A stretch of 64,000 nt of DNA, from assembly GCA_000378885.1 (NCBI GenBank), contig KB900461.1, forward strand, positions 1-64,000, written 5' to 3'. A program made the position numbers and the translations under genes. This stretch comes from an actinobacterium SCGC AAA044-N04 (lineage in GTDB: Bacteria; Actinomycetota; Actinomycetes; Nanopelagicales; Nanopelagicaceae). The notes below the pieces were generated by a model. It was not told where the DNA came from, searched no databases, and saw only the letters and a program-made list of their open reading frames with translations. This document shows, one piece after another, positions 1 to 64,000 of the stretch (positions within the stretch are counted from its first letter, which is position 1; each line of letters starts with the position of its first letter).

Positions 1-95
1 GAATTTCACGGCACGCATCAGTAAATGCGTTTAGATTTATTAGCCGCACTCTCAGGCGTGTTGATTTCATTGCAGACACGGGCAAATGGCGAACT
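1..95 (+). repeat. Left copy of a 95-bp exact inverted repeat (end of yqhA plus start of the DMT gene)
   Basis: This stretch is the exact reverse complement of 20760-20854: base n pairs with base 20855-n for all 95 positions, and the match stops at 96. It encodes the last seven codons of a YqhA protein (bases 1-21, stop at 22-24) followed directly by the ATG of the DMT transporter at 25. The native order yqhA then DMT is therefore preserved here, while the rest of yqhA lies at 20855-21361 on the other strand. The repeat may extend left of the window, which cannot be seen. Confidence 0.97.
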
Positions 96-966
96 ATCCC
101 ATTTACTTAACAATGGTCTTGAAGCAGCTCTTGTCTCATTTGGTTCGGGCTTAATCATAATTCTAATTATCACTCCGTTTAATTCACACATTAAGGAAGG
201 CATTGCAAACCTTAAATACGCCGTTGTCCGAAAAGAAATCGCGAAGTGGAAACTATTAGCAGGGGCATTGGGAGGAAGTTTTGTTGCTATTCAAACACAA
301 GTAGTTCCGTTGATAGGTGTAGCGATTTATTCAGTTGCCTCCATAGCAGGACAGACTGCGATGTCATTAATTGTGGATCGAATTGGACTCACGGGGGGAG
401 GAAAGAAGCCCATTTCAGTCCGCCGAATTTCGGCAGCAGCATTAACAGTACTAGCGGTACTTGTGTCGGTGTTGGATCGAATAAATGCAAATGACGTTTC
501 AAAGCTAGCAGTAATTGGTGGTTGTGTGGCTGGCGCACTCGTGGGTTTTCGGAGTGCACTCAATGGAGAGATAAACGAGCACTCTCAACAAAGTTTTACG
601 ACCTCTCTTCTAAATTTCATAAGTGGGACAGCTTTCTTGCTCACCCTCATGGTTGTAGGGATTTTAATTGGAAAAGTTCATCTCACCGCGCTTCCTACTG
701 GGCCATGGTGGATATATACAGGCGGGGTGCTTGGTGTTGTTTATATAGCCTTTATTTCTACGATTGTTCAACACTTAGGAGTTCTGACTTTTACACTTTT
801 TAGCGTAGGTGGCCAGCTTCTCAGCTCATTGATTATTGATTTAGTTTCACCAACAAATGGCGTGAATGTGAGTGCTTATCTTGTTACTGGAATTGTGATG
901 ACATACCTGGGTGTTATCGCCGGTGGCGTAAGTAGTTCGCGAGTGCAGAAACCAAAGAGGCTGTAA
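25..966 (+). CDS. DMT-superfamily transporter with two DUF606 (YdcZ-type) halves
   Basis: A 313-residue integral membrane protein with about ten hydrophobic segments. It looks like an internal duplication: the N-terminal half has QTRANGELSH near residue 17 and the second half has FRSALNGEINE near residue 175, each followed by a glycine-rich hydrophobic stretch. DUF606/YdcZ proteins are often about 150 residues, so this resembles a tandem fusion. The substrate is unknown. The ATG follows the yqhA stop as TAAATG, so it was probably translationally coupled to yqhA. Its 3' end overlaps the convergent DedA gene by 53 bp, unusually long even for this compact genome. The first 71 bases of the gene are repeated at 20760-20830. 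Confidence 0.85.
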   Translation: MRLDLLAALSGVLISLQTRANGELSHLLNNGLEAALVSFGSGLIIILIITPFNSHIKEGIANLKYAVVRKEIAKWKLLAGALGGSFVAIQTQVVPLIGVAIYSVASIAGQTAMSLIVDRIGLTGGGKKPISVRRISAAALTVLAVLVSVLDRINANDVSKLAVIGGCVAGALVGFRSALNGEINEHSQQSFTTSLLNFISGTAFLLTLMVVGILIGKVHLTALPTGPWWIYTGGVLGVVYIAFISTIVQHLGVLTFTLFSVGGQLLSSLIIDLVSPTNGVNVSAYLVTGIVMTYLGVIAGGVSSSRVQKPKRL

Positions 967-1519
967 TAAAGAAAGCTGCAATTGCATAAGACCACGTCTT
1001 AACCCATGGCAGTGTGGCTGCGTAATATCCTGCAAGTGTTATTCCTACGCCCCACAGAAAAGCACCAAGAATGTTTGCAGATAAGAACTTGTAGTAGTTC
1101 ATCTTTGATGCACCGGCAATTGGTGGGACAAAGGTGCGAATCCAAGGGAAGAAGCGCGCAGCAACTACTGCCCACCACCCAGTTTGTTCATAGAAGCGCT
1201 CTGAACGGGCAATCATCTTTTGCATGCGCGGGGAGTCATGCTTATCAAGATAAGGACGTCCAACTAATCGACCGATTACGAAACCTACTTGATCTCCCAA
1301 GAACGCTGCGATGAAGATGACTGTCACAAGAATCAGGATATTTACTTCACCGTGAGCGGCCGCAACTAGACCTGCGCTAAAGAGGATTGAATCACCAGGT
1401 AGGAAAAAGGCAAATAAAACACCAGTTTCAAAGAAAACTACTGCCCCCACCGTTAAGTAGATTAAATACGGAGCAAGGTTAGAGAGTTGGGCATCAAATG
1501 ATGCAGCTAGTTCAATCAC
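914..1519 (-). CDS. DedA family membrane protein
   Basis: A 201-residue protein of the DedA/VTT (SNARE-associated) family, thought to act in lipid flipping and envelope homeostasis. The family motifs FFLPGDSILF (near residues 38-47) and GDQVGFVIGR followed by RFFPWIRTFVPPIAGAS are visible, with several hydrophobic segments. The start is a GTG that overlaps the malic enzyme stop as GTGA, implying translational coupling. A second DedA protein lies at 25839-26462. The tail overlaps the convergent DMT gene. Confidence 0.9.
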   Translation of the reverse strand: MIELAASFDAQLSNLAPYLIYLTVGAVVFFETGVLFAFFLPGDSILFSAGLVAAAHGEVNILILVTVIFIAAFLGDQVGFVIGRLVGRPYLDKHDSPRMQKMIARSERFYEQTGWWAVVAARFFPWIRTFVPPIAGASKMNYYKFLSANILGAFLWGVGITLAGYYAATLPWVKTWSYAIAAFFITASLVSALANYLRHRR

Positions 1520-2892
1520 ACTGACTTCTTAACCGCCGCAGCTACCGCTTTAGTCACATTTGGATCAAAAACGCTGGGAACAATAAAGGAGGCATTGAGT
1601 TGTTCGGGAGATACACAGTCGGCAATCGCTTCTGCTGCTGCAACTAATAGATTATCGGTAATTTTGTGAGCATTGGCATCAAGTAATCCGCGAAAGATTC
1701 CAGGGAAAGCCAAAACATTATTAATTTGATTTGGTTGATCACTGCGACCTGTAGCAACAACAGTTGCATACTTACGTGCCACAACGGGATCAACCTCAGG
1801 ATCTGGATTTGCTAGCGCAAAAATAATTGAACCCTTTGCCATGGTTGCAATGTCAGCTTCTTTGAGAATATTTGGTGCACTCACACCGATAAATACATCG
1901 GCACCAACAAGAGCTTCTGGCATAGTGCCAATAAAGTTATTTGGATTGCTGTTATCAATAAACCACTGCTGCATTGAATCTTGAGATTTCATGTCATTAT
2001 GGATTACGCCGTGGTGATTAAAGCCAATTATGTTCTTTGCCCCGCTAAGTGTGAGCAGACGGGCGATTGCATTTCCTGCAGCACCAACGCCACTTAAAAC
2101 AATCTTGACTGAACCGAGATCCTTTTTAACAAATTTCAAGGCATTTCGAAGGGCAGCTAGAACAACAATTGCTGTTCCATGTTGGTCATCATGAAAAACT
2201 GGAATATCTAGAAGTTCACGAAGGCGACGCTCAACTTCAAAGCATCGAGGAGCGGATATGTCTTCTAAGTTAATACCGCCATAGACGGGTGCGATTAACT
2301 GAACTGTGCGAACAATTTCATCAACATCTTGTGTATCCAGGCAAACAGGCCATGCATCAACATCTGCAAAGCGCTTAAATAGCGCAGCTTTTCCTTCCAT
2401 AACAGGCAAAGCCGCTGCCGGGCCGATATTTCCAAGGCCTAGTACAGCCGATCCATCGGTAACAACTGCCACGGTATTGCGCTTAATTGTTAAGCGGCGA
2501 GCATCTGCTGGATCAGCAACAATTGCCTGGCAAATGCGGGCAACACCTGGTGTGTAAGCACGGGAGAGATCATCGCGGGTCTTTAGAGGGACTTTAGATT
2601 GAATTTCAATCTTTCCGCCAAGGTGGAGTAAAAATGTTCGATCACTTACTTTACGAACCGTGAGTTCAGGATTTTTTGCAAGAGCAATAGTGATTTGGTC
2701 AGCGTGAGCTGAATCAATGGTGTCACACGTAATATCTAAAACAACTTTTTCTAAAAGAGATTCAACTACATCCAGAGCTGTAATAGTTGCACCAGCTGCA
2801 GTAATAACAGTTGTTGCAAGTGCTACAGGTTGAGCAGACGGAGGACCCTCAACACGGATAGTAATTCCATATCCGGGGGAAGTGGCTGCCAT
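1516..2892 (-). CDS. Malic enzyme (oxidative decarboxylation of malate)
   Basis: A 458-residue cytosolic enzyme converting malate to pyruvate and CO2 with NAD(P)+. Residues 1-80 resemble an ACT-like regulatory domain. The malic catalytic domain follows, with [11 protein letters not shown] (about 110-120, including the family Tyr), [18 protein letters not shown] (about 152-169, with the catalytic Lys) and a dinucleotide-binding [14 protein letters not shown] near 265. It lacks the phosphotransacetylase domain of long MaeB proteins. The ATG abuts the upp stop and the gene overlaps the downstream dedA, so upp-malic enzyme-dedA form one transcript. Cofactor preference cannot be read by eye. Confidence 0.93.
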
Positions 2893-3531
2893 TTATACGA
2901 CTCCGTATAAACGATCGCCGGCATCGCCAAGACCTGGAACGATGTAACCATGTTCGTTGAGTTTTTCATCTAGAGCACCAGTAACAATATTGATTGGCAC
3001 TTTACTTGCAGAGAACTCATCTTCCACAGCTTTCACACCTTCAGGTGCTGACAAGATGCAAATTGCTGTGATCTCAGTTGCACCTAGGTCGAGCAAATAA
3101 TGAAATGCTGCAATTAGAGTTCCACCTGTTGCAAGCATGGGATCTAGAACAAACACGTGTCGACCAGATAAATCTTCAGGCAAACGATTGGCATATGTAC
3201 TTGCCTTTAAAGTTTTTTCATCGCGAACCATTCCAAGGAAGCCAACTTCAGCATTTGGCATCAACTTGCTCATGCCTTCGAGCATTCCAAGTCCTGCTCT
3301 TAAAATTGGAACAACGACTGGACGAGGTTCGGCCATTTTTAGGCCTTTGGTCTTAGTAACCGGAGTTGTTATCTCAACACTGTGTGTGCGAATGTCACGA
3401 GTTGCTTCATAGGCCAGAAGTGTTACTAGCTCTTCGACTAAACGGCGAAATGTTGGGGAATCAGTACGTTCATCGCGCAAAACCGTCAATTTGTGGGCAA
3501 TAAGCGGGTGATTGGCAACATGAACTTTCAT
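2893..3531 (-). CDS. upp: Uracil phosphoribosyltransferase
   Basis: Salvages uracil to UMP using PRPP. The PRPP-binding segment [19 protein letters not shown] and the uracil-binding C-terminus [13 protein letters not shown] are present, and the length (about 212 residues) is usual. Two in-frame ATGs exist at 3537 and 3531. I chose 3531 because the hexamer TAAGGT (3544 to 3539 on this strand) sits 7 bases upstream of it, the leaderless pattern seen repeatedly in this window, and because family members start [10 protein letters not shown]. First gene of the upp-malic enzyme-dedA operon. Confidence 0.96.
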
Positions 3532-3585
3532 AGGCATTACCTTACAGGGCTTTCAATCCTTTCCAATGAGTGGAATCATCTGAGC

Positions 3586-4128
3586 ATGGCCGATTTCGAT
3601 GATGACCTCGCAGAAGACATCGAAGAGTTTGACGTTTTAGCCGAAGATTCGCCAAAAGTAATCAGTCTCACAAATGAGTTAGATATAGCCGTAGCTGCAT
3701 GGCATGAAGATGGCCGTTGGACCTTAGGAATATTGCCTGACCCAAATGACATCGGCCAAATAATTTCAAGGCTTAAGGCGCAACAAACAAATGGTGGATC
3801 TATTGCACTTATTTCAATTGATGAAGAGTTTTTCATTCTGATTCGTGTTTTAGGTGCCCACATTTCACTTTTCCTGAGTGATGCAACTGCAGCCCTAGAT
3901 TATGAAGTTGCAGAAGAGCTATTAGAGATTGCAGACATTCCACTTCCAGAAGATGATGATGAGTCAAGTCCGATTGGTAATTTAGAAATCTTGGCAGATC
4001 TTGGAATGAATGGCATGGAGATTTCAGCGCTCTGTGATGACGGTGAGTTATTTCCTGACGAACAACTCGAAGCGATTGCTAATCGATTGGGATTCGGCGA
4101 TCAGTTTGCAGAGTTATTAGAACTGTGA
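3586..4128 (+). CDS. tRNA adenosine deaminase-associated protein
   Basis: A 180-residue acidic protein immediately upstream of tadA. It starts MADFDDDLAEDIEEFDVLAED and is rich in Asp/Glu; its position and composition match the actinobacterial family named for its linkage to tadA. The molecular role is not established. The reading frame is open to 3493, but that would run into the divergent upp start, so the internal ATG at 3586 is preferred. The stop overlaps the tadA GTG as GTGA, indicating coupled translation. Confidence 0.8.
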   Translation: MADFDDDLAEDIEEFDVLAEDSPKVISLTNELDIAVAAWHEDGRWTLGILPDPNDIGQIISRLKAQQTNGGSIALISIDEEFFILIRVLGAHISLFLSDATAALDYEVAEELLEIADIPLPEDDDESSPIGNLEILADLGMNGMEISALCDDGELFPDEQLEAIANRLGFGDQFAELLEL

Positions 4129-4583
4129 ACGATGAAGAGTTAATGCACGCAGCTTTAGCTGTTGCGCAACAAGCTAGCGCCAGTGGGGATGTTCCTGTTG
4201 GTGCGCTTATCATTAATAATGCTGGTGAGATTATTGCTACTGGCCACAACGAGCGTGAATTAAACAATGACCCAACTGCGCACGCAGAAATTGTTGCTAT
4301 TCGAAAAGCTGCACAAGCGGTGGGGGAATGGCGATTAGAGAACCACACAATTGTTGTGACACTTGAGCCTTGTCCGATGTGTGCTGGTGCAATCGCTCAA
4401 TCTCGAATCGCAACCCTTGTCTTTGGAGCGTGGGATGAAAAGGGCGGTGCTGTTGGCTCGGTTTGGGACGTAATTCGCGATCCACGCGCGCTTAATAAGC
4501 TAGAGGTTCGTGGCGGAGTCCTTGAAGAAGAGTGCTCAGCAATGTTGAAAGAATTTATACAAGGAGTTCGTAAGAAGGATTAA
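4125..4583 (+). CDS. tadA: tRNA-specific adenosine deaminase
   Basis: Deaminates the wobble adenosine of tRNA-Arg(ACG) to inosine; that tRNA is encoded in this window at 38152-38224. The zinc site is complete: H53-A-E55 in TAHAEIVAIR and C83/C86 in PCPMCAGAI. The length of 152 residues is typical. GTG start, overlapping the stop of the partner gene by 4 bp. The 3' end overlaps the convergent permease gene by 29 bp. Confidence 0.95.
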   Translation: MNDEELMHAALAVAQQASASGDVPVGALIINNAGEIIATGHNERELNNDPTAHAEIVAIRKAAQAVGEWRLENHTIVVTLEPCPMCAGAIAQSRIATLVFGAWDEKGGAVGSVWDVIRDPRALNKLEVRGGVLEEECSAMLKEFIQGVRKKD

Positions 4584-6891
4584 GAATCACCATAGATCCT
4601 TCATCTTCACCGACCATGCCTTCAGCACGCATCTGAGAACCAACTTCAAGGCCTGCAATTTCGCGACGACCTAAGAACTGTAATGAAACACCGCCTGTTT
4701 CATCCCAGATTTCAACTTGAAGAGCTGGAGCAGAGCCACGGGGCGCAGTCTTAATCGAAGTTACACGTCCTTGCACTTGAGCGCGCTTGCGCCACTCAAT
4801 CTCCCCAATTTTGGTGACATTTTCTGCGTAATGGCTTATTGGTTCAACATTTATTGGGGCATTTGTTTTAGGAGTAGGCACTGATTGCTTCACTACTTTC
4901 TTAACTTCTTGTGGGTGATGCACATCGAGCTTTGCACCAGATGTAATGCGAGCAACGTCAAAAGGAATAATCGTTGCAACTACGCGAGGTAGTTGAGAAA
5001 TAGGAGCAGCGATTTCTTCAGCAGTTTGATCGTGTAGCAAGCGACCTAAGAAGCGTGAGTAAGAACGTCTCGGTAAAAGAAGAGTTAATTCAACTTCTTC
5101 TTTTTCTGTTAGGCGAATTGCATAATCCAAAGCTGAATTAGCTAATCGACGATCAGGGCAGTCAATAAGTTCCAAAGTCACATCATCAAGAGCATCAGAT
5201 TTAGCCCACGCCTTCTGAATCTCTTCAGCACGACGATCATCAATGACAAAGTGAACTGCAGTTAAGTTACGTGGCTTAAGGCTGCGGGCGTAACGAACTG
5301 CGCCAACGGTTGCAATATCAACGCTATCTACCAAAATTGTTACATCGTGACGAGCAATTGACGTAGCACGCTCTTGATGGCGTTTCACTGAAAGTGCTTC
5401 TTGTTCGCGGTCATACTGGCGACGCAAGCGCAAGAAAGTAACAACAAGAATTGGGGCAGTGACAAGCACAAGCCAGGCACCTTCAGTGAATTTAACAACT
5501 GAGAAAATGATTACGATTAAAAATGACACAGAGCCAGCAAGTGCATTAATAAATACTTTTGCTTTCCAGTGTCCATCTTTGTTGCGCAAGGCGTGTCGTG
5601 TCATTCCAAAGCCTGCCAAAGTAAAGCCAGTGAAAACACCAAGGGCATAGAAAGCAACCAAGTGCTCAACTGATCCGGCAGTTATGAGAACGAGGAAAAT
5701 TCCGCCGCCTGAAAGAAGTAGGATTCCATTAGAGAAAGCTAAACGGTGTCCACGCTTTGTTAATTGGCGAGGTAGATATCCATCAGTTGCAACGAAGTTA
5801 CAGAGCAAAGGGAAAGCGCTGTATGTGGTGTTTGCGCCAGCGAACAAAATTAACATTGTCGCGGCCTGAACCATTACGAACATTATTTGGCCAAATACAC
5901 CGTCACCCACAATTGTCTTGGCAATCTGAGAAATAACTGTTGGGGTGCCAGATTCATATGGCATTGCATAAATACGGTGGGCGAACCAAGAAACACCTAG
6001 AACTAATGTGCCGAGCAAACCGCTCATAATAAACAAGGTACGGCGGGCATTGACCGCTTCTGGTTGTTGGAAGAGGGCAACACCATCAGAGATGGCCTCA
6101 AGTCCAGTTAGTGATGAACCACCATTAGCAAATGCGCGAAGCAAGATGAAAATTGCGGCAAATGTGAGAAGTCCTTGGCTCGCTCCAAGTGGAACCGCAC
6201 CAACCTGATCAGTCGATAAAGTCTCAAGGGTGCCATTGAAGTTGCGGTAGATGCCGATACTAAAAACTATGAACATGCAGCTAATAAAGAAGTAAGTTGG
6301 CAAAGCAAACGCCTTACCTGCTTCTTTCACTCCACGCAGATTGCCAAATGTTAACAACACTATGACAAGTAGAATCATTGGAATTTTCCATGGATGCAAT
6401 GAAGGGAAAGTTGAAATGATTGCTGCCACACCAGCTGCTGATTGGATTGCTACCGTCACGATGTAGTCCAGCATCAATGCAACAGCTGCAATTTGTGCAA
6501 CCACGGGACCGAAGTTATCTCGGGAAACTATGTATGCCCCGCCAGTTTTTGTATAAACGTTAATTACATTGCGATATGACAAAGTAATGATTAATAAGAT
6601 GATAAGAACTACCGCTGTCATTGGCATCAAGATTGCAAATGCAGCTAAACCAAATGCTGGAAGGAGTGCGATAAGAATCTGTTCTGATCCATATGCAGAA
6701 GATGAAATACAATCGCTAGATAAAATTCCAAGCGCGTATCTCTTGCTTAAACGTTGGTGCCCTAAGGAGTGACGATTGAGAGGGTTTCCTAATAATCGCC
6801 GTTTAAGAGTGTAGAAAAAGGAATCTTTTAGGTGTGCATGGTCTTGAAGCACAACCGGTGTTGGGGCGTCATCAGTCCATGACTTAGGCAC
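4555..6891 (-). CDS. APC-family permease with a C-terminal OB-fold domain
   Basis: A 778-residue protein. Residues about 40-490 form an APC/KUP-like transporter with roughly twelve hydrophobic segments (SSDCISSSAYGSEQIL near the first). About 515-640 looks like a cytosolic USP-like domain (VTILVDSVDIATVGAVRYARSL). The last 80 or so residues (EWRKRAQVQGRVTSIK to the end) resemble an OB-fold, a nucleic-acid-binding type domain. As I recall, related actinobacteria encode such an OB-fold protein and an APC permease as separate neighbouring genes. GTG start at 6891 with AAGGAG seven bases upstream. Substrate unknown; amino acid or K+ is possible. Confidence 0.85.
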   Translation of the reverse strand: MPKSWTDDAPTPVVLQDHAHLKDSFFYTLKRRLLGNPLNRHSLGHQRLSKRYALGILSSDCISSSAYGSEQILIALLPAFGLAAFAILMPMTAVVLIILLIITLSYRNVINVYTKTGGAYIVSRDNFGPVVAQIAAVALMLDYIVTVAIQSAAGVAAIISTFPSLHPWKIPMILLVIVLLTFGNLRGVKEAGKAFALPTYFFISCMFIVFSIGIYRNFNGTLETLSTDQVGAVPLGASQGLLTFAAIFILLRAFANGGSSLTGLEAISDGVALFQQPEAVNARRTLFIMSGLLGTLVLGVSWFAHRIYAMPYESGTPTVISQIAKTIVGDGVFGQIMFVMVQAATMLILFAGANTTYSAFPLLCNFVATDGYLPRQLTKRGHRLAFSNGILLLSGGGIFLVLITAGSVEHLVAFYALGVFTGFTLAGFGMTRHALRNKDGHWKAKVFINALAGSVSFLIVIIFSVVKFTEGAWLVLVTAPILVVTFLRLRRQYDREQEALSVKRHQERATSIARHDVTILVDSVDIATVGAVRYARSLKPRNLTAVHFVIDDRRAEEIQKAWAKSDALDDVTLELIDCPDRRLANSALDYAIRLTEKEEVELTLLLPRRSYSRFLGRLLHDQTAEEIAAPISQLPRVVATIIPFDVARITSGAKLDVHHPQEVKKVVKQSVPTPKTNAPINVEPISHYAENVTKIGEIEWRKRAQVQGRVTSIKTAPRGSAPALQVEIWDETGGVSLQFLGRREIAGLEVGSQMRAEGMVGEDEGSMVILNPSYELLV

Positions 6892-6906
6892 TCGAAGCTC
6901 CTTTTT

Positions 6907-6950
6907 TATTGCGTATAACGCAATACTATTTCAAGGCTCTATCGTAGAGC
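6907..6950. promoter_or_regulatory. Two adjacent operator-like palindromes between divergent genes
   Basis: In the spacer between the APC permease start (6891) and gabD (6995) are two perfect dyads: TATTGCGT-ata-ACGCAATA at 6907-6925 and GCTCTA-tcg-TAGAGC at 6936-6950. Both have a 3-base centre. The position suits binding sites for one or two regulators controlling the divergent promoters. The regulator is not identified. Confidence 0.5.
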
Positions 6951-6994
6951 GCATTGGTTTCAACTTCTCGCAGGCTGAGCGTATGATTACCTCC

Positions 6995-8413
6995 ATGCAT
7001 ACACAGTTATATATTGATGGCCAATGGGTAGATGGCGTAAGCAAGGTTGCCGTCTACGATCCAAGTGATAATTCAGTAATCACCGAAGTTTCTATGGCCT
7101 CAGATGCCCAGTGCGAGGCTGCTATTGCTGCAGCCGATGCCGCAGCAGTGGCGTGGGCAAAAACGGCCCCTCGATTTAGATCTGAGATTTTGCGAAAAGC
7201 GTTTGAAATTATGACCAGTGAAATTGAAGCGATTGCTACTTTAATTTCTCGCGAAAATGGAAAAGCGATGCCGGATGCTCGCGGTGAAGCGGCATATGCG
7301 GCAGAGTTTTTCCGTTGGTTTGCCGAAGAAGCTGTACGTACTCCTGGAGATTTCCGTAAATCGCCATCAGGAGATAAGCGAATCCTTGTTACTCACCAAC
7401 CAATTGGTCTTTCTATTCTTATTACGCCATGGAACTTTCCAGCAGGTATGGCAACTCGCAAGATTGGGCCAGCCGTTGCCGCAGGTTGCACGATGGTTTT
7501 AAAACCAGCAACTGAAACACCGTTAACCGCTATGTACATTGTTGGCATCATGGAACGTGCTGGTTTGCCTAAGGGTGTTCTTAATTTAGTTTTGCCAGAA
7601 AAAACTGGACCAGCAATTTCAAAGATGCTGCATGATCCACGCGTTAAGAATCTTTCATTTACTGGATCAACTGAAGTAGGCCGCGTGCTACTAAAAGAGG
7701 CTGCAGACCAGGTTATTCGCTGCTCTATGGAGCTAGGCGGAAATGCACAAGTGGTTGTTCACGATGATGCAGATCTTGCAGTCACAATTCCGCAGTTGCT
7801 TCTTGCCAAGATGCGCAATGGTGGGGCAGCTTGCACATCAGCAAACCGTATCTTTGTTCAACGCGGAATTTCAGAAGCATTTATTAGTGAAATGACTAAG
7901 TCAATGAGCACATTTGTTGTAGGCCGAGGTACTGATGCCACAACTACTCTTGGCGCTTCTGTTTCAATGAAAGAGCGCAACAAGATTGCTCAAATCGTTG
8001 ATGAATCTGTTGCAGCTGGTGCCAAGGTTGCACTTGGCGGCGTTAAGCCTGAAGGTGAAGGCGCTTTCTATCCAGCAACAGTTTTAATCGTTGATAAAGA
8101 CAACCCAATTCTTCTTCATGAAATCTTTGGTCCAGTAGCACCAATTGTTATTTTTGATACTGATGAAGAAGGGATCAAACTTGCTAATGACACTGATTTT
8201 GGTCTTATTAGTTATGTGTTTTCTTCAAACCTCACCCGCGCCTTGCGCACAGCAGAAGCAATGGAATCAGGAATGGTTGCCATTAATAAAGGTGTTATCT
8301 CAGATCCAGCAGCTCCCTTTGGTGGCGTGAAGCAATCAGGGTTGGGCCGTGAAGGTGGATTTGATGGCATCCATGAGTTCTTGCAGACCAAGTACATCGG
8401 GGTAGAGATTTAA
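6995..8413 (+). CDS. gabD: Succinate-semialdehyde dehydrogenase family aldehyde dehydrogenase
   Basis: An NAD(P)-dependent aldehyde dehydrogenase, most like the GabD group oxidising succinate semialdehyde to succinate. In this 472-residue form the catalytic residues are visible: N147 in TPWNFPAGM, K170 in LKPATETP, E246 in MELGGN and the nucleophile C280 in GGAACTSANRI. The frame also allows ATG at 6983, but TATGAT at 6982-6987 is a near-consensus -10 hexamer 7 bases before the ATG at 6995, and the protein then begins MHTQLYIDGQW as is usual. Exact aldehyde substrate uncertain. The stop lies 1 base from the 3' end of the convergent tRNA-Ser. Confidence 0.88.
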   Translation: MHTQLYIDGQWVDGVSKVAVYDPSDNSVITEVSMASDAQCEAAIAAADAAAVAWAKTAPRFRSEILRKAFEIMTSEIEAIATLISRENGKAMPDARGEAAYAAEFFRWFAEEAVRTPGDFRKSPSGDKRILVTHQPIGLSILITPWNFPAGMATRKIGPAVAAGCTMVLKPATETPLTAMYIVGIMERAGLPKGVLNLVLPEKTGPAISKMLHDPRVKNLSFTGSTEVGRVLLKEAADQVIRCSMELGGNAQVVVHDDADLAVTIPQLLLAKMRNGGAACTSANRIFVQRGISEAFISEMTKSMSTFVVGRGTDATTTLGASVSMKERNKIAQIVDESVAAGAKVALGGVKPEGEGAFYPATVLIVDKDNPILLHEIFGPVAPIVIFDTDEEGIKLANDTDFGLISYVFSSNLTRALRTAEAMESGMVAINKGVISDPAAPFGGVKQSGLGREGGFDGIHEFLQTKYIGVEI

Positions 8414-8414
8414 C

Positions 8415-8502
8415 TGGCGGAGGATGAGGGATTTGAACCCTCGATAGGTTGCCCTATACACGCTTTCCAAGCGTGCGCACTCGGCCGCTATGCGAATCCT
8501 CC
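8415..8502 (-). tRNA. tRNA-Ser (anticodon GGA)
   Basis: An 88-base class II tRNA with 7-bp acceptor stem GGAGGAT/ATCCTCC, anticodon loop TTGGAAA on a CACGC/GCGTG stem, a long variable arm and the T-arm GGTTCAAATCC. The 3' CCA is encoded. Confidence 0.96.
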
Positions 8503-8561
8503 AGTGAAGCGGCTTAACCTTACCCGTTAATTGCTTTGTGCAAGAACCTAACCATTTACTG

Positions 8562-9809
8562 TTAGATCGCTAGCCAGAATGGATTTTCAAAGCGCTTAAC
8601 AAAGGCAGCCAGCCATTGTGCTGCCACCGCACCATCAATGGCACGGTGGTCAACTGAAACCGTGAAGTTGATGACGGAACGTATTTTGATTTCCCCGTCA
8701 ATCACTACCGGTTTTTGCTTGGCTGCACCAACAGCCAAAATTGCTGACTGTGGAGGATTTAAAATTGCAGAGAATTCATCAGTGCCATACATACCAAGAT
8801 TTGTAACAGAGAATGATCCGCCTTCAATTTCATTTTGCTTTAAGCGGCCATTACGAGCTCTGTCAATTAAATCGCCGGTTGAAATATTTAGCTGTGCAAG
8901 ACTCATGTGATTGATTCCCCTAACCACAGGTGTAATCAAACCATTATCTGTGGCAACAGCAATTGAAATATCAACATCACTAAATTGACGCAAAGCAGTA
9001 TCAGTCCAAATGACATTTGCTTGCGGAACATCTGCAAAGGATGCTGCAACAGTCTTTAGAATGAGATCAGTGACTGAGACTTTCTTGGGTGCCCATTCAT
9101 TATATTTTGCGCGAAAATTCAACATGTCATCTGCAAGCACTGGGGCTGAAAGATAGAAGTGTGGAACTGTTGTCTTGCTTTCAGTTAATCTGCGCGCAAT
9201 TGCCTTACGCATGCCAGAGTGCGGAATATCTGTAAAGCTTCCAGCAGGAATGACAACCGGAACTGCCTTTGCAACAGTAGTTTTTCCTCCCGCGATTGCT
9301 GCCTCTACATCCCGGCGAACAATGCGTCCATCAGGGCCTGTGCCCTGAATTGAATGTGCATCAAGACCATTTTCTTTTGCTAAACGACGAGAAAGTGGAC
9401 TGATAAATAAGCGATCTCCATGGTCTGTGTTTTTTGATGCAGGAGTGGCTACTGCTACAGGAGCAGCTACAGGTGCAGAAGTTTCAACAACTGGTGTTGT
9501 AACTGGTGCTGCGGCAACAGTTACTACACCTGCTTCAACCATCAATGCATCAATCTCAGTTTGTCCTTCACCTGCGGCAAGCAAGATTGCAATCGGTGCA
9601 CCGACTTGTACGAATGCACCGTTTTGAGCCAGGTACTTACCTAAAATTCCAGCAGTCTCGGCAGGAACTTCTACTAATGCTTTTTCAGTCTCGACTTCAG
9701 CCATTGCTTGACCAATAGTGAATGATTCACCCTCTTTTATTAGCCATTTAGCGATTACAGCTTCAGTTGCATTTGCCAAGACTTCTGGCATCCTCATTAT
9801 TGATGCCAT
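8562..9809 (-). CDS. Dihydrolipoamide acyltransferase (E2) of a 2-oxoacid dehydrogenase complex
   Basis: A 415-residue E2 with one N-terminal lipoyl domain (lipoyl Lys at K43 in VETEKALVEVPA), a low-complexity Ala/Val/Pro hinge, a peripheral-subunit-binding domain near 132-171 (SPLSRRLAKENGL, GRIVRRDVEAAI) and the catalytic acyltransferase domain with DHRAIDG near the C-terminus. The start abuts the upstream E1 stop (TAAATG), so E1 and E2 are co-transcribed. No E3 lipoamide dehydrogenase lies nearby; it must come from elsewhere. The acyl group (acetyl, acetoin-derived or branched) cannot be fixed from the sequence. Confidence 0.93.
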   Translation of the reverse strand: MASIMRMPEVLANATEAVIAKWLIKEGESFTIGQAMAEVETEKALVEVPAETAGILGKYLAQNGAFVQVGAPIAILLAAGEGQTEIDALMVEAGVVTVAAAPVTTPVVETSAPVAAPVAVATPASKNTDHGDRLFISPLSRRLAKENGLDAHSIQGTGPDGRIVRRDVEAAIAGGKTTVAKAVPVVIPAGSFTDIPHSGMRKAIARRLTESKTTVPHFYLSAPVLADDMLNFRAKYNEWAPKKVSVTDLILKTVAASFADVPQANVIWTDTALRQFSDVDISIAVATDNGLITPVVRGINHMSLAQLNISTGDLIDRARNGRLKQNEIEGGSFSVTNLGMYGTDEFSAILNPPQSAILAVGAAKQKPVVIDGEIKIRSVINFTVSVDHRAIDGAVAAQWLAAFVKRFENPFWLAI

Positions 9810-11999
9810 TTATTGATTACCGCCAAATCCGTTTTTCACGCGTGCAAGTCCAGCCACTATTTCCTCAACGCCGGCAAATGCAGCTCGTTCAAGCACCTTT
9901 GAAATACTAGGAGAAGCTTCTCCACCAGAGACGCGTTGCACAGGTTGGTCTAGCCAATCAAAGTAACGACGATGAATCTCATCAGATAACCATCCACCAT
10001 AAGAAGTGCCTAATGCGCCTTGTTCAACAATTAAGACATTGTTAGTTTTCTTTATGGAAGCTTCAATTGTTTCCCAATCGATTGATGCGCGATCGAGCCA
10101 ACGTAAATCAATTACTTCTGCATCCATCCCACTCTGTTCAACAGCGGCTAAGGAGTGTTTAACCATCGATAAATATGTTAGGACTGTGACATCTTTTCCT
10201 TCACGGCGAATGTTCGCCTTGCCAAATGGAATTTGATAATCGAAATCACCTTCAGGGGTATCTCCCATATCTTGATATAGATCAACGTGTTCCAGAACAA
10301 GGACAGGATCTTGCAATGCCAATGCTGCATTCATTAATCCAATGTATTCAGCAGGTGTGGAAGCAGCAACGATGCGCCACCCAGGACTGGTAACGAAAAT
10401 TCCCGCAGGATCCATTAAATGCTGTGAACCATACCCACTACCAATCGCAACTTTTGTACGAAGGACCAAAGGAACTGAATTCTGTCCACCAAACATGTGG
10501 CGAGCTTTACCGATTTGGTTGAATACCTGATCAGCTGCAACCCACATGAAATCCGGATACATAAATTCGACGATGGGACGGAATCGACCGTCTAATGCAA
10601 GACCGCCACCTAGACCAGCAAAAGCATTTTCACTAATTGGAGTTCCTAAAATTCGATTAGGATATTTTTTAGCTAAGCCTTTAGTTGCACCATTAGTTCC
10701 ACCATTTAATCGGTGGATATCTTCTCCCAGAACAACAATGCGCTCATCTCGCTCCATTGCCGCATCAATGACTCCAGCCACAGCATCAACAAATTTAACA
10801 TTGGTCTTCGCACCACCATCTTTAAGTGGCTCAAGTGTGCGTGCACCATTGAGTTCAGAGGCATCTCCCCGGACGCCCACGTTAACGAAGGAAACATCAG
10901 GCCACAGTTCAGGCCTAATACGGCGCTTTCCTGGGGCATCTGGATTTGGTTCAAGAAGGGCTGATGCAGCAAGTCGGTTAGCAGCAAGTGCTTGTGAGCG
11001 CACTGAATCAACAGTTGCTTGATCAATGAGGCCAAGCGCAATCATTTCATTTGCAACGCGTAGTAGTGGATCACGTTCGCGCCACTGAGCTTCTTCTTCC
11101 TTGGTGCGATATCCAAAGGCACTTCCAGGAAAAGGACCATTTTGGTGGAAGTAGCGATACACATCTGCCTCAATAACAACTGGACCTTTTCCAGTCCGCA
11201 TATGTGATTCTGCCTCTTTCATTGCAAGATGAACTGCAAGTGGATCCATTCCATCAACTTTCCATGAAGGAATACCAAATCCTAAGGCACGGCCTGAAAG
11301 GCGTGGCTCAGCAGTCACTTCGGAAACGTGGGTTGAAACCGCATACAAGTTATTTTCGATAAAGAAAGCAAGAGGTAATTTCCATGCTGCAGCTAAGTTC
11401 ATGGTTTCAAGTACTGAACCAATGTTTACAGCACCATCACCAAAGTAAGAAACTGTGATGTTGTTTGTTAGAGATTTACTTTGTGCCCATGCATTACCAG
11501 CGGCAAGAGGTACTCCGCCACCAACAATTGCATTTGTTCCTAGCGCTCCGGCTTCGAAATATTGAAGGTGCATGGAACCTCCGCGTCCACTGCAGTACCC
11601 TTGGGCTAATCCAAGAATTTCAGCCAGTGTGCGTTGTAAGACTTCTTGAAGCTCAGGTGTCACAAGATTTGTAACATCTAACTTTCCTTGTGAGACATGG
11701 TTAATTACTTTGGCAAGGAATTGATGGTGACCTCGGTGAGAACCGTTAATCGCATCGTGTGTTCCTAGTGAAACAATAGAACCCACCGCTCCACCTTCTT
11801 GACCAATAGAAGAGTGTGCAGGTCCATGAACTAATCCTTCACCTGCAAGTTCAAGAACGATTTCTTCAAATGCCCGAATTAGGTGTAACTGTCCAAGCAT
11901 GGTTTCAAGCAGTTGTGGATCTGCCTTCTTCCAATCATCTGCAGTCGTGACAATCTCAACCCATGGTTCACGGGCTACAAGGGGGGTGCGCTTGGTCAT
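9810..11999 (-). CDS. Fused alpha-beta E1 of a thiamine-dependent 2-oxoacid dehydrogenase
   Basis: A 729-residue fusion. The alpha-like half carries the thiamine diphosphate motif, GDGAVNIG near 187-194 ending in the metal-binding N near 217. The beta-like half starts near 395 (VKFVDAVAGVIDAAMERD, GEDIHRLNGG) and ends in a transketolase C-terminal domain. It decarboxylates a 2-oxoacid, or cleaves acetoin, and acylates the lipoyl group of the E2 downstream. AGGAG lies at the expected spacing before the ATG. It is divergent from the VOC-GntR pair, with candidate operators between them. Acetoin, pyruvate or branched 2-oxoacids are all possible substrates; the neighbouring butanediol-dehydrogenase-like gene favours the acetoin family. 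Confidence 0.9.
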   Translation of the reverse strand: MTKRTPLVAREPWVEIVTTADDWKKADPQLLETMLGQLHLIRAFEEIVLELAGEGLVHGPAHSSIGQEGGAVGSIVSLGTHDAINGSHRGHHQFLAKVINHVSQGKLDVTNLVTPELQEVLQRTLAEILGLAQGYCSGRGGSMHLQYFEAGALGTNAIVGGGVPLAAGNAWAQSKSLTNNITVSYFGDGAVNIGSVLETMNLAAAWKLPLAFFIENNLYAVSTHVSEVTAEPRLSGRALGFGIPSWKVDGMDPLAVHLAMKEAESHMRTGKGPVVIEADVYRYFHQNGPFPGSAFGYRTKEEEAQWRERDPLLRVANEMIALGLIDQATVDSVRSQALAANRLAASALLEPNPDAPGKRRIRPELWPDVSFVNVGVRGDASELNGARTLEPLKDGGAKTNVKFVDAVAGVIDAAMERDERIVVLGEDIHRLNGGTNGATKGLAKKYPNRILGTPISENAFAGLGGGLALDGRFRPIVEFMYPDFMWVAADQVFNQIGKARHMFGGQNSVPLVLRTKVAIGSGYGSQHLMDPAGIFVTSPGWRIVAASTPAEYIGLMNAALALQDPVLVLEHVDLYQDMGDTPEGDFDYQIPFGKANIRREGKDVTVLTYLSMVKHSLAAVEQSGMDAEVIDLRWLDRASIDWETIEASIKKTNNVLIVEQGALGTSYGGWLSDEIHRRYFDWLDQPVQRVSGGEASPSISKVLERAAFAGVEEIVAGLARVKNGFGGNQ

Positions 12000-12063
12000 G
12001 TCGAGCTCCTAGGGGCAGAAATAATTCACTTATAAATTAAGTTCGAGAGAACAGTAAACCCAG

Positions 12064-12137
12064 ATTGCATCCAATCGCAAGGTTTTAGCCCCAAATTCTT
12101 CCCTTTAGGTGGTAAATAGGGCTAGATTGTATCCAAT
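12064..12137. promoter_or_regulatory. Paired ATTGYATCCAAT sites, candidate GntR operators
   Basis: ATTGCATCCAAT (12064-12075) and ATTGTATCCAAT (12126-12137) differ at one base and are near-palindromic (ATTG...CAAT). They flank the 157-bp spacer between the E1-E2 operon and the VOC-GntR operon. FCD-type GntR regulators often bind ATTGTATACAAT-like dyads, so control by the linked GntR protein is a reasonable inference. Confidence 0.55.
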
Positions 12138-12156
12138 TAGCAGAAAGGCGTGAGAA

Positions 12157-12684
12157 ATGGCTGGAATTCCAGGCTTAAGGGGTACCGAGCACATTGGCTT
12201 CACGGTCCCTGATCTTGATCAAGCCGAGCGCTTCTTTGTCGACGTCATTGGCTGTGAGCGCATTTACACCCTGGGGCCATTTATTAAAGATGACAATTGG
12301 ATGGCAGAGCATTTAGGTGTTCACCCACGAACAGTGATGCGCGAACTTCGATTCTTCCGTTGCAAATTTGGACCCAACTTTGAAATATTTCAATACGAAG
12401 CTGCAGACACTGCTGCGCCGCAACCTAAGAACTCAGATATTGGTGGACACCATCTTGCGTTTTATGTAGATGATTTTGATACAGCTTTGGAATATCTAAA
12501 AAATAAAGGCGTATCAATTATGGGTGAGCCAACATTAAGCAAGAGCCACTCTGAGGGTCAGAAGTGGGTTTACTTCACAAGTCCATGGGGCATGCAATTT
12601 GAACTTGTGTCTTTTCCTAACGGTAAAGCATATGAAGCTCAAGCGGCCACAAAACTTTGGCACCCCGCCCATCCGGAGTTGTAA
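12157..12684 (+). CDS. VOC (glyoxalase/bleomycin-resistance) superfamily protein
   Basis: A 175-residue protein of two VOC modules: HIGFTVPDLDQAERFFVDVIG near residue 12 and HHLAFYVDDFDTALEYLKNKG near 97, ending in WGMQFELVSFPNG. Conserved His and Glu residues (H12, E77, H97, E149 by position) could form a metal site. Members include lactoylglutathione lyases, epimerases and ring-cleaving dioxygenases, so the reaction is not determined. AGAAAGG precedes the ATG. It is coupled to the GntR gene through TAATG. Confidence 0.82.
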   Translation: MAGIPGLRGTEHIGFTVPDLDQAERFFVDVIGCERIYTLGPFIKDDNWMAEHLGVHPRTVMRELRFFRCKFGPNFEIFQYEAADTAAPQPKNSDIGGHHLAFYVDDFDTALEYLKNKGVSIMGEPTLSKSHSEGQKWVYFTSPWGMQFELVSFPNGKAYEAQAATKLWHPAHPEL

Positions 12685-13349
12685 TGCTAAATATTAAAAA
12701 TGAGACTGATCTTGCTCTAAGTCAGCAAATTGCAAATTCTCTGAAAGAAGAAATCCTTTCTGGAAAGTATCCTCCCGGAGTTCGAATTCGCCAAGAAGAT
12801 ATTGCAGAACAATTTGGTGCATCGCGTTCACCAGTTCGTGAGGCACTACGGATTCTTGAAGCAGAAGGACTTATTAATCTAGTGGCACATACCGGAGCAT
12901 GGATCTCTCATCTAAGTCTTTCTGAATGCGAAGAGATGTATCAACTTCGTGAACGAGTCGAGCCACTTTTACTTAGGTTGAGTATTCCTCATATTACTGA
13001 CGCGCTTATTGCCGAGCTGAAAGATCTTGTTTTGCAAATGGAAGCTACAACTGATGTGGAAACTTTTTTGAGATTGGATAGACAATTCCATCTACTTTCC
13101 TACTCAAAGGCTGAAACAGTTCTTGTAGGTGAGATGGTGAATCGATTATGGAATACAACTCAGCATTATCGACGTGCTTATTCTCAAATGATGGCGTCCA
13201 CTTCATTTAAACCAGCACACTATGAGCACCATTTATTGCTGGCTTCAATAATTAAGCGCGATGTAGACGATGCCGAAAGGATTTTATTTGGCCACATCCG
13301 GCGCACTAGGCTCGAATTAGCCCAGCACCCGGATGTCTTTAACTCTTAA
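12684..13349 (+). CDS. GntR-family transcriptional regulator (FCD type)
   Basis: A 221-residue regulator with an N-terminal winged helix (SGKYPPGVRIRQEDIAEQFGASRSPVREALR in two parts, about residues 26-57) and a helical C-terminal FCD ligand domain with metal-type residues (D in RLDRQFHLL, later H residues). The start at 12684 overlaps the VOC stop by one base (TAATG), preferred over an upstream in-frame ATG at 12657 inside the VOC gene. It probably controls the divergent E1-E2 and VOC promoters through the paired ATTGYATCCAAT sites, and perhaps the catabolic operon starting at 14574. Confidence 0.93.
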   Translation: MLNIKNETDLALSQQIANSLKEEILSGKYPPGVRIRQEDIAEQFGASRSPVREALRILEAEGLINLVAHTGAWISHLSLSECEEMYQLRERVEPLLLRLSIPHITDALIAELKDLVLQMEATTDVETFLRLDRQFHLLSYSKAETVLVGEMVNRLWNTTQHYRRAYSQMMASTSFKPAHYEHHLLLASIIKRDVDDAERILFGHIRRTRLELAQHPDVFNS

Positions 13350-14420
13350 TTAAGAACGCGGCGGAATGATTTTTTCAGCGCGTAGTTGCTCGAATAGATC
13401 AAAGAAAGAGTCTGGAGTTACTTGAACTTCTCGGTAACCCGCCTTGCGACTCTTACCCATGTCAGCAAAAGTTTCGACCTGACGACCTAAGTCAGCATCA
13501 GAGTGCCACCAGGAAGCAATTTCAGATGCTTTGTATGGCTTGAGGTTGTATTTAGAAACAATCTTTTCCCATTCAGCATCTGCGCCAGTCATGCGTGGCT
13601 CTAGAGGCGAAATTTCTCCAGGATGTCCTGGATCAGTTACACCGAAGTAGTCTGCAAGAAGTTTCCAGAGTTGTCGCCAGCGGAAGACGTCGCCGTTTAC
13701 AGTGTTAAAGGCTTCGTTCTTTCCTGCTGGATCCGTTGCAGACCAAACAGCATGACGAGCAAGCAAACGGGCATCAGTAACATCTGTAACACCGTTGTAT
13801 TGCTCTTTAGAACCTGGGAAAATAAAAGGAGCGCCAGTCTCTTTGCAGATGGAAGCGTAAACAGCAAGTGTTACACCCATATTCATTGCATTACCTAACG
13901 CCCAACCAATCATGGTGTGTGGACGATGCACTGACCAGGTGAATCCTTGTTCAGATGCAGACTTAAAGAGAATGTCTTCTTGTGTGTAATAGAAATTATC
14001 AATTGGTAGACGTGCTTGGCTCTCTTTAAATGGAGTCTCCATAGGAGTAGCTGCATAGGATTCAAATGGCCCGAGATAATGCTTCAGGCCTGTAATGAGG
14101 ACGGTGTGCTCCAGTGTGCGCTTTTGAGCAAAGGCATCAAGAGTGTTTTGTAGCATCGCACCATTAACGGCGATATTTTCTTTCTCAGTATTTTGTCTAG
14201 ACCATGTGCAAAAGAAAAGATGAGAAATAGGGAGGTCGGCAACAGCTGCAGCAACACTTGCTGGATCTAAAACATCTCCATAAACATGCTTAACACCCGG
14301 AATGATGATTCCCGGCTTACGGGAGAGCCCGTAGACAGTAAAACCCTTCTTCTGGAGTTCTTGTGCAATATTGTTGCCGGTAATTCCAGTTACTCCGATT
14401 ACAAGGGCGTTCTTGCTCAT
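13350..14420 (-). CDS. PRISE-like SDR family reductase
   Basis: An atypical short-chain dehydrogenase of the progesterone-5-beta-reductase/iridoid-synthase (PRISE) group. Markers are GVTGITGNNIAQELQKKG near the N-terminus, GLSRKPG, NGAMLQNTLDA, the Lys motif TGLKHYLGPFE and the Tyr in FYYTQED. These enzymes reduce activated C=C bonds or related enones with NADPH. About 356 residues from the ATG at 14420; a further in-frame ATG at 14432 is possible. It faces away from the SDR-ADH operon and shares its promoter region. The substrate is unknown. Confidence 0.82.
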   Translation of the reverse strand: MSKNALVIGVTGITGNNIAQELQKKGFTVYGLSRKPGIIIPGVKHVYGDVLDPASVAAAVADLPISHLFFCTWSRQNTEKENIAVNGAMLQNTLDAFAQKRTLEHTVLITGLKHYLGPFESYAATPMETPFKESQARLPIDNFYYTQEDILFKSASEQGFTWSVHRPHTMIGWALGNAMNMGVTLAVYASICKETGAPFIFPGSKEQYNGVTDVTDARLLARHAVWSATDPAGKNEAFNTVNGDVFRWRQLWKLLADYFGVTDPGHPGEISPLEPRMTGADAEWEKIVSKYNLKPYKASEIASWWHSDADLGRQVETFADMGKSRKAGYREVQVTPDSFFDLFEQLRAEKIIPPRS

Positions 14421-14453
14421 AGTCCCATCCATTCTGTGAATCTATTCAGGGTA

Positions 14454-14485
14454 TTGATGTTATGTGAGACTACACATAAAGACAA
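14454..14485. promoter_or_regulatory. Overlapping divergent promoters with a central palindrome
   Basis: The dyad TTATGTG-agacta-CACATAA occupies 14460-14479. Rightward, TTGATG (14454-14459) and TAAAGA (14477-14482) are 17 bases apart. Leftward, TTGTCT (14485 to 14480) and TAACAT (14462 to 14457) are also 17 apart. Both predicted promoters therefore share the palindrome as their spacer, so one bound repressor could shut off the PRISE-like gene and the SDR-ADH operon together. Confidence 0.5.
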
Positions 14486-14573
14486 GATACGGCTTAGAAC
14501 GTTCGCTCACACTTGACGCTTTGCGCTCGCAGTGCCAAACTTTTGGAAGTGCCGAGCCAACATTGGAGTTGAT

Positions 14574-15356
14574 ATGGGACGAGTAACTGGAAAGTCAATC
14601 ATCGTTACAGGAGCAGGCTCTGGCATTGGCGAGGGCTTTGCTCGCATCCTGGCGGCAGAAGGTGCAAAAGTCGGAGTCTGTGATCTAAACACAGCAGCGG
14701 CAGAGCGCGTAGCAAAAGCTATCAACGAGAATGGTGGCCAAGCATTGGCCTTGACTGCTGATGTTTCTAAGCGCGATCAAGTAAGAACAAGTTTTAAGAA
14801 CTTTGTGGATTGGGCTGGCTCACTTGATGTCATCTTTAATAATGCAGGATTTAACAAACCCATGCACCTCATGGAAGTTACTGAAGATAACTGGAATGCA
14901 ATCATGAACGTCAATGGACTTGGTGTTTTGATCTGCACTCAAGAAGCCGGCAAATACATGATTGCTCAAAAGAGTGGAAAAATTATTAACACTGCCTCCA
15001 TCGCTGGACGACAGGGTTATCCAGCTTTTGCTCCTTATTGCGCAAGTAAGTTTGCAGTCAATGCATTAACTCAAGCCACTGCCCGAGGATTAGCCGAGCA
15101 CAACATCACATGTAATTCTTTTGCTCCAGGTGTAGTAGATACGCCACTCTGGATTGATTTAGATCGAGATTTAATGGAGATGGGAATGTCAGAGCGTCCA
15201 GGACAGGCAACAGAAGAGTTCTCCGCTGGTATTTTGCGCGGACGTGCAGCTACACCTGCAGATTTGCAAGGTATGGCCCTTTTCTTAGCCTCAAGTGATT
15301 CTGACTATATGACAGGCCAAACCATCATGATTGATGGTGGAATGGTCCTTGTTTAA
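14574..15356 (+). CDS. SDR family NAD(P)-dependent oxidoreductase
   Basis: A classical short-chain dehydrogenase of 260 residues with the Rossmann motif TGAGSGIGEG near residue 11, NNAG near 90, catalytic Ser in TASIAGRQG and Tyr-Lys in YCASK. Acts on an alcohol or ketone; sorbitol/butanediol/acetoin reductases are the closest functional guesses. The start at 14574 has GGAG 5 bases upstream and is preferred over an upstream ATG at 14532. It is the first gene of a rightward operon with two alcohol dehydrogenases, a HIBADH-type gene and probably the ABC transporter. Confidence 0.9.
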   Translation: MGRVTGKSIIVTGAGSGIGEGFARILAAEGAKVGVCDLNTAAAERVAKAINENGGQALALTADVSKRDQVRTSFKNFVDWAGSLDVIFNNAGFNKPMHLMEVTEDNWNAIMNVNGLGVLICTQEAGKYMIAQKSGKIINTASIAGRQGYPAFAPYCASKFAVNALTQATARGLAEHNITCNSFAPGVVDTPLWIDLDRDLMEMGMSERPGQATEEFSAGILRGRAATPADLQGMALFLASSDSDYMTGQTIMIDGGMVLV

Positions 15357-15408
15357 ATCGAATTTTTAACGCATATCGACCATCTACTAATGAAATGAGA
15401 AGGAAAAA

Positions 15409-16386
15409 ATGAAAGCACTTCAATTCATGTCACCAAACACTATGGCTGTCAACGAGATTGCCATCCCAAAGATTGCTGACGATGAAGTACTTCTTGCCAG
15501 TCGATCCGTGGGAATTTGCCACTCAGATATCGAACTTCTAGAAGGCAGATACATCATTCCTTTTCAATATCCAATTATTCCAGGCCATGAGTGGTCTGCA
15601 GAAGTAATGGAAGTTGGAAGCAAGGTTTCAAAACTTAAAGCCGGCGATCGAGTCGTAGGCGAGTGCGTTATTGGTCAGGAACACTTTGGTTTTAGCATTA
15701 GCGGAGCAATGGCTGAGTTTTTCATCGCCAAAGCTGATTGGTTACACAAGCTTCCAGAGAATGTTTCTTGGACACAAGGTGCTTTAGTTGAACCGTTCTC
15801 TTGTGGTTATTACGCAACCGTTCGCGCCGACAATATGGATGCAAGTGACACTGTTGCCGTCTTTGGTGCAGGACCAATCGGTCTTGGAGTAATTGCTGCC
15901 TCAGCAGCAAAAGGTGCACGCGTCATAGTTATTGAACCCTCAGCTGATCGAGCAAAAGTTGCACTCAGTCTCGGTGCCGATGTGGTTATTGATCCAACTA
16001 AACAAAACACTAAAGATGCAGTTATGGAGGCCACACACGGTGTTGGTGCCACGATTGTTATCGATGCAAGTGGTCGACCAGATGCAATGGCAGCCACCCT
16101 TGAAGTTGCTTCATTCCATGGACGCGTTGTAATCATTGGCATCAGCGTTGGCGGAAAAGCACCTGCAGAGATGGGCTTGATCCAGTCAAAGGAACTGCAA
16201 GTGCGCGGAATTATCGGTTCTCCAGGGGTTTGGCCAGAAACCATCCGCTTCTTATCTCGAACTAATCTAGATCTTTCAAAGTTAGTAACTTCAAGTTTTA
16301 ATATCTCTGAAGCAGATAAGGCCTACCAGAAAGTTCTAACAGACAAGAGCCAAATCAAAGTTCATGTCACGAATTCAGGTAAATAA
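15409..16386 (+). CDS. Zinc-type alcohol dehydrogenase (MDR superfamily)
   Basis: A 325-residue medium-chain dehydrogenase with the catalytic zinc site C-H-S-D (GICHSDIELLEG) and GHEW, and the nucleotide-binding GAGPIGLGVIAASAAKGA. The structural-zinc four-cysteine loop is absent, the segment being replaced by a short ECVIGQEHFGFSISG stretch as in some sorbitol/threonine-type members. AGAAGGA precedes the ATG. The stop overlaps the next dehydrogenase start by one base. Substrate probably a polyol or secondary alcohol. Confidence 0.9.
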   Translation: MKALQFMSPNTMAVNEIAIPKIADDEVLLASRSVGICHSDIELLEGRYIIPFQYPIIPGHEWSAEVMEVGSKVSKLKAGDRVVGECVIGQEHFGFSISGAMAEFFIAKADWLHKLPENVSWTQGALVEPFSCGYYATVRADNMDASDTVAVFGAGPIGLGVIAASAAKGARVIVIEPSADRAKVALSLGADVVIDPTKQNTKDAVMEATHGVGATIVIDASGRPDAMAATLEVASFHGRVVIIGISVGGKAPAEMGLIQSKELQVRGIIGSPGVWPETIRFLSRTNLDLSKLVTSSFNISEADKAYQKVLTDKSQIKVHVTNSGK

Positions 16387-17450
16387 TGTCTTCAACTATG
16401 CGCGCAGCAGTACTGCACGACATTTTGGATTTACGCGTTGAGGATTTTCCAAAACCTTCTGCATTAGGTCCAGATGATGTTCTTGTGCACGTAAAGTACA
16501 ACGGACTTTGTGGCACTGATGCATCAGAGTATGCGAAGAGTTCGACAATGGTTCCTCTCAAAACTGCGCATCCCAATAGCAAGCACGTTGGGGCAACAAT
16601 TTTGGGTCATGAATTTATTGGCACTGTTGTCGAAGCTGGTTCTAGTGCTCAAGACATGTTAGGAAAAAGGATTGCATGCGGGGCCGGAGTTTCATGTGGC
16701 CAATGTTTACGTTGCAAAGAGGGACGCACAAATTTGTGCGATCACTACTACACGCTAGGACTAAGCATTCATGGAGGCTTAGCTGAATTTGTTGTGGCTC
16801 CAAAAGATATCTGTGTTCTTATTCCAGATGATGTGTCTGATGAGAGTGCAGCATTAACTCAACCTCTTGCTGTGGGCATTCATGGAGTTCGTCGTGCTGG
16901 TGTAAAAAAGGGTGACCAAGTTATTTTGCTTGGAGTAGGTGCTATTGGTTCCTTTGTATGTGTGGCTCTACAAAGTTATGGAGTCAATGTAGTTGCAATG
17001 GATATTAGTCAACAACGATTAGACGTTGCGACTCAACTTGGAGCAGACAGCACAATTTTGATTACTCCTGACATTACTCCGGCTGAAATCAAGGCACTCT
17101 TTCCTGCAGGAGCAGATGTTGTCTTTGAAACCTCTGGTGCACCTGGTGCTGCAGCACGCGGGCTTGCACTTGCAAAGCGCGGAGGAACATTAATGCTGAT
17201 GGGATTGAATAAAACCCCTCAGGACTTTCCATTTACTGATGCAGTGCTTCGAGAAGTAGTACTTCAAACAACAGTGGCACATGTGTGCAAAGACGATATG
17301 CCTGATGCTTTGGCGTTATTAGCATCGGGAACAGTTGCCAGACTATTAACTGATCGTGTTTATTCACTAGAAAACATTGGTGAGGCATTCGCAGCCCTAA
17401 CATCTGGCAAAGCTAATGGAAAGATTCTGGTTACTCCCCAAAATGTCTAA
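16386..17450 (+). CDS. Zinc alcohol dehydrogenase, (R,R)-butanediol dehydrogenase-like
   Basis: A 354-residue medium-chain dehydrogenase. The catalytic zinc motif GLCGTDASEY and LGHEFIG, a full structural zinc loop (CGQCLRCKEGRTNLC) and GVGAIGSFVCVAL are present. The insertion between the first zinc Cys and GHEF (PLKTAHPNSKHVG) resembles butanediol dehydrogenases. This gene plus the SDR and the fused E1-E2 could form a butanediol/acetoin route, although the adjacent sugar ABC importer argues for a polyol or sugar substrate. It overlaps both neighbours. Confidence 0.9.
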   Translation: MSSTMRAAVLHDILDLRVEDFPKPSALGPDDVLVHVKYNGLCGTDASEYAKSSTMVPLKTAHPNSKHVGATILGHEFIGTVVEAGSSAQDMLGKRIACGAGVSCGQCLRCKEGRTNLCDHYYTLGLSIHGGLAEFVVAPKDICVLIPDDVSDESAALTQPLAVGIHGVRRAGVKKGDQVILLGVGAIGSFVCVALQSYGVNVVAMDISQQRLDVATQLGADSTILITPDITPAEIKALFPAGADVVFETSGAPGAAARGLALAKRGGTLMLMGLNKTPQDFPFTDAVLREVVLQTTVAHVCKDDMPDALALLASGTVARLLTDRVYSLENIGEAFAALTSGKANGKILVTPQNV

Positions 17451-18331
17451 CATGAAATCTGTTGCAATACTTGGTGTTGGCAAAATGGGTTCGGCGATGG
17501 CAAAAGAATTAGCAACCGCTGGTTATCAAGTAACTCTTTGGAATCGAAACCAGTCAGTTGCTGACAAGCTTGCATCTGAAATAAATTTGCCGACAGTAAC
17601 TGTTTCAGTAACTCCCAAGTCAGCACTAGAAAATGCAGATATCGCACTTTGTTTGTTTACAAATGGAATAGTTACACAATCAGTCCTTCTCGATGACACT
17701 CAAGTATTAGAAGGTGTTAGAAGCAATCTGATAATTGTTGACATGGGAACAAGTGGTGTTGAAAGCGCTAAAGCGTTAGCGAGCGCCCTTGCCTCAAAGA
17801 AGATTGCATTTATAGATGCACCTGTCTCAGGAAGTGTTGTAACGATTGCTGCTCATCAACTTCTTGTCATGGCAAGTGGTGATAAAGCTGTGATCGAACA
17901 AGCTACGCCGGTCTTTTCAGTTTTTGCTAAAAAAAACTGCCTACCTCGGACAAGCCGGTGCTGGTCAAGCCATGAAACTTGCAGTCAATCTGATTGTTCA
18001 TACCCTCAACGCTGCAGTCAGTGAAGGATTAGCTCTTGCAACAGCAAGTGGTATTGATGCCGCTGCTGCTTATGATGTTCTTGAAGACAGCGTGGTGGCT
18101 GCACCGTTTGTAAAATACAAAAGAGCGGCATTTTTAGATCCTGAGCTGCCGGTGGCGATGCGCATAGATACAGTGCTCAAGGATTTGAACCTGATTTTGG
18201 GCCTTGGCCACACCACGGGGGTCCAGTTAACGGCCACCGAGGGGGTAGCAGAGCTTTTTGCCCTCGCCCAGGCGGGGGGCTATGAATCCAAGGACATGTC
18301 AGCCCTGTTTAGCTATCTCAGCCAATCTTGA
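17443..18331 (+). pseudogene. HIBADH/tartronate-semialdehyde reductase-type dehydrogenase, frameshifted at an A8 run
   Basis: The N-terminal Rossmann half (VAILGVGKMGSAMAKELA, DMGTSGVESAKAL, DAPVSGS) is open from 17443 to the A8 run at 17929-17936 and then goes out of frame. The C-terminal helical domain (YLGQAGAGQAMKLAVN with the catalytic-type Lys) continues in the +1 frame to 18331. Removing one A restores FAKKTAYLGQAG and a normal dehydrogenase of about 292-295 residues. Causes may be a sequencing error, a true mutation, or a slippage-based switch. The family oxidises 3-hydroxy acids. It overlaps the end of the butanediol-dehydrogenase-like gene. Confidence 0.85.
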
Positions 18332-18411
18332 TGAAAATGTTATAGAAAGTCCTTGTTAACGACCTCACTTCCTCTGTACAGTCACACTTTACATAGAGCC
18401 GAAAGGTGGCC

Positions 18412-19422
18412 ATGGCTACTGCACCTGCACGTGAATTGAAGCGTTCTGCACGCTTACAGATTTCGCGTGGAATGAAGACGGTGTTGGCTGGAACCATCAT
18501 TCTTTACATAGCCAGCGCCTTTTTCGCGCCAACAAGTGTGAGCAAGGTTGCGCAAATGGGAATGCTTCCCTTTGCAGCTTGTTTGGCAATCGTTGGGCTT
18601 GGCCAAACACTTGTGATTCAACAAGGAGGCATCGATCTTTCTGTTGCTGGAGCTGTTTCATTAACAGTTGTCATTGTTACATGGGGACCTGATCGCAATG
18701 ACGATCGTCTACTACCAGCAGTTGCCGCAGCATTTGGTGCAGCAATTATCACCGGGTTAGTTAATGGCTTCCTAGTTACCAAAACAAAACTTAATTCCAT
18801 TGTTGCAACACTTGGCGTGAACGCCCTTTTGTATGGCGTCATGATGGGTCTCTCTGGCGGAAGTCCTCGCCGAACAACTGAGCGTTTGTCACATTTTGCA
18901 AACGATAAATCTTTTGGACTTCCTCATTCAATTTACTTTGGAATTATCCTGACAATAATTGTCACTATCTTATTAAAGCGAACAGTCTTTGGGCGACGAT
19001 TTGAAGCGGTGGGAGCAAACCCTCGCGCAGCACATGCAACTGGTCTAAAGATTATTCGCTATCAAATCGGCGCTTATGTTGCCGCACAAATTTTATATTG
19101 CGCAGCCGGAGTAATTCTTGGTGGCGTTATATCGCAGCCAACGGCCTATCAAGGTGATGACTATGTATTGCCATCAGTAGCAATTGTTGTATTAGGAGGA
19201 ACTTCTCTCCTTGGGGGTCGTGGTTTCCCAGCAGCATCTGCCTTTGCAGCTTTGTTCTTAAAACAACTAGACATGTTTGTACTCTCACTTGGTGTTCCGT
19301 ACGGCGTGCGCACGATCGTTATTTCAGTATCTCTGATGCTGGGAATTGCCCTATATGCAGTGAATTGGAAATCAGCGAATTTCTCATTCAAAAAACCAGA
19401 CAAGGAACTGCAGCTTGTCTAA
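18412..19422 (+). CDS. Sugar-type ABC transporter permease (RbsC-like)
   Basis: A 336-residue permease of the BPD_transp_2 family with about nine hydrophobic segments and the family signature GLGQTLVIQQGGIDLSVAG in the first third. The frame is open from a GTG at 18406, but GAAAGG at 18401-18406 is well spaced for the ATG at 18412. It works with the binding protein downstream. The cognate ATPase gene begins at 20698 but is broken. The likely ligand is a monosaccharide, polyol or related compound. Confidence 0.92.
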   Translation: MATAPARELKRSARLQISRGMKTVLAGTIILYIASAFFAPTSVSKVAQMGMLPFAACLAIVGLGQTLVIQQGGIDLSVAGAVSLTVVIVTWGPDRNDDRLLPAVAAAFGAAIITGLVNGFLVTKTKLNSIVATLGVNALLYGVMMGLSGGSPRRTTERLSHFANDKSFGLPHSIYFGIILTIIVTILLKRTVFGRRFEAVGANPRAAHATGLKIIRYQIGAYVAAQILYCAAGVILGGVISQPTAYQGDDYVLPSVAIVVLGGTSLLGGRGFPAASAFAALFLKQLDMFVLSLGVPYGVRTIVISVSLMLGIALYAVNWKSANFSFKKPDKELQLV

Positions 19423-19428
19423 ATTAAG

Positions 19429-19453
19429 TTTCGACCTCGTAAGAACGTCGAAA
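19429..19453 (+). promoter_or_regulatory. Hairpin ahead of the binding-protein gene
   Basis: TTTCGAC (19429-19435) and GTCGAAA (19447-19453) form a perfect 7-bp stem with an 11-base loop between the permease stop and the binding-protein start. It may protect or attenuate the transcript; there is no T-run. Confidence 0.4.
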
Positions 19454-19493
19454 GTGCGTCAACGTATGCCGCACAACTGAGAAAGGAAAAAAC

Positions 19494-20582
19494 TTGATAC
19501 GCTTAAAATCTCGGGCCACTTTAGTCGCGAGCGCTATCGCAGTTGCAGCACTAACAGTGTCAACTAGCTTAGTCGCTGTTTCTTCAGCGAATGCTGCTCT
19601 CCCTTCATGGTGCGGCCCAAAGAAAATTACAATGGGATTCACTGATGGATTTGGTGGAAACTCATGGCGTCTAGTCACAACAGCCGCAGTTCGTGAAGAA
19701 GTAAAGCTATGTCCAAATGTGACAAAGCTTTACTACGCAGATGGACAAGGCAAGACTGACAAGGCAATTTCAGATATTAAGGGAATGGTTGCTAAGGGCG
19801 TAAAGGCTCTTGTTGTATTCCCTGATGCTGGCCAAGCAATGCTTCCAGCTCTTCGTTCAGCTTATAAGGCTGGCGTTGTAACTGTTCCTTACCGCGTAGC
19901 TCCAGGTGGAACTGCAGGCAAGGATTACAACATGTTCATTGGTTCAGACTTCGTCTTGGCTGGAAAGCTTTGGGGAGAATGGATTAAGAAGAATCTTCCA
20001 AACGGTGGAAACATCCTAAGAATTTCTGGACCAGCTGGTAACAGCCAAGGTGCAGATGAGTCAAAGGGATTAGCTCAGGTTCTTGGAAATGATCCAAAGT
20101 ACAAGTTCATTGGTGCAGATCCATTTGAAGTTACCGGTTGGGATCCAGGAAAGACTCAAGAAGTCTTGACTGCAGCAATCGCAAAGTATCCAAAGATCGA
20201 TGTAATTACATCTGACTTCGGACCATCAATGGTTTCTGCACTTCAGGCAGCCGTTGCTTCAGGTTGGAAAGTTCCTGCAATCGCAACTTCAGACGGTAAC
20301 GTTCTAGGTTGCTTCTACCAGGACAACAAGGCTTCACAGCCAGACTTCAAGATGATGACAATTTCTACTCAGAACGACCACTCGCGCCTAGCCGTACAGT
20401 GGGCTGTTGCTCTTGCAACAGGTGGAAAGAAGCCATCTGATAAAGCATTCCCTTCAACTTTGTTTGAAGATTCAGTCTCTGGAAAGCCATCAGCTGTCCA
20501 GTGCCGTAAGGATCTTCCTGGCGATGTTTACTTGTCAGCAAAGATGTCAGGAGACGCTCAAGCTAAGTTGAAGAACAACTAA
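19494..20582 (+). CDS. Sugar-type ABC transporter substrate-binding protein
   Basis: A 362-residue periplasmic-binding-protein (Peripla_BP_4 type) with a Sec signal peptide: basic start, hydrophobic core near residues 9-30 and a likely cut after SSANA. There is no lipobox Cys. The body has FTDGFGGNSWR, VVFPDAGQAMLPAL and the hinge-proximal ISGPAGNSQGADE typical of sugar binders. The only suitable start is TTG at 19494, preceded by GAAAGGA. A strong stem-loop follows the gene. The ligand is not identifiable. Confidence 0.92.
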   Translation: MIRLKSRATLVASAIAVAALTVSTSLVAVSSANAALPSWCGPKKITMGFTDGFGGNSWRLVTTAAVREEVKLCPNVTKLYYADGQGKTDKAISDIKGMVAKGVKALVVFPDAGQAMLPALRSAYKAGVVTVPYRVAPGGTAGKDYNMFIGSDFVLAGKLWGEWIKKNLPNGGNILRISGPAGNSQGADESKGLAQVLGNDPKYKFIGADPFEVTGWDPGKTQEVLTAAIAKYPKIDVITSDFGPSMVSALQAAVASGWKVPAIATSDGNVLGCFYQDNKASQPDFKMMTISTQNDHSRLAVQWAVALATGGKKPSDKAFPSTLFEDSVSGKPSAVQCRKDLPGDVYLSAKMSGDAQAKLKNN

Positions 20583-20606
20583 GCAAGCAGTAATTGAAGT
20601 AGGTAA

Positions 20607-20651
20607 TGGGGAGTCAGATCGGCCGCATCTAGCAGCTGGTCTGGCTCCCCA
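20607..20651 (+). terminator. Stem-loop after the binding-protein gene
   Basis: TGGGGAGTCAGA (20607-20618) pairs with TCTGGCTCCCCA (20640-20651) over 12 bp with one G-U pair. It is not followed by a T-run, so it is better read as an intra-operon mRNA-stabilising or attenuating hairpin that raises binding-protein yield over the ATPase. Confidence 0.6.
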
Positions 20652-20697
20652 CTACACGTACTATTAGATTTATCTACATAACCAGATCAATTAAGAA

Positions 20698-20759
20698 ATG
20701 AGTCAAAACGTGTCACGCTCTCCGCTGATCTTGTCGAATATATCCAAGAGTTTTGCTGG
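20698..20759 (+). pseudogene. N-terminal fragment of the sugar ABC transporter ATPase
   Basis: Starting at 20698 the frame reads MSQNVSRSPLILSNISKSFAGV, the standard N-terminus of RbsA/MglA-type ATPases, in the expected place after permease and binding protein. It then enters the reverse complement of the DMT gene start at 20760, before the Walker A motif. About 480 residues are missing. The rest is not in this window. See the inverted repeat. Confidence 0.85.
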
Positions 20760-20830
20760 AGTTCGCCATTTGCCCGTGTCTGCAATGAAATCAACACGCC
20801 TGAGAGTGCGGCTAATAAATCTAAACGCAT
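20760..20830 (-). pseudogene. 5' fragment of the DMT transporter gene
   Basis: Twenty-three codons (MRLDLLAALSGVLISLQTRANGE and part of the next) identical to the start of the gene at 25-966, placed directly after yqhA as TAAATG. The fragment ends where the ABC ATPase fragment begins. It shows that yqhA and the intact DMT gene belong together. Confidence 0.9.
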
Positions 20831-20854
20831 TTACTGATGCGTGCCGTGAAATTC
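20760..20854 (-). repeat. Right copy of the 95-bp inverted repeat
   Basis: Exact reverse complement of bases 1-95. On this strand it carries the last seven codons and stop of yqhA (20854-20831) and then the ATG (20830) and first 23 codons of the DMT gene. The match ends at 20760, where ABC-ATPase sequence begins. Exactness, the abrupt edge and the length suggest an assembly-graph overlap or a recent rearrangement rather than an old repeat. Confidence 0.97.
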
Positions 20855-21361
20855 ACGCTTGTCGGCAATCCAATCCATCAGTGCAAATAGAACGCCAGAG
20901 GCGACAAATGTGAGGTGAATAATGATTCTCCATTTAGTTCCGCCACCAACATGGTCCTGACCAGAGAGTTCAATAAAGTCTTTGAGAAGTTCAATTACTG
21001 AAATTGCTACAAGAGAACCAATTAACTTAATTTTCAACCCGCTAAAGTCAATTGTTCCCATCCAGTGTGGACGATCTTTTGATTCTGTTGCCACATCAAT
21101 TCGAGAAACAAAGTTCTCATATCCTGCAAAGATAACCATCAAGATGAGGTTAGCCAGCAAAGTTAAATCGAGTAGCGCGAGCAGATCTAGAGTAAAGCTC
21201 TGAGGAGTTGCATCACCAATTTTTTCAGCTAAATGGATAAATTCGATGATAAAACGGTAACCCAAGAGAACCAGTGCACCTACTAACCCTAAATACAGTG
21301 GAGCAAGTAGAAAGCGAGAGCGAAAGAGAATTACTTCAATAGCGTGTGAAAGTTGACTCAT
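20831..21361 (-). CDS. YqhA family (UPF0114) membrane protein
   Basis: A 176-residue membrane protein with about four hydrophobic helices, matching UPF0114: FRSRFLLAPLYLGLVGALVLLGY at the N-terminus, FAGYENFVSRID in the middle and DFSGLKIKLIGSLVAISVIELLKDF. The function is unknown. Its last codons lie in the inverted repeat and are duplicated at 1-24. Confidence 0.9.
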   Translation of the reverse strand: MSQLSHAIEVILFRSRFLLAPLYLGLVGALVLLGYRFIIEFIHLAEKIGDATPQSFTLDLLALLDLTLLANLILMVIFAGYENFVSRIDVATESKDRPHWMGTIDFSGLKIKLIGSLVAISVIELLKDFIELSGQDHVGGGTKWRIIIHLTFVASGVLFALMDWIADKREFHGTHQ

Positions 21362-21376
21362 GTAGGGGATTTTAAC

Positions 21377-23146
21377 TTATCCCTCAAGCAAAACTGTGAC
21401 CTGAAGCCATTCTTCCTCGAGTCTGTTTTTCTCACCCCGCAACTGCGCTATCTCATTGGTAATTTCAATCAAACGTTCTGCATTAAATGATGATTCTTCT
21501 TGCTCACCCTCTAATTCGGTAATCCGAGAATCGGCTTTCTCCATTTGTCGCTCAAGGCGCACTTTGTCTTTCTTGAGTTGTCTTTCTTCAGCGGCGCTAG
21601 AAGTCTTCTTCTCTTTGGGAGCGCTGGCATCGGGTTGCAAAGCTTCGTGGCGAAGCTCTAAATATTCATCTACTCCGCGAGGAAGATCTCGGACATTCTT
21701 ATACCCCAACAATCCAACAAAGCGATCACACACGCGCTCTAAGAAATACCTGTCGTGGGAGATAACAATCAGAGTTCCACCGTAACCATCAAGTAAATCT
21801 TCCAGCTCAGTCAGAGTCTCGATATCAAAATCATTTGTTGGTTCATCCAGCAAGAGAACATTGGGGCTATCCATGAGCAAACGTGTGAGTTGTAAGCGGC
21901 GTTTTTCACCCCCTGATAAATCGCCAACAGGAGTCCATTGAGATTCTCTATCAAAGCCTAAGCGCTCACAGAGCTGTGAAGCTGATAGTTCTCGTCCTCC
22001 ACCAATTTCAACACGGTTGGCAATTTTTTCAACAGCTTCTAATACACGCCACGTTGGATCTAACTCATCCAGATGCTGCGTAAGGAATGCGGCTTTAACA
22101 GTAATTCCAGTTACAAGTTTGCCTGATGTTGGTTGGATTTCACCTACTAGAGTTTTCATTAACGTTGTTTTTCCCGCGCCATTCACACCCACTATACCAA
22201 TGCGATCACCCGGGCCAACATTCCAATACAAATCACTAATTAATTCATTGTCTCCAAGTTTTACTTGAACATGATGTGCCTCATACACCGTCTTACCTAA
22301 TCGGTTAAGGGCAAACTTAAGTAATGCTCCTTGATCGCGCGGTTCAGGTTCTCCTGCGATTAACACGTTAGCTGCATCGACTCGAAATTTTGGTTTGGTC
22401 GTGCGCGCTGGTGCTCCCCTTCGAAGCCAAGCTAGCTCTTTCTTAATCAACATATTACGGCGTTGATCTAAAACAGATGCTTGGCGGGATCGTTCAGCTT
22501 TTGATAAAACAAAGGCGCTGTATCCGCCGTCGTATTCTTCTACTTTTCCATCGACAACTTCCCATGTGCGATCTGTTACGGCATCAAGAAACCAACGATC
22601 GTGCGTTACAACAGTTACGGCTAATCCTTTTCGGTTATTCAAATACTGCGCCAACCAGGCAACGCCTTCAACATCTAAGTGATTTGTTGGCTCATCCAAC
22701 AAAATCAGATCAAGTTCATTAATCAGTAGCTTGGCTAATCCCACACGTCTGCGTTCTCCACCAGATAACTGACCAAACTTGCGATCAAAAATATGATCAT
22801 CAAAAGAACCAAAGAGTCCTGTGAAGACTTCGCGAATGTTTGGCTCACTTGCCCATTCATGTTTTGCGGTATCACCTAAAACAACTTCGCCCACCGTGCT
22901 CTCAGGATTAGCTGAATCCACTTGAGACAACAAACCAATGCGTGCAGAATTAGATTTTGTCACGCGGCCTGCATCTGGTTTTTCAACGCCTGCAATGATC
23001 TTCATGAGCGTGGATTTTCCTGAGCCGTTTCGACCAACAATGCCGATGCGATCGCCTTCAGATACTCCTAAAGAGACCCCTATAAGTAGCTCTTTGATAT
23101 CAAAGGCTTTTGAGACCTCTTCGATATTTACAACATTGCGCGCCAT
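21377..23146 (-). CDS. ABC-F family ATPase (Uup-like)
   Basis: A 589-residue soluble protein with two ABC domains: Walker A GRNGSGKST near residue 38 and GVNGAGKTT near 325, signature LSGGERRR and LSGGEKRR, and Walker B LILLDEPTNHLD and VLLLDEPTNDFD. A charged coiled coil (about 515-585) follows, as in Uup. ABC-F proteins act on ribosomes or DNA junctions rather than in transport. On this strand TACGCT lies 8 bases before the ATG. It diverges from kynU with a 24-bp gap. Confidence 0.93.
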   Translation of the reverse strand: MARNVVNIEEVSKAFDIKELLIGVSLGVSEGDRIGIVGRNGSGKSTLMKIIAGVEKPDAGRVTKSNSARIGLLSQVDSANPESTVGEVVLGDTAKHEWASEPNIREVFTGLFGSFDDHIFDRKFGQLSGGERRRVGLAKLLINELDLILLDEPTNHLDVEGVAWLAQYLNNRKGLAVTVVTHDRWFLDAVTDRTWEVVDGKVEEYDGGYSAFVLSKAERSRQASVLDQRRNMLIKKELAWLRRGAPARTTKPKFRVDAANVLIAGEPEPRDQGALLKFALNRLGKTVYEAHHVQVKLGDNELISDLYWNVGPGDRIGIVGVNGAGKTTLMKTLVGEIQPTSGKLVTGITVKAAFLTQHLDELDPTWRVLEAVEKIANRVEIGGGRELSASQLCERLGFDRESQWTPVGDLSGGEKRRLQLTRLLMDSPNVLLLDEPTNDFDIETLTELEDLLDGYGGTLIVISHDRYFLERVCDRFVGLLGYKNVRDLPRGVDEYLELRHEALQPDASAPKEKKTSSAAEERQLKKDKVRLERQMEKADSRITELEGEQEESSFNAERLIEITNEIAQLRGEKNRLEEEWLQVTVLLEG

Positions 23147-23170
23147 GATGGGAGAGCGTACCTTTCCTTC

Positions 23171-24442
23171 ATGAACGTTACTGACCGCGCTTATGCTCTA
23201 GAGCTAGATAAAAACGATCCTCTCGCTCATTTCAAATCACAATTCGTGGTCACAGACCCGCAGATGTGTTATTTGGATGGAAATTCATTAGGTCGTCTTC
23301 CAAAAGAGACTATTTCTGCCGTGAACAATCTCATGACTGAATGGGGCTCAGAAGTTGTAACTGGCTGGGGACATTGGGTTGATGAAGCACAGCCAACCGG
23401 GGATTTACTAGGCCAAGCAGCTTTAGGTGCAGCTCCTGGACAAATTCTTGTCTGTGACACAACTTCAGTTAACTTCTATCAACTCTGTCTTGCGGCGGTG
23501 CATGCACGTCCTGGTCGTAAAACAATCATCACAGATGCTGCAAACTTTCCGACAGATCGATACATCCTGGATGGAATTGCTAAGCAGTTTGGGTTAAATC
23601 TAGTCCTTATCCAAAATGAAGATTCTGCAGTTGCAACACATGAGCGCATCACTACCCAAGTTCTTGCTCCATATCTCAATGATGATGTTGCACTTGTAAC
23701 ACTACAAGTTATTCAATATCGCTCAGGTGCTAGAACTGATATCAAATCAATTACCGATCAAGTACGTGCAATTGGTGGTTTAGTTGTTTGGGATGCCAGC
23801 CATGCAGTAGGTGCAATTGAATTAAATCTTGATGCAAACGGAGTTGATCTTTGTGTTGGTTGCACATATAAATATGGAAACTCAGGTCCAGGTTCACCTG
23901 CTTGGTTATATGTAAGCAAAAAGATTCAAAAAGAATTACAAGTTCCAATTCAGGGATGGTTTGCGCAAGATGCCCAGTTTGAAATGGGACCGGTATTTGA
24001 GCGAGCACAAAACATCCGCGGCTTCCAGATTGCTAGTCCATCCCTCATTGGTATTCGCTGTGTTCAGACAGCTTTTTCCATGATTAAGGAGGCTGGCATA
24101 GATGCAATCGCACATAAGGCTGCAGTTGGTACTCAAATGATGATCGATCTTTATGATGCCTGGTTAGCTCCACTTGGATTTGCACTTAACACTTCACGCG
24201 ATCCTAAAGAGCGTGGTGGACATATCTCATTGGTTCACCCAGATGCTGCTCAGATATGCGTTGCAATGCGCGAGATTTCTAATGTAATTCCTGACTACCG
24301 CACGCCTAATTCAATCCGTTTGGCTATCTCACCACTTCCAACATCATTTGTTGAAGTGTGGGATGGTTTTGAGAGAACGCGCGATCTAGTGGCATCTGGC
24401 CAATACAGAACAATAAAAGAGGGCGGTTCAAGAGTCACATGA
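23171..24442 (+). CDS. kynU: Kynureninase
   Basis: A PLP enzyme hydrolysing kynurenine to anthranilate and alanine. The 423 residues match the family: YLDGNSLGRLP near 34, GWGHWVDEA near 65, WDASHAVGA near 207 and the PLP Lys K234 in CTYKYGNSGPG. TACCTT (23159-23164) lies 6 bases before the ATG. It is coupled to tryptophan 2,3-dioxygenase by a 4-bp overlap. No arylformamidase is present between or beside them. Confidence 0.95.
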   Translation: MNVTDRAYALELDKNDPLAHFKSQFVVTDPQMCYLDGNSLGRLPKETISAVNNLMTEWGSEVVTGWGHWVDEAQPTGDLLGQAALGAAPGQILVCDTTSVNFYQLCLAAVHARPGRKTIITDAANFPTDRYILDGIAKQFGLNLVLIQNEDSAVATHERITTQVLAPYLNDDVALVTLQVIQYRSGARTDIKSITDQVRAIGGLVVWDASHAVGAIELNLDANGVDLCVGCTYKYGNSGPGSPAWLYVSKKIQKELQVPIQGWFAQDAQFEMGPVFERAQNIRGFQIASPSLIGIRCVQTAFSMIKEAGIDAIAHKAAVGTQMMIDLYDAWLAPLGFALNTSRDPKERGGHISLVHPDAAQICVAMREISNVIPDYRTPNSIRLAISPLPTSFVEVWDGFERTRDLVASGQYRTIKEGGSRVT

Positions 24443-25233
24443 GCGAAAACTTCGATTCAGCACTGACATACACATCTTATTTAGCTGTAGATGAACTTTT
24501 AAGCCTGCAGCGTCCACTCTCACAAGGGCCAGAGCATGATGAAATGCTTTTCATCATCATTCACCAAACTTATGAGCTCTGGTTCAAACAGATTATTCAC
24601 GAATTTGCCGAAGCACAACGTGCTATGGAATCAGCAGACACTCATTATTCTCTAGCGATTTTGGGTCGCATCCGTACGATTCTTAAAGTCTGTGTTACAC
24701 AGATTGATATTTTAGAGACTATGACACCTTTGCAGTTCAACGCATTCCGTTCATATCTTTCATCATCAAGCGGTTTCCAGTCTGCACAATTTCGAAAAGT
24801 TGAGGCTTTGCTTGGCCGTCGCGATACAAAAATGGCGGGTCACCTACCACCTGCAATTCAAGCTGAGATTGCATTAATAACTTCAGGTAATTCAGTATGG
24901 GATTCAGCTCTGGCTTATTTATCAAAGCGTGGACACGCAATTCCAACTGATGTTTTAGAACGTGATCGCACTTTGCCATATGAGGCTAATTTGCGCGTCC
25001 AAGATGTTCTACTTGCAGTTCATACTAAAGATCCTGAGAGTGCAATGATCTGTGAGCGCTTGGTGGATATTGATGAAGGAATGCAAGAGTGGCGCTATCG
25101 CCATGTGAAGATGGTGGAGCGCACAATTGGTCACAAAATTGGTACTGGTGGTTCAAGCGGTGTGGAGTACCTTGCAAGTACTTTATTTGCGCCAGTATTT
25201 AAAGATTTGTGGGAAATCCGTTCACGCTTTTAA
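24439..25233 (+). CDS. kynA: Tryptophan 2,3-dioxygenase
   Basis: A haem enzyme opening tryptophan to N-formylkynurenine. The diagnostic HDEMLFIIIHQTYELWFKQ near residue 35, RSYLSSSSGFQSAQFR near 109 and the haem His region WRYRHVKMVERTIGHK near 216 followed by GTGGSSG are intact. At 264 residues it is of normal bacterial length. ATGA overlap with kynU. The 3' end overlaps the convergent nitroreductase by 4 bp. Confidence 0.96.
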   Translation: MSENFDSALTYTSYLAVDELLSLQRPLSQGPEHDEMLFIIIHQTYELWFKQIIHEFAEAQRAMESADTHYSLAILGRIRTILKVCVTQIDILETMTPLQFNAFRSYLSSSSGFQSAQFRKVEALLGRRDTKMAGHLPPAIQAEIALITSGNSVWDSALAYLSKRGHAIPTDVLERDRTLPYEANLRVQDVLLAVHTKDPESAMICERLVDIDEGMQEWRYRHVKMVERTIGHKIGTGGSSGVEYLASTLFAPVFKDLWEIRSRF

Positions 25234-25805
25234 TTCGGTAAACCTTTAACCACAATCTCTTCTAATGCTTTGCGCTCTCGTGGTGCAATTTCTCTCTCTA
25301 GCATGGTCCCTTGTAATAGCTCAGCCGGTGCTTGCTTACCAATTGCTATAACTGCAATCGGTGTAAGAGAAGGATCTACTCCTAGATTTTCTCCAGCTTT
25401 TGCAGCATCAAAGCCAGTCATTTGGTGAGCAACAAGTCCTCGGTGGTGTGTTTCAACAACCATTTGAGCAACAGCAAGACCGCAGTCATAGAGATAACCC
25501 TTATTTGGTGTTCCATCTTCACGTGTGTGAACGCCAGCAACAACTATTAACACAGATGATCGGTGGGCCCATCCCTGATTAAAAGAAACTAGAGAATCTA
25601 AAATCTGTGAAAAGGTTTCATCCCCACGATGTCCAATAAAGAAACGCCATGGTTGACCATTGTGTGCTGATGGTGCCCAGCGTGCAGCTTCCAATATTGC
25701 CAATAGATCTTCTTTTGAAAGAACAGTTGCTGCATCTAATGAGCGAGGGCTATGTCGATTGGCTAATACTTCGTTAATTTCTACTGCGGTCTGTGCTTTC
25801 ATCAT
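25230..25805 (-). CDS. Nitroreductase family flavoprotein
   Basis: About 191 residues, FMN-dependent, with RHSPRSLDA near the N-terminus, AARWAPSAHNGQPWRFF near 45 and a C-terminal PRERKALEEIV. The physiological substrate is unknown. I chose the ATG at 25805 because TAGACT (25817 to 25812) lies exactly 6 bases upstream; an in-frame GTG at 25811 is less likely. Confidence 0.88.
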   Translation of the reverse strand: MMKAQTAVEINEVLANRHSPRSLDAATVLSKEDLLAILEAARWAPSAHNGQPWRFFIGHRGDETFSQILDSLVSFNQGWAHRSSVLIVVAGVHTREDGTPNKGYLYDCGLAVAQMVVETHHRGLVAHQMTGFDAAKAGENLGVDPSLTPIAVIAIGKQAPAELLQGTMLEREIAPRERKALEEIVVKGLPN

Positions 25806-25838
25806 TTCCACAGTCTAAGTGCAGGCTAGAGTTATCGC

Positions 25839-26462
25839 ATGTCGGGATGGATTCATCACACTGCAGATTGGCTAATAGCTAATAATTTGCAAACCCCACT
25901 ATTTATTCTTCTCATTTTCCTTGCATTTGCTGAAGCTGCTGCATTTGTGGGCTTTGTATTACCAGGCGAAACATCCTTATTAATTGGTGGAGTGCTTGCC
26001 CACGCCCACGTGTGGCCTTTCTGGCTTTTCCTAATTTGCTCGATAGTTGGTGCAATAGCCGGTGATTCTGTTGGTTATGAAGTTGGTAAACATTTTGGCC
26101 CACACATCAAAACAACTCGGTTCGGCAAGCTCGTTGGTGCTAAACGCTGGCGATTAGCTGAGCACATCTTTGATAAATACCATGGTGGTGCAATATTTTT
26201 CGGCCGTGCTCAAGCGCTACTACGTGCTCTTGTTCCATCACTAGCCGGCATGCACCAAGTTCCCTATAGAACGTTTCTGAAATGGAACGCTGCTGGAGGA
26301 ATTGTCTTTAGCACCGTGGTTGTCAGCCTCGGATATCAGTTTGCAAGCTCGCTCTCAACCCTTGAGAAATACCTTAAGTATTGGGCTGCATTATTTTTGT
26401 TTGTAGTTGTGACTTTGGTATTGATTATAAAAAACAAGCTAGAAAAGATGATCGAAGAATAA
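25839..26462 (+). CDS. DedA family membrane protein (second copy)
   Basis: A 207-residue VTT-domain protein with VGFVLPGETSLLIGGVLA near 37, GAIAGDSVGYEVGKHFGP near 70 and FFGRAQALLRALVPSLAGMHQV near 123. It is only distantly similar to the DedA at 914-1519. TAGAGT (25827-25832) sits 6 bases before the ATG and there is no Shine-Dalgarno, so the mRNA is probably leaderless. Confidence 0.92.
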   Translation: MSGWIHHTADWLIANNLQTPLFILLIFLAFAEAAAFVGFVLPGETSLLIGGVLAHAHVWPFWLFLICSIVGAIAGDSVGYEVGKHFGPHIKTTRFGKLVGAKRWRLAEHIFDKYHGGAIFFGRAQALLRALVPSLAGMHQVPYRTFLKWNAAGGIVFSTVVVSLGYQFASSLSTLEKYLKYWAALFLFVVVTLVLIIKNKLEKMIEE

Positions 26463-26468
26463 TTACTT

Positions 26469-27875
26469 TTAAACAATTTCCACTAAGTCGCCATAAGCAG
26501 TTTTTGCAATCTCTTCACGCTTGGCGCGGTAAGCAGGGCTTGCTCCAGTTATTAAGTGTTCAAATCTGGTGGCAGATTTAATTAACTTATGTAGCTCAGC
26601 TGAATCTGTTGAATCACCAAATACTGGAGGTTCTTGCTTGGTTACCTGAACAACAATGTGTGGGTTAATGAATCGATATACCAGCGCAACTCTGCGTAAT
26701 CCTAAATTAGCGACATGGCGTAAACCGCGATTAATATGATCTTGAGCCATTAAACGGATGAAAGTGAAAGTTTTAGCTTTTGCGGGAGCTTGAGCATTTG
26801 CAAGTGAAAACAAGATATCTGCGATCTCTTGGCCGCCAGTTGTGTTTGGAAGTTCTGCGCATTTTGCAGATAAGCCTGCACGCACTTGTGGATCCTGTAG
26901 TTGCTTAACCGTCTTTGTAATATCAGCTAAATCTGCTTGATCTGCCCGTAATGCATAGCCAAAATCATGACACCAACGAGCTCGAGCCTCTTGATCATCG
27001 GTGCCACGAATGTTTGAGACAAACACTGTTGGTACCTGTGCTGGCAATAGCTCGTGCACACCGTTATATCCAGTTGCACAAATACCAGCATCAAATGCAT
27101 GCAACACTTTTGCTAGCGGGAAATAGCGCGCAACTTTTATGTCTAGCCCCTCTGGAGCTAATGAATTTCCATCTTTATCAATGGGAGCTTTAGTTAAAAC
27201 AACTTGCAAATCTTTCCAGCCAAGCAAGCCTTCCAGAGCTGCAGTCATCTTGTGGTTAACATCGCTATCACCTGTTCCCAGTTGAACTAATGCAACTGGG
27301 CGGTTTTGATCAAGACCTAAAGCTTTACGAGCATCTTCGCGAGATAGCGCATCTTCTTTTCTAAAAAGTGAAACAGGAGATGTTAAAATAGAGTCTTTAC
27401 GTTTTGATGTTGGACCAAAATCATAAGCACGAGCAATATCTCCTGGCTCAACAATTGCATCCATCATTTTTGCTTGTAAACCTAAAATGAAGCGCTGCGG
27501 CTTCTTCTGCCACAATCCACGACGAACCCACACAAGTTTTAATTTTGGGTTTGCATTGCGCGCAGCTATTACGCCTGGGTAAGGAACAACACCATCAAAA
27601 GATAAACCTTTTGCATCTGTCTCTTCAACTAATGCTAAAAGGCGATCGCGTAAGTATGCATCCCACTTTTCGCGTGACATCCATAAACGATCTCGCCCTG
27701 GGATGTATTCGCAGCGAATACCCATAAAGGAAGGAATCTCTGCAATTCCACCAGCCATTGAAACGATAATTGGATTTGCAACAGGCTTTAGTGCAAGAGC
27801 CACTGCGCTTGCTCGTGCCAAGTGACCCATTCCAACACCATTGCTGGTTGCAAGGATGATTGTGGGTTTGGACAT
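26469..27875 (-). CDS. GT-B glycosyltransferase (MurG/UGT-like)
   Basis: A 468-residue soluble protein. The N-terminal GVGMGHLARASAVALAL is the glycine-rich acceptor-site motif of GT-B enzymes. The C-terminal half has VQLGTGDSD and FDAGICATGYNGVHELLPAQVPTVFV, resembling the nucleotide-sugar site of MurG/UGT families. The tail after about 360 is not recognised. Acceptor and donor are unknown. TAGGCT lies 7 bases before the ATG. It diverges from potA with a 56-bp gap. Confidence 0.75.
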   Translation of the reverse strand: MSKPTIILATSNGVGMGHLARASAVALALKPVANPIIVSMAGGIAEIPSFMGIRCEYIPGRDRLWMSREKWDAYLRDRLLALVEETDAKGLSFDGVVPYPGVIAARNANPKLKLVWVRRGLWQKKPQRFILGLQAKMMDAIVEPGDIARAYDFGPTSKRKDSILTSPVSLFRKEDALSREDARKALGLDQNRPVALVQLGTGDSDVNHKMTAALEGLLGWKDLQVVLTKAPIDKDGNSLAPEGLDIKVARYFPLAKVLHAFDAGICATGYNGVHELLPAQVPTVFVSNIRGTDDQEARARWCHDFGYALRADQADLADITKTVKQLQDPQVRAGLSAKCAELPNTTGGQEIADILFSLANAQAPAKAKTFTFIRLMAQDHINRGLRHVANLGLRRVALVYRFINPHIVVQVTKQEPPVFGDSTDSAELHKLIKSATRFEHLITGASPAYRAKREEIAKTAYGDLVEIV

Positions 27876-27931
27876 GGCACGAAGCCTATCTATTAGTTAC
27901 TTCTCAGCCCATTTTGAGTAAAGTCAGCGGG

Positions 27932-28903
27932 GTGTCTGGCACTGTGATTGTTTCCATCAAGGGGCTCACCCGATCCTTTGGTGACGTGCGTGCAGTTGCT
28001 GGCGTTGACCTTGATATCTATGAAGGCGAATTCATAACTCTGCTAGGTCCTTCAGGCTCAGGCAAAACAACAGTTCTTCGCATGATTGCAGGTTTTGAGA
28101 AACCAGATTCTGGATTTATTGAATTAGCCGGTAAAGACGTTTCTCAACTTCCTCCCTATGAGCGAGATGTGAACACTGTTTTTCAGGATTACGCACTATT
28201 TCCACATATGAACGTTATAAGCAATATTGAATATGGATTAAAAGTTAAAGGTTTTGCTAAACACGAGTGCAACGCTCGCGCACTTGAAGCTCTTAAGCAA
28301 GTTCGTTTGGAAGGTTATGGTGAAAGAAAACCATCTCAACTCTCAGGCGGACAAAGACAACGCGTAGCACTAGCTCGGGCATTAGTGAATAGACCATCGG
28401 TTTTGCTTCTAGATGAGCCTCTAGGTGCATTGGATTTAAAATTGCGCGAACAGATGCAAATTGAATTGAAGGAGTTGCAGCGGGCCGTTGGGATTACGTT
28501 CATATTTGTAACTCACGATCAAGAAGAAGCGCTGACAATGAGTGATCGAATCGCAGTTTTTAACAATGGAAGAATTGAACAACTAGGCACCCCTCGTGAA
28601 ATTTATGCAAATCCAGTAAGTGCTTTCGTATCTGAGTTTGTTGGTCAAACTAACCGAATTTGCATTGAAAGCGTGAGAATTAATATCCGACCAGAAGCAA
28701 TTACGGTTTCAAAGTCACAAACTTCAGGAAATCGTTCACTACAAGGAACTCTGCGCGATGTAATTTTCGTAGGTGCTACTACACGATATTTAGTAGACAC
28801 AAGCTGTGGCACTGTTATTTCAGTGGTTCCAGTGGGTGAACTCAAAATAGGTGATGCTGTAACAGTCTCATGGGAAAAGGAAAAGGAATTCTTGGTTCAT
28901 TGA
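27932..28903 (+). CDS. potA: Spermidine/putrescine-type ABC transporter ATPase
   Basis: An ABC ATPase of the PotA/CysA group: Walker A GPSGSGKTT, signature LSGGQRQRVALARAL, Walker B VLLLDEPLGALD and switch His in FVTHDQEEALTMSDR, then a C-terminal TOBE-like domain (NIRPEAITVS onward). The frame is open from 27860, which would overlap the divergent glycosyltransferase. GTG at 27932 is preferred because TAAAGT (27919-27924) lies 7 bases before it; GTG at 27944 is the alternative. First gene of potA-potD-potB-potC. Confidence 0.88.
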   Translation: MSGTVIVSIKGLTRSFGDVRAVAGVDLDIYEGEFITLLGPSGSGKTTVLRMIAGFEKPDSGFIELAGKDVSQLPPYERDVNTVFQDYALFPHMNVISNIEYGLKVKGFAKHECNARALEALKQVRLEGYGERKPSQLSGGQRQRVALARALVNRPSVLLLDEPLGALDLKLREQMQIELKELQRAVGITFIFVTHDQEEALTMSDRIAVFNNGRIEQLGTPREIYANPVSAFVSEFVGQTNRICIESVRINIRPEAITVSKSQTSGNRSLQGTLRDVIFVGATTRYLVDTSCGTVISVVPVGELKIGDAVTVSWEKEKEFLVH

Positions 28904-28958
28904 AGAACTAAGGTGCATGTTCAACCGCTGAATATGTTAAGTAAAGATGGAGGTACAG

Positions 28959-30152
28959 ATGCATAAGAAGCGTCTGGTTTCACTAATCGCTGTTGCTTCA
29001 GTAGCAGCGCTCATTCTCGCTGGTTGCAGCTCAGGTAGCGACTCTGCATCCGATAGCGGTGTACCTAAAGTAGACATGATGAAAGAGCTTGGTGCTGGTG
29101 AAGGCCAAGTAAATATCGTTGCTTGGGCTGGATATGTTGAAAATGGTTCAACAGATCCAAATGTTGACTGGGTTACTGGTTTCGAAAAAGAAACTGGTTG
29201 CAAAGTAAACGTTAAGACTGGCGCAACTTCAGATGACATGGTTGCATTGATGAAAACCGGTGAATACGACGTCGTTTCTGCATCAGGTGATGCTTCACTT
29301 CGTCTGATTTATGGTGGCGATGTTGCACCTGTTAACACAGACTTGATTCCAAACTATGCAGACATCTTTGAAAACCTCAAGATGCAGCAATGGAACTCAG
29401 TAGATGGTGTCGCATATGGTGTTCCGCACGGTCGTGGGGCTAACTTATTGGCATATCGCACAGATATTGTTAAGCCTGCACCTACTTCATGGGCTTCAGT
29501 CTTTGATGTGAACTCACCTTATAAGGGCAAGATCACAGCATATGACTCACCTATTTATATTGCTGATGCAGCACTTTATTTGATGGAGACAAAGCCAGAG
29601 CTTGGAATTAAATATCCTTATGCTCTAGATCAAACCCAGTTTGATGCTGCTATTGAGGTTCTAAAGGCTCAGAAGCCACTTATTGGTGAGTACTGGGGCG
29701 ATTACCTCAAGCATGTTGCATCACTTAAATCAGGTGGAACAGTGCTTGGTACAACCTGGCAAGTAAATATCAATCTTGCAAAGGGTGAAGGAACTAAGGT
29801 TGAAGGCATTAAGCCTACAGGCGGTTCAACTGGTTGGTCAGATACATGGATGGTTAGCAGCAAAGCTAAGAATCCAAACTGTGCATACATGTGGATGAAC
29901 CACATTGCATCACCTGCAGCAAATGCAGGCGTTGCAGAATGGTTCGGAGAAGCTCCATCTAATGCAAAGTCTTGCGACCTAACTGCTGATAAGAACCACT
30001 GTGCAACTTTCCATGCTGCAGATGATGCTTACTGGGAAGATGTTTACTACTGGAATACAGCAACTGAGGCATGTCTTGACGGACGTACTGATGTGAAGTG
30101 CGTTCCTTACGCTGAATGGGTCAAAGCTTGGTCCAGCTTGCGTAATTCATAA
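28959..30152 (+). CDS. potD: Spermidine/putrescine-type binding lipoprotein
   Basis: A 397-residue lipoprotein with lipobox LILAGC near residue 20 and a PotD-like fold (VNIVAWAGYVENG, TGEYDVVSASGDASLRL, WQVNINLAKGEG, WMNHIASPAAN). The ATG at 28959 has GGAGG six bases upstream; the upstream in-frame ATG at 28947 contains that ribosome site and is rejected. A strong terminator follows directly, keeping the binding protein in excess over the permeases. Confidence 0.92.
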   Translation: MHKKRLVSLIAVASVAALILAGCSSGSDSASDSGVPKVDMMKELGAGEGQVNIVAWAGYVENGSTDPNVDWVTGFEKETGCKVNVKTGATSDDMVALMKTGEYDVVSASGDASLRLIYGGDVAPVNTDLIPNYADIFENLKMQQWNSVDGVAYGVPHGRGANLLAYRTDIVKPAPTSWASVFDVNSPYKGKITAYDSPIYIADAALYLMETKPELGIKYPYALDQTQFDAAIEVLKAQKPLIGEYWGDYLKHVASLKSGGTVLGTTWQVNINLAKGEGTKVEGIKPTGGSTGWSDTWMVSSKAKNPNCAYMWMNHIASPAANAGVAEWFGEAPSNAKSCDLTADKNHCATFHAADDAYWEDVYYWNTATEACLDGRTDVKCVPYAEWVKAWSSLRNS

Positions 30153-30157
30153 GTAAT

Positions 30158-30197
30158 AAACCGGGCGTGGGTTAATTCCCACGCCCGGTTTTCTTTA
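30158..30197 (+). terminator. Intra-operon terminator between potD and potB
   Basis: A perfect 14-bp stem, AAACCGGGCGTGGG (30158-30171) with CCCACGCCCGGTTT (30178-30191), a 6-base loop and then TCTTTATT. Strong rho-independent form; partial read-through would feed potB-potC. Confidence 0.88.
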
Positions 30198-30214
30198 TTA
30201 GAAAGGAGTCGTAG

Positions 30215-31074
30215 GTGTTAAATTCTTTATCGAACTATTTGCATAAAAAAGATCGCCTGCGGCTCGTTGCACTTTTAACTACCCCTGTCTTATGGCTTGT
30301 AGTTGCTTACTTAGGCGCATTAGCAATGCTTCTTGTAACTGCATTCTTTACGATTGATGGTTTTACAGGAAATGTTATTCAGCAGTTCAATCTAGGTAAT
30401 TTTCAAGACATGCTCACAGATGCTGCCTATAAGAATGTTGTTTTACGAACACTCGGCATTGCAATAAGCGTTACATTGATTTGCTCTGTTCTAGCAATCC
30501 CTATGGCTTTTTATATGGCCAAAATTGCTAGGCCTCGTTCACAAAAGATCCTTGTTGCACTTGTTTTAACTCCACTGTGGGCTTCCTACTTAGTAAAAAT
30601 CTACGCCTGGCGAACAATGCTCGAACCCGGAAACGGTGTCTTGGATTGGCTTCTAGGACCAATAGGGATTCATTCGCCTGGATTTGGTGGGCCTGCAATC
30701 ATTATTGGACTTTCATACCTTTGGCTTCCGTACATGATCTTGCCAATCTATGCAGGGTTGGAGCGCTTACCAAATAATCTCTTGGATGCTTCAGGTGATC
30801 TAGGCGCACACAATTTCTATACTTTTAGAAAAGTAATTCTGCCTCTTATATTCCCTAGCTTGGTTGCTGGGTCGATGTTTACTTTTTCTCTGAGCTTAGG
30901 TGATTACATCACAGCTCAAATTATTGGCGGTAAATTACAGATGCTTGGTAATGTTGTTTATCAAAACTTCAGTATTAATTTACCTTTTGCCGCAACTATC
31001 GCAATGATTCCAGTGTCAATCATGGCTCTTTATCTATACCTCGTGCGCCGCACGGGTGCGTTAGCGAGTATGTA

Positions 31075-31075
<1 letters not shown>
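30215..31075 (+). CDS. potB: Spermidine/putrescine-type ABC permease
   Basis: A 286-residue binding-protein-dependent permease with six hydrophobic segments and the EAA-like loop LPNNLLDASGDLGAHNFYTFRKVILPL near 190. GTG start with AAAGGAG six bases upstream. It overlaps potC by one base (TAATG). Confidence 0.9.
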
Positions 31076-33330
<2,255 letters not shown>

Positions 33331-33346
33331 CATGTAGGATTTAGGG

Positions 33347-34273
33347 ATGTCTAATCCACTTATTTCAGCGCGTGGTTTGACCAAGAAATTCGGAGATTTC
33401 ACCGCGGTCAACGGCATCGACTTCGATGTCTATAAAGGTGAGTCTTTTGGCTTTCTAGGACCAAATGGGGCTGGTAAATCAACAGCTATGCGCATCATTG
33501 GCGCAACCTCACAGCGAACCTCAGGCACGATTTCAATTTTAGGAAAAGATCCAGAACTACATGGACCACAGATCCGTGCTCACTTAGGTGTTGTCCCCCA
33601 GCAAGATAACTTGGATATGCAGTTAAGTGTGGCTGAAAACCTTTATATCTATGGACGCTACTTTGGATTACCTCGCTCATTTGTGAAAGGAAAAGTAGAT
33701 GAACTTCTAGCTTTTGCTCAATTGGAAGAAAAACGTGATGCAAAAGTAGAGACTCTCAGTGGTGGCATGAAGCGCCGCTTAACTATTGCGCGCGCACTTG
33801 TAAGTGAACCTGAAATCTTGATGCTGGATGAACCAACAACGGGATTAGATCCACAAGCACGCCATATTTTGTGGGATCGCTTATTCCGCCTAAAAGAGCA
33901 AGGTGTCACGCTCCTTATTACTACGCACTTTATGGATGAGGCTGAGCAACTCTGTGATCGCCTCATGGTGATGGATAAAGGCTCAATCATGGCCGAAGGA
34001 AGTCCTGCCGCACTTATTAAGGATTATTCAACCAAGGAGGTTCTTGAAGTTCGCTTTGGATCAGATCGCAATCAAGAAATGGCTGACAAGTTGCGCACAA
34101 TGTGTGATCGAATTGAAGAACTACCTGATCGCGTCTTGATGTATACAGAAGATGGCGAAGCTTTACTTGAAAAGATCTATGCCGCCAATCTTCATCCGAA
34201 GACTTCTCTTGTGCGCCGCTCATCTTTAGAAGATGTTTTCTTGCGCCTTACAGGAAGAACTCTGATCGAATAA
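33347..34273 (+). CDS. ABC transporter ATPase, daunorubicin-resistance (DrrA) type
   Basis: A 308-residue exporter ATPase: Walker A GPNGAGKST near 39, Q-loop, signature LSGGMKRRLTIARAL near 138, Walker B ILMLDEPTTGLDP and switch His in TTHFMDEAEQL. The C-terminal extension after about 225 is typical of DrrA/CcmA-like members. It forms an operon with two permeases (1-bp overlap, then directly abutting). Drug, lipid or antibiotic export is possible; the cargo is unknown. Confidence 0.9.
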   Translation: MSNPLISARGLTKKFGDFTAVNGIDFDVYKGESFGFLGPNGAGKSTAMRIIGATSQRTSGTISILGKDPELHGPQIRAHLGVVPQQDNLDMQLSVAENLYIYGRYFGLPRSFVKGKVDELLAFAQLEEKRDAKVETLSGGMKRRLTIARALVSEPEILMLDEPTTGLDPQARHILWDRLFRLKEQGVTLLITTHFMDEAEQLCDRLMVMDKGSIMAEGSPAALIKDYSTKEVLEVRFGSDRNQEMADKLRTMCDRIEELPDRVLMYTEDGEALLEKIYAANLHPKTSLVRRSSLEDVFLRLTGRTLIE

Positions 34274-35112
34274 TGAGTCTTGCTAATATCCGACAGGGAT
34301 CACTCGTTCTTGTAGATGCAGCCCGAGTGCAATCTCGAGGCGCTATCTATGTTGCACAGGCCCGTATCCGCCAGATGATGAAATGGATCTGGATGATTAT
34401 CGGTATTGCAATTGCTAACCCAGTTCTTTATTTAATATCTGTAGGAGTTGGCCTGGGTGGCTTAATTGATCAGAGTGTTGGTCCAGCAGGAGTTGATGGC
34501 GTTAAATATTTAACTTTCCTAGCCCCAGCTTTGCTTGCACAAGCAGCTATTCAAGGAACTATGGATGAAACCATTTACCCAACACTTGAAGGTTTTAAAT
34601 GGCATAAAACTTTTTATTCTATGAACTCAACCCCTTTGTCCGGGGCTCAGATTTCTTATGGTGTTTTTCTTACTGCGCTTTTCCGCGCTTTCTACACCGT
34701 GGTTTTATATTTCGGAGTGATGTGGGCATTCGGTGCACTTGAATCCCCGCGTGCTTGGCTTGCAATCCCAACAGCAATTTTTGCAGGCGCATCCTTTGGT
34801 GCACTCATGCAAGCGATGGCTGGAAAGTTAGAAGATGAAAACATCTTCTTTGTTGTTTTAGGCCGCTTTGTCATGATGCCGCTTTTTATGTTTTCAGGGA
34901 CCTTTTTCCCGCTCACATCGATGCCTTTCTTCCTGCAGTGGATCGGTTGGATCTCACCGCTGTGGCATGCAACTGAGTTAGGACGCCACTTAACCTACGG
35001 TCACGCCATTTCTCCAACAATGATCTGGGTGCACTTCATATTCCTTGGCATCATGCTGGTGCTAGGCCTGTTCTTCTCTGCTCGCATCTTTACGAAGCGA
35101 TTGGCTAAGTAG
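34273..35112 (+). CDS. ABC-2 type permease of the DrrA-like exporter, first subunit
   Basis: A 279-residue ABC-2 membrane protein with about six hydrophobic segments, YLTFLAPALLAQAAIQGTMDE and the C-terminal FSGTFFPLTSMPFFLQWIGW (in part) and PLWHATELGR typical of DrrB-like permeases. It starts within the ATPase stop (TAATG). It is paralogous to the next gene. Confidence 0.88.
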   Translation: MSLANIRQGSLVLVDAARVQSRGAIYVAQARIRQMMKWIWMIIGIAIANPVLYLISVGVGLGGLIDQSVGPAGVDGVKYLTFLAPALLAQAAIQGTMDETIYPTLEGFKWHKTFYSMNSTPLSGAQISYGVFLTALFRAFYTVVLYFGVMWAFGALESPRAWLAIPTAIFAGASFGALMQAMAGKLEDENIFFVVLGRFVMMPLFMFSGTFFPLTSMPFFLQWIGWISPLWHATELGRHLTYGHAISPTMIWVHFIFLGIMLVLGLFFSARIFTKRLAK

Positions 35113-35940
35113 ATGTTTATTCCTATGGCTGTTGCTATCGCCGATGCCCGTGCTGGCAAACGAGGTGAGCGTGTCTACTCTGGTCGTGTTCCACAATTAC
35201 TAGAGCGCGGATTTATTGCTTTTAAATCTTCCACATACATGATCGTTATCTCTGGCTTTATTGAGCCTGTCTTATATCTGCTCTCTTTTGGTTATGGCAT
35301 TGGAAAGCTACTGCCAACAATTGCCGTGGGCGGAGAAAGCATTAAATACGCCGCTTTTATCGCCCCAGCCTTGCTTGCAACAAGTGCCATGAATGGTGCT
35401 ATTTATGACTCAACAATGAACGTGTTCTTTAAACTCAATCACGATCGTATTTACCATGGCATGTTGGCAACTTCAATGGGACCACTTGATGTTGCATTAG
35501 GTGAAATCGGTTGGGCTTTAATCCGCGGGTTCTCTTATGCCTGTGCTTTTATGGCAGTTATTGCACCACTTGGACTAGTAGAAAGTATTTGGGGTTTACT
35601 CGCTATTCCTGCCGCGGTTTTGATTGCTTTTGGTTTTGCTGCCTGCGGTATGGCAGTTACCTCTTATATGAAATCTTTTCAGCAGTTAGAAATTGTGACT
35701 GTTGTATTATTGCCAATGTTTCTATTTTCTGGATCTTTTTATCCCATCAGCGTCTTCCCAGAGTGGCTCCAGTTCACAGTTAATCTGCTGCCGCTTACGC
35801 ATGCAATTAATTTAGTCCGCGGACTTTGTTTAGGAAACTTGGAATTGGCTTTAATAGGCCATGCGCTCTATTTTGTTGTAATGATAGTTATTGGACTTTT
35901 TTTCACAACAAAGCGCTTAAACGCACTTTTTATGAAATAA
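35113..35940 (+). CDS. ABC-2 type permease of the DrrA-like exporter, second subunit
   Basis: A 275-residue paralogue of the preceding permease: YAAFIAPALLATSAMNGAIYDS and FSGSFYPISVFPEWLQ then PLTHAINLVRGL. The ATG follows the previous stop with no gap. Together they suggest a heterodimeric membrane domain. Confidence 0.88.
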   Translation: MFIPMAVAIADARAGKRGERVYSGRVPQLLERGFIAFKSSTYMIVISGFIEPVLYLLSFGYGIGKLLPTIAVGGESIKYAAFIAPALLATSAMNGAIYDSTMNVFFKLNHDRIYHGMLATSMGPLDVALGEIGWALIRGFSYACAFMAVIAPLGLVESIWGLLAIPAAVLIAFGFAACGMAVTSYMKSFQQLEIVTVVLLPMFLFSGSFYPISVFPEWLQFTVNLLPLTHAINLVRGLCLGNLELALIGHALYFVVMIVIGLFFTTKRLNALFMK

Positions 35941-35982
35941 AATCCCTTTTTCCCGCATGACACACCCGGTTTTTTTTGGGGG

Positions 35983-36010
35983 TTGCATTTAAAAAACGGC
36001 ATGAGATACT
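35983..36010 (+). promoter_or_regulatory. Promoter of the class III aminotransferase gene
   Basis: TTGCAT (35983-35988) and GATACT (36005-36010) are separated by 16 bases. This predicts a start near 36017 and an untranslated leader of about 87 bases, long for this window. Confidence 0.45.
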
Positions 36011-36016
36011 TAACCC

Positions 36017-36081
36017 TTAGTTCGAAAGAACTAAAAACCGAACCGGGAGAGTACTTCTCAAACGAGTTTCAAAAGCTGAAA
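36017..36081 (+). promoter_or_regulatory. Structured 5' leader before the aminotransferase gene
   Basis: The leader begins with a perfect 7-bp hairpin capped by GAAA (TTAGTTC-GAAA-GAACTAA, 36017-36034). It continues with a GAGA/TCTC hairpin near 36048-36059 and GTTTC-aaaagct-GAAAC (36065-36081). I do not recognise a known riboswitch. It may be a cis-regulatory RNA or a stability element. Confidence 0.4.
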
Positions 36082-36103
36082 CCTTTGCCGTACAAGTTTT
36101 ACA

Positions 36104-37498
36104 ATGATTACCCAAACTAATCACAGAGAAACATTTAGATTCGTTCCTTCAATATCTACTCCTGTCTCACCTGAGCGAGTAGCCGAACTCCTGAAAGCTG
36201 AATGGGAGTTATTCACCAAGCAAACTGGCAAGAGCGCCGAAGAAAGCAAGCGCTCCTTCAAGTCATTGCCTCTGGGCGTAACTTCAAGCTTTCAGCACTG
36301 GGACCCATATCCAATCTCGATTGTGAGCGCTAAGGGCGCCTGGATGACAGATGTTGATGGTCGCCAGCTCCTCGATCTCTCCATGGGCTTTGGAGCCATG
36401 CTGGCAGGTCACCTGAACCCAACAATCGTTGAGGAAGTAAGGAAGGCACTCGAGAGTGGAACTCTCTTTGTCACCCCTTCTCCTATTTCAACCGATGCTG
36501 CAGAGCGCATCTGTCGCCGCTTTGGAATCGATCAAGTTCGCTTCACTAACTCAGGAACTGAATCAACAATGTATGCCGTTCGCACAGCACGCGCTGCAAC
36601 AGATAAGAATGCAATAGTTAAAATTGAGGGCGGCTATCACGGTAGCTATGACCCATTCGTAGTCTCAAGCAAGCCACCTATCGACAAGATCGGTGATGAA
36701 AACGATCCCATCGCACACGTTCCAGATGGAATTGTTCCAGGTGAAATCTATGTTGTTCCTTATAACAATGCAGATGCCCTAGAGCGCACATTCAAAAAGC
36801 ATGGCTCATCCATTGCTTGTTTCATTCTCGAACCAGTTCTAGAAAACCTAGGCATTGTTTTGCCAGATGAAGGTTACTTAGAGCGAGTTCGCGAACTTTG
36901 CGATGAGTACAACGTTGTTTTAATCTTTGATGAAGTTAAAACAGGTTTAACTGCAGGACATCAAGGCGCTGCACAGCGTTTAGGTGTTACTCCGGACTTA
37001 ATTACCCTTGCAAAATCAATTGGTGGCGGACTTACTTTGGCAGCCTTTGGCGGCAAGAAGAAGTACATGGACTTTGTTACTAATGGAAAAATGGCCCACT
37101 TTGGAACATTTAACGGTAATCCCCTGGCAATGGCTGGTGTTCGCGCAGCTGATGTGATTTTCACAGAAGAATCACTTGCAAAGGCTGAAGGCTTTAACCA
37201 ACAAGCACTTGATCGCATCAATGCAATCATTGAGCAATACCAACTACCAGCGCACACTGTCGGTTTTGGTGTGAAGGGCTGTATTACGTGGTCCACAGAG
37301 CCAGTTCGTAACTACCGTGATTACAAAGCCACAGATTTTGCTGTTGCTGAACTTTCATGGCTGTGGTCACTTAACCGCGGAATCATTACGCCTCCGGGAT
37401 TAGATGAGCAGTGGTTAATCTCGCTGGCTCATGGCCAGAAGGAAGTTGATATTTTGGTGGAGGATTTCGAATCCTTTGCTAAAGCTCTACGCGGGTAA
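36104..37498 (+). CDS. Class III PLP aminotransferase, glutamate-1-semialdehyde aminomutase-like
   Basis: A 464-residue PLP enzyme with the class III layout: LDLSMGFGAMLAGHLNP near 87, FTNSGTESTMYAVRTARA near 147, FDEVKTGLTAGHQG near 275 and the PLP Lys in LITLAKSIGGGL near 306. It is longer than HemL and has an extra N-terminal 50 residues, so it is more likely an amino-acid aminotransferase or mutase than the haem-pathway enzyme. It has its own promoter and structured leader. Its end overlaps pcp by 12 bp. Confidence 0.85.
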   Translation: MITQTNHRETFRFVPSISTPVSPERVAELLKAEWELFTKQTGKSAEESKRSFKSLPLGVTSSFQHWDPYPISIVSAKGAWMTDVDGRQLLDLSMGFGAMLAGHLNPTIVEEVRKALESGTLFVTPSPISTDAAERICRRFGIDQVRFTNSGTESTMYAVRTARAATDKNAIVKIEGGYHGSYDPFVVSSKPPIDKIGDENDPIAHVPDGIVPGEIYVVPYNNADALERTFKKHGSSIACFILEPVLENLGIVLPDEGYLERVRELCDEYNVVLIFDEVKTGLTAGHQGAAQRLGVTPDLITLAKSIGGGLTLAAFGGKKKYMDFVTNGKMAHFGTFNGNPLAMAGVRAADVIFTEESLAKAEGFNQQALDRINAIIEQYQLPAHTVGFGVKGCITWSTEPVRNYRDYKATDFAVAELSWLWSLNRGIITPPGLDEQWLISLAHGQKEVDILVEDFESFAKALRG

Positions 37499-38083
37499 TA
37501 TACGTAACTGATCTAGAGCTATTTCTACTCCTGCGCTCATCTGTCTAATAGGCATGGTTGGCAGGTTGGCAAACTCTTTGCGTTGTTCATCCATCAAGGG
37601 CACATGCATAAATCCGCTAGGTATGTTGCTTTCTTTTAAGTAATCCTGCAATACATAAAAAATGTGATTACACACAAATGTTCCAGCGCTCAGTGAAATC
37701 GAAGCTGGAACTCCTGCCGCTTTCATAGATGCAACCATCTTCTCAATGGGCAGCGTTGAGAAATAGCCATCAGGGCCATCATCAATAATTCTCTGCTCTT
37801 TAGGTTGATTACCTGCATTATCTGCAATCCGGGCATCATCTAAGTTAATTGCAATGCGCTCAGGAGTCATCACGCTTCTGCCCTCTGCTTGACCTAAACA
37901 CAGCACTGCGTTTGGTTTATGCAGATCAATGAGTTCACGCAACTGTGCGCTGGCCTGACCAAAAACTACCGGCAGTATCGCCGTTACAAGATCATCACCG
38001 ATAAGTGCTTTAACTATTTCACCTGAAGGGTTGAGCGCTGATTTATCAAAGGCTTCAAAGCCCGTTACAAGGATCTTGGACAT
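37487..38083 (-). CDS. pcp: Pyroglutamyl-peptidase I
   Basis: A cysteine peptidase removing N-terminal pyroglutamate. The 198 residues include VTGFEAFDKSALNPS, the Glu in GQAEGRSVMTPERIAINLDDARI (in part), the catalytic Cys in SAGTFVCNHIFY and His in GFMHVPLM. It lies between the aminotransferase (convergent) and tRNA-Arg. Confidence 0.94.
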   Translation of the reverse strand: MSKILVTGFEAFDKSALNPSGEIVKALIGDDLVTAILPVVFGQASAQLRELIDLHKPNAVLCLGQAEGRSVMTPERIAINLDDARIADNAGNQPKEQRIIDDGPDGYFSTLPIEKMVASMKAAGVPASISLSAGTFVCNHIFYVLQDYLKESNIPSGFMHVPLMDEQRKEFANLPTMPIRQMSAGVEIALDQLRILPA

Positions 38084-38102
38084 GGCATAAGTATTACCTA
38101 TA

Positions 38103-38145
38103 TAAAAAGAAGAAAAGCCCCCGGTGTGAAAGGCACCGAGAGCTT
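38103..38145 (-). terminator. Terminator downstream of tRNA-Arg
   Basis: Read on the minus strand, AAGCTCTCGGTG pairs with CACCGGGGGCTT over 12 positions, including G-U pairs, and is followed by a T-rich tract. It lies between the tRNA and the pcp start. Confidence 0.75.
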
Positions 38146-38151
38146 AACTTG

Positions 38152-38224
38152 TGCGCGCGAAGGGATTCGAACCCCTAACCTTCTGATCCGTAGTCAGATG
38201 CTCTATCCGTTGAGCTACGCGCGC
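38152..38224 (-). tRNA. tRNA-Arg (anticodon ACG)
   Basis: A 73-base tRNA with acceptor GCGCGCG/CGCGCGC, D-arm GCTCAACGGATAGAGC, anticodon loop CTACGGA and T-loop TTCGAAT. CCA is not encoded. The anticodon A34 is the substrate of TadA, encoded at 4125-4583. Confidence 0.96.
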
Positions 38225-38303
38225 TTATTTAGTTTTGTACAGCCTGCGCATCTTACCTTCTTTTCATTCAGTGCCAAAATGCTCAAACCAGCCGTATTTA
38301 AAG

Positions 38304-38339
38304 CACAAAGGGCGCCGGAATTAACCGACGCCCTTTGTG
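38304..38339 (-). terminator. Terminator of the 5'-nucleotidase gene
   Basis: CACAAAGGGCGCCGG (38304-38318) and CCGACGCCCTTTGTG (38325-38339) pair over 15 positions with one mismatch and a 6-base loop, just after the minus-strand stop at 38352. Confidence 0.75.
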
Positions 38340-38351
38340 ATTACTACTTAC

Positions 38352-40367
38352 TTAGCCAACCTTCTTCACACGTCCATCTAGGACTGGAACTTGGGTGACC
38401 TTTCCTGCTGCCATATCGGCCTTAAGTGCATCTACAAATACATCAAGTAGAGCGCCATAAACCTTGGCTTTTGCAGGTGAGAACACATCAACATAACCAT
38501 CGCCACCATAAATGATGTAGTCAAGAGTTGTGAGTGTGTATTCAGTTGCATCCTTAGCAATTGCAGTTCCATCGTTCTTGGTTACAGAAACGATTCGACT
38601 TCCAATTGGCTTTGAAGCATCAAATGAGAACTTCAAACCAGATACTTGAGGGAAACGTCCATCAGCTGGGTAGTTTCCGCCCACACCGTTTTCAAGTGCT
38701 TTCCAAAGGTTTGCACCTGTAACAACAGTTGTTGCTACTTGGTTACCGAATGGATAAACAGTGAGTGCATCACCCAGTGTCACATCTAGTGCACCAGTAC
38801 CTGTGCGAACAAGTGCGGTGTTAGCTGGGATGTATGTCTTTGCAGGGAATGTGTCGCGGATACCGCCACCATTTGAAATTGCAAAGTCAGTCTTGTATTT
38901 AGCACGTAGAAGATCTGCGATGTAGTCACCCATTGGGTTTTCACCTGAACGCTCAACTGCAGGTGATCCACCACGTGGGAAGACGCCTGAAACTGAACCG
39001 ATTTTCACATCAAGCTTGGAAGTTAATTGATCTTTGTACTTCTTAACCAATGCTGCTCCAGCTGCATCAGCAGTTGTTACGGTGCTAACAACACCAGTGT
39101 TAATCGTTGGCGCTGCAGCCTTTAGAACATGCTGCAATGAAGAGCCCACTACCTTGCCGTTTTGAACACAAATTTGTGAACGTGTGTATTCAACGCCAGC
39201 GTTGCGAACTTCACCGAGTAGAACTGGTGCTTGTGCGCGTCCTGCTGGAATCAAAGTTGAGAATGTCTGGTGGCTGTGACCGCCATAGATAACTGATGCA
39301 CCCTTGATCTGTGCTGCCATATTGTTATAGAGACCCTTTGCAACACCATCTGAGTTTTCAGTCCATCCTTGGTGAATCAAAACAACCACAATCTCAGCGC
39401 CAGCCTCTTTGGCATCAACAATTGCCTTGTTGACTCCAACGACGCCTGGATCGATTTGAATTGTCTTCTTAGCACCTGATGCATCTGTGTAATCAAGGTT
39501 TCCAGGAAATACTTGCTCGATTGTCTCTGGAGTATTAGCTCCAACGATTCCAACCTTCATGCCACCACGATCGATGATTGTGAATGACTTTGCAGCCTTG
39601 CTGCCTGACTTAAGCACAGCTAATGATTCTGCGCCGTAGTTAGAGACGACCCATTGGAATTCAGATGCGCCAATAACCTTTTGAACGTGAGCCAAGTTGC
39701 GGTCATGTTCGTGGTTACCAAATGTTGAAACATCGACCTGCATGAGGTTCATTGATTCAATTGTTGGCATTTCTTCAAACTCTGTTGAGATTGGTGGTGC
39801 TGCGCCAATGTTGTCACCGGAAGAAAGGGTGATTGTGGCAGCTGCAGCTTGGCGATCTGCAGCAAAGTTGCTCATAAGAAGAGGTGTTCCGAATGAGCTT
39901 CCTGTTTCAATCGCTCCATGCAGATCGCTAAATTGCAATAGCTGCAAAACGCGGTTACTGGCAGATGAAACCTTAACTAATTGAGCTGCCGTAAATGTCT
40001 GCTTAGAGATTCCTGGCTTAGAGAAACCATAAGCATTAACTGCTTGAACAGTTGGAGTTCCTCCTGGTTGACCAACAACTACAGGCATTGTTACAACTGA
40101 GTGGTAGCTAGCTGGAACATAGATTGGGCAAGAGCCAGCACCGGCTGAAACTACATAGCCAGTTACTTCTGGTGTTACATCACTTGCTGGTGTCCACTTT
40201 ACAACAACACCACGTGCACCTATATAAGAGGTGACGTTAGTAGGAGCACCGGGCAGCGAATATGTCGCAGCCTGCGCCGTTGGAATTAGTAACGAGACTA
40301 ATAATGCGATGGCCGTGGCGAGTGCGCCAAGACCTGAGAATTTTCTTGTTGAGAGGGTTTGTTTCAT
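38352..40367 (-). CDS. Secreted 5'-nucleotidase / 2',3'-cyclic phosphodiesterase with an FnIII domain
   Basis: About 671 residues from the ATG at 40367. A signal peptide (hydrophobic LATAIALLVSLLIPTAQA, cut before ATYS) is followed by a fibronectin III-like domain (PGAPTNVTSYIG, VVVKWTPASD). Next comes a metallophosphatase domain with metal motifs FSDLHGAIE, SSGDNIG, GNHEHDRN and GGHSHQTF, and then the 5'-nucleotidase C-terminal domain (NGGGIRDTFPA, YPFGNQV). An upstream in-frame ATG at 40421 would bury the signal peptide and is rejected. It probably releases phosphate and nucleosides outside the cell. The PhoX-like gene lies nearby. Confidence 0.92.
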   Translation of the reverse strand: MKQTLSTRKFSGLGALATAIALLVSLLIPTAQAATYSLPGAPTNVTSYIGARGVVVKWTPASDVTPEVTGYVVSAGAGSCPIYVPASYHSVVTMPVVVGQPGGTPTVQAVNAYGFSKPGISKQTFTAAQLVKVSSASNRVLQLLQFSDLHGAIETGSSFGTPLLMSNFAADRQAAAATITLSSGDNIGAAPPISTEFEEMPTIESMNLMQVDVSTFGNHEHDRNLAHVQKVIGASEFQWVVSNYGAESLAVLKSGSKAAKSFTIIDRGGMKVGIVGANTPETIEQVFPGNLDYTDASGAKKTIQIDPGVVGVNKAIVDAKEAGAEIVVVLIHQGWTENSDGVAKGLYNNMAAQIKGASVIYGGHSHQTFSTLIPAGRAQAPVLLGEVRNAGVEYTRSQICVQNGKVVGSSLQHVLKAAAPTINTGVVSTVTTADAAGAALVKKYKDQLTSKLDVKIGSVSGVFPRGGSPAVERSGENPMGDYIADLLRAKYKTDFAISNGGGIRDTFPAKTYIPANTALVRTGTGALDVTLGDALTVYPFGNQVATTVVTGANLWKALENGVGGNYPADGRFPQVSGLKFSFDASKPIGSRIVSVTKNDGTAIAKDATEYTLTTLDYIIYGGDGYVDVFSPAKAKVYGALLDVFVDALKADMAAGKVTQVPVLDGRVKKVG

Positions 40368-40443
40368 GGCCTTATCTAAGCAGTACTCAATTTCGCTTAA
40401 GTGTTTTTTAGGTAACGACATGATTACTGCAGAGTGAAAAAGG

Positions 40444-41712
40444 TTACGATAAACCCAACTTTAAAAGCTCATCGCGCTTAACACTCTTAACCCGAGGTTT
40501 ACCCTTTGGTTCACCAGCAGCCACCTCGGCTGCATTAATCCTCTGCCACGCGATTTGATCAACAACTACTTGGTGAGTCAACAACTCTGAAACATCACCA
40601 GCGGCTTTAGGTGTTTTTAAATCGCTGAGCATTAATTCAATAACTGCTGCTGCATCTGATTTATTGGTACCAATGACTCCTGATGGGCCGCGCTTAGCCC
40701 AACCAACAACATAGAGATTCTCTTTTACTCGACCATCAATGTTAACAACCTTGCCGTTTTCATATGGCACGCCATCTATTCCAGCTGCTTGATAGCCAAT
40801 AGCAGTAATAACTAGACCGCACTTAATAGTCACATCACCATCAGGAGTTGAATACACAACACCTTCCACACGCTCTGTGCCAAGGATTTGCTTGGGGGTG
40901 TGCTGGAAAAGAAAGCGCATCGTGCGCTCATGTTCACTTTTTTGTGACTCTGCAATCAAAAACATTGCATCCAAGTTACTTTTCACATCTTTTTCAGGCT
41001 CTGCTCCTGCGCGAACTATCGCTGCATCAATATCTTCTTTGTTAATGACAACGTTGGTGTGTTCAAGCTTTGGTAGTTCTCGAAGTTCTGGGGAAGTAAA
41101 GGCAGCGTGCTCTGGTCCACGGCGAGCGCTGATATAAACATCGCGCACAGCGCTTGCTTTAAAGGCATCAATTGCATGATCTGCAGTATCTGTTGGATCT
41201 AGCTCATTTGGTTCTAGCGCCAACATACGTGCAACATCCATAGCAACATTGCCTGCGCCAATTACTACCGCTGTATCGCAATCAAGTGGGACCTTTACAT
41301 CAACATAATCTGGATGCGCGTTATACCAAGGGACAAAGTCTGCGGCCGATAGCGAACCAGGTAGATCTTCTCCTGGTATTCCAAGGCTCTTTCCTAGGTG
41401 TGAACCGGTTGCAATAACAACTGCGTCATATTTTTCTTTGAGTTGGGCAACGCTTATCTCGCTGCCAATTTCAACGTTGGCAAAGAGGCGAAAGTTAGGA
41501 TCTGCTGCAATCTTTTCAAAGACTTTTGAAACAGTCTTAATCTTTGGGTGATCTGGTGCAACACCACTTCGAACTAATCCCCATGGTGTGGGAAGACGTT
41601 CAATCATGTCTATTGCAAAAGTACGATCATCGTTTTGTTGATTCTGTAAAGCTTGTGCTGCGAAATAGCCCGCTGGTCCTGCGCCAACGATTGCTACCTT
41701 AAACAATGGCAC
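40444..41712 (-). CDS. fprA: Ferredoxin/adrenodoxin-type NADP+ reductase (FprA)
   Basis: A flavoprotein of about 422 residues with FAD motif VAIVGAGPAGYFAA near the start, ERLPTPWGLVRSGVAPDHPKIK in two parts, NADP motif VIGAGNVAMDVARML near 148 and the C-terminal GWAKRGPSGVIGTN. It moves electrons between NADPH and ferredoxin. The frame opens with TTG at 41718, which touches the AAAGGAG ribosome site. The GTG at 41712, 6 bases downstream of it, is a better start. tRNA-Ser(GCU) lies 24 bases upstream on the same strand. Confidence 0.93.
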   Translation of the reverse strand: MPLFKVAIVGAGPAGYFAAQALQNQQNDDRTFAIDMIERLPTPWGLVRSGVAPDHPKIKTVSKVFEKIAADPNFRLFANVEIGSEISVAQLKEKYDAVVIATGSHLGKSLGIPGEDLPGSLSAADFVPWYNAHPDYVDVKVPLDCDTAVVIGAGNVAMDVARMLALEPNELDPTDTADHAIDAFKASAVRDVYISARRGPEHAAFTSPELRELPKLEHTNVVINKEDIDAAIVRAGAEPEKDVKSNLDAMFLIAESQKSEHERTMRFLFQHTPKQILGTERVEGVVYSTPDGDVTIKCGLVITAIGYQAAGIDGVPYENGKVVNIDGRVKENLYVVGWAKRGPSGVIGTNKSDAAAVIELMLSDLKTPKAAGDVSELLTHQVVVDQIAWQRINAAEVAAGEPKGKPRVKSVKRDELLKLGLS

Positions 41713-41736
41713 AGCCAACTCCTTTAATCATTCTTC

Positions 41737-41828
41737 TGGCGGAGACGAGGAGATTTGAACTCCTGAAGGGTTTAACCCCTTACCTCGTTAGCAGTGAGGC
41801 GCACTCGACCGGGCTATGCGACGTCTCC
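41737..41828 (-). tRNA. tRNA-Ser (anticodon GCU)
   Basis: A 92-base class II tRNA: acceptor GGAGACG/CGTCTCC, anticodon loop CTGCTAA, an extended variable arm (GGTAAGGGG...CCCC) and T-loop TTCAAAT. CCA encoded. It is followed by fprA after 24 bases, so the two may share a transcript. Confidence 0.96.
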
Positions 41829-41867
41829 GAGTACGGGTAAAGAATACAACCTCTCACGGGTAGGGGT

Positions 41868-42050
41868 TTACTTGCCTCTTCGAAGCCTGAAAAGTAAGCC
41901 TCCCACAACGATGACCAGCAGAAAGATCACGCCAATCCGAAATAATCCATTGTCTCTTGAAATGGGTTGAATCTCATCACCTGGGACATCAATTATTTGC
42001 TCAGCCCCCACCGGTAATCCTTGAGATATCACGATCATTGCTTCAAGCAA
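41868..42050 (-). CDS. Possible small single-pass membrane protein
   Basis: A 60-residue frame (or 56 from the second ATG) with a C-terminal hydrophobic helix, IGVIFLLVIVVGGLLFRLRR, and a moderately acidic N-terminal part. It fills an otherwise unexplained spacer upstream of tRNA-Ser(GCU). There is no recognisable family and no convincing ribosome site, so it may be chance. Confidence 0.4.
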   Translation of the reverse strand: MLEAMIVISQGLPVGAEQIIDVPGDEIQPISRDNGLFRIGVIFLLVIVVGGLLFRLRRGK

Positions 42051-42092
42051 AAAGAAATACCCTGCCCTATACAGAGCGGGGTATTTCTTTTT
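42051..42092. terminator. Terminator after the PhoX-like gene, possibly bidirectional
   Basis: AAAGAAATACCCTGC (42051-42065) pairs with GCGGGGTATTTCTTT (42076-42090) over 15 positions, one of them G-U, around a 10-base loop. Flanking A and T runs allow function on either strand. Confidence 0.75.
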
Positions 42093-42103
42093 ATTTGCTT
42101 AAC

Positions 42104-43717
42104 TTATGAACCGAATACGGTCTTCCAGTCGGAGATAGTGAGTTTGTAGAACGCACCACCTTCGAGTGTCTTTTGGTTGAATTTAAGAATTCCACTCTTG
42201 CTCTTTGTGGTTAGGTCTGGACGCGCTGTATATGCGCCAGTCGTATGTACCTGAGCGTTGAAGTAGAAGTATTTGTTCGTATCCCCGGCCTTGGCATGTA
42301 TTGAGGTAACGTCGATGATTCCTGATGACTCTTCGTCAATTGTCATGAAGCTTGGCGCACCTGTTGCAAAGTATTCAGGATTAAACTGCGCAACAACTGC
42401 CAACTTTCCATCCTTAGGACGGAATGCGACGATACGTGAAACATGTGCGTTGTTACCTGGATCTTCTTGTAACAAGACGATGCCATCGGAAGTGATTGTC
42501 ATGTTGTCAGGCTTGCTTAAGTATGGCTCTTCTGTACCATCAAGTAGTAGTTCGAGCTTTGCACCGAGTTCAGGCTTTTGACCATCAACAAATGTGAGTC
42601 TCCAGAATCCGCCACCATCGCGTGAAACGGTTGGTGTTGCTGGGTTTGGCTTTGTTGCACCTGGATCTTTGTTTGATTCAGTTGTAACGAAGTAGAAGAC
42701 GTTTGGATTTGTTGGGTCCCATTGACCATCTTCAACTCGTGACATTTCTGTTCCTTTTGCAGCATGATCAACCTGTTGGGTTTTTATGTCGGCATCCCAA
42801 ATCGTCTTTGTGAAAGTCACATCGACAGACTTGTTCTTTCCATATTTTGCGCGGAAAGCATTGTCGTTGGCGATATCTGGGATAGTCATAACATGAACAT
42901 CACCGTTTGTCAGACCAGCCTTGTCAGCAAAAGTACCTGTGGTTGTCTTTGTTCCAACATACATAAAGAGTTGAGAATCTGTTGCTGAGCCGTCTTCATT
43001 GCCCATCACAACAGTGTTCTTTCCTGGCTTGAGGTTTGGCATCAAGTTCTCCCATGATGCTAATCCCATTCTTGGAAGATTGATTCCATTTCCATCCATA
43101 TCAAATGCGAAAGCTCTTCCGTATCCGCTGTCACCATCTTCTTCACCAGCTAGGAATACAGCTCCGTCATAACCAAGAGTGGTTGCTCCATCCTTGAATG
43201 CAAGGTTGCCAGCTTGGACGAGAGTTGCTGAACAGAAGCGGCTAATGAAGGTATCCATACCTAGGGTTTGAGTTGTTGGTGCTGCACCCTTAGGGCTCGC
43301 TTGGTATGTCTTTGTGTTGTAGTTGTAGAAACTCCATGACTTAATAAAGTCTGAGGCACTGCTAACACGTGTACCGTCTCTATTCAAAGTTAACTTTGAA
43401 ATGGATACGCCTTGAATAGGCTTGCCTGCATCTGCAGCTTTTGCAAGTGCTCCGATTGCACCGTATGAAGGAACTTCGTGCACTGAAAGAAGCGTAATTG
43501 TTCCATCTTCGTTTCGATAAGCACCCATTCCATCTGGAATACCTCTGATTGTAAGCCCTGTGATTTGATCGCCTGCAAATGCAAGAGCTTTAATGCTTGC
43601 TGCACTAGATACAGCTGTTATGTATTCAGGTTTTGTTAATACTGAGTTTGCTACCGCTGATCCAGCAACAGTTGCGATAATTGCAACTCCAGCTACGACC
43701 TTGTAACGAGTTTTCAT
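42104..43717 (-). CDS. PhoX-like (DUF839) secreted phosphatase
   Basis: A 537-residue exported protein. It has an N-terminal hydrophobic signal (VAGVAIIATVAGSAVA), then the beta-propeller family of Ca/Fe-dependent alkaline phosphatases: VHEVPSYGAIGAL, FLAGEEDGDSGYGRAFAF, VVMGNEDGSATDSQLFMYVG and SRVEDGQWDP, each rich in acidic metal ligands. AGGGAAAA precedes the ATG. It is likely to free phosphate from organic esters outside the cell, next to the 5'-nucleotidase. Catalytic activity itself is inferred. Confidence 0.85.
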   Translation of the reverse strand: MKTRYKVVAGVAIIATVAGSAVANSVLTKPEYITAVSSAASIKALAFAGDQITGLTIRGIPDGMGAYRNEDGTITLLSVHEVPSYGAIGALAKAADAGKPIQGVSISKLTLNRDGTRVSSASDFIKSWSFYNYNTKTYQASPKGAAPTTQTLGMDTFISRFCSATLVQAGNLAFKDGATTLGYDGAVFLAGEEDGDSGYGRAFAFDMDGNGINLPRMGLASWENLMPNLKPGKNTVVMGNEDGSATDSQLFMYVGTKTTTGTFADKAGLTNGDVHVMTIPDIANDNAFRAKYGKNKSVDVTFTKTIWDADIKTQQVDHAAKGTEMSRVEDGQWDPTNPNVFYFVTTESNKDPGATKPNPATPTVSRDGGGFWRLTFVDGQKPELGAKLELLLDGTEEPYLSKPDNMTITSDGIVLLQEDPGNNAHVSRIVAFRPKDGKLAVVAQFNPEYFATGAPSFMTIDEESSGIIDVTSIHAKAGDTNKYFYFNAQVHTTGAYTARPDLTTKSKSGILKFNQKTLEGGAFYKLTISDWKTVFGS

Positions 43718-43918
43718 TTATTTTCCCTGTCTGATGAGTTATAGGTGCAGCCCTCTCTCGAGGCTACTTAGTGGGAAATCATGTCTTTGGAAGGTAGAGT
43801 AAAAGTGTTCTGTGAGAAAAGATTTAAACAACTCAAGGTGAACAAATTTGGTTGCTTTCATCCGTCCTATTTGGATTACGTTCATTCTGTGTTTACTTTT
43901 CTGATTTAGGGTTCATCT

Positions 43919-44524
43919 ATGAGCGTTATATCTAGGCGAATCCTTGGTTTTGGATTAATTTCAGCTCTCGTTTCAATAGTGTTTCCTGCTTTTGCCGCTC
44001 CAACTCCTACGGTTAAGTGTCGCTTTCTTGGCCAGACAACCATTTTCAATGGAAAGCGATACACCTGCGTTAAAGGAAAAAGTAAGGGCAAGACAATTTT
44101 AATGTGGGATTCGGGAAAACCTATTCTGACAGCTTCCCCTGCTCCATCGCAGACTCCGACACCTTCACCATCTAGTTCACCGACAGTCTCACGTGAACCA
44201 GTGGTCATAAAGAAAATTGAAATTCCTGTTGCGAAATCCTCAGAAGTTCCTGCCAATTCGACCAAATCATTTAAGGCAAATAATCATTTTGGGTATGAAA
44301 CCACGTACATCATCACTAGAAATCCAGAGGGGTTGATTGCGATGAATGCGACATGTACTCACAATGGTTGCACAGTTGCTATTGCTGCAGAAGGTTTACT
44401 CTGCCCTTGTCATAGCGCTCTCTTTGATCCCAAGAATGGAGCATTACAACGAGGTCCTGCCTCTTACCCACTTGAACGGGTCGTTGTGCGTGAAGAGGAT
44501 GGCGTTATCTATATAACAGATTAG
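43919..44524 (+). CDS. Secreted Rieske [2Fe-2S] protein with an N-terminal small-Cys module
   Basis: 201 residues. The N-terminus MSVISRRILGFG has a twin-arginine motif and an export signal ending near AFA. Residues about 32-66 hold a module with C34 and C50 (VKCRFLGQTTIFNGKRYTC, then KGKTILMWDSGKP). A Pro/Ser/Thr linker spans 70-92. The Rieske domain follows, with cluster ligands C146-x-H148 and C162-x-x-H165 and disulphide-type C151 and C164. TAGGGT lies 6 bases before the ATG. The electron partner is unknown; no cytochrome bc genes are nearby. Confidence 0.88.
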   Translation: MSVISRRILGFGLISALVSIVFPAFAAPTPTVKCRFLGQTTIFNGKRYTCVKGKSKGKTILMWDSGKPILTASPAPSQTPTPSPSSSPTVSREPVVIKKIEIPVAKSSEVPANSTKSFKANNHFGYETTYIITRNPEGLIAMNATCTHNGCTVAIAAEGLLCPCHSALFDPKNGALQRGPASYPLERVVVREEDGVIYITD

Positions 44525-44620
44525 TCCGGCCAGAGCGTACTTATTCTATTAATCCCTCTTTAGCTTCGAAATTAATGAAAAAGAATTTACAGTCATTCTC
44601 TCCACCGTTACGCTCACCAT

Positions 44621-46063
44621 ATGGAAAATTCAGACAAAGCGTTGGATACCGGCAGCAAGCGCGTTTATGACGTTGCGCCATCAGAGATGTTTGGCGAGTT
44701 CATGAAAACTGGTTGGGCGCCAACGCCTTTGACTGGAATCGTTCAGGATGAAGTAATTCCTTACTGTGTTAAGCGTCGCGAAGTTCTTTCAGCTGCCTTT
44801 GCTGGGTTAAGAGTTATTTTGCCAAGTGGTGAATTAAAGCAACGCAGCAATGACACTGATTATGACTATCGCCCTCATAGCGCTTTTGCTTACTACACCG
44901 GCGTGCAAGGTGTTGAAGCAAACCCACATGCCGTTCTTGTTATGGAACCAAGCGAAGAAGGCCACACGCCAATATTGTTTATCAATCCCCGATCTACGCG
45001 TGATACTGATGCATTTTTCCGCGATGCTAAAAATGGTGAACTCTGGGTTGGTCGTCGTTTCACAACTGATGAAGCGGCGCAGCGTTATGGAATTGAAGTT
45101 CGCCCAGTAACTGAGTTGGCCGCTTTTCTTAAAGGTGGCAAAGCAGTTGCACTTCACGGATACGATGAAGTTGTTGATGCGAACGTAAAGGTGCATGCAC
45201 GGGCCGATGAGCTGGTTAATTTCGTTTCAGTAGCTCGTCTTATTAAAGATGAGTATGAAATTCGTGAAATGCAAAAAGCAGTTGATGTTACTCATCGTGG
45301 TTTTAGTGATGTAATCAGCGTTCTACCTGCAGCTGTTAACACACCGCGCGGTGAGCGCGTTGTCGAAGCAGCATTTTTCGGTCGTGCACGTGTTGAAGGA
45401 AACGCTCTTGGATACAACACTATTGCAGCAAGTGGTTCACATGCATGTGTGTTGCACTGGAATCGAAATGACGGTGATGTAAAACCTGGGGACTTGTTGT
45501 TACTAGATGCGGGTGTGGAAGTAGATTCTTATTACACAGCCGATATAACTAGAACGCTTCCTGTGAGTGGAAAATTCACACCCATTCAACGCTCGCTCTA
45601 TATGTTGGTCTATGAGTCCCAGAAAGCTGGAATTGCTGCGATTAGGGCCGGTGTTCCATTTTTAGATATTAATCGCGCTAGCCATGCTGTTTTGGTGCAA
45701 GGTTTAATCGATATGGGGATCATCACGATGAGCCTTGAAGAGGCTATGGATCCAAAGGTCAGTCTGCATAAGCGTTGGACCTTGCATGGTGTCGCGCATA
45801 TGTTAGGTATGGATGTTCATGATTGCGCTCAAGCACGTGCTGATCAATATCGTGATGGAATCTTAGAAGCAGGAATGATTTTAACTGTTGAGCCGGGGCT
45901 CTATATCCAACTCGATGATGAACTTTTCCCACCGGAATATCGTGGCATCGGTATCCGTATTGAAGATGATGTCTTGGTGACAGAAGATGGTTGCATCAAC
46001 TTGTCTGAAAACATCCCTCGTCACCCAGATGAGATTGAAGGCTGGATGGCTTCTCTACGTTAA
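44621..46063 (+). CDS. Xaa-Pro aminopeptidase (aminopeptidase P, M24B)
   Basis: A 480-residue metallopeptidase cleaving X-Pro N-termini. The N-terminal creatinase-like domain is followed by the pita-bread domain with metal ligands: D in LLLDAGVEVDSYYTADITR (two Asp), H in HGVAHMLGMDVHD, E in TVEPGLYI and E in IGIRIEDDVLV. TACGCT lies 6 bases before the ATG and there is no Shine-Dalgarno. The last 9 bp overlap the convergent crcB. Confidence 0.93.
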   Translation: MENSDKALDTGSKRVYDVAPSEMFGEFMKTGWAPTPLTGIVQDEVIPYCVKRREVLSAAFAGLRVILPSGELKQRSNDTDYDYRPHSAFAYYTGVQGVEANPHAVLVMEPSEEGHTPILFINPRSTRDTDAFFRDAKNGELWVGRRFTTDEAAQRYGIEVRPVTELAAFLKGGKAVALHGYDEVVDANVKVHARADELVNFVSVARLIKDEYEIREMQKAVDVTHRGFSDVISVLPAAVNTPRGERVVEAAFFGRARVEGNALGYNTIAASGSHACVLHWNRNDGDVKPGDLLLLDAGVEVDSYYTADITRTLPVSGKFTPIQRSLYMLVYESQKAGIAAIRAGVPFLDINRASHAVLVQGLIDMGIITMSLEEAMDPKVSLHKRWTLHGVAHMLGMDVHDCAQARADQYRDGILEAGMILTVEPGLYIQLDDELFPPEYRGIGIRIEDDVLVTEDGCINLSENIPRHPDEIEGWMASLR

Positions 46064-46390
46064 AGACATACCTAGAGATGCAGCAAGTAAACCAAAGACA
46101 AGGGATGCACCTAAGTTAATCGCTGCCTCTTTATATTTTTTTAGTTCATAGGCTAAAAAGAAGTCCAGCATAAATGTTGACCAGGTTGTGAAGGCTCCTG
46201 CAAAACCAATTGCAAAAAGGGCGTAGGTGTTTTGGGCACTATAAATTGTTAGACCAAAAACAAAAGAACCCACAACATTAACAACAAAGATTCCGTATGG
46301 CTTATCAGTGAACTTTCGAATATATTGATCTATAGCAAAGCGGGCGGGTGCACCAATGGCCGCTCCTAGAATCACAAGAAGAGTTCTCAT
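46055..46390 (-). CDS. crcB: Fluoride channel CrcB/Fluc, first subunit
   Basis: A 111-residue, four-helix membrane protein: LGAAIGAPARFAIDQYI at the N-terminus, the family NVVGSFVFGL and GFAGAFTTWSTFMLDF. Exports fluoride as an antiparallel dimer. The ATG overlaps the stop of the second crcB (ATGA), which suggests the heterodimer arrangement common in Gram-positives. Confidence 0.93.
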   Translation of the reverse strand: MRTLLVILGAAIGAPARFAIDQYIRKFTDKPYGIFVVNVVGSFVFGLTIYSAQNTYALFAIGFAGAFTTWSTFMLDFFLAYELKKYKEAAINLGASLVFGLLAASLGMSLT

Positions 46391-46740
46391 GAGCGCACCG
46401 GAATCACTTTTCTAGCAATAGGAAGAACGAGAAGAATGATGAACATTGAAAAAATCACATTGTGAAAGAGGAATAGCTGCCCACCTTCATTTGGTTCAAG
46501 AGTTAAACCCGCAACTGCTGAAAAGGTTGTTAGTCCTGCGCAAAAGCCGGGCAATAAGAAATGTCGTAGGTTTTCACTTCCGCGACGTTGCATTAAAACA
46601 AGTAAGAACGTAGCCAGGGCAACACCAATTAAGTTGGCACATAGAGTTGCGCTGCGCCCATCACTTAGTTCAATACCCAGCCAGTAACGGACTAGGGAGC
46701 CTAAAACACCACCTAGTGATACTAGAACTAAGGATTTCAG
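46387..46740 (-). CDS. crcB: Fluoride channel CrcB/Fluc, second subunit, apparent CTG start
   Basis: The only ATG in frame (46593) would give a 68-residue protein lacking the first helices. Upstream the frame stays open and encodes a perfect CrcB N-terminus (LGGVLGSLVRYWLGIELSDG, then CANLIGVALATFLL) as far as 46740. The only start-like codon is CTG at 46740-46738, overlapping the preceding stop as CTGA. This matches the GTGA and ATGA couplings elsewhere. The full protein would be 117 residues with FCAGLTTFSAVAGL. A sequencing error in an ATG or GTG is the alternative. Confidence 0.85.
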   Translation of the reverse strand: MKSLVLVSLGGVLGSLVRYWLGIELSDGRSATLCANLIGVALATFLLVLMQRRGSENLRHFLLPGFCAGLTTFSAVAGLTLEPNEGGQLFLFHNVIFSMFIILLVLPIARKVIPVRS

Positions 46741-47090
46741 CGTGGCAAAGCTTTCTTAGCAACGCCTGAAACAAGGCGCGTTACTACGCTAATTACTAAC
46801 GCTGCTAATACTGCAGACCAGAAGTTTGTGACATCTAAACTCTCACTCCAGTCAGCAAGTAACATCAAAATCGCTGCATTTACTACTACAAGGAAAAGTC
46901 CAAGAGTCAGGATCACTGCAGGTAGCGTTAAAAGCTTAAGCAGGCTACCAAGTGTTGCATTGAGTAAACCAAAGAGAAGTGCGACCCAAAGATATGTAGT
47001 AAATCCTCCTAGAACATCAATTCCAGGAATCAATGCTGTTGCAACCCAGAACGATAAAGCTAGAGCTGCCCAACTGCGAAGAAGTTTCAT
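46737..47090 (-). CDS. Phage-holin-family (superfamily IV, YvlD-like) membrane protein
   Basis: A 117-residue protein of four hydrophobic helices with ALIPGIDVLGGFTTYLWVALLFGLLNA (in two parts) and LLKLLTLPAVILTLGLF, the pattern of the YvlD/holin-4 family common in bacterial chromosomes. It is not evidence of a prophage. It lies between sdhB and the crcB pair on one strand, 7 bases after the sdhB stop. Confidence 0.85.
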   Translation of the reverse strand: MKLLRSWAALALSFWVATALIPGIDVLGGFTTYLWVALLFGLLNATLGSLLKLLTLPAVILTLGLFLVVVNAAILMLLADWSESLDVTNFWSAVLAALVISVVTRLVSGVAKKALPR

Positions 47091-47097
47091 GTACCTA

Positions 47098-47856
47098 TTA
47101 AAGACCCTCGCGCTTGCGAATCTTGGAACCTAGCCAGCGTGCAGGATCATATTTAATGTCCACTACGCGCTCCTTCATAGGAATGATGGCGTTATCGGTG
47201 ATTCGAATGTGCTCTGGGCATACCTCAGTACAGCATTTGGTGATGTTACACATTCCAAGGCCATGCTCTTCTTGAGCCGTCTTTTTGCGATTCTTCAAGA
47301 TATCTAATGGGTGCATATCTAGCTCTGCGATGCGAATGAAGAAGCGAGGTCCAGCAAAGGACTTCTTGTTCTCTTCATGGTCGCGAACTACGTGACAAAC
47401 ATCCTGACACAAGAAACATTCAATGCATTTGCGGAACTCTTGGCTGCGCTCAACATCTACCTGTTGCATGCGTGCATCACCTGGAGCTAAATCTGCAGGA
47501 GGTGCATAGGCAGGGATTTCCATTGCCTTTTTGTAGTTAAAGGAAACATCAGTCACTAAATCTTTAATAACAGGAAATGCACGTAGTGGTGTGACAGTAA
47601 TTGTCTCCCCTTCAGGATATGAAGCAACCTGTGTCATACAAGCCAGACGTGGTTTTCCATTGATTTCCATGGAACAAGAACCACATTTACCAGCTTTACA
47701 GTTCCAGCGAACAGCAAGGTCGCCCATTTGTGTTGCTTGAACACGGTGGATTACATCTAGAACTACTTCGCCTTCATTGACTTCTACTTGAACATCTTTG
47801 AGTTCACCAGAATCAGAGTCACCACGCCAGATGCGGAGGTTGAGTTTGCGCGCCAT
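47098..47856 (-). CDS. sdhB: Succinate dehydrogenase iron-sulphur subunit
   Basis: A 252-residue subunit carrying the [2Fe-2S] Cys set (CKAGKCGSCSMEINGKPRLAC, in part) and the [4Fe-4S]/[3Fe-4S] Cys sets (CIECFLCQDVCHVV and CNITKCCTEVCPE). Electrons pass from SdhA to the membrane quinone. It overlaps sdhA by one base. Confidence 0.95.
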   Translation of the reverse strand: MARKLNLRIWRGDSDSGELKDVQVEVNEGEVVLDVIHRVQATQMGDLAVRWNCKAGKCGSCSMEINGKPRLACMTQVASYPEGETITVTPLRAFPVIKDLVTDVSFNYKKAMEIPAYAPPADLAPGDARMQQVDVERSQEFRKCIECFLCQDVCHVVRDHEENKKSFAGPRFFIRIAELDMHPLDILKNRKKTAQEEHGLGMCNITKCCTEVCPEHIRITDNAIIPMKERVVDIKYDPARWLGSKIRKREGL

Positions 47857-49736
47857 TAGTTGGAACCGCCTTTCGCAATTTCTTCCGGTGTCATGTATTT
47901 CTCCAACTCATGCACATCAAAGAGATCAAATAGCTCTTTAGGTAGCATTGGTAGAACTTGTTCGCGAACATTTACTTTTGTGCCATCAAAAGATGAGATG
48001 TGGTTGACCTGACGCCACTTGTTATTCATGCCCGGGAAGTCATCACGTGTGTGTCCACCGCGAGATTCTTCACGCGCAATTGCAGATTTAGCAGTGCTCT
48101 CTGCAACTAACAACATATTGTCTAAGTCAAAAGCTAAGTGGAATCCTGGGTTGAACTTGCGTCCACCGCTTACAGAAACATTTGCACTACGTTTTCTAAT
48201 ATCTGCAATCTTTTCGATTGCACTTTGTAGTTCGGCTCCTGTGCGGATAATTCCCACTAGGTTGTGAGTAATTTCTTGTAGTTCTGCGTGCAAGGAGTAA
48301 GAATTTTCTCCACCTTCACGATCAAATGGGGCTTGAATCTTTGCTGCAGCCGCTGTGATTGCTGCTTCACTCACTGGATTCTTTCCACTATTTTTAACAT
48401 ATTGCGCCGCTGCAGCTCCTGCACGGCGACCAAATACCAAAAGATCTGTCAGTGAATTTCCGCCTAAACGATTTGAACCATGCATTCCTCCAGCAACTTC
48501 ACCAGCTGCAAATAATCCTGGAACACCAACAGCTGCTGCGGTATCTGGTTCTACTTCAACCCCGCCCATGACGTAGTGACATGTTGGGCCAACTTCCATT
48601 GGCTCCTTTGTAATGTCCACTCCAGCTAGTTCATAGAACTGGTGCCACATAGATGGAAGGCGCTTTTTAATAACTTCAGCAGATAAACGCTTAGAAACAT
48701 CGAGGAATACTCCGCCATGCTCAGTTCCACGTCCTGCTTTTACTTCGGTGTTAATTGCGCGTGCAACTTCATCACGTGGCAAAAGCTCAGGTGGGCGGCG
48801 GTTGTTATCTTGATCTTCATACCAACGATCGGCTTCTTCTTCATTATCTGCATACATCTTCTTAAATACTTCCGGAATGTATTTGAACATAAAGCGTTCG
48901 CCGTTGATGTTAGTTAAAACTCCACCTTCACCGCGAACAGATTCGGTTACCAAAATTCCGCGAACTGATGGTGGCCAAACCATTCCTGTTGGGTGGAACT
49001 GCAAGAACTCCATATCCACAAGATTTGCACCGGCTTTTAGAGCAAGTGCATGTCCATCGCCAGTACCTTCCCATGAGTTAGAAGTAATTTTGAAAGTCTT
49101 ACCAACTCCGCCCGTTGCAATTACAACTGCAGGTGCTTCAAATAAAACTTCTGCGCCAGTCTCGCGCCAGTAACCGTAGGCACCAGAGACTTTGCCATTT
49201 TCTTTCAAGATATCTGTAATTGTTAACTCAGCAAATACCTTGATGTTGCACTCCATGTCACCAAAGTCGCGACCATCTTGCTGTTGCAGAGCAACAATGC
49301 GCTGTTGCATTGTTCTAATTAACTCAAGACCGGTGCGATCTCCTACGTGTGCAAGGCGTGGATACTCATGTCCGCCAAAGTTACGTTGTGAAATCTTTCC
49401 TTCTTTGGTGCGATCAAAGAGTGCGCCCCATACTTCTAGCTCCCAAATACGATCTGGGGCTTCTTTGGCATGTAATTCAGCCATACGGTAATGGTTAAGA
49501 AATTTACCGCCGCGCATAGTGTCGCGAAAGTGAACCATCCAATTGTCATTGTCATTAACGTTACCCATTGATGCAGCTGCGCCGCCTTCGGCCATAACTG
49601 TGTGGGCCTTACCAAATAGTGATTTACAGATGATTGCTACGCGCAATCCTGCCTCTCTGGCTTCAACAGCAGCGCGCAAACCAGCACCACCTGCTCCAAT
49701 AATGAGGACATCGTAATTATGGCGTTCGATAGTCAT
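47856..49736 (-). CDS. sdhA: Succinate dehydrogenase flavoprotein subunit
   Basis: A 626-residue FAD protein: dinucleotide motif DVLIIGAGGAGLRAAVEA, the FAD-linking-His region KSLFGKAHTVMAEGG, FLQFHPTGMVWPP, and the active-site HGSNRLGGNSL region near 410. It oxidises succinate to fumarate and is the middle gene of sdhC-sdhA-sdhB. Confidence 0.96.
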   Translation of the reverse strand: MTIERHNYDVLIIGAGGAGLRAAVEAREAGLRVAIICKSLFGKAHTVMAEGGAAASMGNVNDNDNWMVHFRDTMRGGKFLNHYRMAELHAKEAPDRIWELEVWGALFDRTKEGKISQRNFGGHEYPRLAHVGDRTGLELIRTMQQRIVALQQQDGRDFGDMECNIKVFAELTITDILKENGKVSGAYGYWRETGAEVLFEAPAVVIATGGVGKTFKITSNSWEGTGDGHALALKAGANLVDMEFLQFHPTGMVWPPSVRGILVTESVRGEGGVLTNINGERFMFKYIPEVFKKMYADNEEEADRWYEDQDNNRRPPELLPRDEVARAINTEVKAGRGTEHGGVFLDVSKRLSAEVIKKRLPSMWHQFYELAGVDITKEPMEVGPTCHYVMGGVEVEPDTAAAVGVPGLFAAGEVAGGMHGSNRLGGNSLTDLLVFGRRAGAAAAQYVKNSGKNPVSEAAITAAAAKIQAPFDREGGENSYSLHAELQEITHNLVGIIRTGAELQSAIEKIADIRKRSANVSVSGGRKFNPGFHLAFDLDNMLLVAESTAKSAIAREESRGGHTRDDFPGMNNKWRQVNHISSFDGTKVNVREQVLPMLPKELFDLFDVHELEKYMTPEEIAKGGSN

Positions 49737-49748
49737 AGTCGATTCCCC

Positions 49749-50549
49749 TTAGAAGAAGTAGAAGTTTGTCCAGGCACCAGTTGCAACTTCGCGGACATAA
49801 ATGTCAGCAAATGCAACTGCGGCAAGTGAGTACCAAGCAAATTGTTGGTGCTTGTGATTAAGGATTGAAACCCATGTCCATAACTTGTATCGCACAGGGT
49901 GCTTTGAGAAATGCTTTAAACGTCCGCCAACTGTGTGGCGGCATGTGTGACATGAGAGTGAATAGAACCAAAGAAGTGTTGAGCTAACAAGTAACACAAG
50001 TGAACCAACGCTTGCATGTCCCCATTGTCCTTCTGGATTCTTGAAAGAAATGATTGCGTCATAGGTTAGAAAGACGTTGAACACTAAACCTGCATAAAAG
50101 AACCAACGGTGGGCGTTTTGCAAGATAAGTGGTGCACGAGTTTCGCCAGTGTATTTCTCATGTGGTTCTGCAACTGCGCATGCTGGTGGTGATAACCAAA
50201 ACGCACGGTAGTAAGCCTTGCGGTAGTAGTAACACGTCATTCTAAAACCAAGTGGGAAGATCAAAATAATTAGAGCTGGTGAAAGTGCGAAGTTAAGAAC
50301 TTGTGCACTTACTGGTGTGAAGCCAGCAATTGTTGAACCTGCCACGCATGCCTCTGACAAACATGGTGAATAGAAAGGTGAGATCAGAGGTTCTGTAAAG
50401 TAATTAGCATTTTCAAATGCACGAAATGTTGCATAGATGATGAATGAGAAGAGAACACCAAAAGTTATAAGCGGTTGTAACCACCACTTATCTGTACGTA
50501 GCGTGCGCTCTTTAATCTTTGCACGCGTTGGTGAAAAAACACCTGACAT
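49749..50549 (-). CDS. sdhC: Succinate dehydrogenase membrane (cytochrome b-type) subunit
   Basis: A 266-residue membrane subunit with five to six hydrophobic segments and haem-type His residues (NAHRWFFYAGL, LSCHTCRHTVGG, NHKHQQFAWYS), the long actinobacterial form with no separate SdhD. The ATG at 50549 has GGGGAG six bases upstream; the frame extends to 50576 but that region contains the ribosome site. It anchors SdhAB. Confidence 0.9.
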   Translation of the reverse strand: MSGVFSPTRAKIKERTLRTDKWWLQPLITFGVLFSFIIYATFRAFENANYFTEPLISPFYSPCLSEACVAGSTIAGFTPVSAQVLNFALSPALIILIFPLGFRMTCYYYRKAYYRAFWLSPPACAVAEPHEKYTGETRAPLILQNAHRWFFYAGLVFNVFLTYDAIISFKNPEGQWGHASVGSLVLLVSSTLLWFYSLSCHTCRHTVGGRLKHFSKHPVRYKLWTWVSILNHKHQQFAWYSLAAVAFADIYVREVATGAWTNFYFF

Positions 50550-50669
50550 GAATAACTCCCCTGGCACCATTGGCAATAACTAGGGGTAAGTCTCCTCTTA
50601 GAGTGAAAAATCGGCTAGAAATAGTCACGCCCAATGGCTATGAACTCAACCACAGGGGTAAAGAAAAAA

Positions 50670-50755
50670 TGGCGGAGGGCGTGGGATTTGAACCCACGAA
50701 ACTTTCGTTTGCCGGTTTTCAAGACCGGTGCACTCGGCCGCTATGCGAGCCCTCC
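50670..50755 (-). tRNA. tRNA-Ser (anticodon UGA)
   Basis: An 86-base class II tRNA: acceptor GGAGGGC/GCCCTCC, anticodon loop CTTGAAA on CCGGT/ACCGG, a variable arm and T-loop TTCAAAT, with CCA encoded. It lies just downstream of the operon that contains serS. Confidence 0.96.
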
Positions 50756-50803
50756 GTGGGAGAGATTACCCGAAGATGGCCGGAGTCGAAAATCGGCTAG
50801 AAA

Positions 50804-51616
50804 TTAAGCGGGCAGATCTAACAACTTCTCAATAACTATTGCCACGCCATCGCTGTGATGTGATGGAGCTACATCTTTTGCATATTTGATTCCATCTGGG
50901 TGTCCATCAGCCATTGCATATGAACGCCCGCACCATTCAAGCATTGGAAAGTCATTCGGGTTATCGCCAAATGAAACACAATCAGCGGCATCAATCCCAA
51001 GGCGTCCAGCTACTTTTGCAAGAGTTGTTCCTTTAGAGATTCCGAGTGCTGAAATTTCTAGCAATGATTCACGTGCATTTGAATGTGTGACTGTTACTAA
51101 TCCATCTAGTTCGCGTAGTGCAACTTCTAACATTTCATCAGATGATAATTCACCACCACTGCATCGGGCTAACATTTTAAATACCGGCCCCTTTGCAGCA
51201 TCTTCAATTCTTTCAACGCCAACATTATCTAAACCAATATCCCACCTAGGAACATAAGACTTTTCACGGTGATAGTAATCGTGGGTTTCAATTGCGAAAG
51301 AGATTTGCGGAATAGCTTTGCGCATTCGCTGCGCTATTTCAATCTGTTGATCTTTTGAAATCATCCACTCTTCGGTGACTTCACGCTTTTGTAAGTCATA
51401 GAGCATTGCGCCGTTGCCACAAATTGCTTCACCGAAACCAAAGGCTTCTCTAATTTCATTCATCCAACGCGGTGGGCGACCAGTTACAAAATAAATATGA
51501 ACACCGAGATCACGGGCACGCGTAAAAACATCAATTGTGCGTTGTGTGATTGTTCCGTCGTGGTGAACGATTGTTCCGTCTAAATCTGTTGCAATAAGTT
51601 TGGGGCGCTTACTCAC
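50804..51616 (-). CDS. HAD superfamily phosphatase (Cof type)
   Basis: A 270-residue hydrolase with the HAD nucleophile motif [11 protein letters not shown] near residue 10, a C2-type cap and the C-terminal [12 protein letters not shown] motif. Likely dephosphorylates a small metabolite. It overlaps serS by 4 bp and is the last gene of the GDPD-pheA-serS-HAD operon. Confidence 0.9.
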
Positions 51617-52872
51617 ACCAACTCAAATCGTTCTTTGCCAAGAAATGGTTGTAGCGCCTTAGGAATATTGACAGTTCCATCTGCATTTTGGTGGTTCTCT
51701 AAAATCGCAACAATCATGCGTGGAATGGCAACTAATGTTCCATTTAATGTTGCTACAGCCTTTGTGCCATCAGCATCTTTATAACGGATATTCAGGCGAC
51801 GAGCTTGAAACTCTGTGCAGTTAGAAGTACTTGTGACTTCACGGTAAGCATCCTGGGTTGGAATCCATGCTTCACAGTCGAATTTACGGTTCGCACTTGA
51901 GCCAAGGTCTCCTGATGCCACATCAATAACGCGATATGGAATTTCCATTGCATCTAGGAAGTCTTTCTCCCATTGCAAAATACGAGCATGCTCTGCTTTT
52001 GCTTGATCTGGATGGCAGAATGAGAACATTTCAACTTTATCAAATTGGTGAACGCGAATAATTCCACGAGTATCTTTTCCATACGTTCCAGCTTCACGGC
52101 GAAAACATGAAGAGTAGCCGGCATAGCGCATTGGAAGTTTCTCTCCAATAAGAACTTCATCCATATGCATTGCAGCAAGTGGAACTTCAGACGTTCCTAC
52201 TAAGTACACATCATCTTTTTCAATTCTGTAAACATTCTCAGCAGCTTGACCTAGAAATCCTGTGCCTTCCATTGCTGCTGGATTAACCAGTACTGGCGGA
52301 ATAACTGGAACGAATCCAGCTTTAACTGCCATAGAGATTGCATAATTAACAAGTGCGAACTCTAGAAGAGCACCAGAACCAGTTAAGTAATATGAACGAG
52401 AGCCTGCAACTTTTGCACCACGCTCTGTATCAATTGCACCTAGAAGTTTTCCTAGCTCAACGTGATCTTTTGGTTCAAAATCAAACTTGCGTGGTGTTCC
52501 AACATGTTCTAGAACTTTGAAATCTGCTTCTCCGCCAATAGGTGCATCAGGATCAAGCACGTTTGAAAGCTGCATTACTAGCGCTTTGGTGTGCTCTTCT
52601 GCCTCTGCGCGCTTGCTATCAGCCTCTTTTACAGCCGTAGCCAATTCTTTTGCATTTTCTAGAAGTGCGGTTTTCTCATCGCCTTTAGCTGCACCTACTG
52701 ATTTAGATAAAACGTTTTGTTCTGCGCGTAGTTTTTCAAACTTTTCGATTGCAACACGGCGTAGTTCATCAGATGCAATTACTTGATCAACAATTGAAGC
52801 GTCTTCACCGCGACCCGTTTGTGATGCACGAACTGCATCTGGGTTCTCGCGTATGAACTTAACGTCGATCAT
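51613..52872 (-). CDS. serS: Seryl-tRNA synthetase
   Basis: A 419-residue class II synthetase. An N-terminal coiled-coil tRNA-binding arm (about 30-105) is followed by the catalytic core with motif 2 [22 protein letters not shown] (in part) and motif 3 [18 protein letters not shown] near 378. Three tRNA-Ser genes in this window are its substrates. It overlaps pheA and the HAD gene by 4 bp each. Confidence 0.96.
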
Positions 52873-53699
52873 TTACCGGCCTTTTCTCGTGGGTATGAAC
52901 CTAGGAAGCGAATATCTTCACAGATTGCTCGCAACGCTTCTACTGTCTCCTTTACTGGAGCATCATTAACGTGGCCCTCGGCATCAATAATGAAATGGTA
53001 ATGGCCAAGTTCTAGACCTGTTGGACGTGACTGAATAAAAGTTAAGTTAACGTCGCGCTTAGCGAACTCAGTCAAGATATCGAGCAAGGCGCCAGCGTGA
53101 TCGATGCCGATAAAGACAGCAAGGGATGTGCGATCAAAGCCTGTTGCCTTAGGTGGAGTTGTTGGCTTTGAGACCAAAACAAAGCGAGTAACAGCACCGA
53201 CAATGTCGCCGATGTTATCTGCAATAACTGTAAGTCCGTAATGAGCTGCAGCAACTGGGGCTGCAATAGCTGCATCAAATTCTCCGCGACCAATTGCTTC
53301 GGCTGCTGCTGCAGTTGATGCGGTTGCGATTAATTCTGCATCTGGATAATTCTTAGCAATATATGCACGGCACTGGGCTTCAGCATGTGGGTGTGTAGCA
53401 ATGCGGCGAATATCAACTGTGTCGCGCTTAGACATCAGCGCAAAAGAAACTGGCAATGTAACTTCACCAACGATAGAAAGTGGGGTTCCTGTTGCTAATT
53501 CATCAAGGGTTCGTGCAACAACACCTTCAACAGAGTTCTCAATGGGCACTAGTGCAAAGTGCGCTTTACCAACTCGCACCGCATCTAGAGCTGCCGTCAC
53601 ATTTGCGTACGGGATGAGGGAATCATTTGAAGAAGTGATCTTTTTAAGAGCAGCTTCGGTGAATGTTCCCTTTGGACCTAAATACGCGTATGTGCTCAC
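52869..53699 (-). CDS. pheA: Prephenate dehydratase
   Basis: Converts prephenate to phenylpyruvate in phenylalanine synthesis. 276 residues: [12 protein letters not shown] at the start, [16 protein letters not shown] near 50, the [14 protein letters not shown] region and VTRFVLVSK near 168 in the catalytic domain, then a C-terminal ACT domain with [23 protein letters not shown] (in part) for Phe feedback. Three-base gap from the GDPD gene. Confidence 0.95.
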
Positions 53700-53702
53700 T
53701 GA

Positions 53703-54380
53703 CTAATGATACCCGAGCACCTTGCGTGCATATGACGGGTTATTTGTAATAAGGACCTCAACACCATTTTCTAAGCAGAAGCGCATATCGTCAGCATCAT
53801 CAACGGTCCAGACATATAAAGGCTTGATTGCATGGGTCATCTCTGGATTTGAGCGTAGAAGCTCCACGCTTGGACCAAGAATGGGTGCAGATGTAAATCG
53901 TTGCATTAAATAATTGAATTTATCTTCCAAAAGGGCCACGGTTTTTTGTTGTGGGTTGATCTTTCGAATATTTTCAATTGCTAGCCAAGAAAATGACATC
54001 AAGACGACTTCTATTTCTAGCTCTTCTTGCTCTAGAAGTTCTAATGCTTTCTTTTCTACCAAACTTCCTTGCGGCACTGGGTGTTTAGTTTCAATCGCAA
54101 GTTCCATGTCGTTATCTCGAGCAAGTTCTAATAATTCTTCGAGCAACATCGCTTGCGGGTAGTGCGCCTTAATTTGCGGGTAAGTCATCTCTGCGATGCG
54201 ACCTGCATATCCAGCGGTACGCTTCATATCAGCGTCGTGCCATAACAACATCTGGTTATCTTTTGTTAGGCGGACATCGCACTCCATGCCATCAGCGCCT
54301 TGATCAACGGCAGCTTTATATGCATCCATGGTCATCTCTGGGAAATCTATAGAGGCTCCGCGGTGGGCATATATTTTCAT
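53703..54380 (-). CDS. Glycerophosphodiester phosphodiesterase
   Basis: A 225-residue GDPD-fold enzyme without a signal peptide: HRGASIDFPEMTMDAY near the start, DGMECDVRLTKDNQMLLWHD near 31 and ELAIETKHP near 93 give the metal and catalytic residues. It hydrolyses glycerophosphodiesters to glycerol-3-phosphate. On this strand TAATCT (54392 to 54387) lies exactly 6 bases before the ATG. First gene of the pheA-serS-HAD operon. Confidence 0.92.
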   Translation of the reverse strand: MKIYAHRGASIDFPEMTMDAYKAAVDQGADGMECDVRLTKDNQMLLWHDADMKRTAGYAGRIAEMTYPQIKAHYPQAMLLEELLELARDNDMELAIETKHPVPQGSLVEKKALELLEQEELEIEVVLMSFSWLAIENIRKINPQQKTVALLEDKFNYLMQRFTSAPILGPSVELLRSNPEMTHAIKPLYVWTVDDADDMRFCLENGVEVLITNNPSYARKVLGYH

Positions 54381-54413
54381 GATTAAAGATTAACAGGGGT
54401 TAGGCTTATGCCC

Positions 54414-55187
54414 ATGAGCGCTATTTACTTCCAGAGCAGTGCGCGCTCGGCTGACGGTTTACAACGTAGTGGAAATGAAGATTCTGCTTTTGTTTCTGGT
54501 CGTCTCATTGCAGTTGCCGATGGAATGGGTGGACATGCTGGTGGTGAAGTTGCATCAAAGATCGCAATTAAAGCTCTACAAAAACTTAGTCCAGTACTTA
54601 CAAGTTCTCAGATTGATTCTGATTCCATAGAAGATTTACTTCTTAACTCACTTTTCACAATTGATTCCCAGATTGGCGAATATGCCGAAGAGGCAATTGA
54701 ACTGCGCGGAATGGGAACAACCCTGACTGCGCTATTAGTTGTTGATTCAAACATTGCGCTGCTACACGTGGGAGATTCTCGTTGCTATCGCTTGCGCGGT
54801 AACACGCTTGAACAATTGAGCAATGACCACACAGTTATTCAAGAACTTCTCGATCAAGGTGCTATTTCACAATCTGATGTTGCCGATCACCCGCAACGCT
54901 CTGTTTTAACTCAAGCACTCATGGGTCAGGGCACAGTTACTCCTGTTTTACAGATCTATGAAGTAAAAGAGAAAGATCGTTATCTGCTGTGTAGTGATGG
55001 TTTATCCAGTGTTTTAGCTGAGAAAGAGATTAAATCCTTATTAAAGAAATCTGATCGATCTGATGCGCTTAAAGCACTTATTGATGCTACTTACATAAAT
55101 GGTGCACCTGATAACGTCACTGTTATTGTTGCCGACATAACCAGTGAAGAAGTAACAACCAATGAAGTTTTAGGAGCGGCGCAATGA
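54414..55187 (+). CDS. pstP: PP2C-type Ser/Thr protein phosphatase (PstP-like)
   Basis: A 257-residue cytosolic phosphatase with the PP2C metal motifs GNEDSAFV, VADGMGGHAGGEVAS, GMGTTLTAL, HVGDSRCYRLRG, CSDGLSS and APDNVTVIV. It lacks the C-terminal membrane helix and tail of mycobacterial PstP. Start 54414 is preferred over the ATG at 54408, since TAGGCT (54401-54406) lies 7 bases before it. It overlaps pknB by 4 bp, so it presumably reverses that kinase. Confidence 0.9.
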   Translation: MSAIYFQSSARSADGLQRSGNEDSAFVSGRLIAVADGMGGHAGGEVASKIAIKALQKLSPVLTSSQIDSDSIEDLLLNSLFTIDSQIGEYAEEAIELRGMGTTLTALLVVDSNIALLHVGDSRCYRLRGNTLEQLSNDHTVIQELLDQGAISQSDVADHPQRSVLTQALMGQGTVTPVLQIYEVKEKDRYLLCSDGLSSVLAEKEIKSLLKKSDRSDALKALIDATYINGAPDNVTVIVADITSEEVTTNEVLGAAQ

Positions 55188-56734
55188 TTAACTCGCTCTT
55201 TGGTGATCGCTACAAACTTGGCGAAATGATTGGCACTGGCGGTATGGCCGATGTCTATGTTGCCGAAGACACTCGACTTGCGCGCCAAGTTGCAATAAAA
55301 GTATTGCGCAGTGATTTAGCTCGTGATCCTTCATTTGTTGCCCGCTTTAGAAAAGAAGCGTTGGCTGCTGCTGGTTTAAATCACCCTGGAATTGTTGCCG
55401 TCTATGACTCAGGTGAAACCCCTGCCCCATACATAGTGATGGAGTTAGTTTCTGGCCACACTTTGCGCGACCTGATTCATAATGGTGAGCGTGTGCCACT
55501 TAAGCGCGCACTCGAAATTGGTGAAGGAATTTTGGCTGCTCTTGAATATTCACATGAGCGCGGAATTGTCCATAGAGATATCAAACCTGCCAACATCATG
55601 ATTACAGATCATGGTGATGTGAAGGTGATGGATTTTGGTATCGCGCGTGCACTTGCAGATCTTGGTGCAACATTAACTAGCACGTGGAACATTGTTGGAA
55701 CTGCTCAATATCTCTCACCTGAACAAGCGCTGGGTGAAGCGGCAGATTTGCGTAGTGATATCTATTCAACTGGATGCTTGCTTTATGAAGTATTAACTGG
55801 CAAGCCACCATTTACTGGTGACACTCCTGTTTCAATCGCCTATCAACATGTCTCTGGAGTTCTCGTTGCACCTAGCAAGATCCAGCCAGAACTACCTGAA
55901 GGTGTTGATGTCATTCTCGCTGTGGCACTTGCTAAAAAACCTGAAGATCGTTATCAATCAGCAGGATTGATGCTCGATGATTTGTTTAAAGTGGGAACTG
56001 GACAAGCTTTAACTACAACAATTCCTAAAGTTAAGATCTCGCGCCGAAAAGTATTAGTGGGAGCGTTGAGTTCTGTTCTTGCAGTTACTGTGATTGCCGC
56101 TGGTTTATTTGTTACTCGGCCATCCGGGGATACTAATAATCTGCCTCAAATCCCTAACGTTGTGGGATTGACGCAAGTTGATGCTCAAGCTCTTTTGAAA
56201 GATTATGTTGTAACAATCCAACGTGCTCACGATGGACGCATTCCTATAGATCGAGTCGCTAGCCAAATACCTTTGGCAACAACACGAGCACAAAAGGGCT
56301 CTGGGGTTGTTTTAACAATCTCAGATGGGCCTGGAGATGCGATTGTTCCTGCAGATTTAGTAGGTATGTCTCTCATTGATGCCCGCGGAGCACTCAGTGC
56401 TGTTGGTTTACTTGTCTCTCGCACAGAAGCAGTTCCATCTGATGAAGCACTTGGAACAGTTTTGAAAGTAACCCCTGAGCCTGGTTCAACTATTACTGCA
56501 GGTAGTGGAGTTGTATTACAAATTGCTAGTGGTCAGGTTGTTGTTCCAGCCCTCATTGGAGTTGATGCAATTCAAGCTAGAACACTGCTTGTTCAAGCTG
56601 GCTTCTTAGTCAATGCAATTGATGCCTACGATGCAAACCAACCTATTGGTGTTGTTATTAGACAAGCACCTGATGCTGGAACTACACAAACAATTGGTAA
56701 ATCAGTAACCATTACGGTTAATAAAGCACCTTAA
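55184..56734 (+). CDS. pknB: Ser/Thr protein kinase with PASTA repeats (PknB-like)
   Basis: A 516-residue membrane kinase. The kinase domain (1-270) has GTGGMADVY, K39 in VAIKVL, catalytic HRDIKPANI, DFGIA and the STWNIVGTAQYLSPEQ activation loop. One helix (about 292-314) is followed by three external PASTA repeats (IPNVVGLTQVDAQALL, VPADLVGMSLIDARGAL, VPALIGVDAIQARTLL). It senses cell-wall precursors and controls growth and division. It overlaps pstP upstream and the convergent trpG-type gene by 4 bp. Confidence 0.95.
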   Translation: MINSLFGDRYKLGEMIGTGGMADVYVAEDTRLARQVAIKVLRSDLARDPSFVARFRKEALAAAGLNHPGIVAVYDSGETPAPYIVMELVSGHTLRDLIHNGERVPLKRALEIGEGILAALEYSHERGIVHRDIKPANIMITDHGDVKVMDFGIARALADLGATLTSTWNIVGTAQYLSPEQALGEAADLRSDIYSTGCLLYEVLTGKPPFTGDTPVSIAYQHVSGVLVAPSKIQPELPEGVDVILAVALAKKPEDRYQSAGLMLDDLFKVGTGQALTTTIPKVKISRRKVLVGALSSVLAVTVIAAGLFVTRPSGDTNNLPQIPNVVGLTQVDAQALLKDYVVTIQRAHDGRIPIDRVASQIPLATTRAQKGSGVVLTISDGPGDAIVPADLVGMSLIDARGALSAVGLLVSRTEAVPSDEALGTVLKVTPEPGSTITAGSGVVLQIASGQVVVPALIGVDAIQARTLLVQAGFLVNAIDAYDANQPIGVVIRQAPDAGTTQTIGKSVTITVNKAP

Positions 56735-57363
56735 GAACGGCTACCAACTACTGGTGAAAGACCAACTGCTTTGGCTTTTGCATTCTTATCACCACATGCA
56801 GTTAACCAGTTAGCTAACATCTGATGACCGTGTTCAGTTAATACTGACTCTGGATGAAACTGCACACCTTCAATAGGTAATGTGCGATGGCGCATAGACA
56901 TAACAATTCCTGATTCAGTTACTCCTGTTATCTCTAAATCTGCACCAACAGTGTCTCGCTCAACACATAGTGAGTGGTAACGAGTTGCCGTAAATGGTGA
57001 TGGCAGATCTTCAAGCACGCCTTGTTGTTGATGATGTACTAAAGAAGTTTTTCCGTGCAGTAGTTCTGGAGCGCGTGAAACTGTTGCGCCAAATGCAACT
57101 CCAATTGCTTGATGGCCTAAGCACACACCAAAAACTGGAATCTTTTTCTCGGCGCAATACTTAATCATTTCAATACTCACGCCGGCCTTTTCAGGAACTC
57201 CTGGTCCTGGTGAGATGAGAACGCCGTCATAGTTGGCCGCATCATGGGCCTTCACGGCATCATTTCGAACCACGGTGCACTCTGCGCCTAGCTGCTGCAG
57301 GTACTGCACCAAGTTAAAGACAAAGGAGTCGTAGTTATCGACGACAAGGATCTTGGTGGCCAT
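56731..57363 (-). CDS. Glutamine amidotransferase of anthranilate/4-amino-4-deoxychorismate synthase
   Basis: A class I glutaminase subunit (PabA/TrpG) of about 210 residues: VDNYDSFVFNLVQYL at the start, ISPGPGVPEKAG, the nucleophile Cys in FGVCLGHQAIG, and HPESVLTEHG with the His-Glu pair. It gives ammonia for anthranilate or PABA synthesis, and which one is unclear. It sits in the pknB-crgA cluster, as trpG does in mycobacteria. The start is uncertain: 57363, 57381 and 57420 are in frame, and the last would overlap crgA. Confidence 0.88.
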   Translation of the reverse strand: MATKILVVDNYDSFVFNLVQYLQQLGAECTVVRNDAVKAHDAANYDGVLISPGPGVPEKAGVSIEMIKYCAEKKIPVFGVCLGHQAIGVAFGATVSRAPELLHGKTSLVHHQQQGVLEDLPSPFTATRYHSLCVERDTVGADLEITGVTESGIVMSMRHRTLPIEGVQFHPESVLTEHGHQMLANWLTACGDKNAKAKAVGLSPVVGSRS

Positions 57364-57397
57364 AGGAGCATTCTTGCTCATGGTGTATCTTTCGCGT

Positions 57398-57664
57398 ATG
57401 CCTAAATCAAAGCTCCGCAAGAAAGTCGTTGAAGCACGCGCCCATAACCAGGAAGTTGTTGTTGAAACTCCTCATGGCCCGCTAGAGAGCCCTAAGTGGC
57501 TGGCTCCAACGATGGTCACCGCCTTCTTGATTGGCTTGTTCTGGATCGTTGCCTTCTATGTCACCCAGACTAAATACCCAGTCCCAGGTATCGGTGCATG
57601 GAACATGATTATTGGCTTTAGCTTTATCGGTGTGGGCTTCTCACTAGCCACTCGCTGGCGTTAA
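57398..57664 (+). CDS. crgA: Cell division protein CrgA
   Basis: An 88-residue protein with a basic N-terminus (MPKSKLRKK), two transmembrane helices (PTMVTAFLIGLFWIVAFYVT, IGAWNMIIGFSFIGVGF) and the family ending TRWR. It helps place and stabilise the divisome in actinobacteria. TATCTT (57386-57391) is exactly 6 bases before the ATG, which excludes the longer frame from 57353. Confidence 0.94.
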   Translation: MPKSKLRKKVVEARAHNQEVVVETPHGPLESPKWLAPTMVTAFLIGLFWIVAFYVTQTKYPVPGIGAWNMIIGFSFIGVGFSLATRWR

Positions 57665-57727
57665 TACCTTCTTAATTACACCCTTGTAATTCAATCCACA
57701 TTGTGGGTAAAGGCTGTGGATAACTCT

Positions 57728-58261
57728 TTAGCGTTTATTGAGGATGAGTTGGGCTGCAATAACTCCGCCTACTAATCCACCTAGGTGAGCTTTCCAATCG
57801 ACTCCCCCAAGAGCAAAACCAATTGCAAAGTTAATTCCGATAATGACATAGATCGAACGTGTGTCAGCGCCGATGCGCTTTCCAACAATTGCTAACGCGC
57901 CAAATAAACCAAAGATCGCGCCTGACGCGCCAACTGAATAAGAAGTTGGGGATGCAAAGTAGGCAGAGGTGAGAGAGCCGGTAAGAAGAGAGAAGAAAAA
58001 GATAATGAGCATTTTGTTTTTGCCAAATGCAGCTTCAAGTGGATTGCCTAAAACCATGAGTGCATACATATTGAAACCTAGATGCATCAGTCCGGCGTGA
58101 ACAAGTGAGACGGTGAATAGTCGATACCACTCGTTGGTTGCTCTTAAGTAATCAAGATTGGGTAGAACTAAATGAATTTCGATTGATGGAACAATCATCT
58201 GCAGCAGATATGCACCGCAGATTAATGCGATTAAGGAATAAGTGGCTGAGCGCTTAAGCAA
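57728..58261 (-). CDS. Rhomboid family intramembrane serine protease
   Basis: A 177-residue, six-helix rhomboid with the complete dyad: S113 in [11 protein letters not shown] and H159 in [10 protein letters not shown], plus the [14 protein letters not shown] oxyanion-region motif near 55 and the loop residues LFTVSL before it. Substrates unknown. It overlaps the cyclophilin gene by 8 bp. Confidence 0.92.
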
Positions 58262-58766
58262 CGGTAACGCTGTTAATTGTTATTGGTGTTACTGGCTTAT
58301 CTTGTGCACCAGTCTTAGCTGTTGCAATCGCATCAACTACAGCCTGGCTAGCAGAATCCTTTACTTCACCAAAGATTGAGTGCTTGCGGTTTAACCACGT
58401 AGTTGGTGCAACAGTGATAAAGAATTGTGAACCATTTGTTCCTGGGCCTGAGTTAGCCATTGCAAGAATGTATGGGCGATCAAAAACTAACTCTCCGTGG
58501 AATTCATCTGCGAAGCGGTATCCCGGTCCGCCAGTTCCTTGACCAAGTGGGTCTCCACCTTGAATCATGAAACCGTCGATGACACGGTGAAAAATAGTTC
58601 CGTCGTAAAGATTGGCATTTGTCTTGTTTCCTGTGCGTGGATCAGTCCACTCTTTTGCACCAGTTGCTAACTCAACAAAGTTTGCAACAGTCTTTGGTGC
58701 ATGGTTAGGAAATAGCTCGATGATGATGTCACCGAGTGATGTGTGTAGGGTCGCTGTAGTAGTCAT
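58254..58766 (-). CDS. Peptidyl-prolyl cis-trans isomerase (cyclophilin)
   Basis: A 170-residue cytosolic cyclophilin: [27 protein letters not shown] (in part), [25 protein letters not shown] (in part) show the active-site Arg, Phe, Gln and His residues. Its position after gyrA and the tRNA-Ile/tRNA-Ala pair matches mycobacterial ppiA. The ATG lies only 4 bases from the 3' end of tRNA-Ala on the same strand. Confidence 0.95.
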
Positions 58767-58770
58767 AACG

Positions 58771-58843
58771 TGGAGACCAGGGGAATCGAACCCCTAACCC
58801 CCGCCTTGCAAAGGCGGTGCTCTACCAATTGAGCTAGGTCCCC
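58771..58843 (-). tRNA. tRNA-Ala (anticodon UGC)
   Basis: A 73-base tRNA: acceptor GGGGACC/GGTCTCC with one G-U pair, D-arm GCTCAATTGGTAGAGC, anticodon loop TTTGCAA and T-loop TTCGATT. CCA is not encoded. The cyclophilin start follows after 4 bases. Confidence 0.97.
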
Positions 58844-58857
58844 GTTTGAGAGCGGGG

Positions 58858-58932
58858 TGGGCCTAGATGGACTCGAACCATCGACCTCTTCCTTATCAGG
58901 GAAGCGCTCTAACCAGGCTGAGCTATAGGCCC
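58858..58932 (-). tRNA. tRNA-Ile (anticodon GAU)
   Basis: A 75-base tRNA: acceptor GGGCCTA/TAGGCCC, D-arm GCTCAGCCTGGTTAGAGC, anticodon loop CTGATAA and T-loop TTCGAGT. CCA is not encoded. It lies 14 bases before tRNA-Ala and 99 bases after gyrA. Confidence 0.97.
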
Positions 58933-59031
58933 GCAACAAAGATGAATCTCGATTGCAGAAGCGCAAGGTTACCTTGAACTTCCCTAACTCCCAAAATGGG
59001 GATTAGCTGCTTAACTCAGAGCCGAACCATA

Positions 59032-61526
59032 CTAACTTTTCGAAGAAATCTCATCTTCGCTGTTCTTGGTCACCGAGACCAATGCCACACCTTCATCCAG
59101 GTTCACAAGGCGCACACCCATTGAATCACGCCCAGTTTGGCGCACCTCGGCTGCTGGTGTGCGCATAACTGTGCCGGCAGAAGTAATTGCTAGGACTTCA
59201 TCCTCATCACGCAGCACAAGTGCACTCACCAATGAGCCTCTAGAACTCTCATCGATCTTGGCAGCTTTAATTCCAATTCCACCACGGCCCTGCAAACGAT
59301 ATTCCTCAAGCGGAGTCTTCTTGCCATAACCAGCATCTGTTGCAGTGAAAACAAATGAGTTCGCTGCAAGCTCTGAATTCACTCTAGCCATTGTGAGCAA
59401 TGAATCCTGTGCACGGAACTTCATTCCAATAACACCACTCGTTGATCGGCCCATTGGTCGAAGTGATTCATCATCTGCAGTAAAGCGAAGTGACATTCCT
59501 TTGGTTGAAACAAGTAAGAGTTCATCACCGTTATTAACAAGTGATGCCCCAACTACTTCATCCCCTGGCTTGAGTGAGATTGCAATCAAACCGCCAGTAC
59601 GTGGTGAATCAAATTCAACCAAAGGAGTTTTCTTTACTAATCCCTTTTTAGTTGCAAGAACTAAGAATGGGGAAATTGTGTAATCCTTAAGTGAGAGAAC
59701 TTCAGCAATTTTCTCATCAGGTTTAAATGCCATTAAGTTGGCAACATGTTGTCCGCGGGCATCGCGACCAGCATCTGGTAACTCGTGCACCTTCGCGCGA
59801 TAGACGCGTCCTTGGTTTGTAAAGAACAACAACCAATCGTGTGTTGATGCAACAAAGAAATGATCAACAACATCATCTTCTTTAAGTGCTGCGCCCTTTA
59901 CGCCACGACCACCACGGCGTTGTGAACGATAAAGATCGGCCATGGTGCGCTTTGAATACCCACCGCGTGTGATTGTTACAACCACATCTTGATCTGGAAT
60001 TAAATCTTCTGCGCTGAAATCGCCTTCACTTGCAACAATCTGTGTGCGGCGATCATCGCCATATTTTGCAACTAAATCAGTCAGCTCTGTTTTAACGATA
60101 TCGCGCTGCTTTTCAGGGCTCACAAGAATGGCGTTTAACTCAACAATGTCAGCCATTAACGCGTCATATTCATCATTAATCTTCTGGCGCTCAAGGGCAG
60201 CAATACGGCGCAGCTGCATATCCAAAATGGCGTTAGCTTGAATTTCATCAACATCTAGAAGTTTCATCAAACCTGTGCGAGCTTCTTCAGGTGTTGTGGA
60301 TGCTCGGATCAGCGCGATAACAGCATCGAGGGCATCCAGGGCTTTGAGATAGCCCTGCAAAATATGTGCGCGTTTTTCTTTCTCTGTTAAGCGGAACTTA
60401 GTACGACGAACAATTACTTCAATTTGGTGTTCGATGTAGTAACGAATGAACTCATCTAGGCGCAATGTGCGTGGCACGCCATCAACTAATGCCAACATAT
60501 TGGCACCGAAAGTGTCTTGTAGTTGTGTCTGCTTATAAAGGTTATTAAGAACAACCTTAGGAATTGCACTTGTTTGTAAAACAATTACTAATCTTTGGCC
60601 TAAACGCTCATTACCTTCATCGCGCACATCGGCAATTCCCTTAATCTTTCCATCTTTAACAAGTTCAGCGATCTTAAGGGCCAAGTTATCTGGGTTTACT
60701 TGATAAGGAAGTTCACTAATAACTAAACATGTGCGCTTATTAATCTCTTCTACTTGCACAACTGCGCGCATGGTGATTGATCCACGGCCTGTGCGATAAG
60801 CGTCTTCAACGCCACCGCGACCAACAATTAAACCTTTTGTAGGAAAATCTGGGCCTTTAACAATTGTTAAGAACTTAGCTAGAAGCTCTTCTTGCTTCAT
60901 ATCTGGATTTTCTAGCGCGAAAATTACAGCCTCACCGATTTCACGAAGATTATGCGGTGGAATGTTTGTAGCCATACCAACTGCAATACCGGCGCTTCCA
61001 TTAACTAAAAGGTTAGGCAGGCGAGAAGGTAAAACTGTTGGCTCTTGTGAGCGCCCGTCGTAGTTTGGAACAAAATCAACGGTGTCTTCATCGATATCGC
61101 GCATCATCTCCATTGCAAGGGATGACAAACGGGCCTCGGTATAGCGCATAGCTGCGGCTGGATCATTACCAGGAGAGCCAAAGTTTCCATTTCCATCAAT
61201 GAGCAAATAACGCAAAGACCAGTGCTGGGCAAGGCGAACTACGGAGTCATAGATCGCGGTGTCACCGTGTGGGTGGTAATTACCCATAACGTCACCGACA
61301 ATACGAGAAGATTTGTAGTAACCCTTATCTGGTCGGTATCCCGCGTCATACATTGCATAAAGCACACGGCGATGAACTGGCTTTAATCCATCACGAATAT
61401 CTGGCAGGGCGCGACCGACAATAACTGACATGGCGTAGTCAAGATATGAACGCGCCATTTCAACTTGAAGATCAACAGTTTCAATCTTGTCGAAAGATTC
61501 GAGATTATTTGGGTTCAATTCATCCA

Positions 61527-61527
<1 letters not shown>
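59032..61527 (-). CDS. gyrA: DNA gyrase subunit A
   Basis: An 831-residue type II topoisomerase subunit. The catalytic Tyr is Y129 in [11 protein letters not shown]. The quinolone-resistance segment reads [10 protein letters not shown], with Thr at the position equivalent to E. coli Ser83 and Asp at the Asp87 position. The C-terminal beta-pinwheel follows from about 500, with [10 protein letters not shown] as the GyrA box. It starts within the gyrB stop. Confidence 0.98.
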
Positions 61528-63662
<2,135 letters not shown>

Positions 63663-64000
63663 TTAACCGTAGGTATCTCGAGGTCCTCGGGCGTTACGAA
63701 TAACCCGGACCCCTTTTTTCCAGCTGGGGCCTTGGGGGCCGATAAATCGCAGCTTTTGGATCGTGGCACCTGATGAATCATTTTGAATTGTTGCCAACAA
63801 ATTATCTGCAACCAAAGTTAATTGTGTTGCCCACGCAGTTGATGACGTTTGAATTGTTAACGTTGAATCCAAAATTGAAATTGGTGTTGCATGCTGCGCA
63901 ATTTCTGCGCCAACAATGCTTGTCCATGTAATAAAAAGATTGCCTTCTGCTAATCCACTATTCCATTCACGTTCTTCAATCATATTACTGAGTAATTCAC
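63663..64000 (-). CDS. dciA: DciA-like (DUF721) protein, cut by the window edge
   Basis: At least 112 residues: the frame continues past the ATG at 63983 into ELLSN at the right edge, so the real start lies beyond 64000. The core has NLFITWTSIVGAEIAQHATPISI and LTIQTSSTAWATQL, typical of the DUF721/DciA KH-like domain, which helps load the replicative helicase. Its position before gyrB matches actinobacterial dnaA-dnaN-recF-dciA-gyrB, so the origin should lie just to the right. Confidence 0.88.
   Translation of the reverse strand, partial: ELLSNMIEEREWNSGLAEGNLFITWTSIVGAEIAQHATPISILDSTLTIQTSSTAWATQLTLVADNLLATIQNDSSGATIQKLRFIGPQGPSWKKGVRVIRNARGPRDTYG

Follow-up and report, generated by a model that had tools for sequence, protein, structure and literature searches.

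A KimA-type transporter fused to an OB-fold domain in freshwater actinobacteria: a candidate potassium importer

The question raised by this locus is why a membrane transporter, a cytosolic domain and an OB-fold should be found in one polypeptide, and what the third of these contributes to the first. The arrangement had been read from the DNA of the freshwater actinobacterium SCGC AAA044-N04, in a stretch of 64,000 nucleotides that is referred to here as the window. Transporter and fold are both known already; the chain which joins KimA to an OB domain is a new variant, and no description of such a fusion was found in the open-access literature.

The fusion gene and its transporter part

The gene runs through 778 uninterrupted codons in a single reading frame, and the N-terminus of its product is conserved among homologues from the same genus. 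The features of the locus are as follows.

4555 to 6891, minus strand: KimA-OB fusion gene, 778 amino acids, GTG start (open reading frame and full-length homologues)
6898 to 6902, minus strand: AGGAG, likely site of ribosome binding, 6 bases upstream of the GTG (sequence)
5395 to 6816, minus strand: transmembrane domain, residues 26–499, of predicted KUP/KimA K+/H+ symporter type
4939 to 5358, minus strand: cytosolic alpha/beta domain, residues 512–651 (model and residue mapping)
4822 to 4938, minus strand: variable, unstructured linker, residues 652–690 (column identity and pLDDT)
4558 to 4821, minus strand: OB-fold domain, residues 691–778 (motifs G-R-R-x-I-x-G and N-P-x-Y-E-L)
4125 to 4583, plus strand: MafB19-like/CMP deaminase family gene, presumably tadA-like; convergent neighbour, outside the system
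6983 to 8413, plus strand: aldehyde dehydrogenase gene; divergent neighbour, outside the system

The deaminase gene and the 3′ end of the fusion gene overlap by 29 bases. At 3493–4128 on the plus strand lies a gene for a 211-residue protein without a Pfam family, whose place next to upp and the deaminase gene is conserved in numerous relatives. Apart from tRNA in the window, Rfam searches of the window and of six fused loci returned no family, with no ydaO-type riboswitch seen in either, and an NCBIfam search of the window protein gave a sole match far below the cut-off.

Comparison of the protein with all PDB sequences by phmmer produced a sole target, KimA (YdaO), the K+/H+ symporter of Bacillus subtilis (6s3k, 8b70 and 8b71; E 1.2e-104, residues 26–629), with which it shares an APC/KUP fold and 37% identity over 584 aligned positions. 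Pfam AA_permease_2 matches the transporter part (E 4e-20). An AlphaFold2 model of the full-length chain, built with 61 fused sequences (mean pLDDT 76.6), comprises a membrane domain made of helices, a cytosolic domain of alpha/beta type (residues 515–651 in the model), an unstructured linker and a C-terminal beta barrel, and its top PDB match in Foldseek is KimA with bound c-di-AMP (8b70, E 3.1e-35). The pairing of an APC/LeuT-type transmembrane fold with a cytosolic alpha/beta domain, by which the KimA subfamily is recognised, is present in both proteins. The original prediction of a transporter, a cytosolic domain and an OB-fold in one chain is therefore borne out by the phmmer match and the model of the OB domain, while its description of the cytosolic domain as ‘USP-like’ was only roughly right: the domain is alpha/beta and lies within the KimA match, but Pfam reports no Usp family there, and the accessible part of PMC10284832 likens the KimA cytosolic domain to the PPAT fold.

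According to the part of PMC6994465 available, the residues of KimA involved in K+ coordination and proton transfer include D36, Y43, T121, E233 and Y377, all five of which are kept in the fusion protein (D60, Y67, T146, E265 and Y415). With residue roles taken from the available parts of PMC6994465 and PMC10284832, the full set of tunnel and K+/H+ positions in the window protein is D60, Y67, D142, T146, T262, E265 and Y415, and the KimA residues D36, Y43, D117, T121, T230, E233 and Y377 are found unchanged in all 44 fused and all 14 unfused rows, counts from which one fragment (L064, genome G121) was excluded. The position of KimA S125 is Q in 43 of the 44 fused rows. The fused subfamily also has residues of its own, namely E496 in the last transmembrane helix and D522, D525, D580, R582, R608, R609 and D621 in the cytosolic domain. 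Since the seven K+/H+ residues are kept, K+ is the likely substrate, and the fusion protein is likely a KimA-type K+/H+ symporter of the KUP branch of the APC superfamily, a transport role deduced from kinship in sequence. The original prediction had named neither the KimA type nor K+ as the substrate.

The OB-fold domain and the spread of the fusion

When the C-terminal 105 residues were modelled alone by AlphaFold2 (pLDDT 88.4, pTM 0.77), the result was an OB beta barrel, as had been predicted; the closest structures are the OB domains of archaeal RPA (Z 13.4 and 13.3), followed by PolC (12.4), AspRS (12.0) and RecG (11.8). The likeness to the OB folds of the RecG wedge, RPA and AspRS/AsnRS is thus one of fold, with Z of 11–13, whereas the domain of the fusion is attached to a transporter and has no detectable sequence relative in the PDB, where a search with the OB profile gave chance matches only (best E 0.83, to G-beta). 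Pfam assigns no family to the OB domain of the window, while among fused relatives PF01336 is matched in 42 of 49 (E up to 1, best 2.4e-7), besides RecG_wedge. At least 90% conservation is seen in 21 of the 88 OB columns. The 49-row OB alignment was chosen by its GRR pattern from 60 non-redundant named loci, and conservation of GRR within it is by construction; in an alignment of 61 rows not chosen by motif, G741 and R742 are invariant and R743 is conserved in at least 90%.

The linker varies between 25 and 116 residues, with a mean column identity of 29%, and residues 654–688 have a pLDDT under 50 in the full-length model. In five comparisons within the genus, pN/pS was 0.04–0.24 for the OB domain, 0.25–0.64 for the linker and 0.09–0.19 for the membrane domain; the OB domain is under purifying selection.

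The original prediction had allowed for a frameshift error that joined two genes, and we find a frameshift, chimera or misassembly hardly credible, given that selection acts on either side of the linker and that the same fusion stands intact in single-contig genomes and in isolates. The proposed search for further cases of the fusion found it in many independent assemblies of the genus: of 60 relatives searched for the fusion protein, 55 gave a match, with 29 rows aligned across the join, and single-contig genomes of the genus that carry it are G015, G063, G083, G101, G116 and G130. Among named chromosomes it is present in CP015605 (IMCC19121), where it is 100% identical to that of the window at the rounding of the alignment, and in CP016769 (Candidatus Planktophila lacus) and CP015606 (IMCC26077). 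Outside the genus, fused loci occur in Kitasatospora mediocidica, Streptomyces humicola, Streptomyces sp. ICBB 8177, Planosporangium thailandense and Pseudonocardia acidicola, and overall about 100 loci were found in many families, finished chromosomes and isolates. In a scan of GTDB contigs at least 588 loci were confirmed, and the 80 best among them are all fused, a figure that says nothing about the rate of fusion in the subfamily, as the query was the fusion itself and the best loci only were considered. One apparent exception, genome G091, where OB and permease had appeared as separate matches with a stop, was rejected, as tblastn and the profile place both in one frame of 775 residues. 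At another locus (L061, genome G105) the fused OB domain is very diverged and lacks the GRR motif; it was missed by BLAST and recovered by the profile (E 2e-7).

In a tree of the KimA domain, for which diverse rows were selected by hand (43 or 44 of them fused, with the window added for the gain and loss tree), the fused rows form one group with L043 (genome G046) outside it. With two plasmid copies added, two changes in total are needed, one gain and one loss of the OB domain; these copies (L188 and L189) group with fused Streptomyces and Kitasatospora with a support of 98, all tree supports being SH-aLRT only. In the OB tree, which has few columns, one branch (support 100) separates 40 fused from 35 standalone domains. 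From the two trees together the fusion looks single and old. Both plasmid copies, at 6046–7998 of L188 and 5992–7944 of L189, are OB-less members of the fused KimA subfamily, 650 residues long, on linear plasmids of Streptomyces, and that of L188 adjoins deoxysugar genes. The KimA-like gene of L043 (6966–8807) is basal, lacks an OB domain and already has several of the rebuilt pocket residues discussed below; it is possibly the state before the fusion.

Gene neighbourhood and potassium import

The original prediction stated that other actinobacteria keep an OB-fold gene and an APC permease as neighbours, and this was confirmed. Of 19 relatives whose OB gene stands alone, 14 (counted by eye) have a KimA-like permease on the same contig, no more than about 5 kb away; of the other five genomes, G040 has no KimA match, G041, G043 and G045 have the two on different contigs, and in G048 the standalone OB gene is about 145 kb from KimA-like genes. 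The order in the unfused cluster is dut, OB, DUF3159, TrkA, TrkA, permease and RNA methyltransferase (L037 and L046), with variants in L038, L039 and L044, the first of these alone having a match to DUF3159. The unfused permease, which we take to be of the Rv2690c type, belongs to the same superfamily and to the original gene cluster, but differs in its lack of an OB domain, in its identity of 33–37% and in a pocket nearer to that of KimA. The standalone OB-fold protein, presumably of the Rv2694c type, is the same domain with the same GRR and NPxYEL motifs, encoded by a separate gene and slightly basic where the fused OB is acidic; in Streptomyces clavuligerus it is annotated as ‘OB-fold nucleic acid binding domain-containing protein’.

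In the genome of the window the cluster reads dut, DUF3159, TrkA, TrkA, methyltransferase and acnA, without OB or permease, and the single KimA match and the single OB match of that genome both fall on the fusion gene. A TrkA–TrkA pair with DUF3159 and without an adjacent permease is seen at 8026–9960 of L036 (G000:C11), as orphan gating subunits. Within the genus the fusion gene lies away from the TrkA pair, while in G047 it occupies the place of the permease, with no standalone OB, and at six loci (L119, L122, L133, L137, L145 and L153) it directly follows the TrkA pair; in G056 the fusion and the unfused set stand together in one cluster. Because the OB gene and the KimA-like permease are neighbours elsewhere, the fusion argues for a joint function, as was originally proposed, and because the fused OB is a separate gene in the same cluster of related bacteria, it suggests a part for the OB protein in potassium uptake that has so far gone unrecognised.

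Other fused loci adjoin different potassium-related genes. The fusion gene of P. thailandense has an ATGA overlap with kdpD, and after kdpD comes a response regulator of the OmpR type, to judge by its place kdpE; in S. humicola the fusion gene adjoins a KdpD-like kinase and a response regulator, with an unfused KimA nearby. At that locus (L148, 7627–14860) the fusion stands between the kinase part of a KdpD-type protein and a KdpD N-terminal domain encoded apart from it, as if KdpD had been split.

Considering the other means of potassium import in the genus, TrkH/KtrB (PF02386) and KdpA were each found in 0 of 41 genomes, absences that refer to Pfam families in genomes most of which are incomplete, with importers of unknown families possible. 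The membrane subunit by which a Trk/Ktr system is recognised is hence missing, despite the TrkA pair of the window’s own genome, the one genome searched for that pair; DUF3159 is present in 36 of 41. A K+ channel pore (ion-channel) domain occurs in 2 of 41 genomes, and Kup exceeds the cut-off in 1 of 41, G013, a sub-threshold match in G023 being the fusion gene itself. The G013 gene (L184, G013:C32:5342-6691), the only classical Kup among the 41, could reflect transfer or contamination. Since TrkH/KtrB and KdpA were not found, this freshwater genus probably imports K+ mainly through the fusion protein. For Streptomyces venezuelae, the accessible part of PMC10117811 lists a pair of KimA-like proteins, with neither TrkH nor KtrB; one unfused KimA-like permease there is Vnz_27465, and the RCK_C domain of Vnz_27460, numbered next to it, does not bind c-di-AMP.

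The c-di-AMP pocket and the role of the OB domain

Control of potassium by c-di-AMP is the textbook association of KimA. In the fused subfamily, however, the published c-di-AMP pocket is rebuilt, judging from the aligned sequences: V457 is replaced by E and F568 by R in 44 of 44 fused rows, A481 by D in 39, and V506 by F, N580 by D and S582 by T in 41 each. H579 is kept in all 44 and R337 in 40, and at Q581 there is R in 27 rows and Q in 14. Nearer to KimA are the 14 unfused rows from actinobacteria, which mostly have V457, Y568, S481, V506, N580 and S582. Of the B. subtilis-type pocket (R337, V457, P479, V506, H579, N580, Q581 and S582), the window protein keeps R337, H579 and Q581 and has changes at the other five, which sets it apart from the KimA proteins that c-di-AMP inhibits as in B. 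subtilis, a class more restricted than the KimA subfamily and not required for membership of it. Several of the published contacts are made by the backbone, as stated in the available part of PMC10284832, and binding is hence compatible with side-chain changes. The c-di-AMP cyclase (DAC) domain PF02457, and with it the means of c-di-AMP synthesis in the host, was found in 0 of 41 genus genomes, including 0 of 10 near-complete ones, in a search whose control detected it in 11 of 14 known genomes. The fusion protein thus differs from KimA in its OB domain, in several pocket residues and in a genus without a DAC domain.

A direct contact between the OB domain and the pocket through the subfamily residues was considered and is not supported. 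These residues are mostly kept in the OB-less plasmid copies, in which 31 of 36 (L188) and 33 of 36 (L189) conserved cytosolic sites are retained, as compared to 29–32 of 36 in fused Streptomyces and Kitasatospora; the pocket changes, too, are mostly kept in both copies and partly in L043. As the rebuilt pocket occurs regardless of the OB, the residue changes are no evidence for such a contact. The position of D621 is R in both copies, though two related sequences prove nothing.

The reading that we favour, and to which we give somewhat better than an even chance, is that of a KimA-type importer with a fused OB accessory or regulatory module linked to K+ uptake or to the TrkA pair. The symporter would import K+, probably as the main importer of the genus, and the OB domain would be an accessory subunit held by the flexible linker at the cytosolic side, most likely a protein-binding or small-ligand regulatory module that acts on the transporter; alternatively, it may connect the transporter in trans with the TrkA pair, as a putative partner. 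Elsewhere among actinobacteria this kind of OB protein has a gene of its own in the cluster of OB, DUF3159, TrkA, TrkA and permease, a K+-related cluster from which both kinds of part came, and in the window’s genome the TrkA pair still stands in its old place, with the adjacent permease lost. That the OB is indispensable is countered by the two Streptomyces plasmid copies within the fused subfamily and the basal L043, all without it. Tolerance of its loss in the plasmid copies, together with the flexible and variable linker of such unequal length, would fit an OB that senses nothing and only helps the transporter to fold, to form a stable dimer or to take up its position, yet such a passive part accords poorly with the high conservation of about a quarter of its columns and with the same two motifs in standalone OB proteins attached to no transporter; we consider it rather unlikely.

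Still less probable, in our estimation, is nucleotide sensing in place of c-di-AMP control, whether by the OB or by the rebuilt cytosolic pocket. The lack of a DAC domain in the 41 genomes and the changed contacts V457, F568, A481, N580 and S582 would suit such a sensor, but the pocket change predates the OB or is independent of it (L043, L188 and L189), and the search for DAC covered the genus only. Nucleic-acid binding or membrane tethering, to which the original prediction had pointed, finds its best argument in the nucleic-acid-binding OB domains that are the nearest folds (RPA, PolC, AspRS and RecG) and in the PF01336 and RecG_wedge matches. A common fold shows no function, however, the gene cluster concerns K+ and not nucleic acids, and the OB domains of fusions, with a median net charge of −3 (n=106; −3 in the window), are acidic, versus +2 for standalone ones (n=35), so that a tether for RNA or DNA appears very improbable. 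Ligand-gated transport, which the original prediction had also raised, may still apply.

Beyond the favoured reading of an importer with an OB module, we offer tentatively, and with more doubt than confidence, a wider proposal: an undescribed actinobacterial complex for K+ uptake, where control of a KimA-type symporter would fall to an OB subunit, the TrkA pair and DUF3159 instead of c-di-AMP, and in which the freshwater lineage would have welded transporter and OB together and come to rely on that chain as its main K+ importer. The fusion associates TrkA gating subunits with a K+ transporter in the absence of TrkH, and gives a lead to what a conserved OB protein without a name, and perhaps DUF3159 as well, may do across Actinomycetes. 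In a lineage with no detectable c-di-AMP cyclase, a rebuilt pocket and a fused OB, the control of K+ import without c-di-AMP becomes testable.

Follow-up and report, generated by a model that had tools for sequence, protein, structure and literature searches.

The stretch of actinobacterial DNA analysed here, a window of 64,000 nucleotides, begins with 95 bases that return at 20760-20854 as their reverse complement, and this raises the question of whether the segment between the two copies has been turned around in the chromosome or only in its assembly. The copies show zero mismatches, as the first-pass annotation had claimed, and their identity ends sharply, at base 96 on one side and at 20759 on the other; an exact match of 95 bases is far above chance expectation. 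Window base 1 is the physical start of a contig of 385,719 bp (C16) in the organism's own assembly (G000), that of a Planktophila-like (acI) actinobacterium with 1,286,658 bases (1.29 Mb) in 23 contigs and 87% completeness; the 95-base sequence occurs at just these two sites in it. The duplication is an artefact and not a property of the organism, whose chromosome has the order found in relatives. Very probably, an inverted chimera from multiple displacement amplification (MDA), most likely of a single cell, was locked in by de Bruijn assembly at k = 95, leaving the first 20.7 kb of the contig flipped.

The left copy (1-95, plus strand) is a shared k-mer at the contig start; it holds the native start of a DMT gene, downstream of yqhA, and is contiguous with base 96 onward in a closed related genome (G015). 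This DMT gene is of the YdcZ type (PF04657) and is intact at 25-966 on the plus strand, by gene call and domain match. The right copy (20760-20854, minus strand) carries the end of yqhA and 71 bases from the start of the DMT gene (25-95, about 23 codons) before it runs into the false join; homology to relatives stops at 20759-20760. Here yqhA (UPF0114, PF03350; 20831-21361, minus strand) is itself intact, and in the native order it adjoins the DMT gene on the upstream side, as judged from its domain match and the loci of relatives. Across the join lies the start of a sugar ABC transporter ATPase gene (20698-20763, plus strand), which opens with an ATG at 20698 and runs for 22 native codons (MSQNVSRSPLILSNISKSFAGV) up to the junction—the first-pass annotation had read the two truncations correctly, at about 23 and about 22 codons.

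The remainder of the cut ATPase gene is found in another contig of the same assembly. A query with window 20500-20860 gave a third match, in which 20710-20763 is the reverse complement of the final 54 of the 17670 bases of contig C21 (17617-17670), and the 22 codons from the ATG at 20698 enter the C21 reading frame in phase. Because the codons continue in frame into C21, the ATPase is unbroken in the organism. The C21 remainder belongs to a frame of 822 codons that encodes two ABC ATPase domains together with a permease domain. In this single frame (C21 15202-17670, minus strand) ATPase and permease are fused; a separate second permease is encoded at window 18406-19422.

Related genomes give the native order. 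In G015, window 20759-25842 aligns to 41311-36228 on the minus strand and window 1-8413 to 41216-49629 on the plus strand; the joined segments natively lie on opposite strands, with the plus and minus blocks meeting at the junction. The two aligned blocks form one unbroken head-to-tail stretch in G015, where the 95-base sequence is present in single copy, both window copies corresponding to that one piece; taken out to 40000, the minus-strand alignment from 20759 remains part of the same continuous region. Reversed C21 (from C21 base 9644) comes next, at 50809-58836, and a second closed relative, G014, has the same gene order as G015. This collinearity and the shared 95-base piece mean that window 1-20759 is flipped relative to the rest of C16, as had been proposed from the window by itself, and the continuation of the ATPase in C21 agrees.

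When 60 relatives were searched with window 20500-21361, no match crossed the junction, and the yqhA/DMT-side matches that reach it start at query position 260-261, which is the junction itself. The order ABCF-yqhA-DMT is present in most of 19 relative loci, usually with a DedA-type gene next. In 53 of the 75 loci with room from named acI genomes (Candidatus Planktophila and relatives), DMT comes after yqhA on the same strand; it was not found directly downstream in the remaining 22. The binding protein and the permease of the sugar transporter were found in none of the yqhA loci of these genomes. The YqhA of IMCC19121 is 99% identical. By gene order comparison, the yqhA-DMT arrangement that the first-pass annotation took as native holds in the two closed relatives and in most relatives that have both genes.

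The length of the duplication points to the assembler. In contig C22, 85 Ns separate two direct copies of a 95-base sequence (1677-1771 and 1857-1951). Alignment to G015 makes the two sides overlap over exactly these bases, so that the scaffold gap is false and no real gap exists; a scaffolder leaves this pattern where two graph edges have a 95-mer in common. One fixed overlap length, 95 bases, recurs at six places: the start and end of C16, the ends of C18 and C20, the start of C19, and C22. The overlap across the false C22 gap and the inverted copies of that length at four other contig ends bear out the earlier suggestion of a de Bruijn k of 95. The likeness to k-mer overlaps of SPAdes-type assemblers lies in a stretch of exactly 95 bases at contig ends or flanking a scaffold gap, and we observed no difference. 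Published work at JGI on amplified sorted-cell mini-metagenomes ran SPAdes in single-cell mode (-sc) with -k 25,55,95 (PMC7065516); we infer that the same assembler and settings were used for this genome.

The inverted copies at other contig ends came from a query of 16 further ends in G000 (fifteen contigs of less than 3 kb read as N and were left out as candidate native partners). Exact 95-base inverted copies within the same contig occur at the end of C16 (385625-385719 with 381496-381590), the end of C18 (93598-93692 with 69689-69783), the start of C19 (1-95 with 3613-3707), and the end of C20 (49537-49631 with 27064-27158). Aligned to G015, the C16 end, C18, and C19 each have a segment falsely inverted against the remainder, and C20 has a chimeric 95-base tail. 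The nine contigs longer than 4.8 kb have 18 ends between them, and with the window case included 5 of these carry the mark. C18 starts at the onset of the C16-end false join and C22 ends at the onset of the C18 false join, in parallel to C21, which ends at the window's join. The sister joins share about 2-7 bases, with G015 as a stand-in for the native flanks, and span 3.6, 4.1, about 22, and 24 kb; the window join spans 20.7 kb. At the latter, the junction alignment shows four bases, AGTT (20760-20763), common to both native sequences—the context is GGAGTTGCAGCC on the ATPase side and GATAGTTCGCC on the DMT side.

These joins resemble known products of amplification. Chimeras from MDA are inverted in more than 85% of cases, with 83% of inversions within 10 kb and 17% beyond, and are primed mostly at 2-21 nt of complementarity, which is less often reported for inversions beyond 10 kb (PMC1855051); overlap length peaks at 6 nt (PMC4595205). 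The likeness to the chimeras of both studies consists in inverted joins between sites of the same genomic neighbourhood, short stretches of shared sequence (the 4-base AGTT falls in the 2-21 nt range), and one junction only. The difference is in distance: three of the five joins here span 20-24 kb, in the rarer long tail, and the window join at 20.7 kb is beyond the typical spacing of less than about 10 kb. Such spans are above the usual length, yet inside the reported range. Because five of five joins are inverted, lie within one contig, and have short overlaps, MDA fits, whereas biological inversion and random ligation do not. From the same five chimeras we infer, and strongly, that the source was amplified single-cell DNA, as the first-pass annotation had suggested.

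A chimera that arose in library ligation, or in the assembler alone, without MDA, is very unlikely by comparison with these data. A chimeric molecule of any origin, given sufficient reads, would lead to the same 95-base branch. However, random ligation would link unrelated sites in both orientations, and the five joins are all inverted, have short overlaps, and connect sites separated by 3.6-24 kb in a genome of 1.29 Mb; for the assembler to err on its own, a true repeat of about 95 bases would have to exist, and the sequence is single-copy in G015. Amplification, and not library ligation, thus appears to have made the chimera.

In an MDA origin, a 3' end at either the start of the ABC ATPase or the boundary between DMT and yqhA would have been displaced during phi29 amplification, would have paired through AGTT with a strand of the other site, 20.7 kb off, and would have been extended there, giving a single inverted junction. 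Two exits would then have led from the DMT-start 95-mer in the assembly graph, one native (base 96) and one chimeric (20759); the assembler may have taken the chimeric exit and started the contig at the shared vertex, with the native ATPase continuation left over as C21.

A true inversion of 20.7 kb in the chromosome of the sequenced cell or strain, which the first-pass annotation had left possible, is extremely improbable. A strain-specific event need not show in relatives, and short microhomology also occurs at real rearrangements. Such an inversion, however, requires a second junction, here one that links DMT, starting at base 96, to the ATPase read from C21 17616 downward. In a search of G000, a query of these two halves matched only separately, in C16 and in C21; the reciprocal junction is absent. 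A biological inversion would show both inverted junctions and neither native one, whereas the assembly has one inverted junction together with both native ones, of the DMT gene and of the ATPase. Moreover, a simple inversion would not copy 95 bases, a length equal to the assembler's k; it would break the ATPase and DMT genes, yet both are intact across contigs; and the same mark is on four further contig ends. A sub-population that truly has the 20.7-kb inversion, its second junction lost through uneven coverage, is equally remote. The 24-base junction had no match in a scan of the whole collection (which may not include the organism's own genome), and a plasmid search with the junction region returned weak, generic ABC-transporter matches only. 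An invertible element such as a phase-variable switch would also have a segment flanked by an exact inverted repeat, but its likelihood is negligible: the repeat pair is absent from relatives, the sequence is plain coding DNA (yqhA end, DMT start), and one copy, of length k, ends at the contig end. A misjoin, the other reading of the first-pass annotation, is upheld by the exact repeat, native order in relatives, the C21 continuation, k = 95, the missing reciprocal junction, and the four sister cases.

For users of this assembly, at least four places have a false gene order: C16 at 20760, C16 at about 381586-381590, C18 at about 69777-69783, and C19 at about 3613; one further contig (C20) ends in a chimeric tail. 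Claims of inversions, broken genes, or synteny drawn from G000 at those places are not trustworthy. Screening contig ends for inverted copies of exactly k bases offers a simple automatic error test for assemblies of amplified cells.

Window 8414-20763 and C21 from about 8027 to 17670 together form a block of about 22 kb of sugar, dehydrogenase, and ABC transporter genes, bordered by tRNA-Ser(GGA) on one side and by the next stretch conserved with G015 on the other. Its absence from G015 suggests a genomic island next to a tRNA gene; a repeat of the tRNA end (at least 12 bases) was not found at its far side. At window 17416-18331, a hydroxyisobutyrate-dehydrogenase-like gene is apparently split over two frames (17416-18024 and 17924-18331); visual inspection of the translations suggests a frameshift or a sequencing error.
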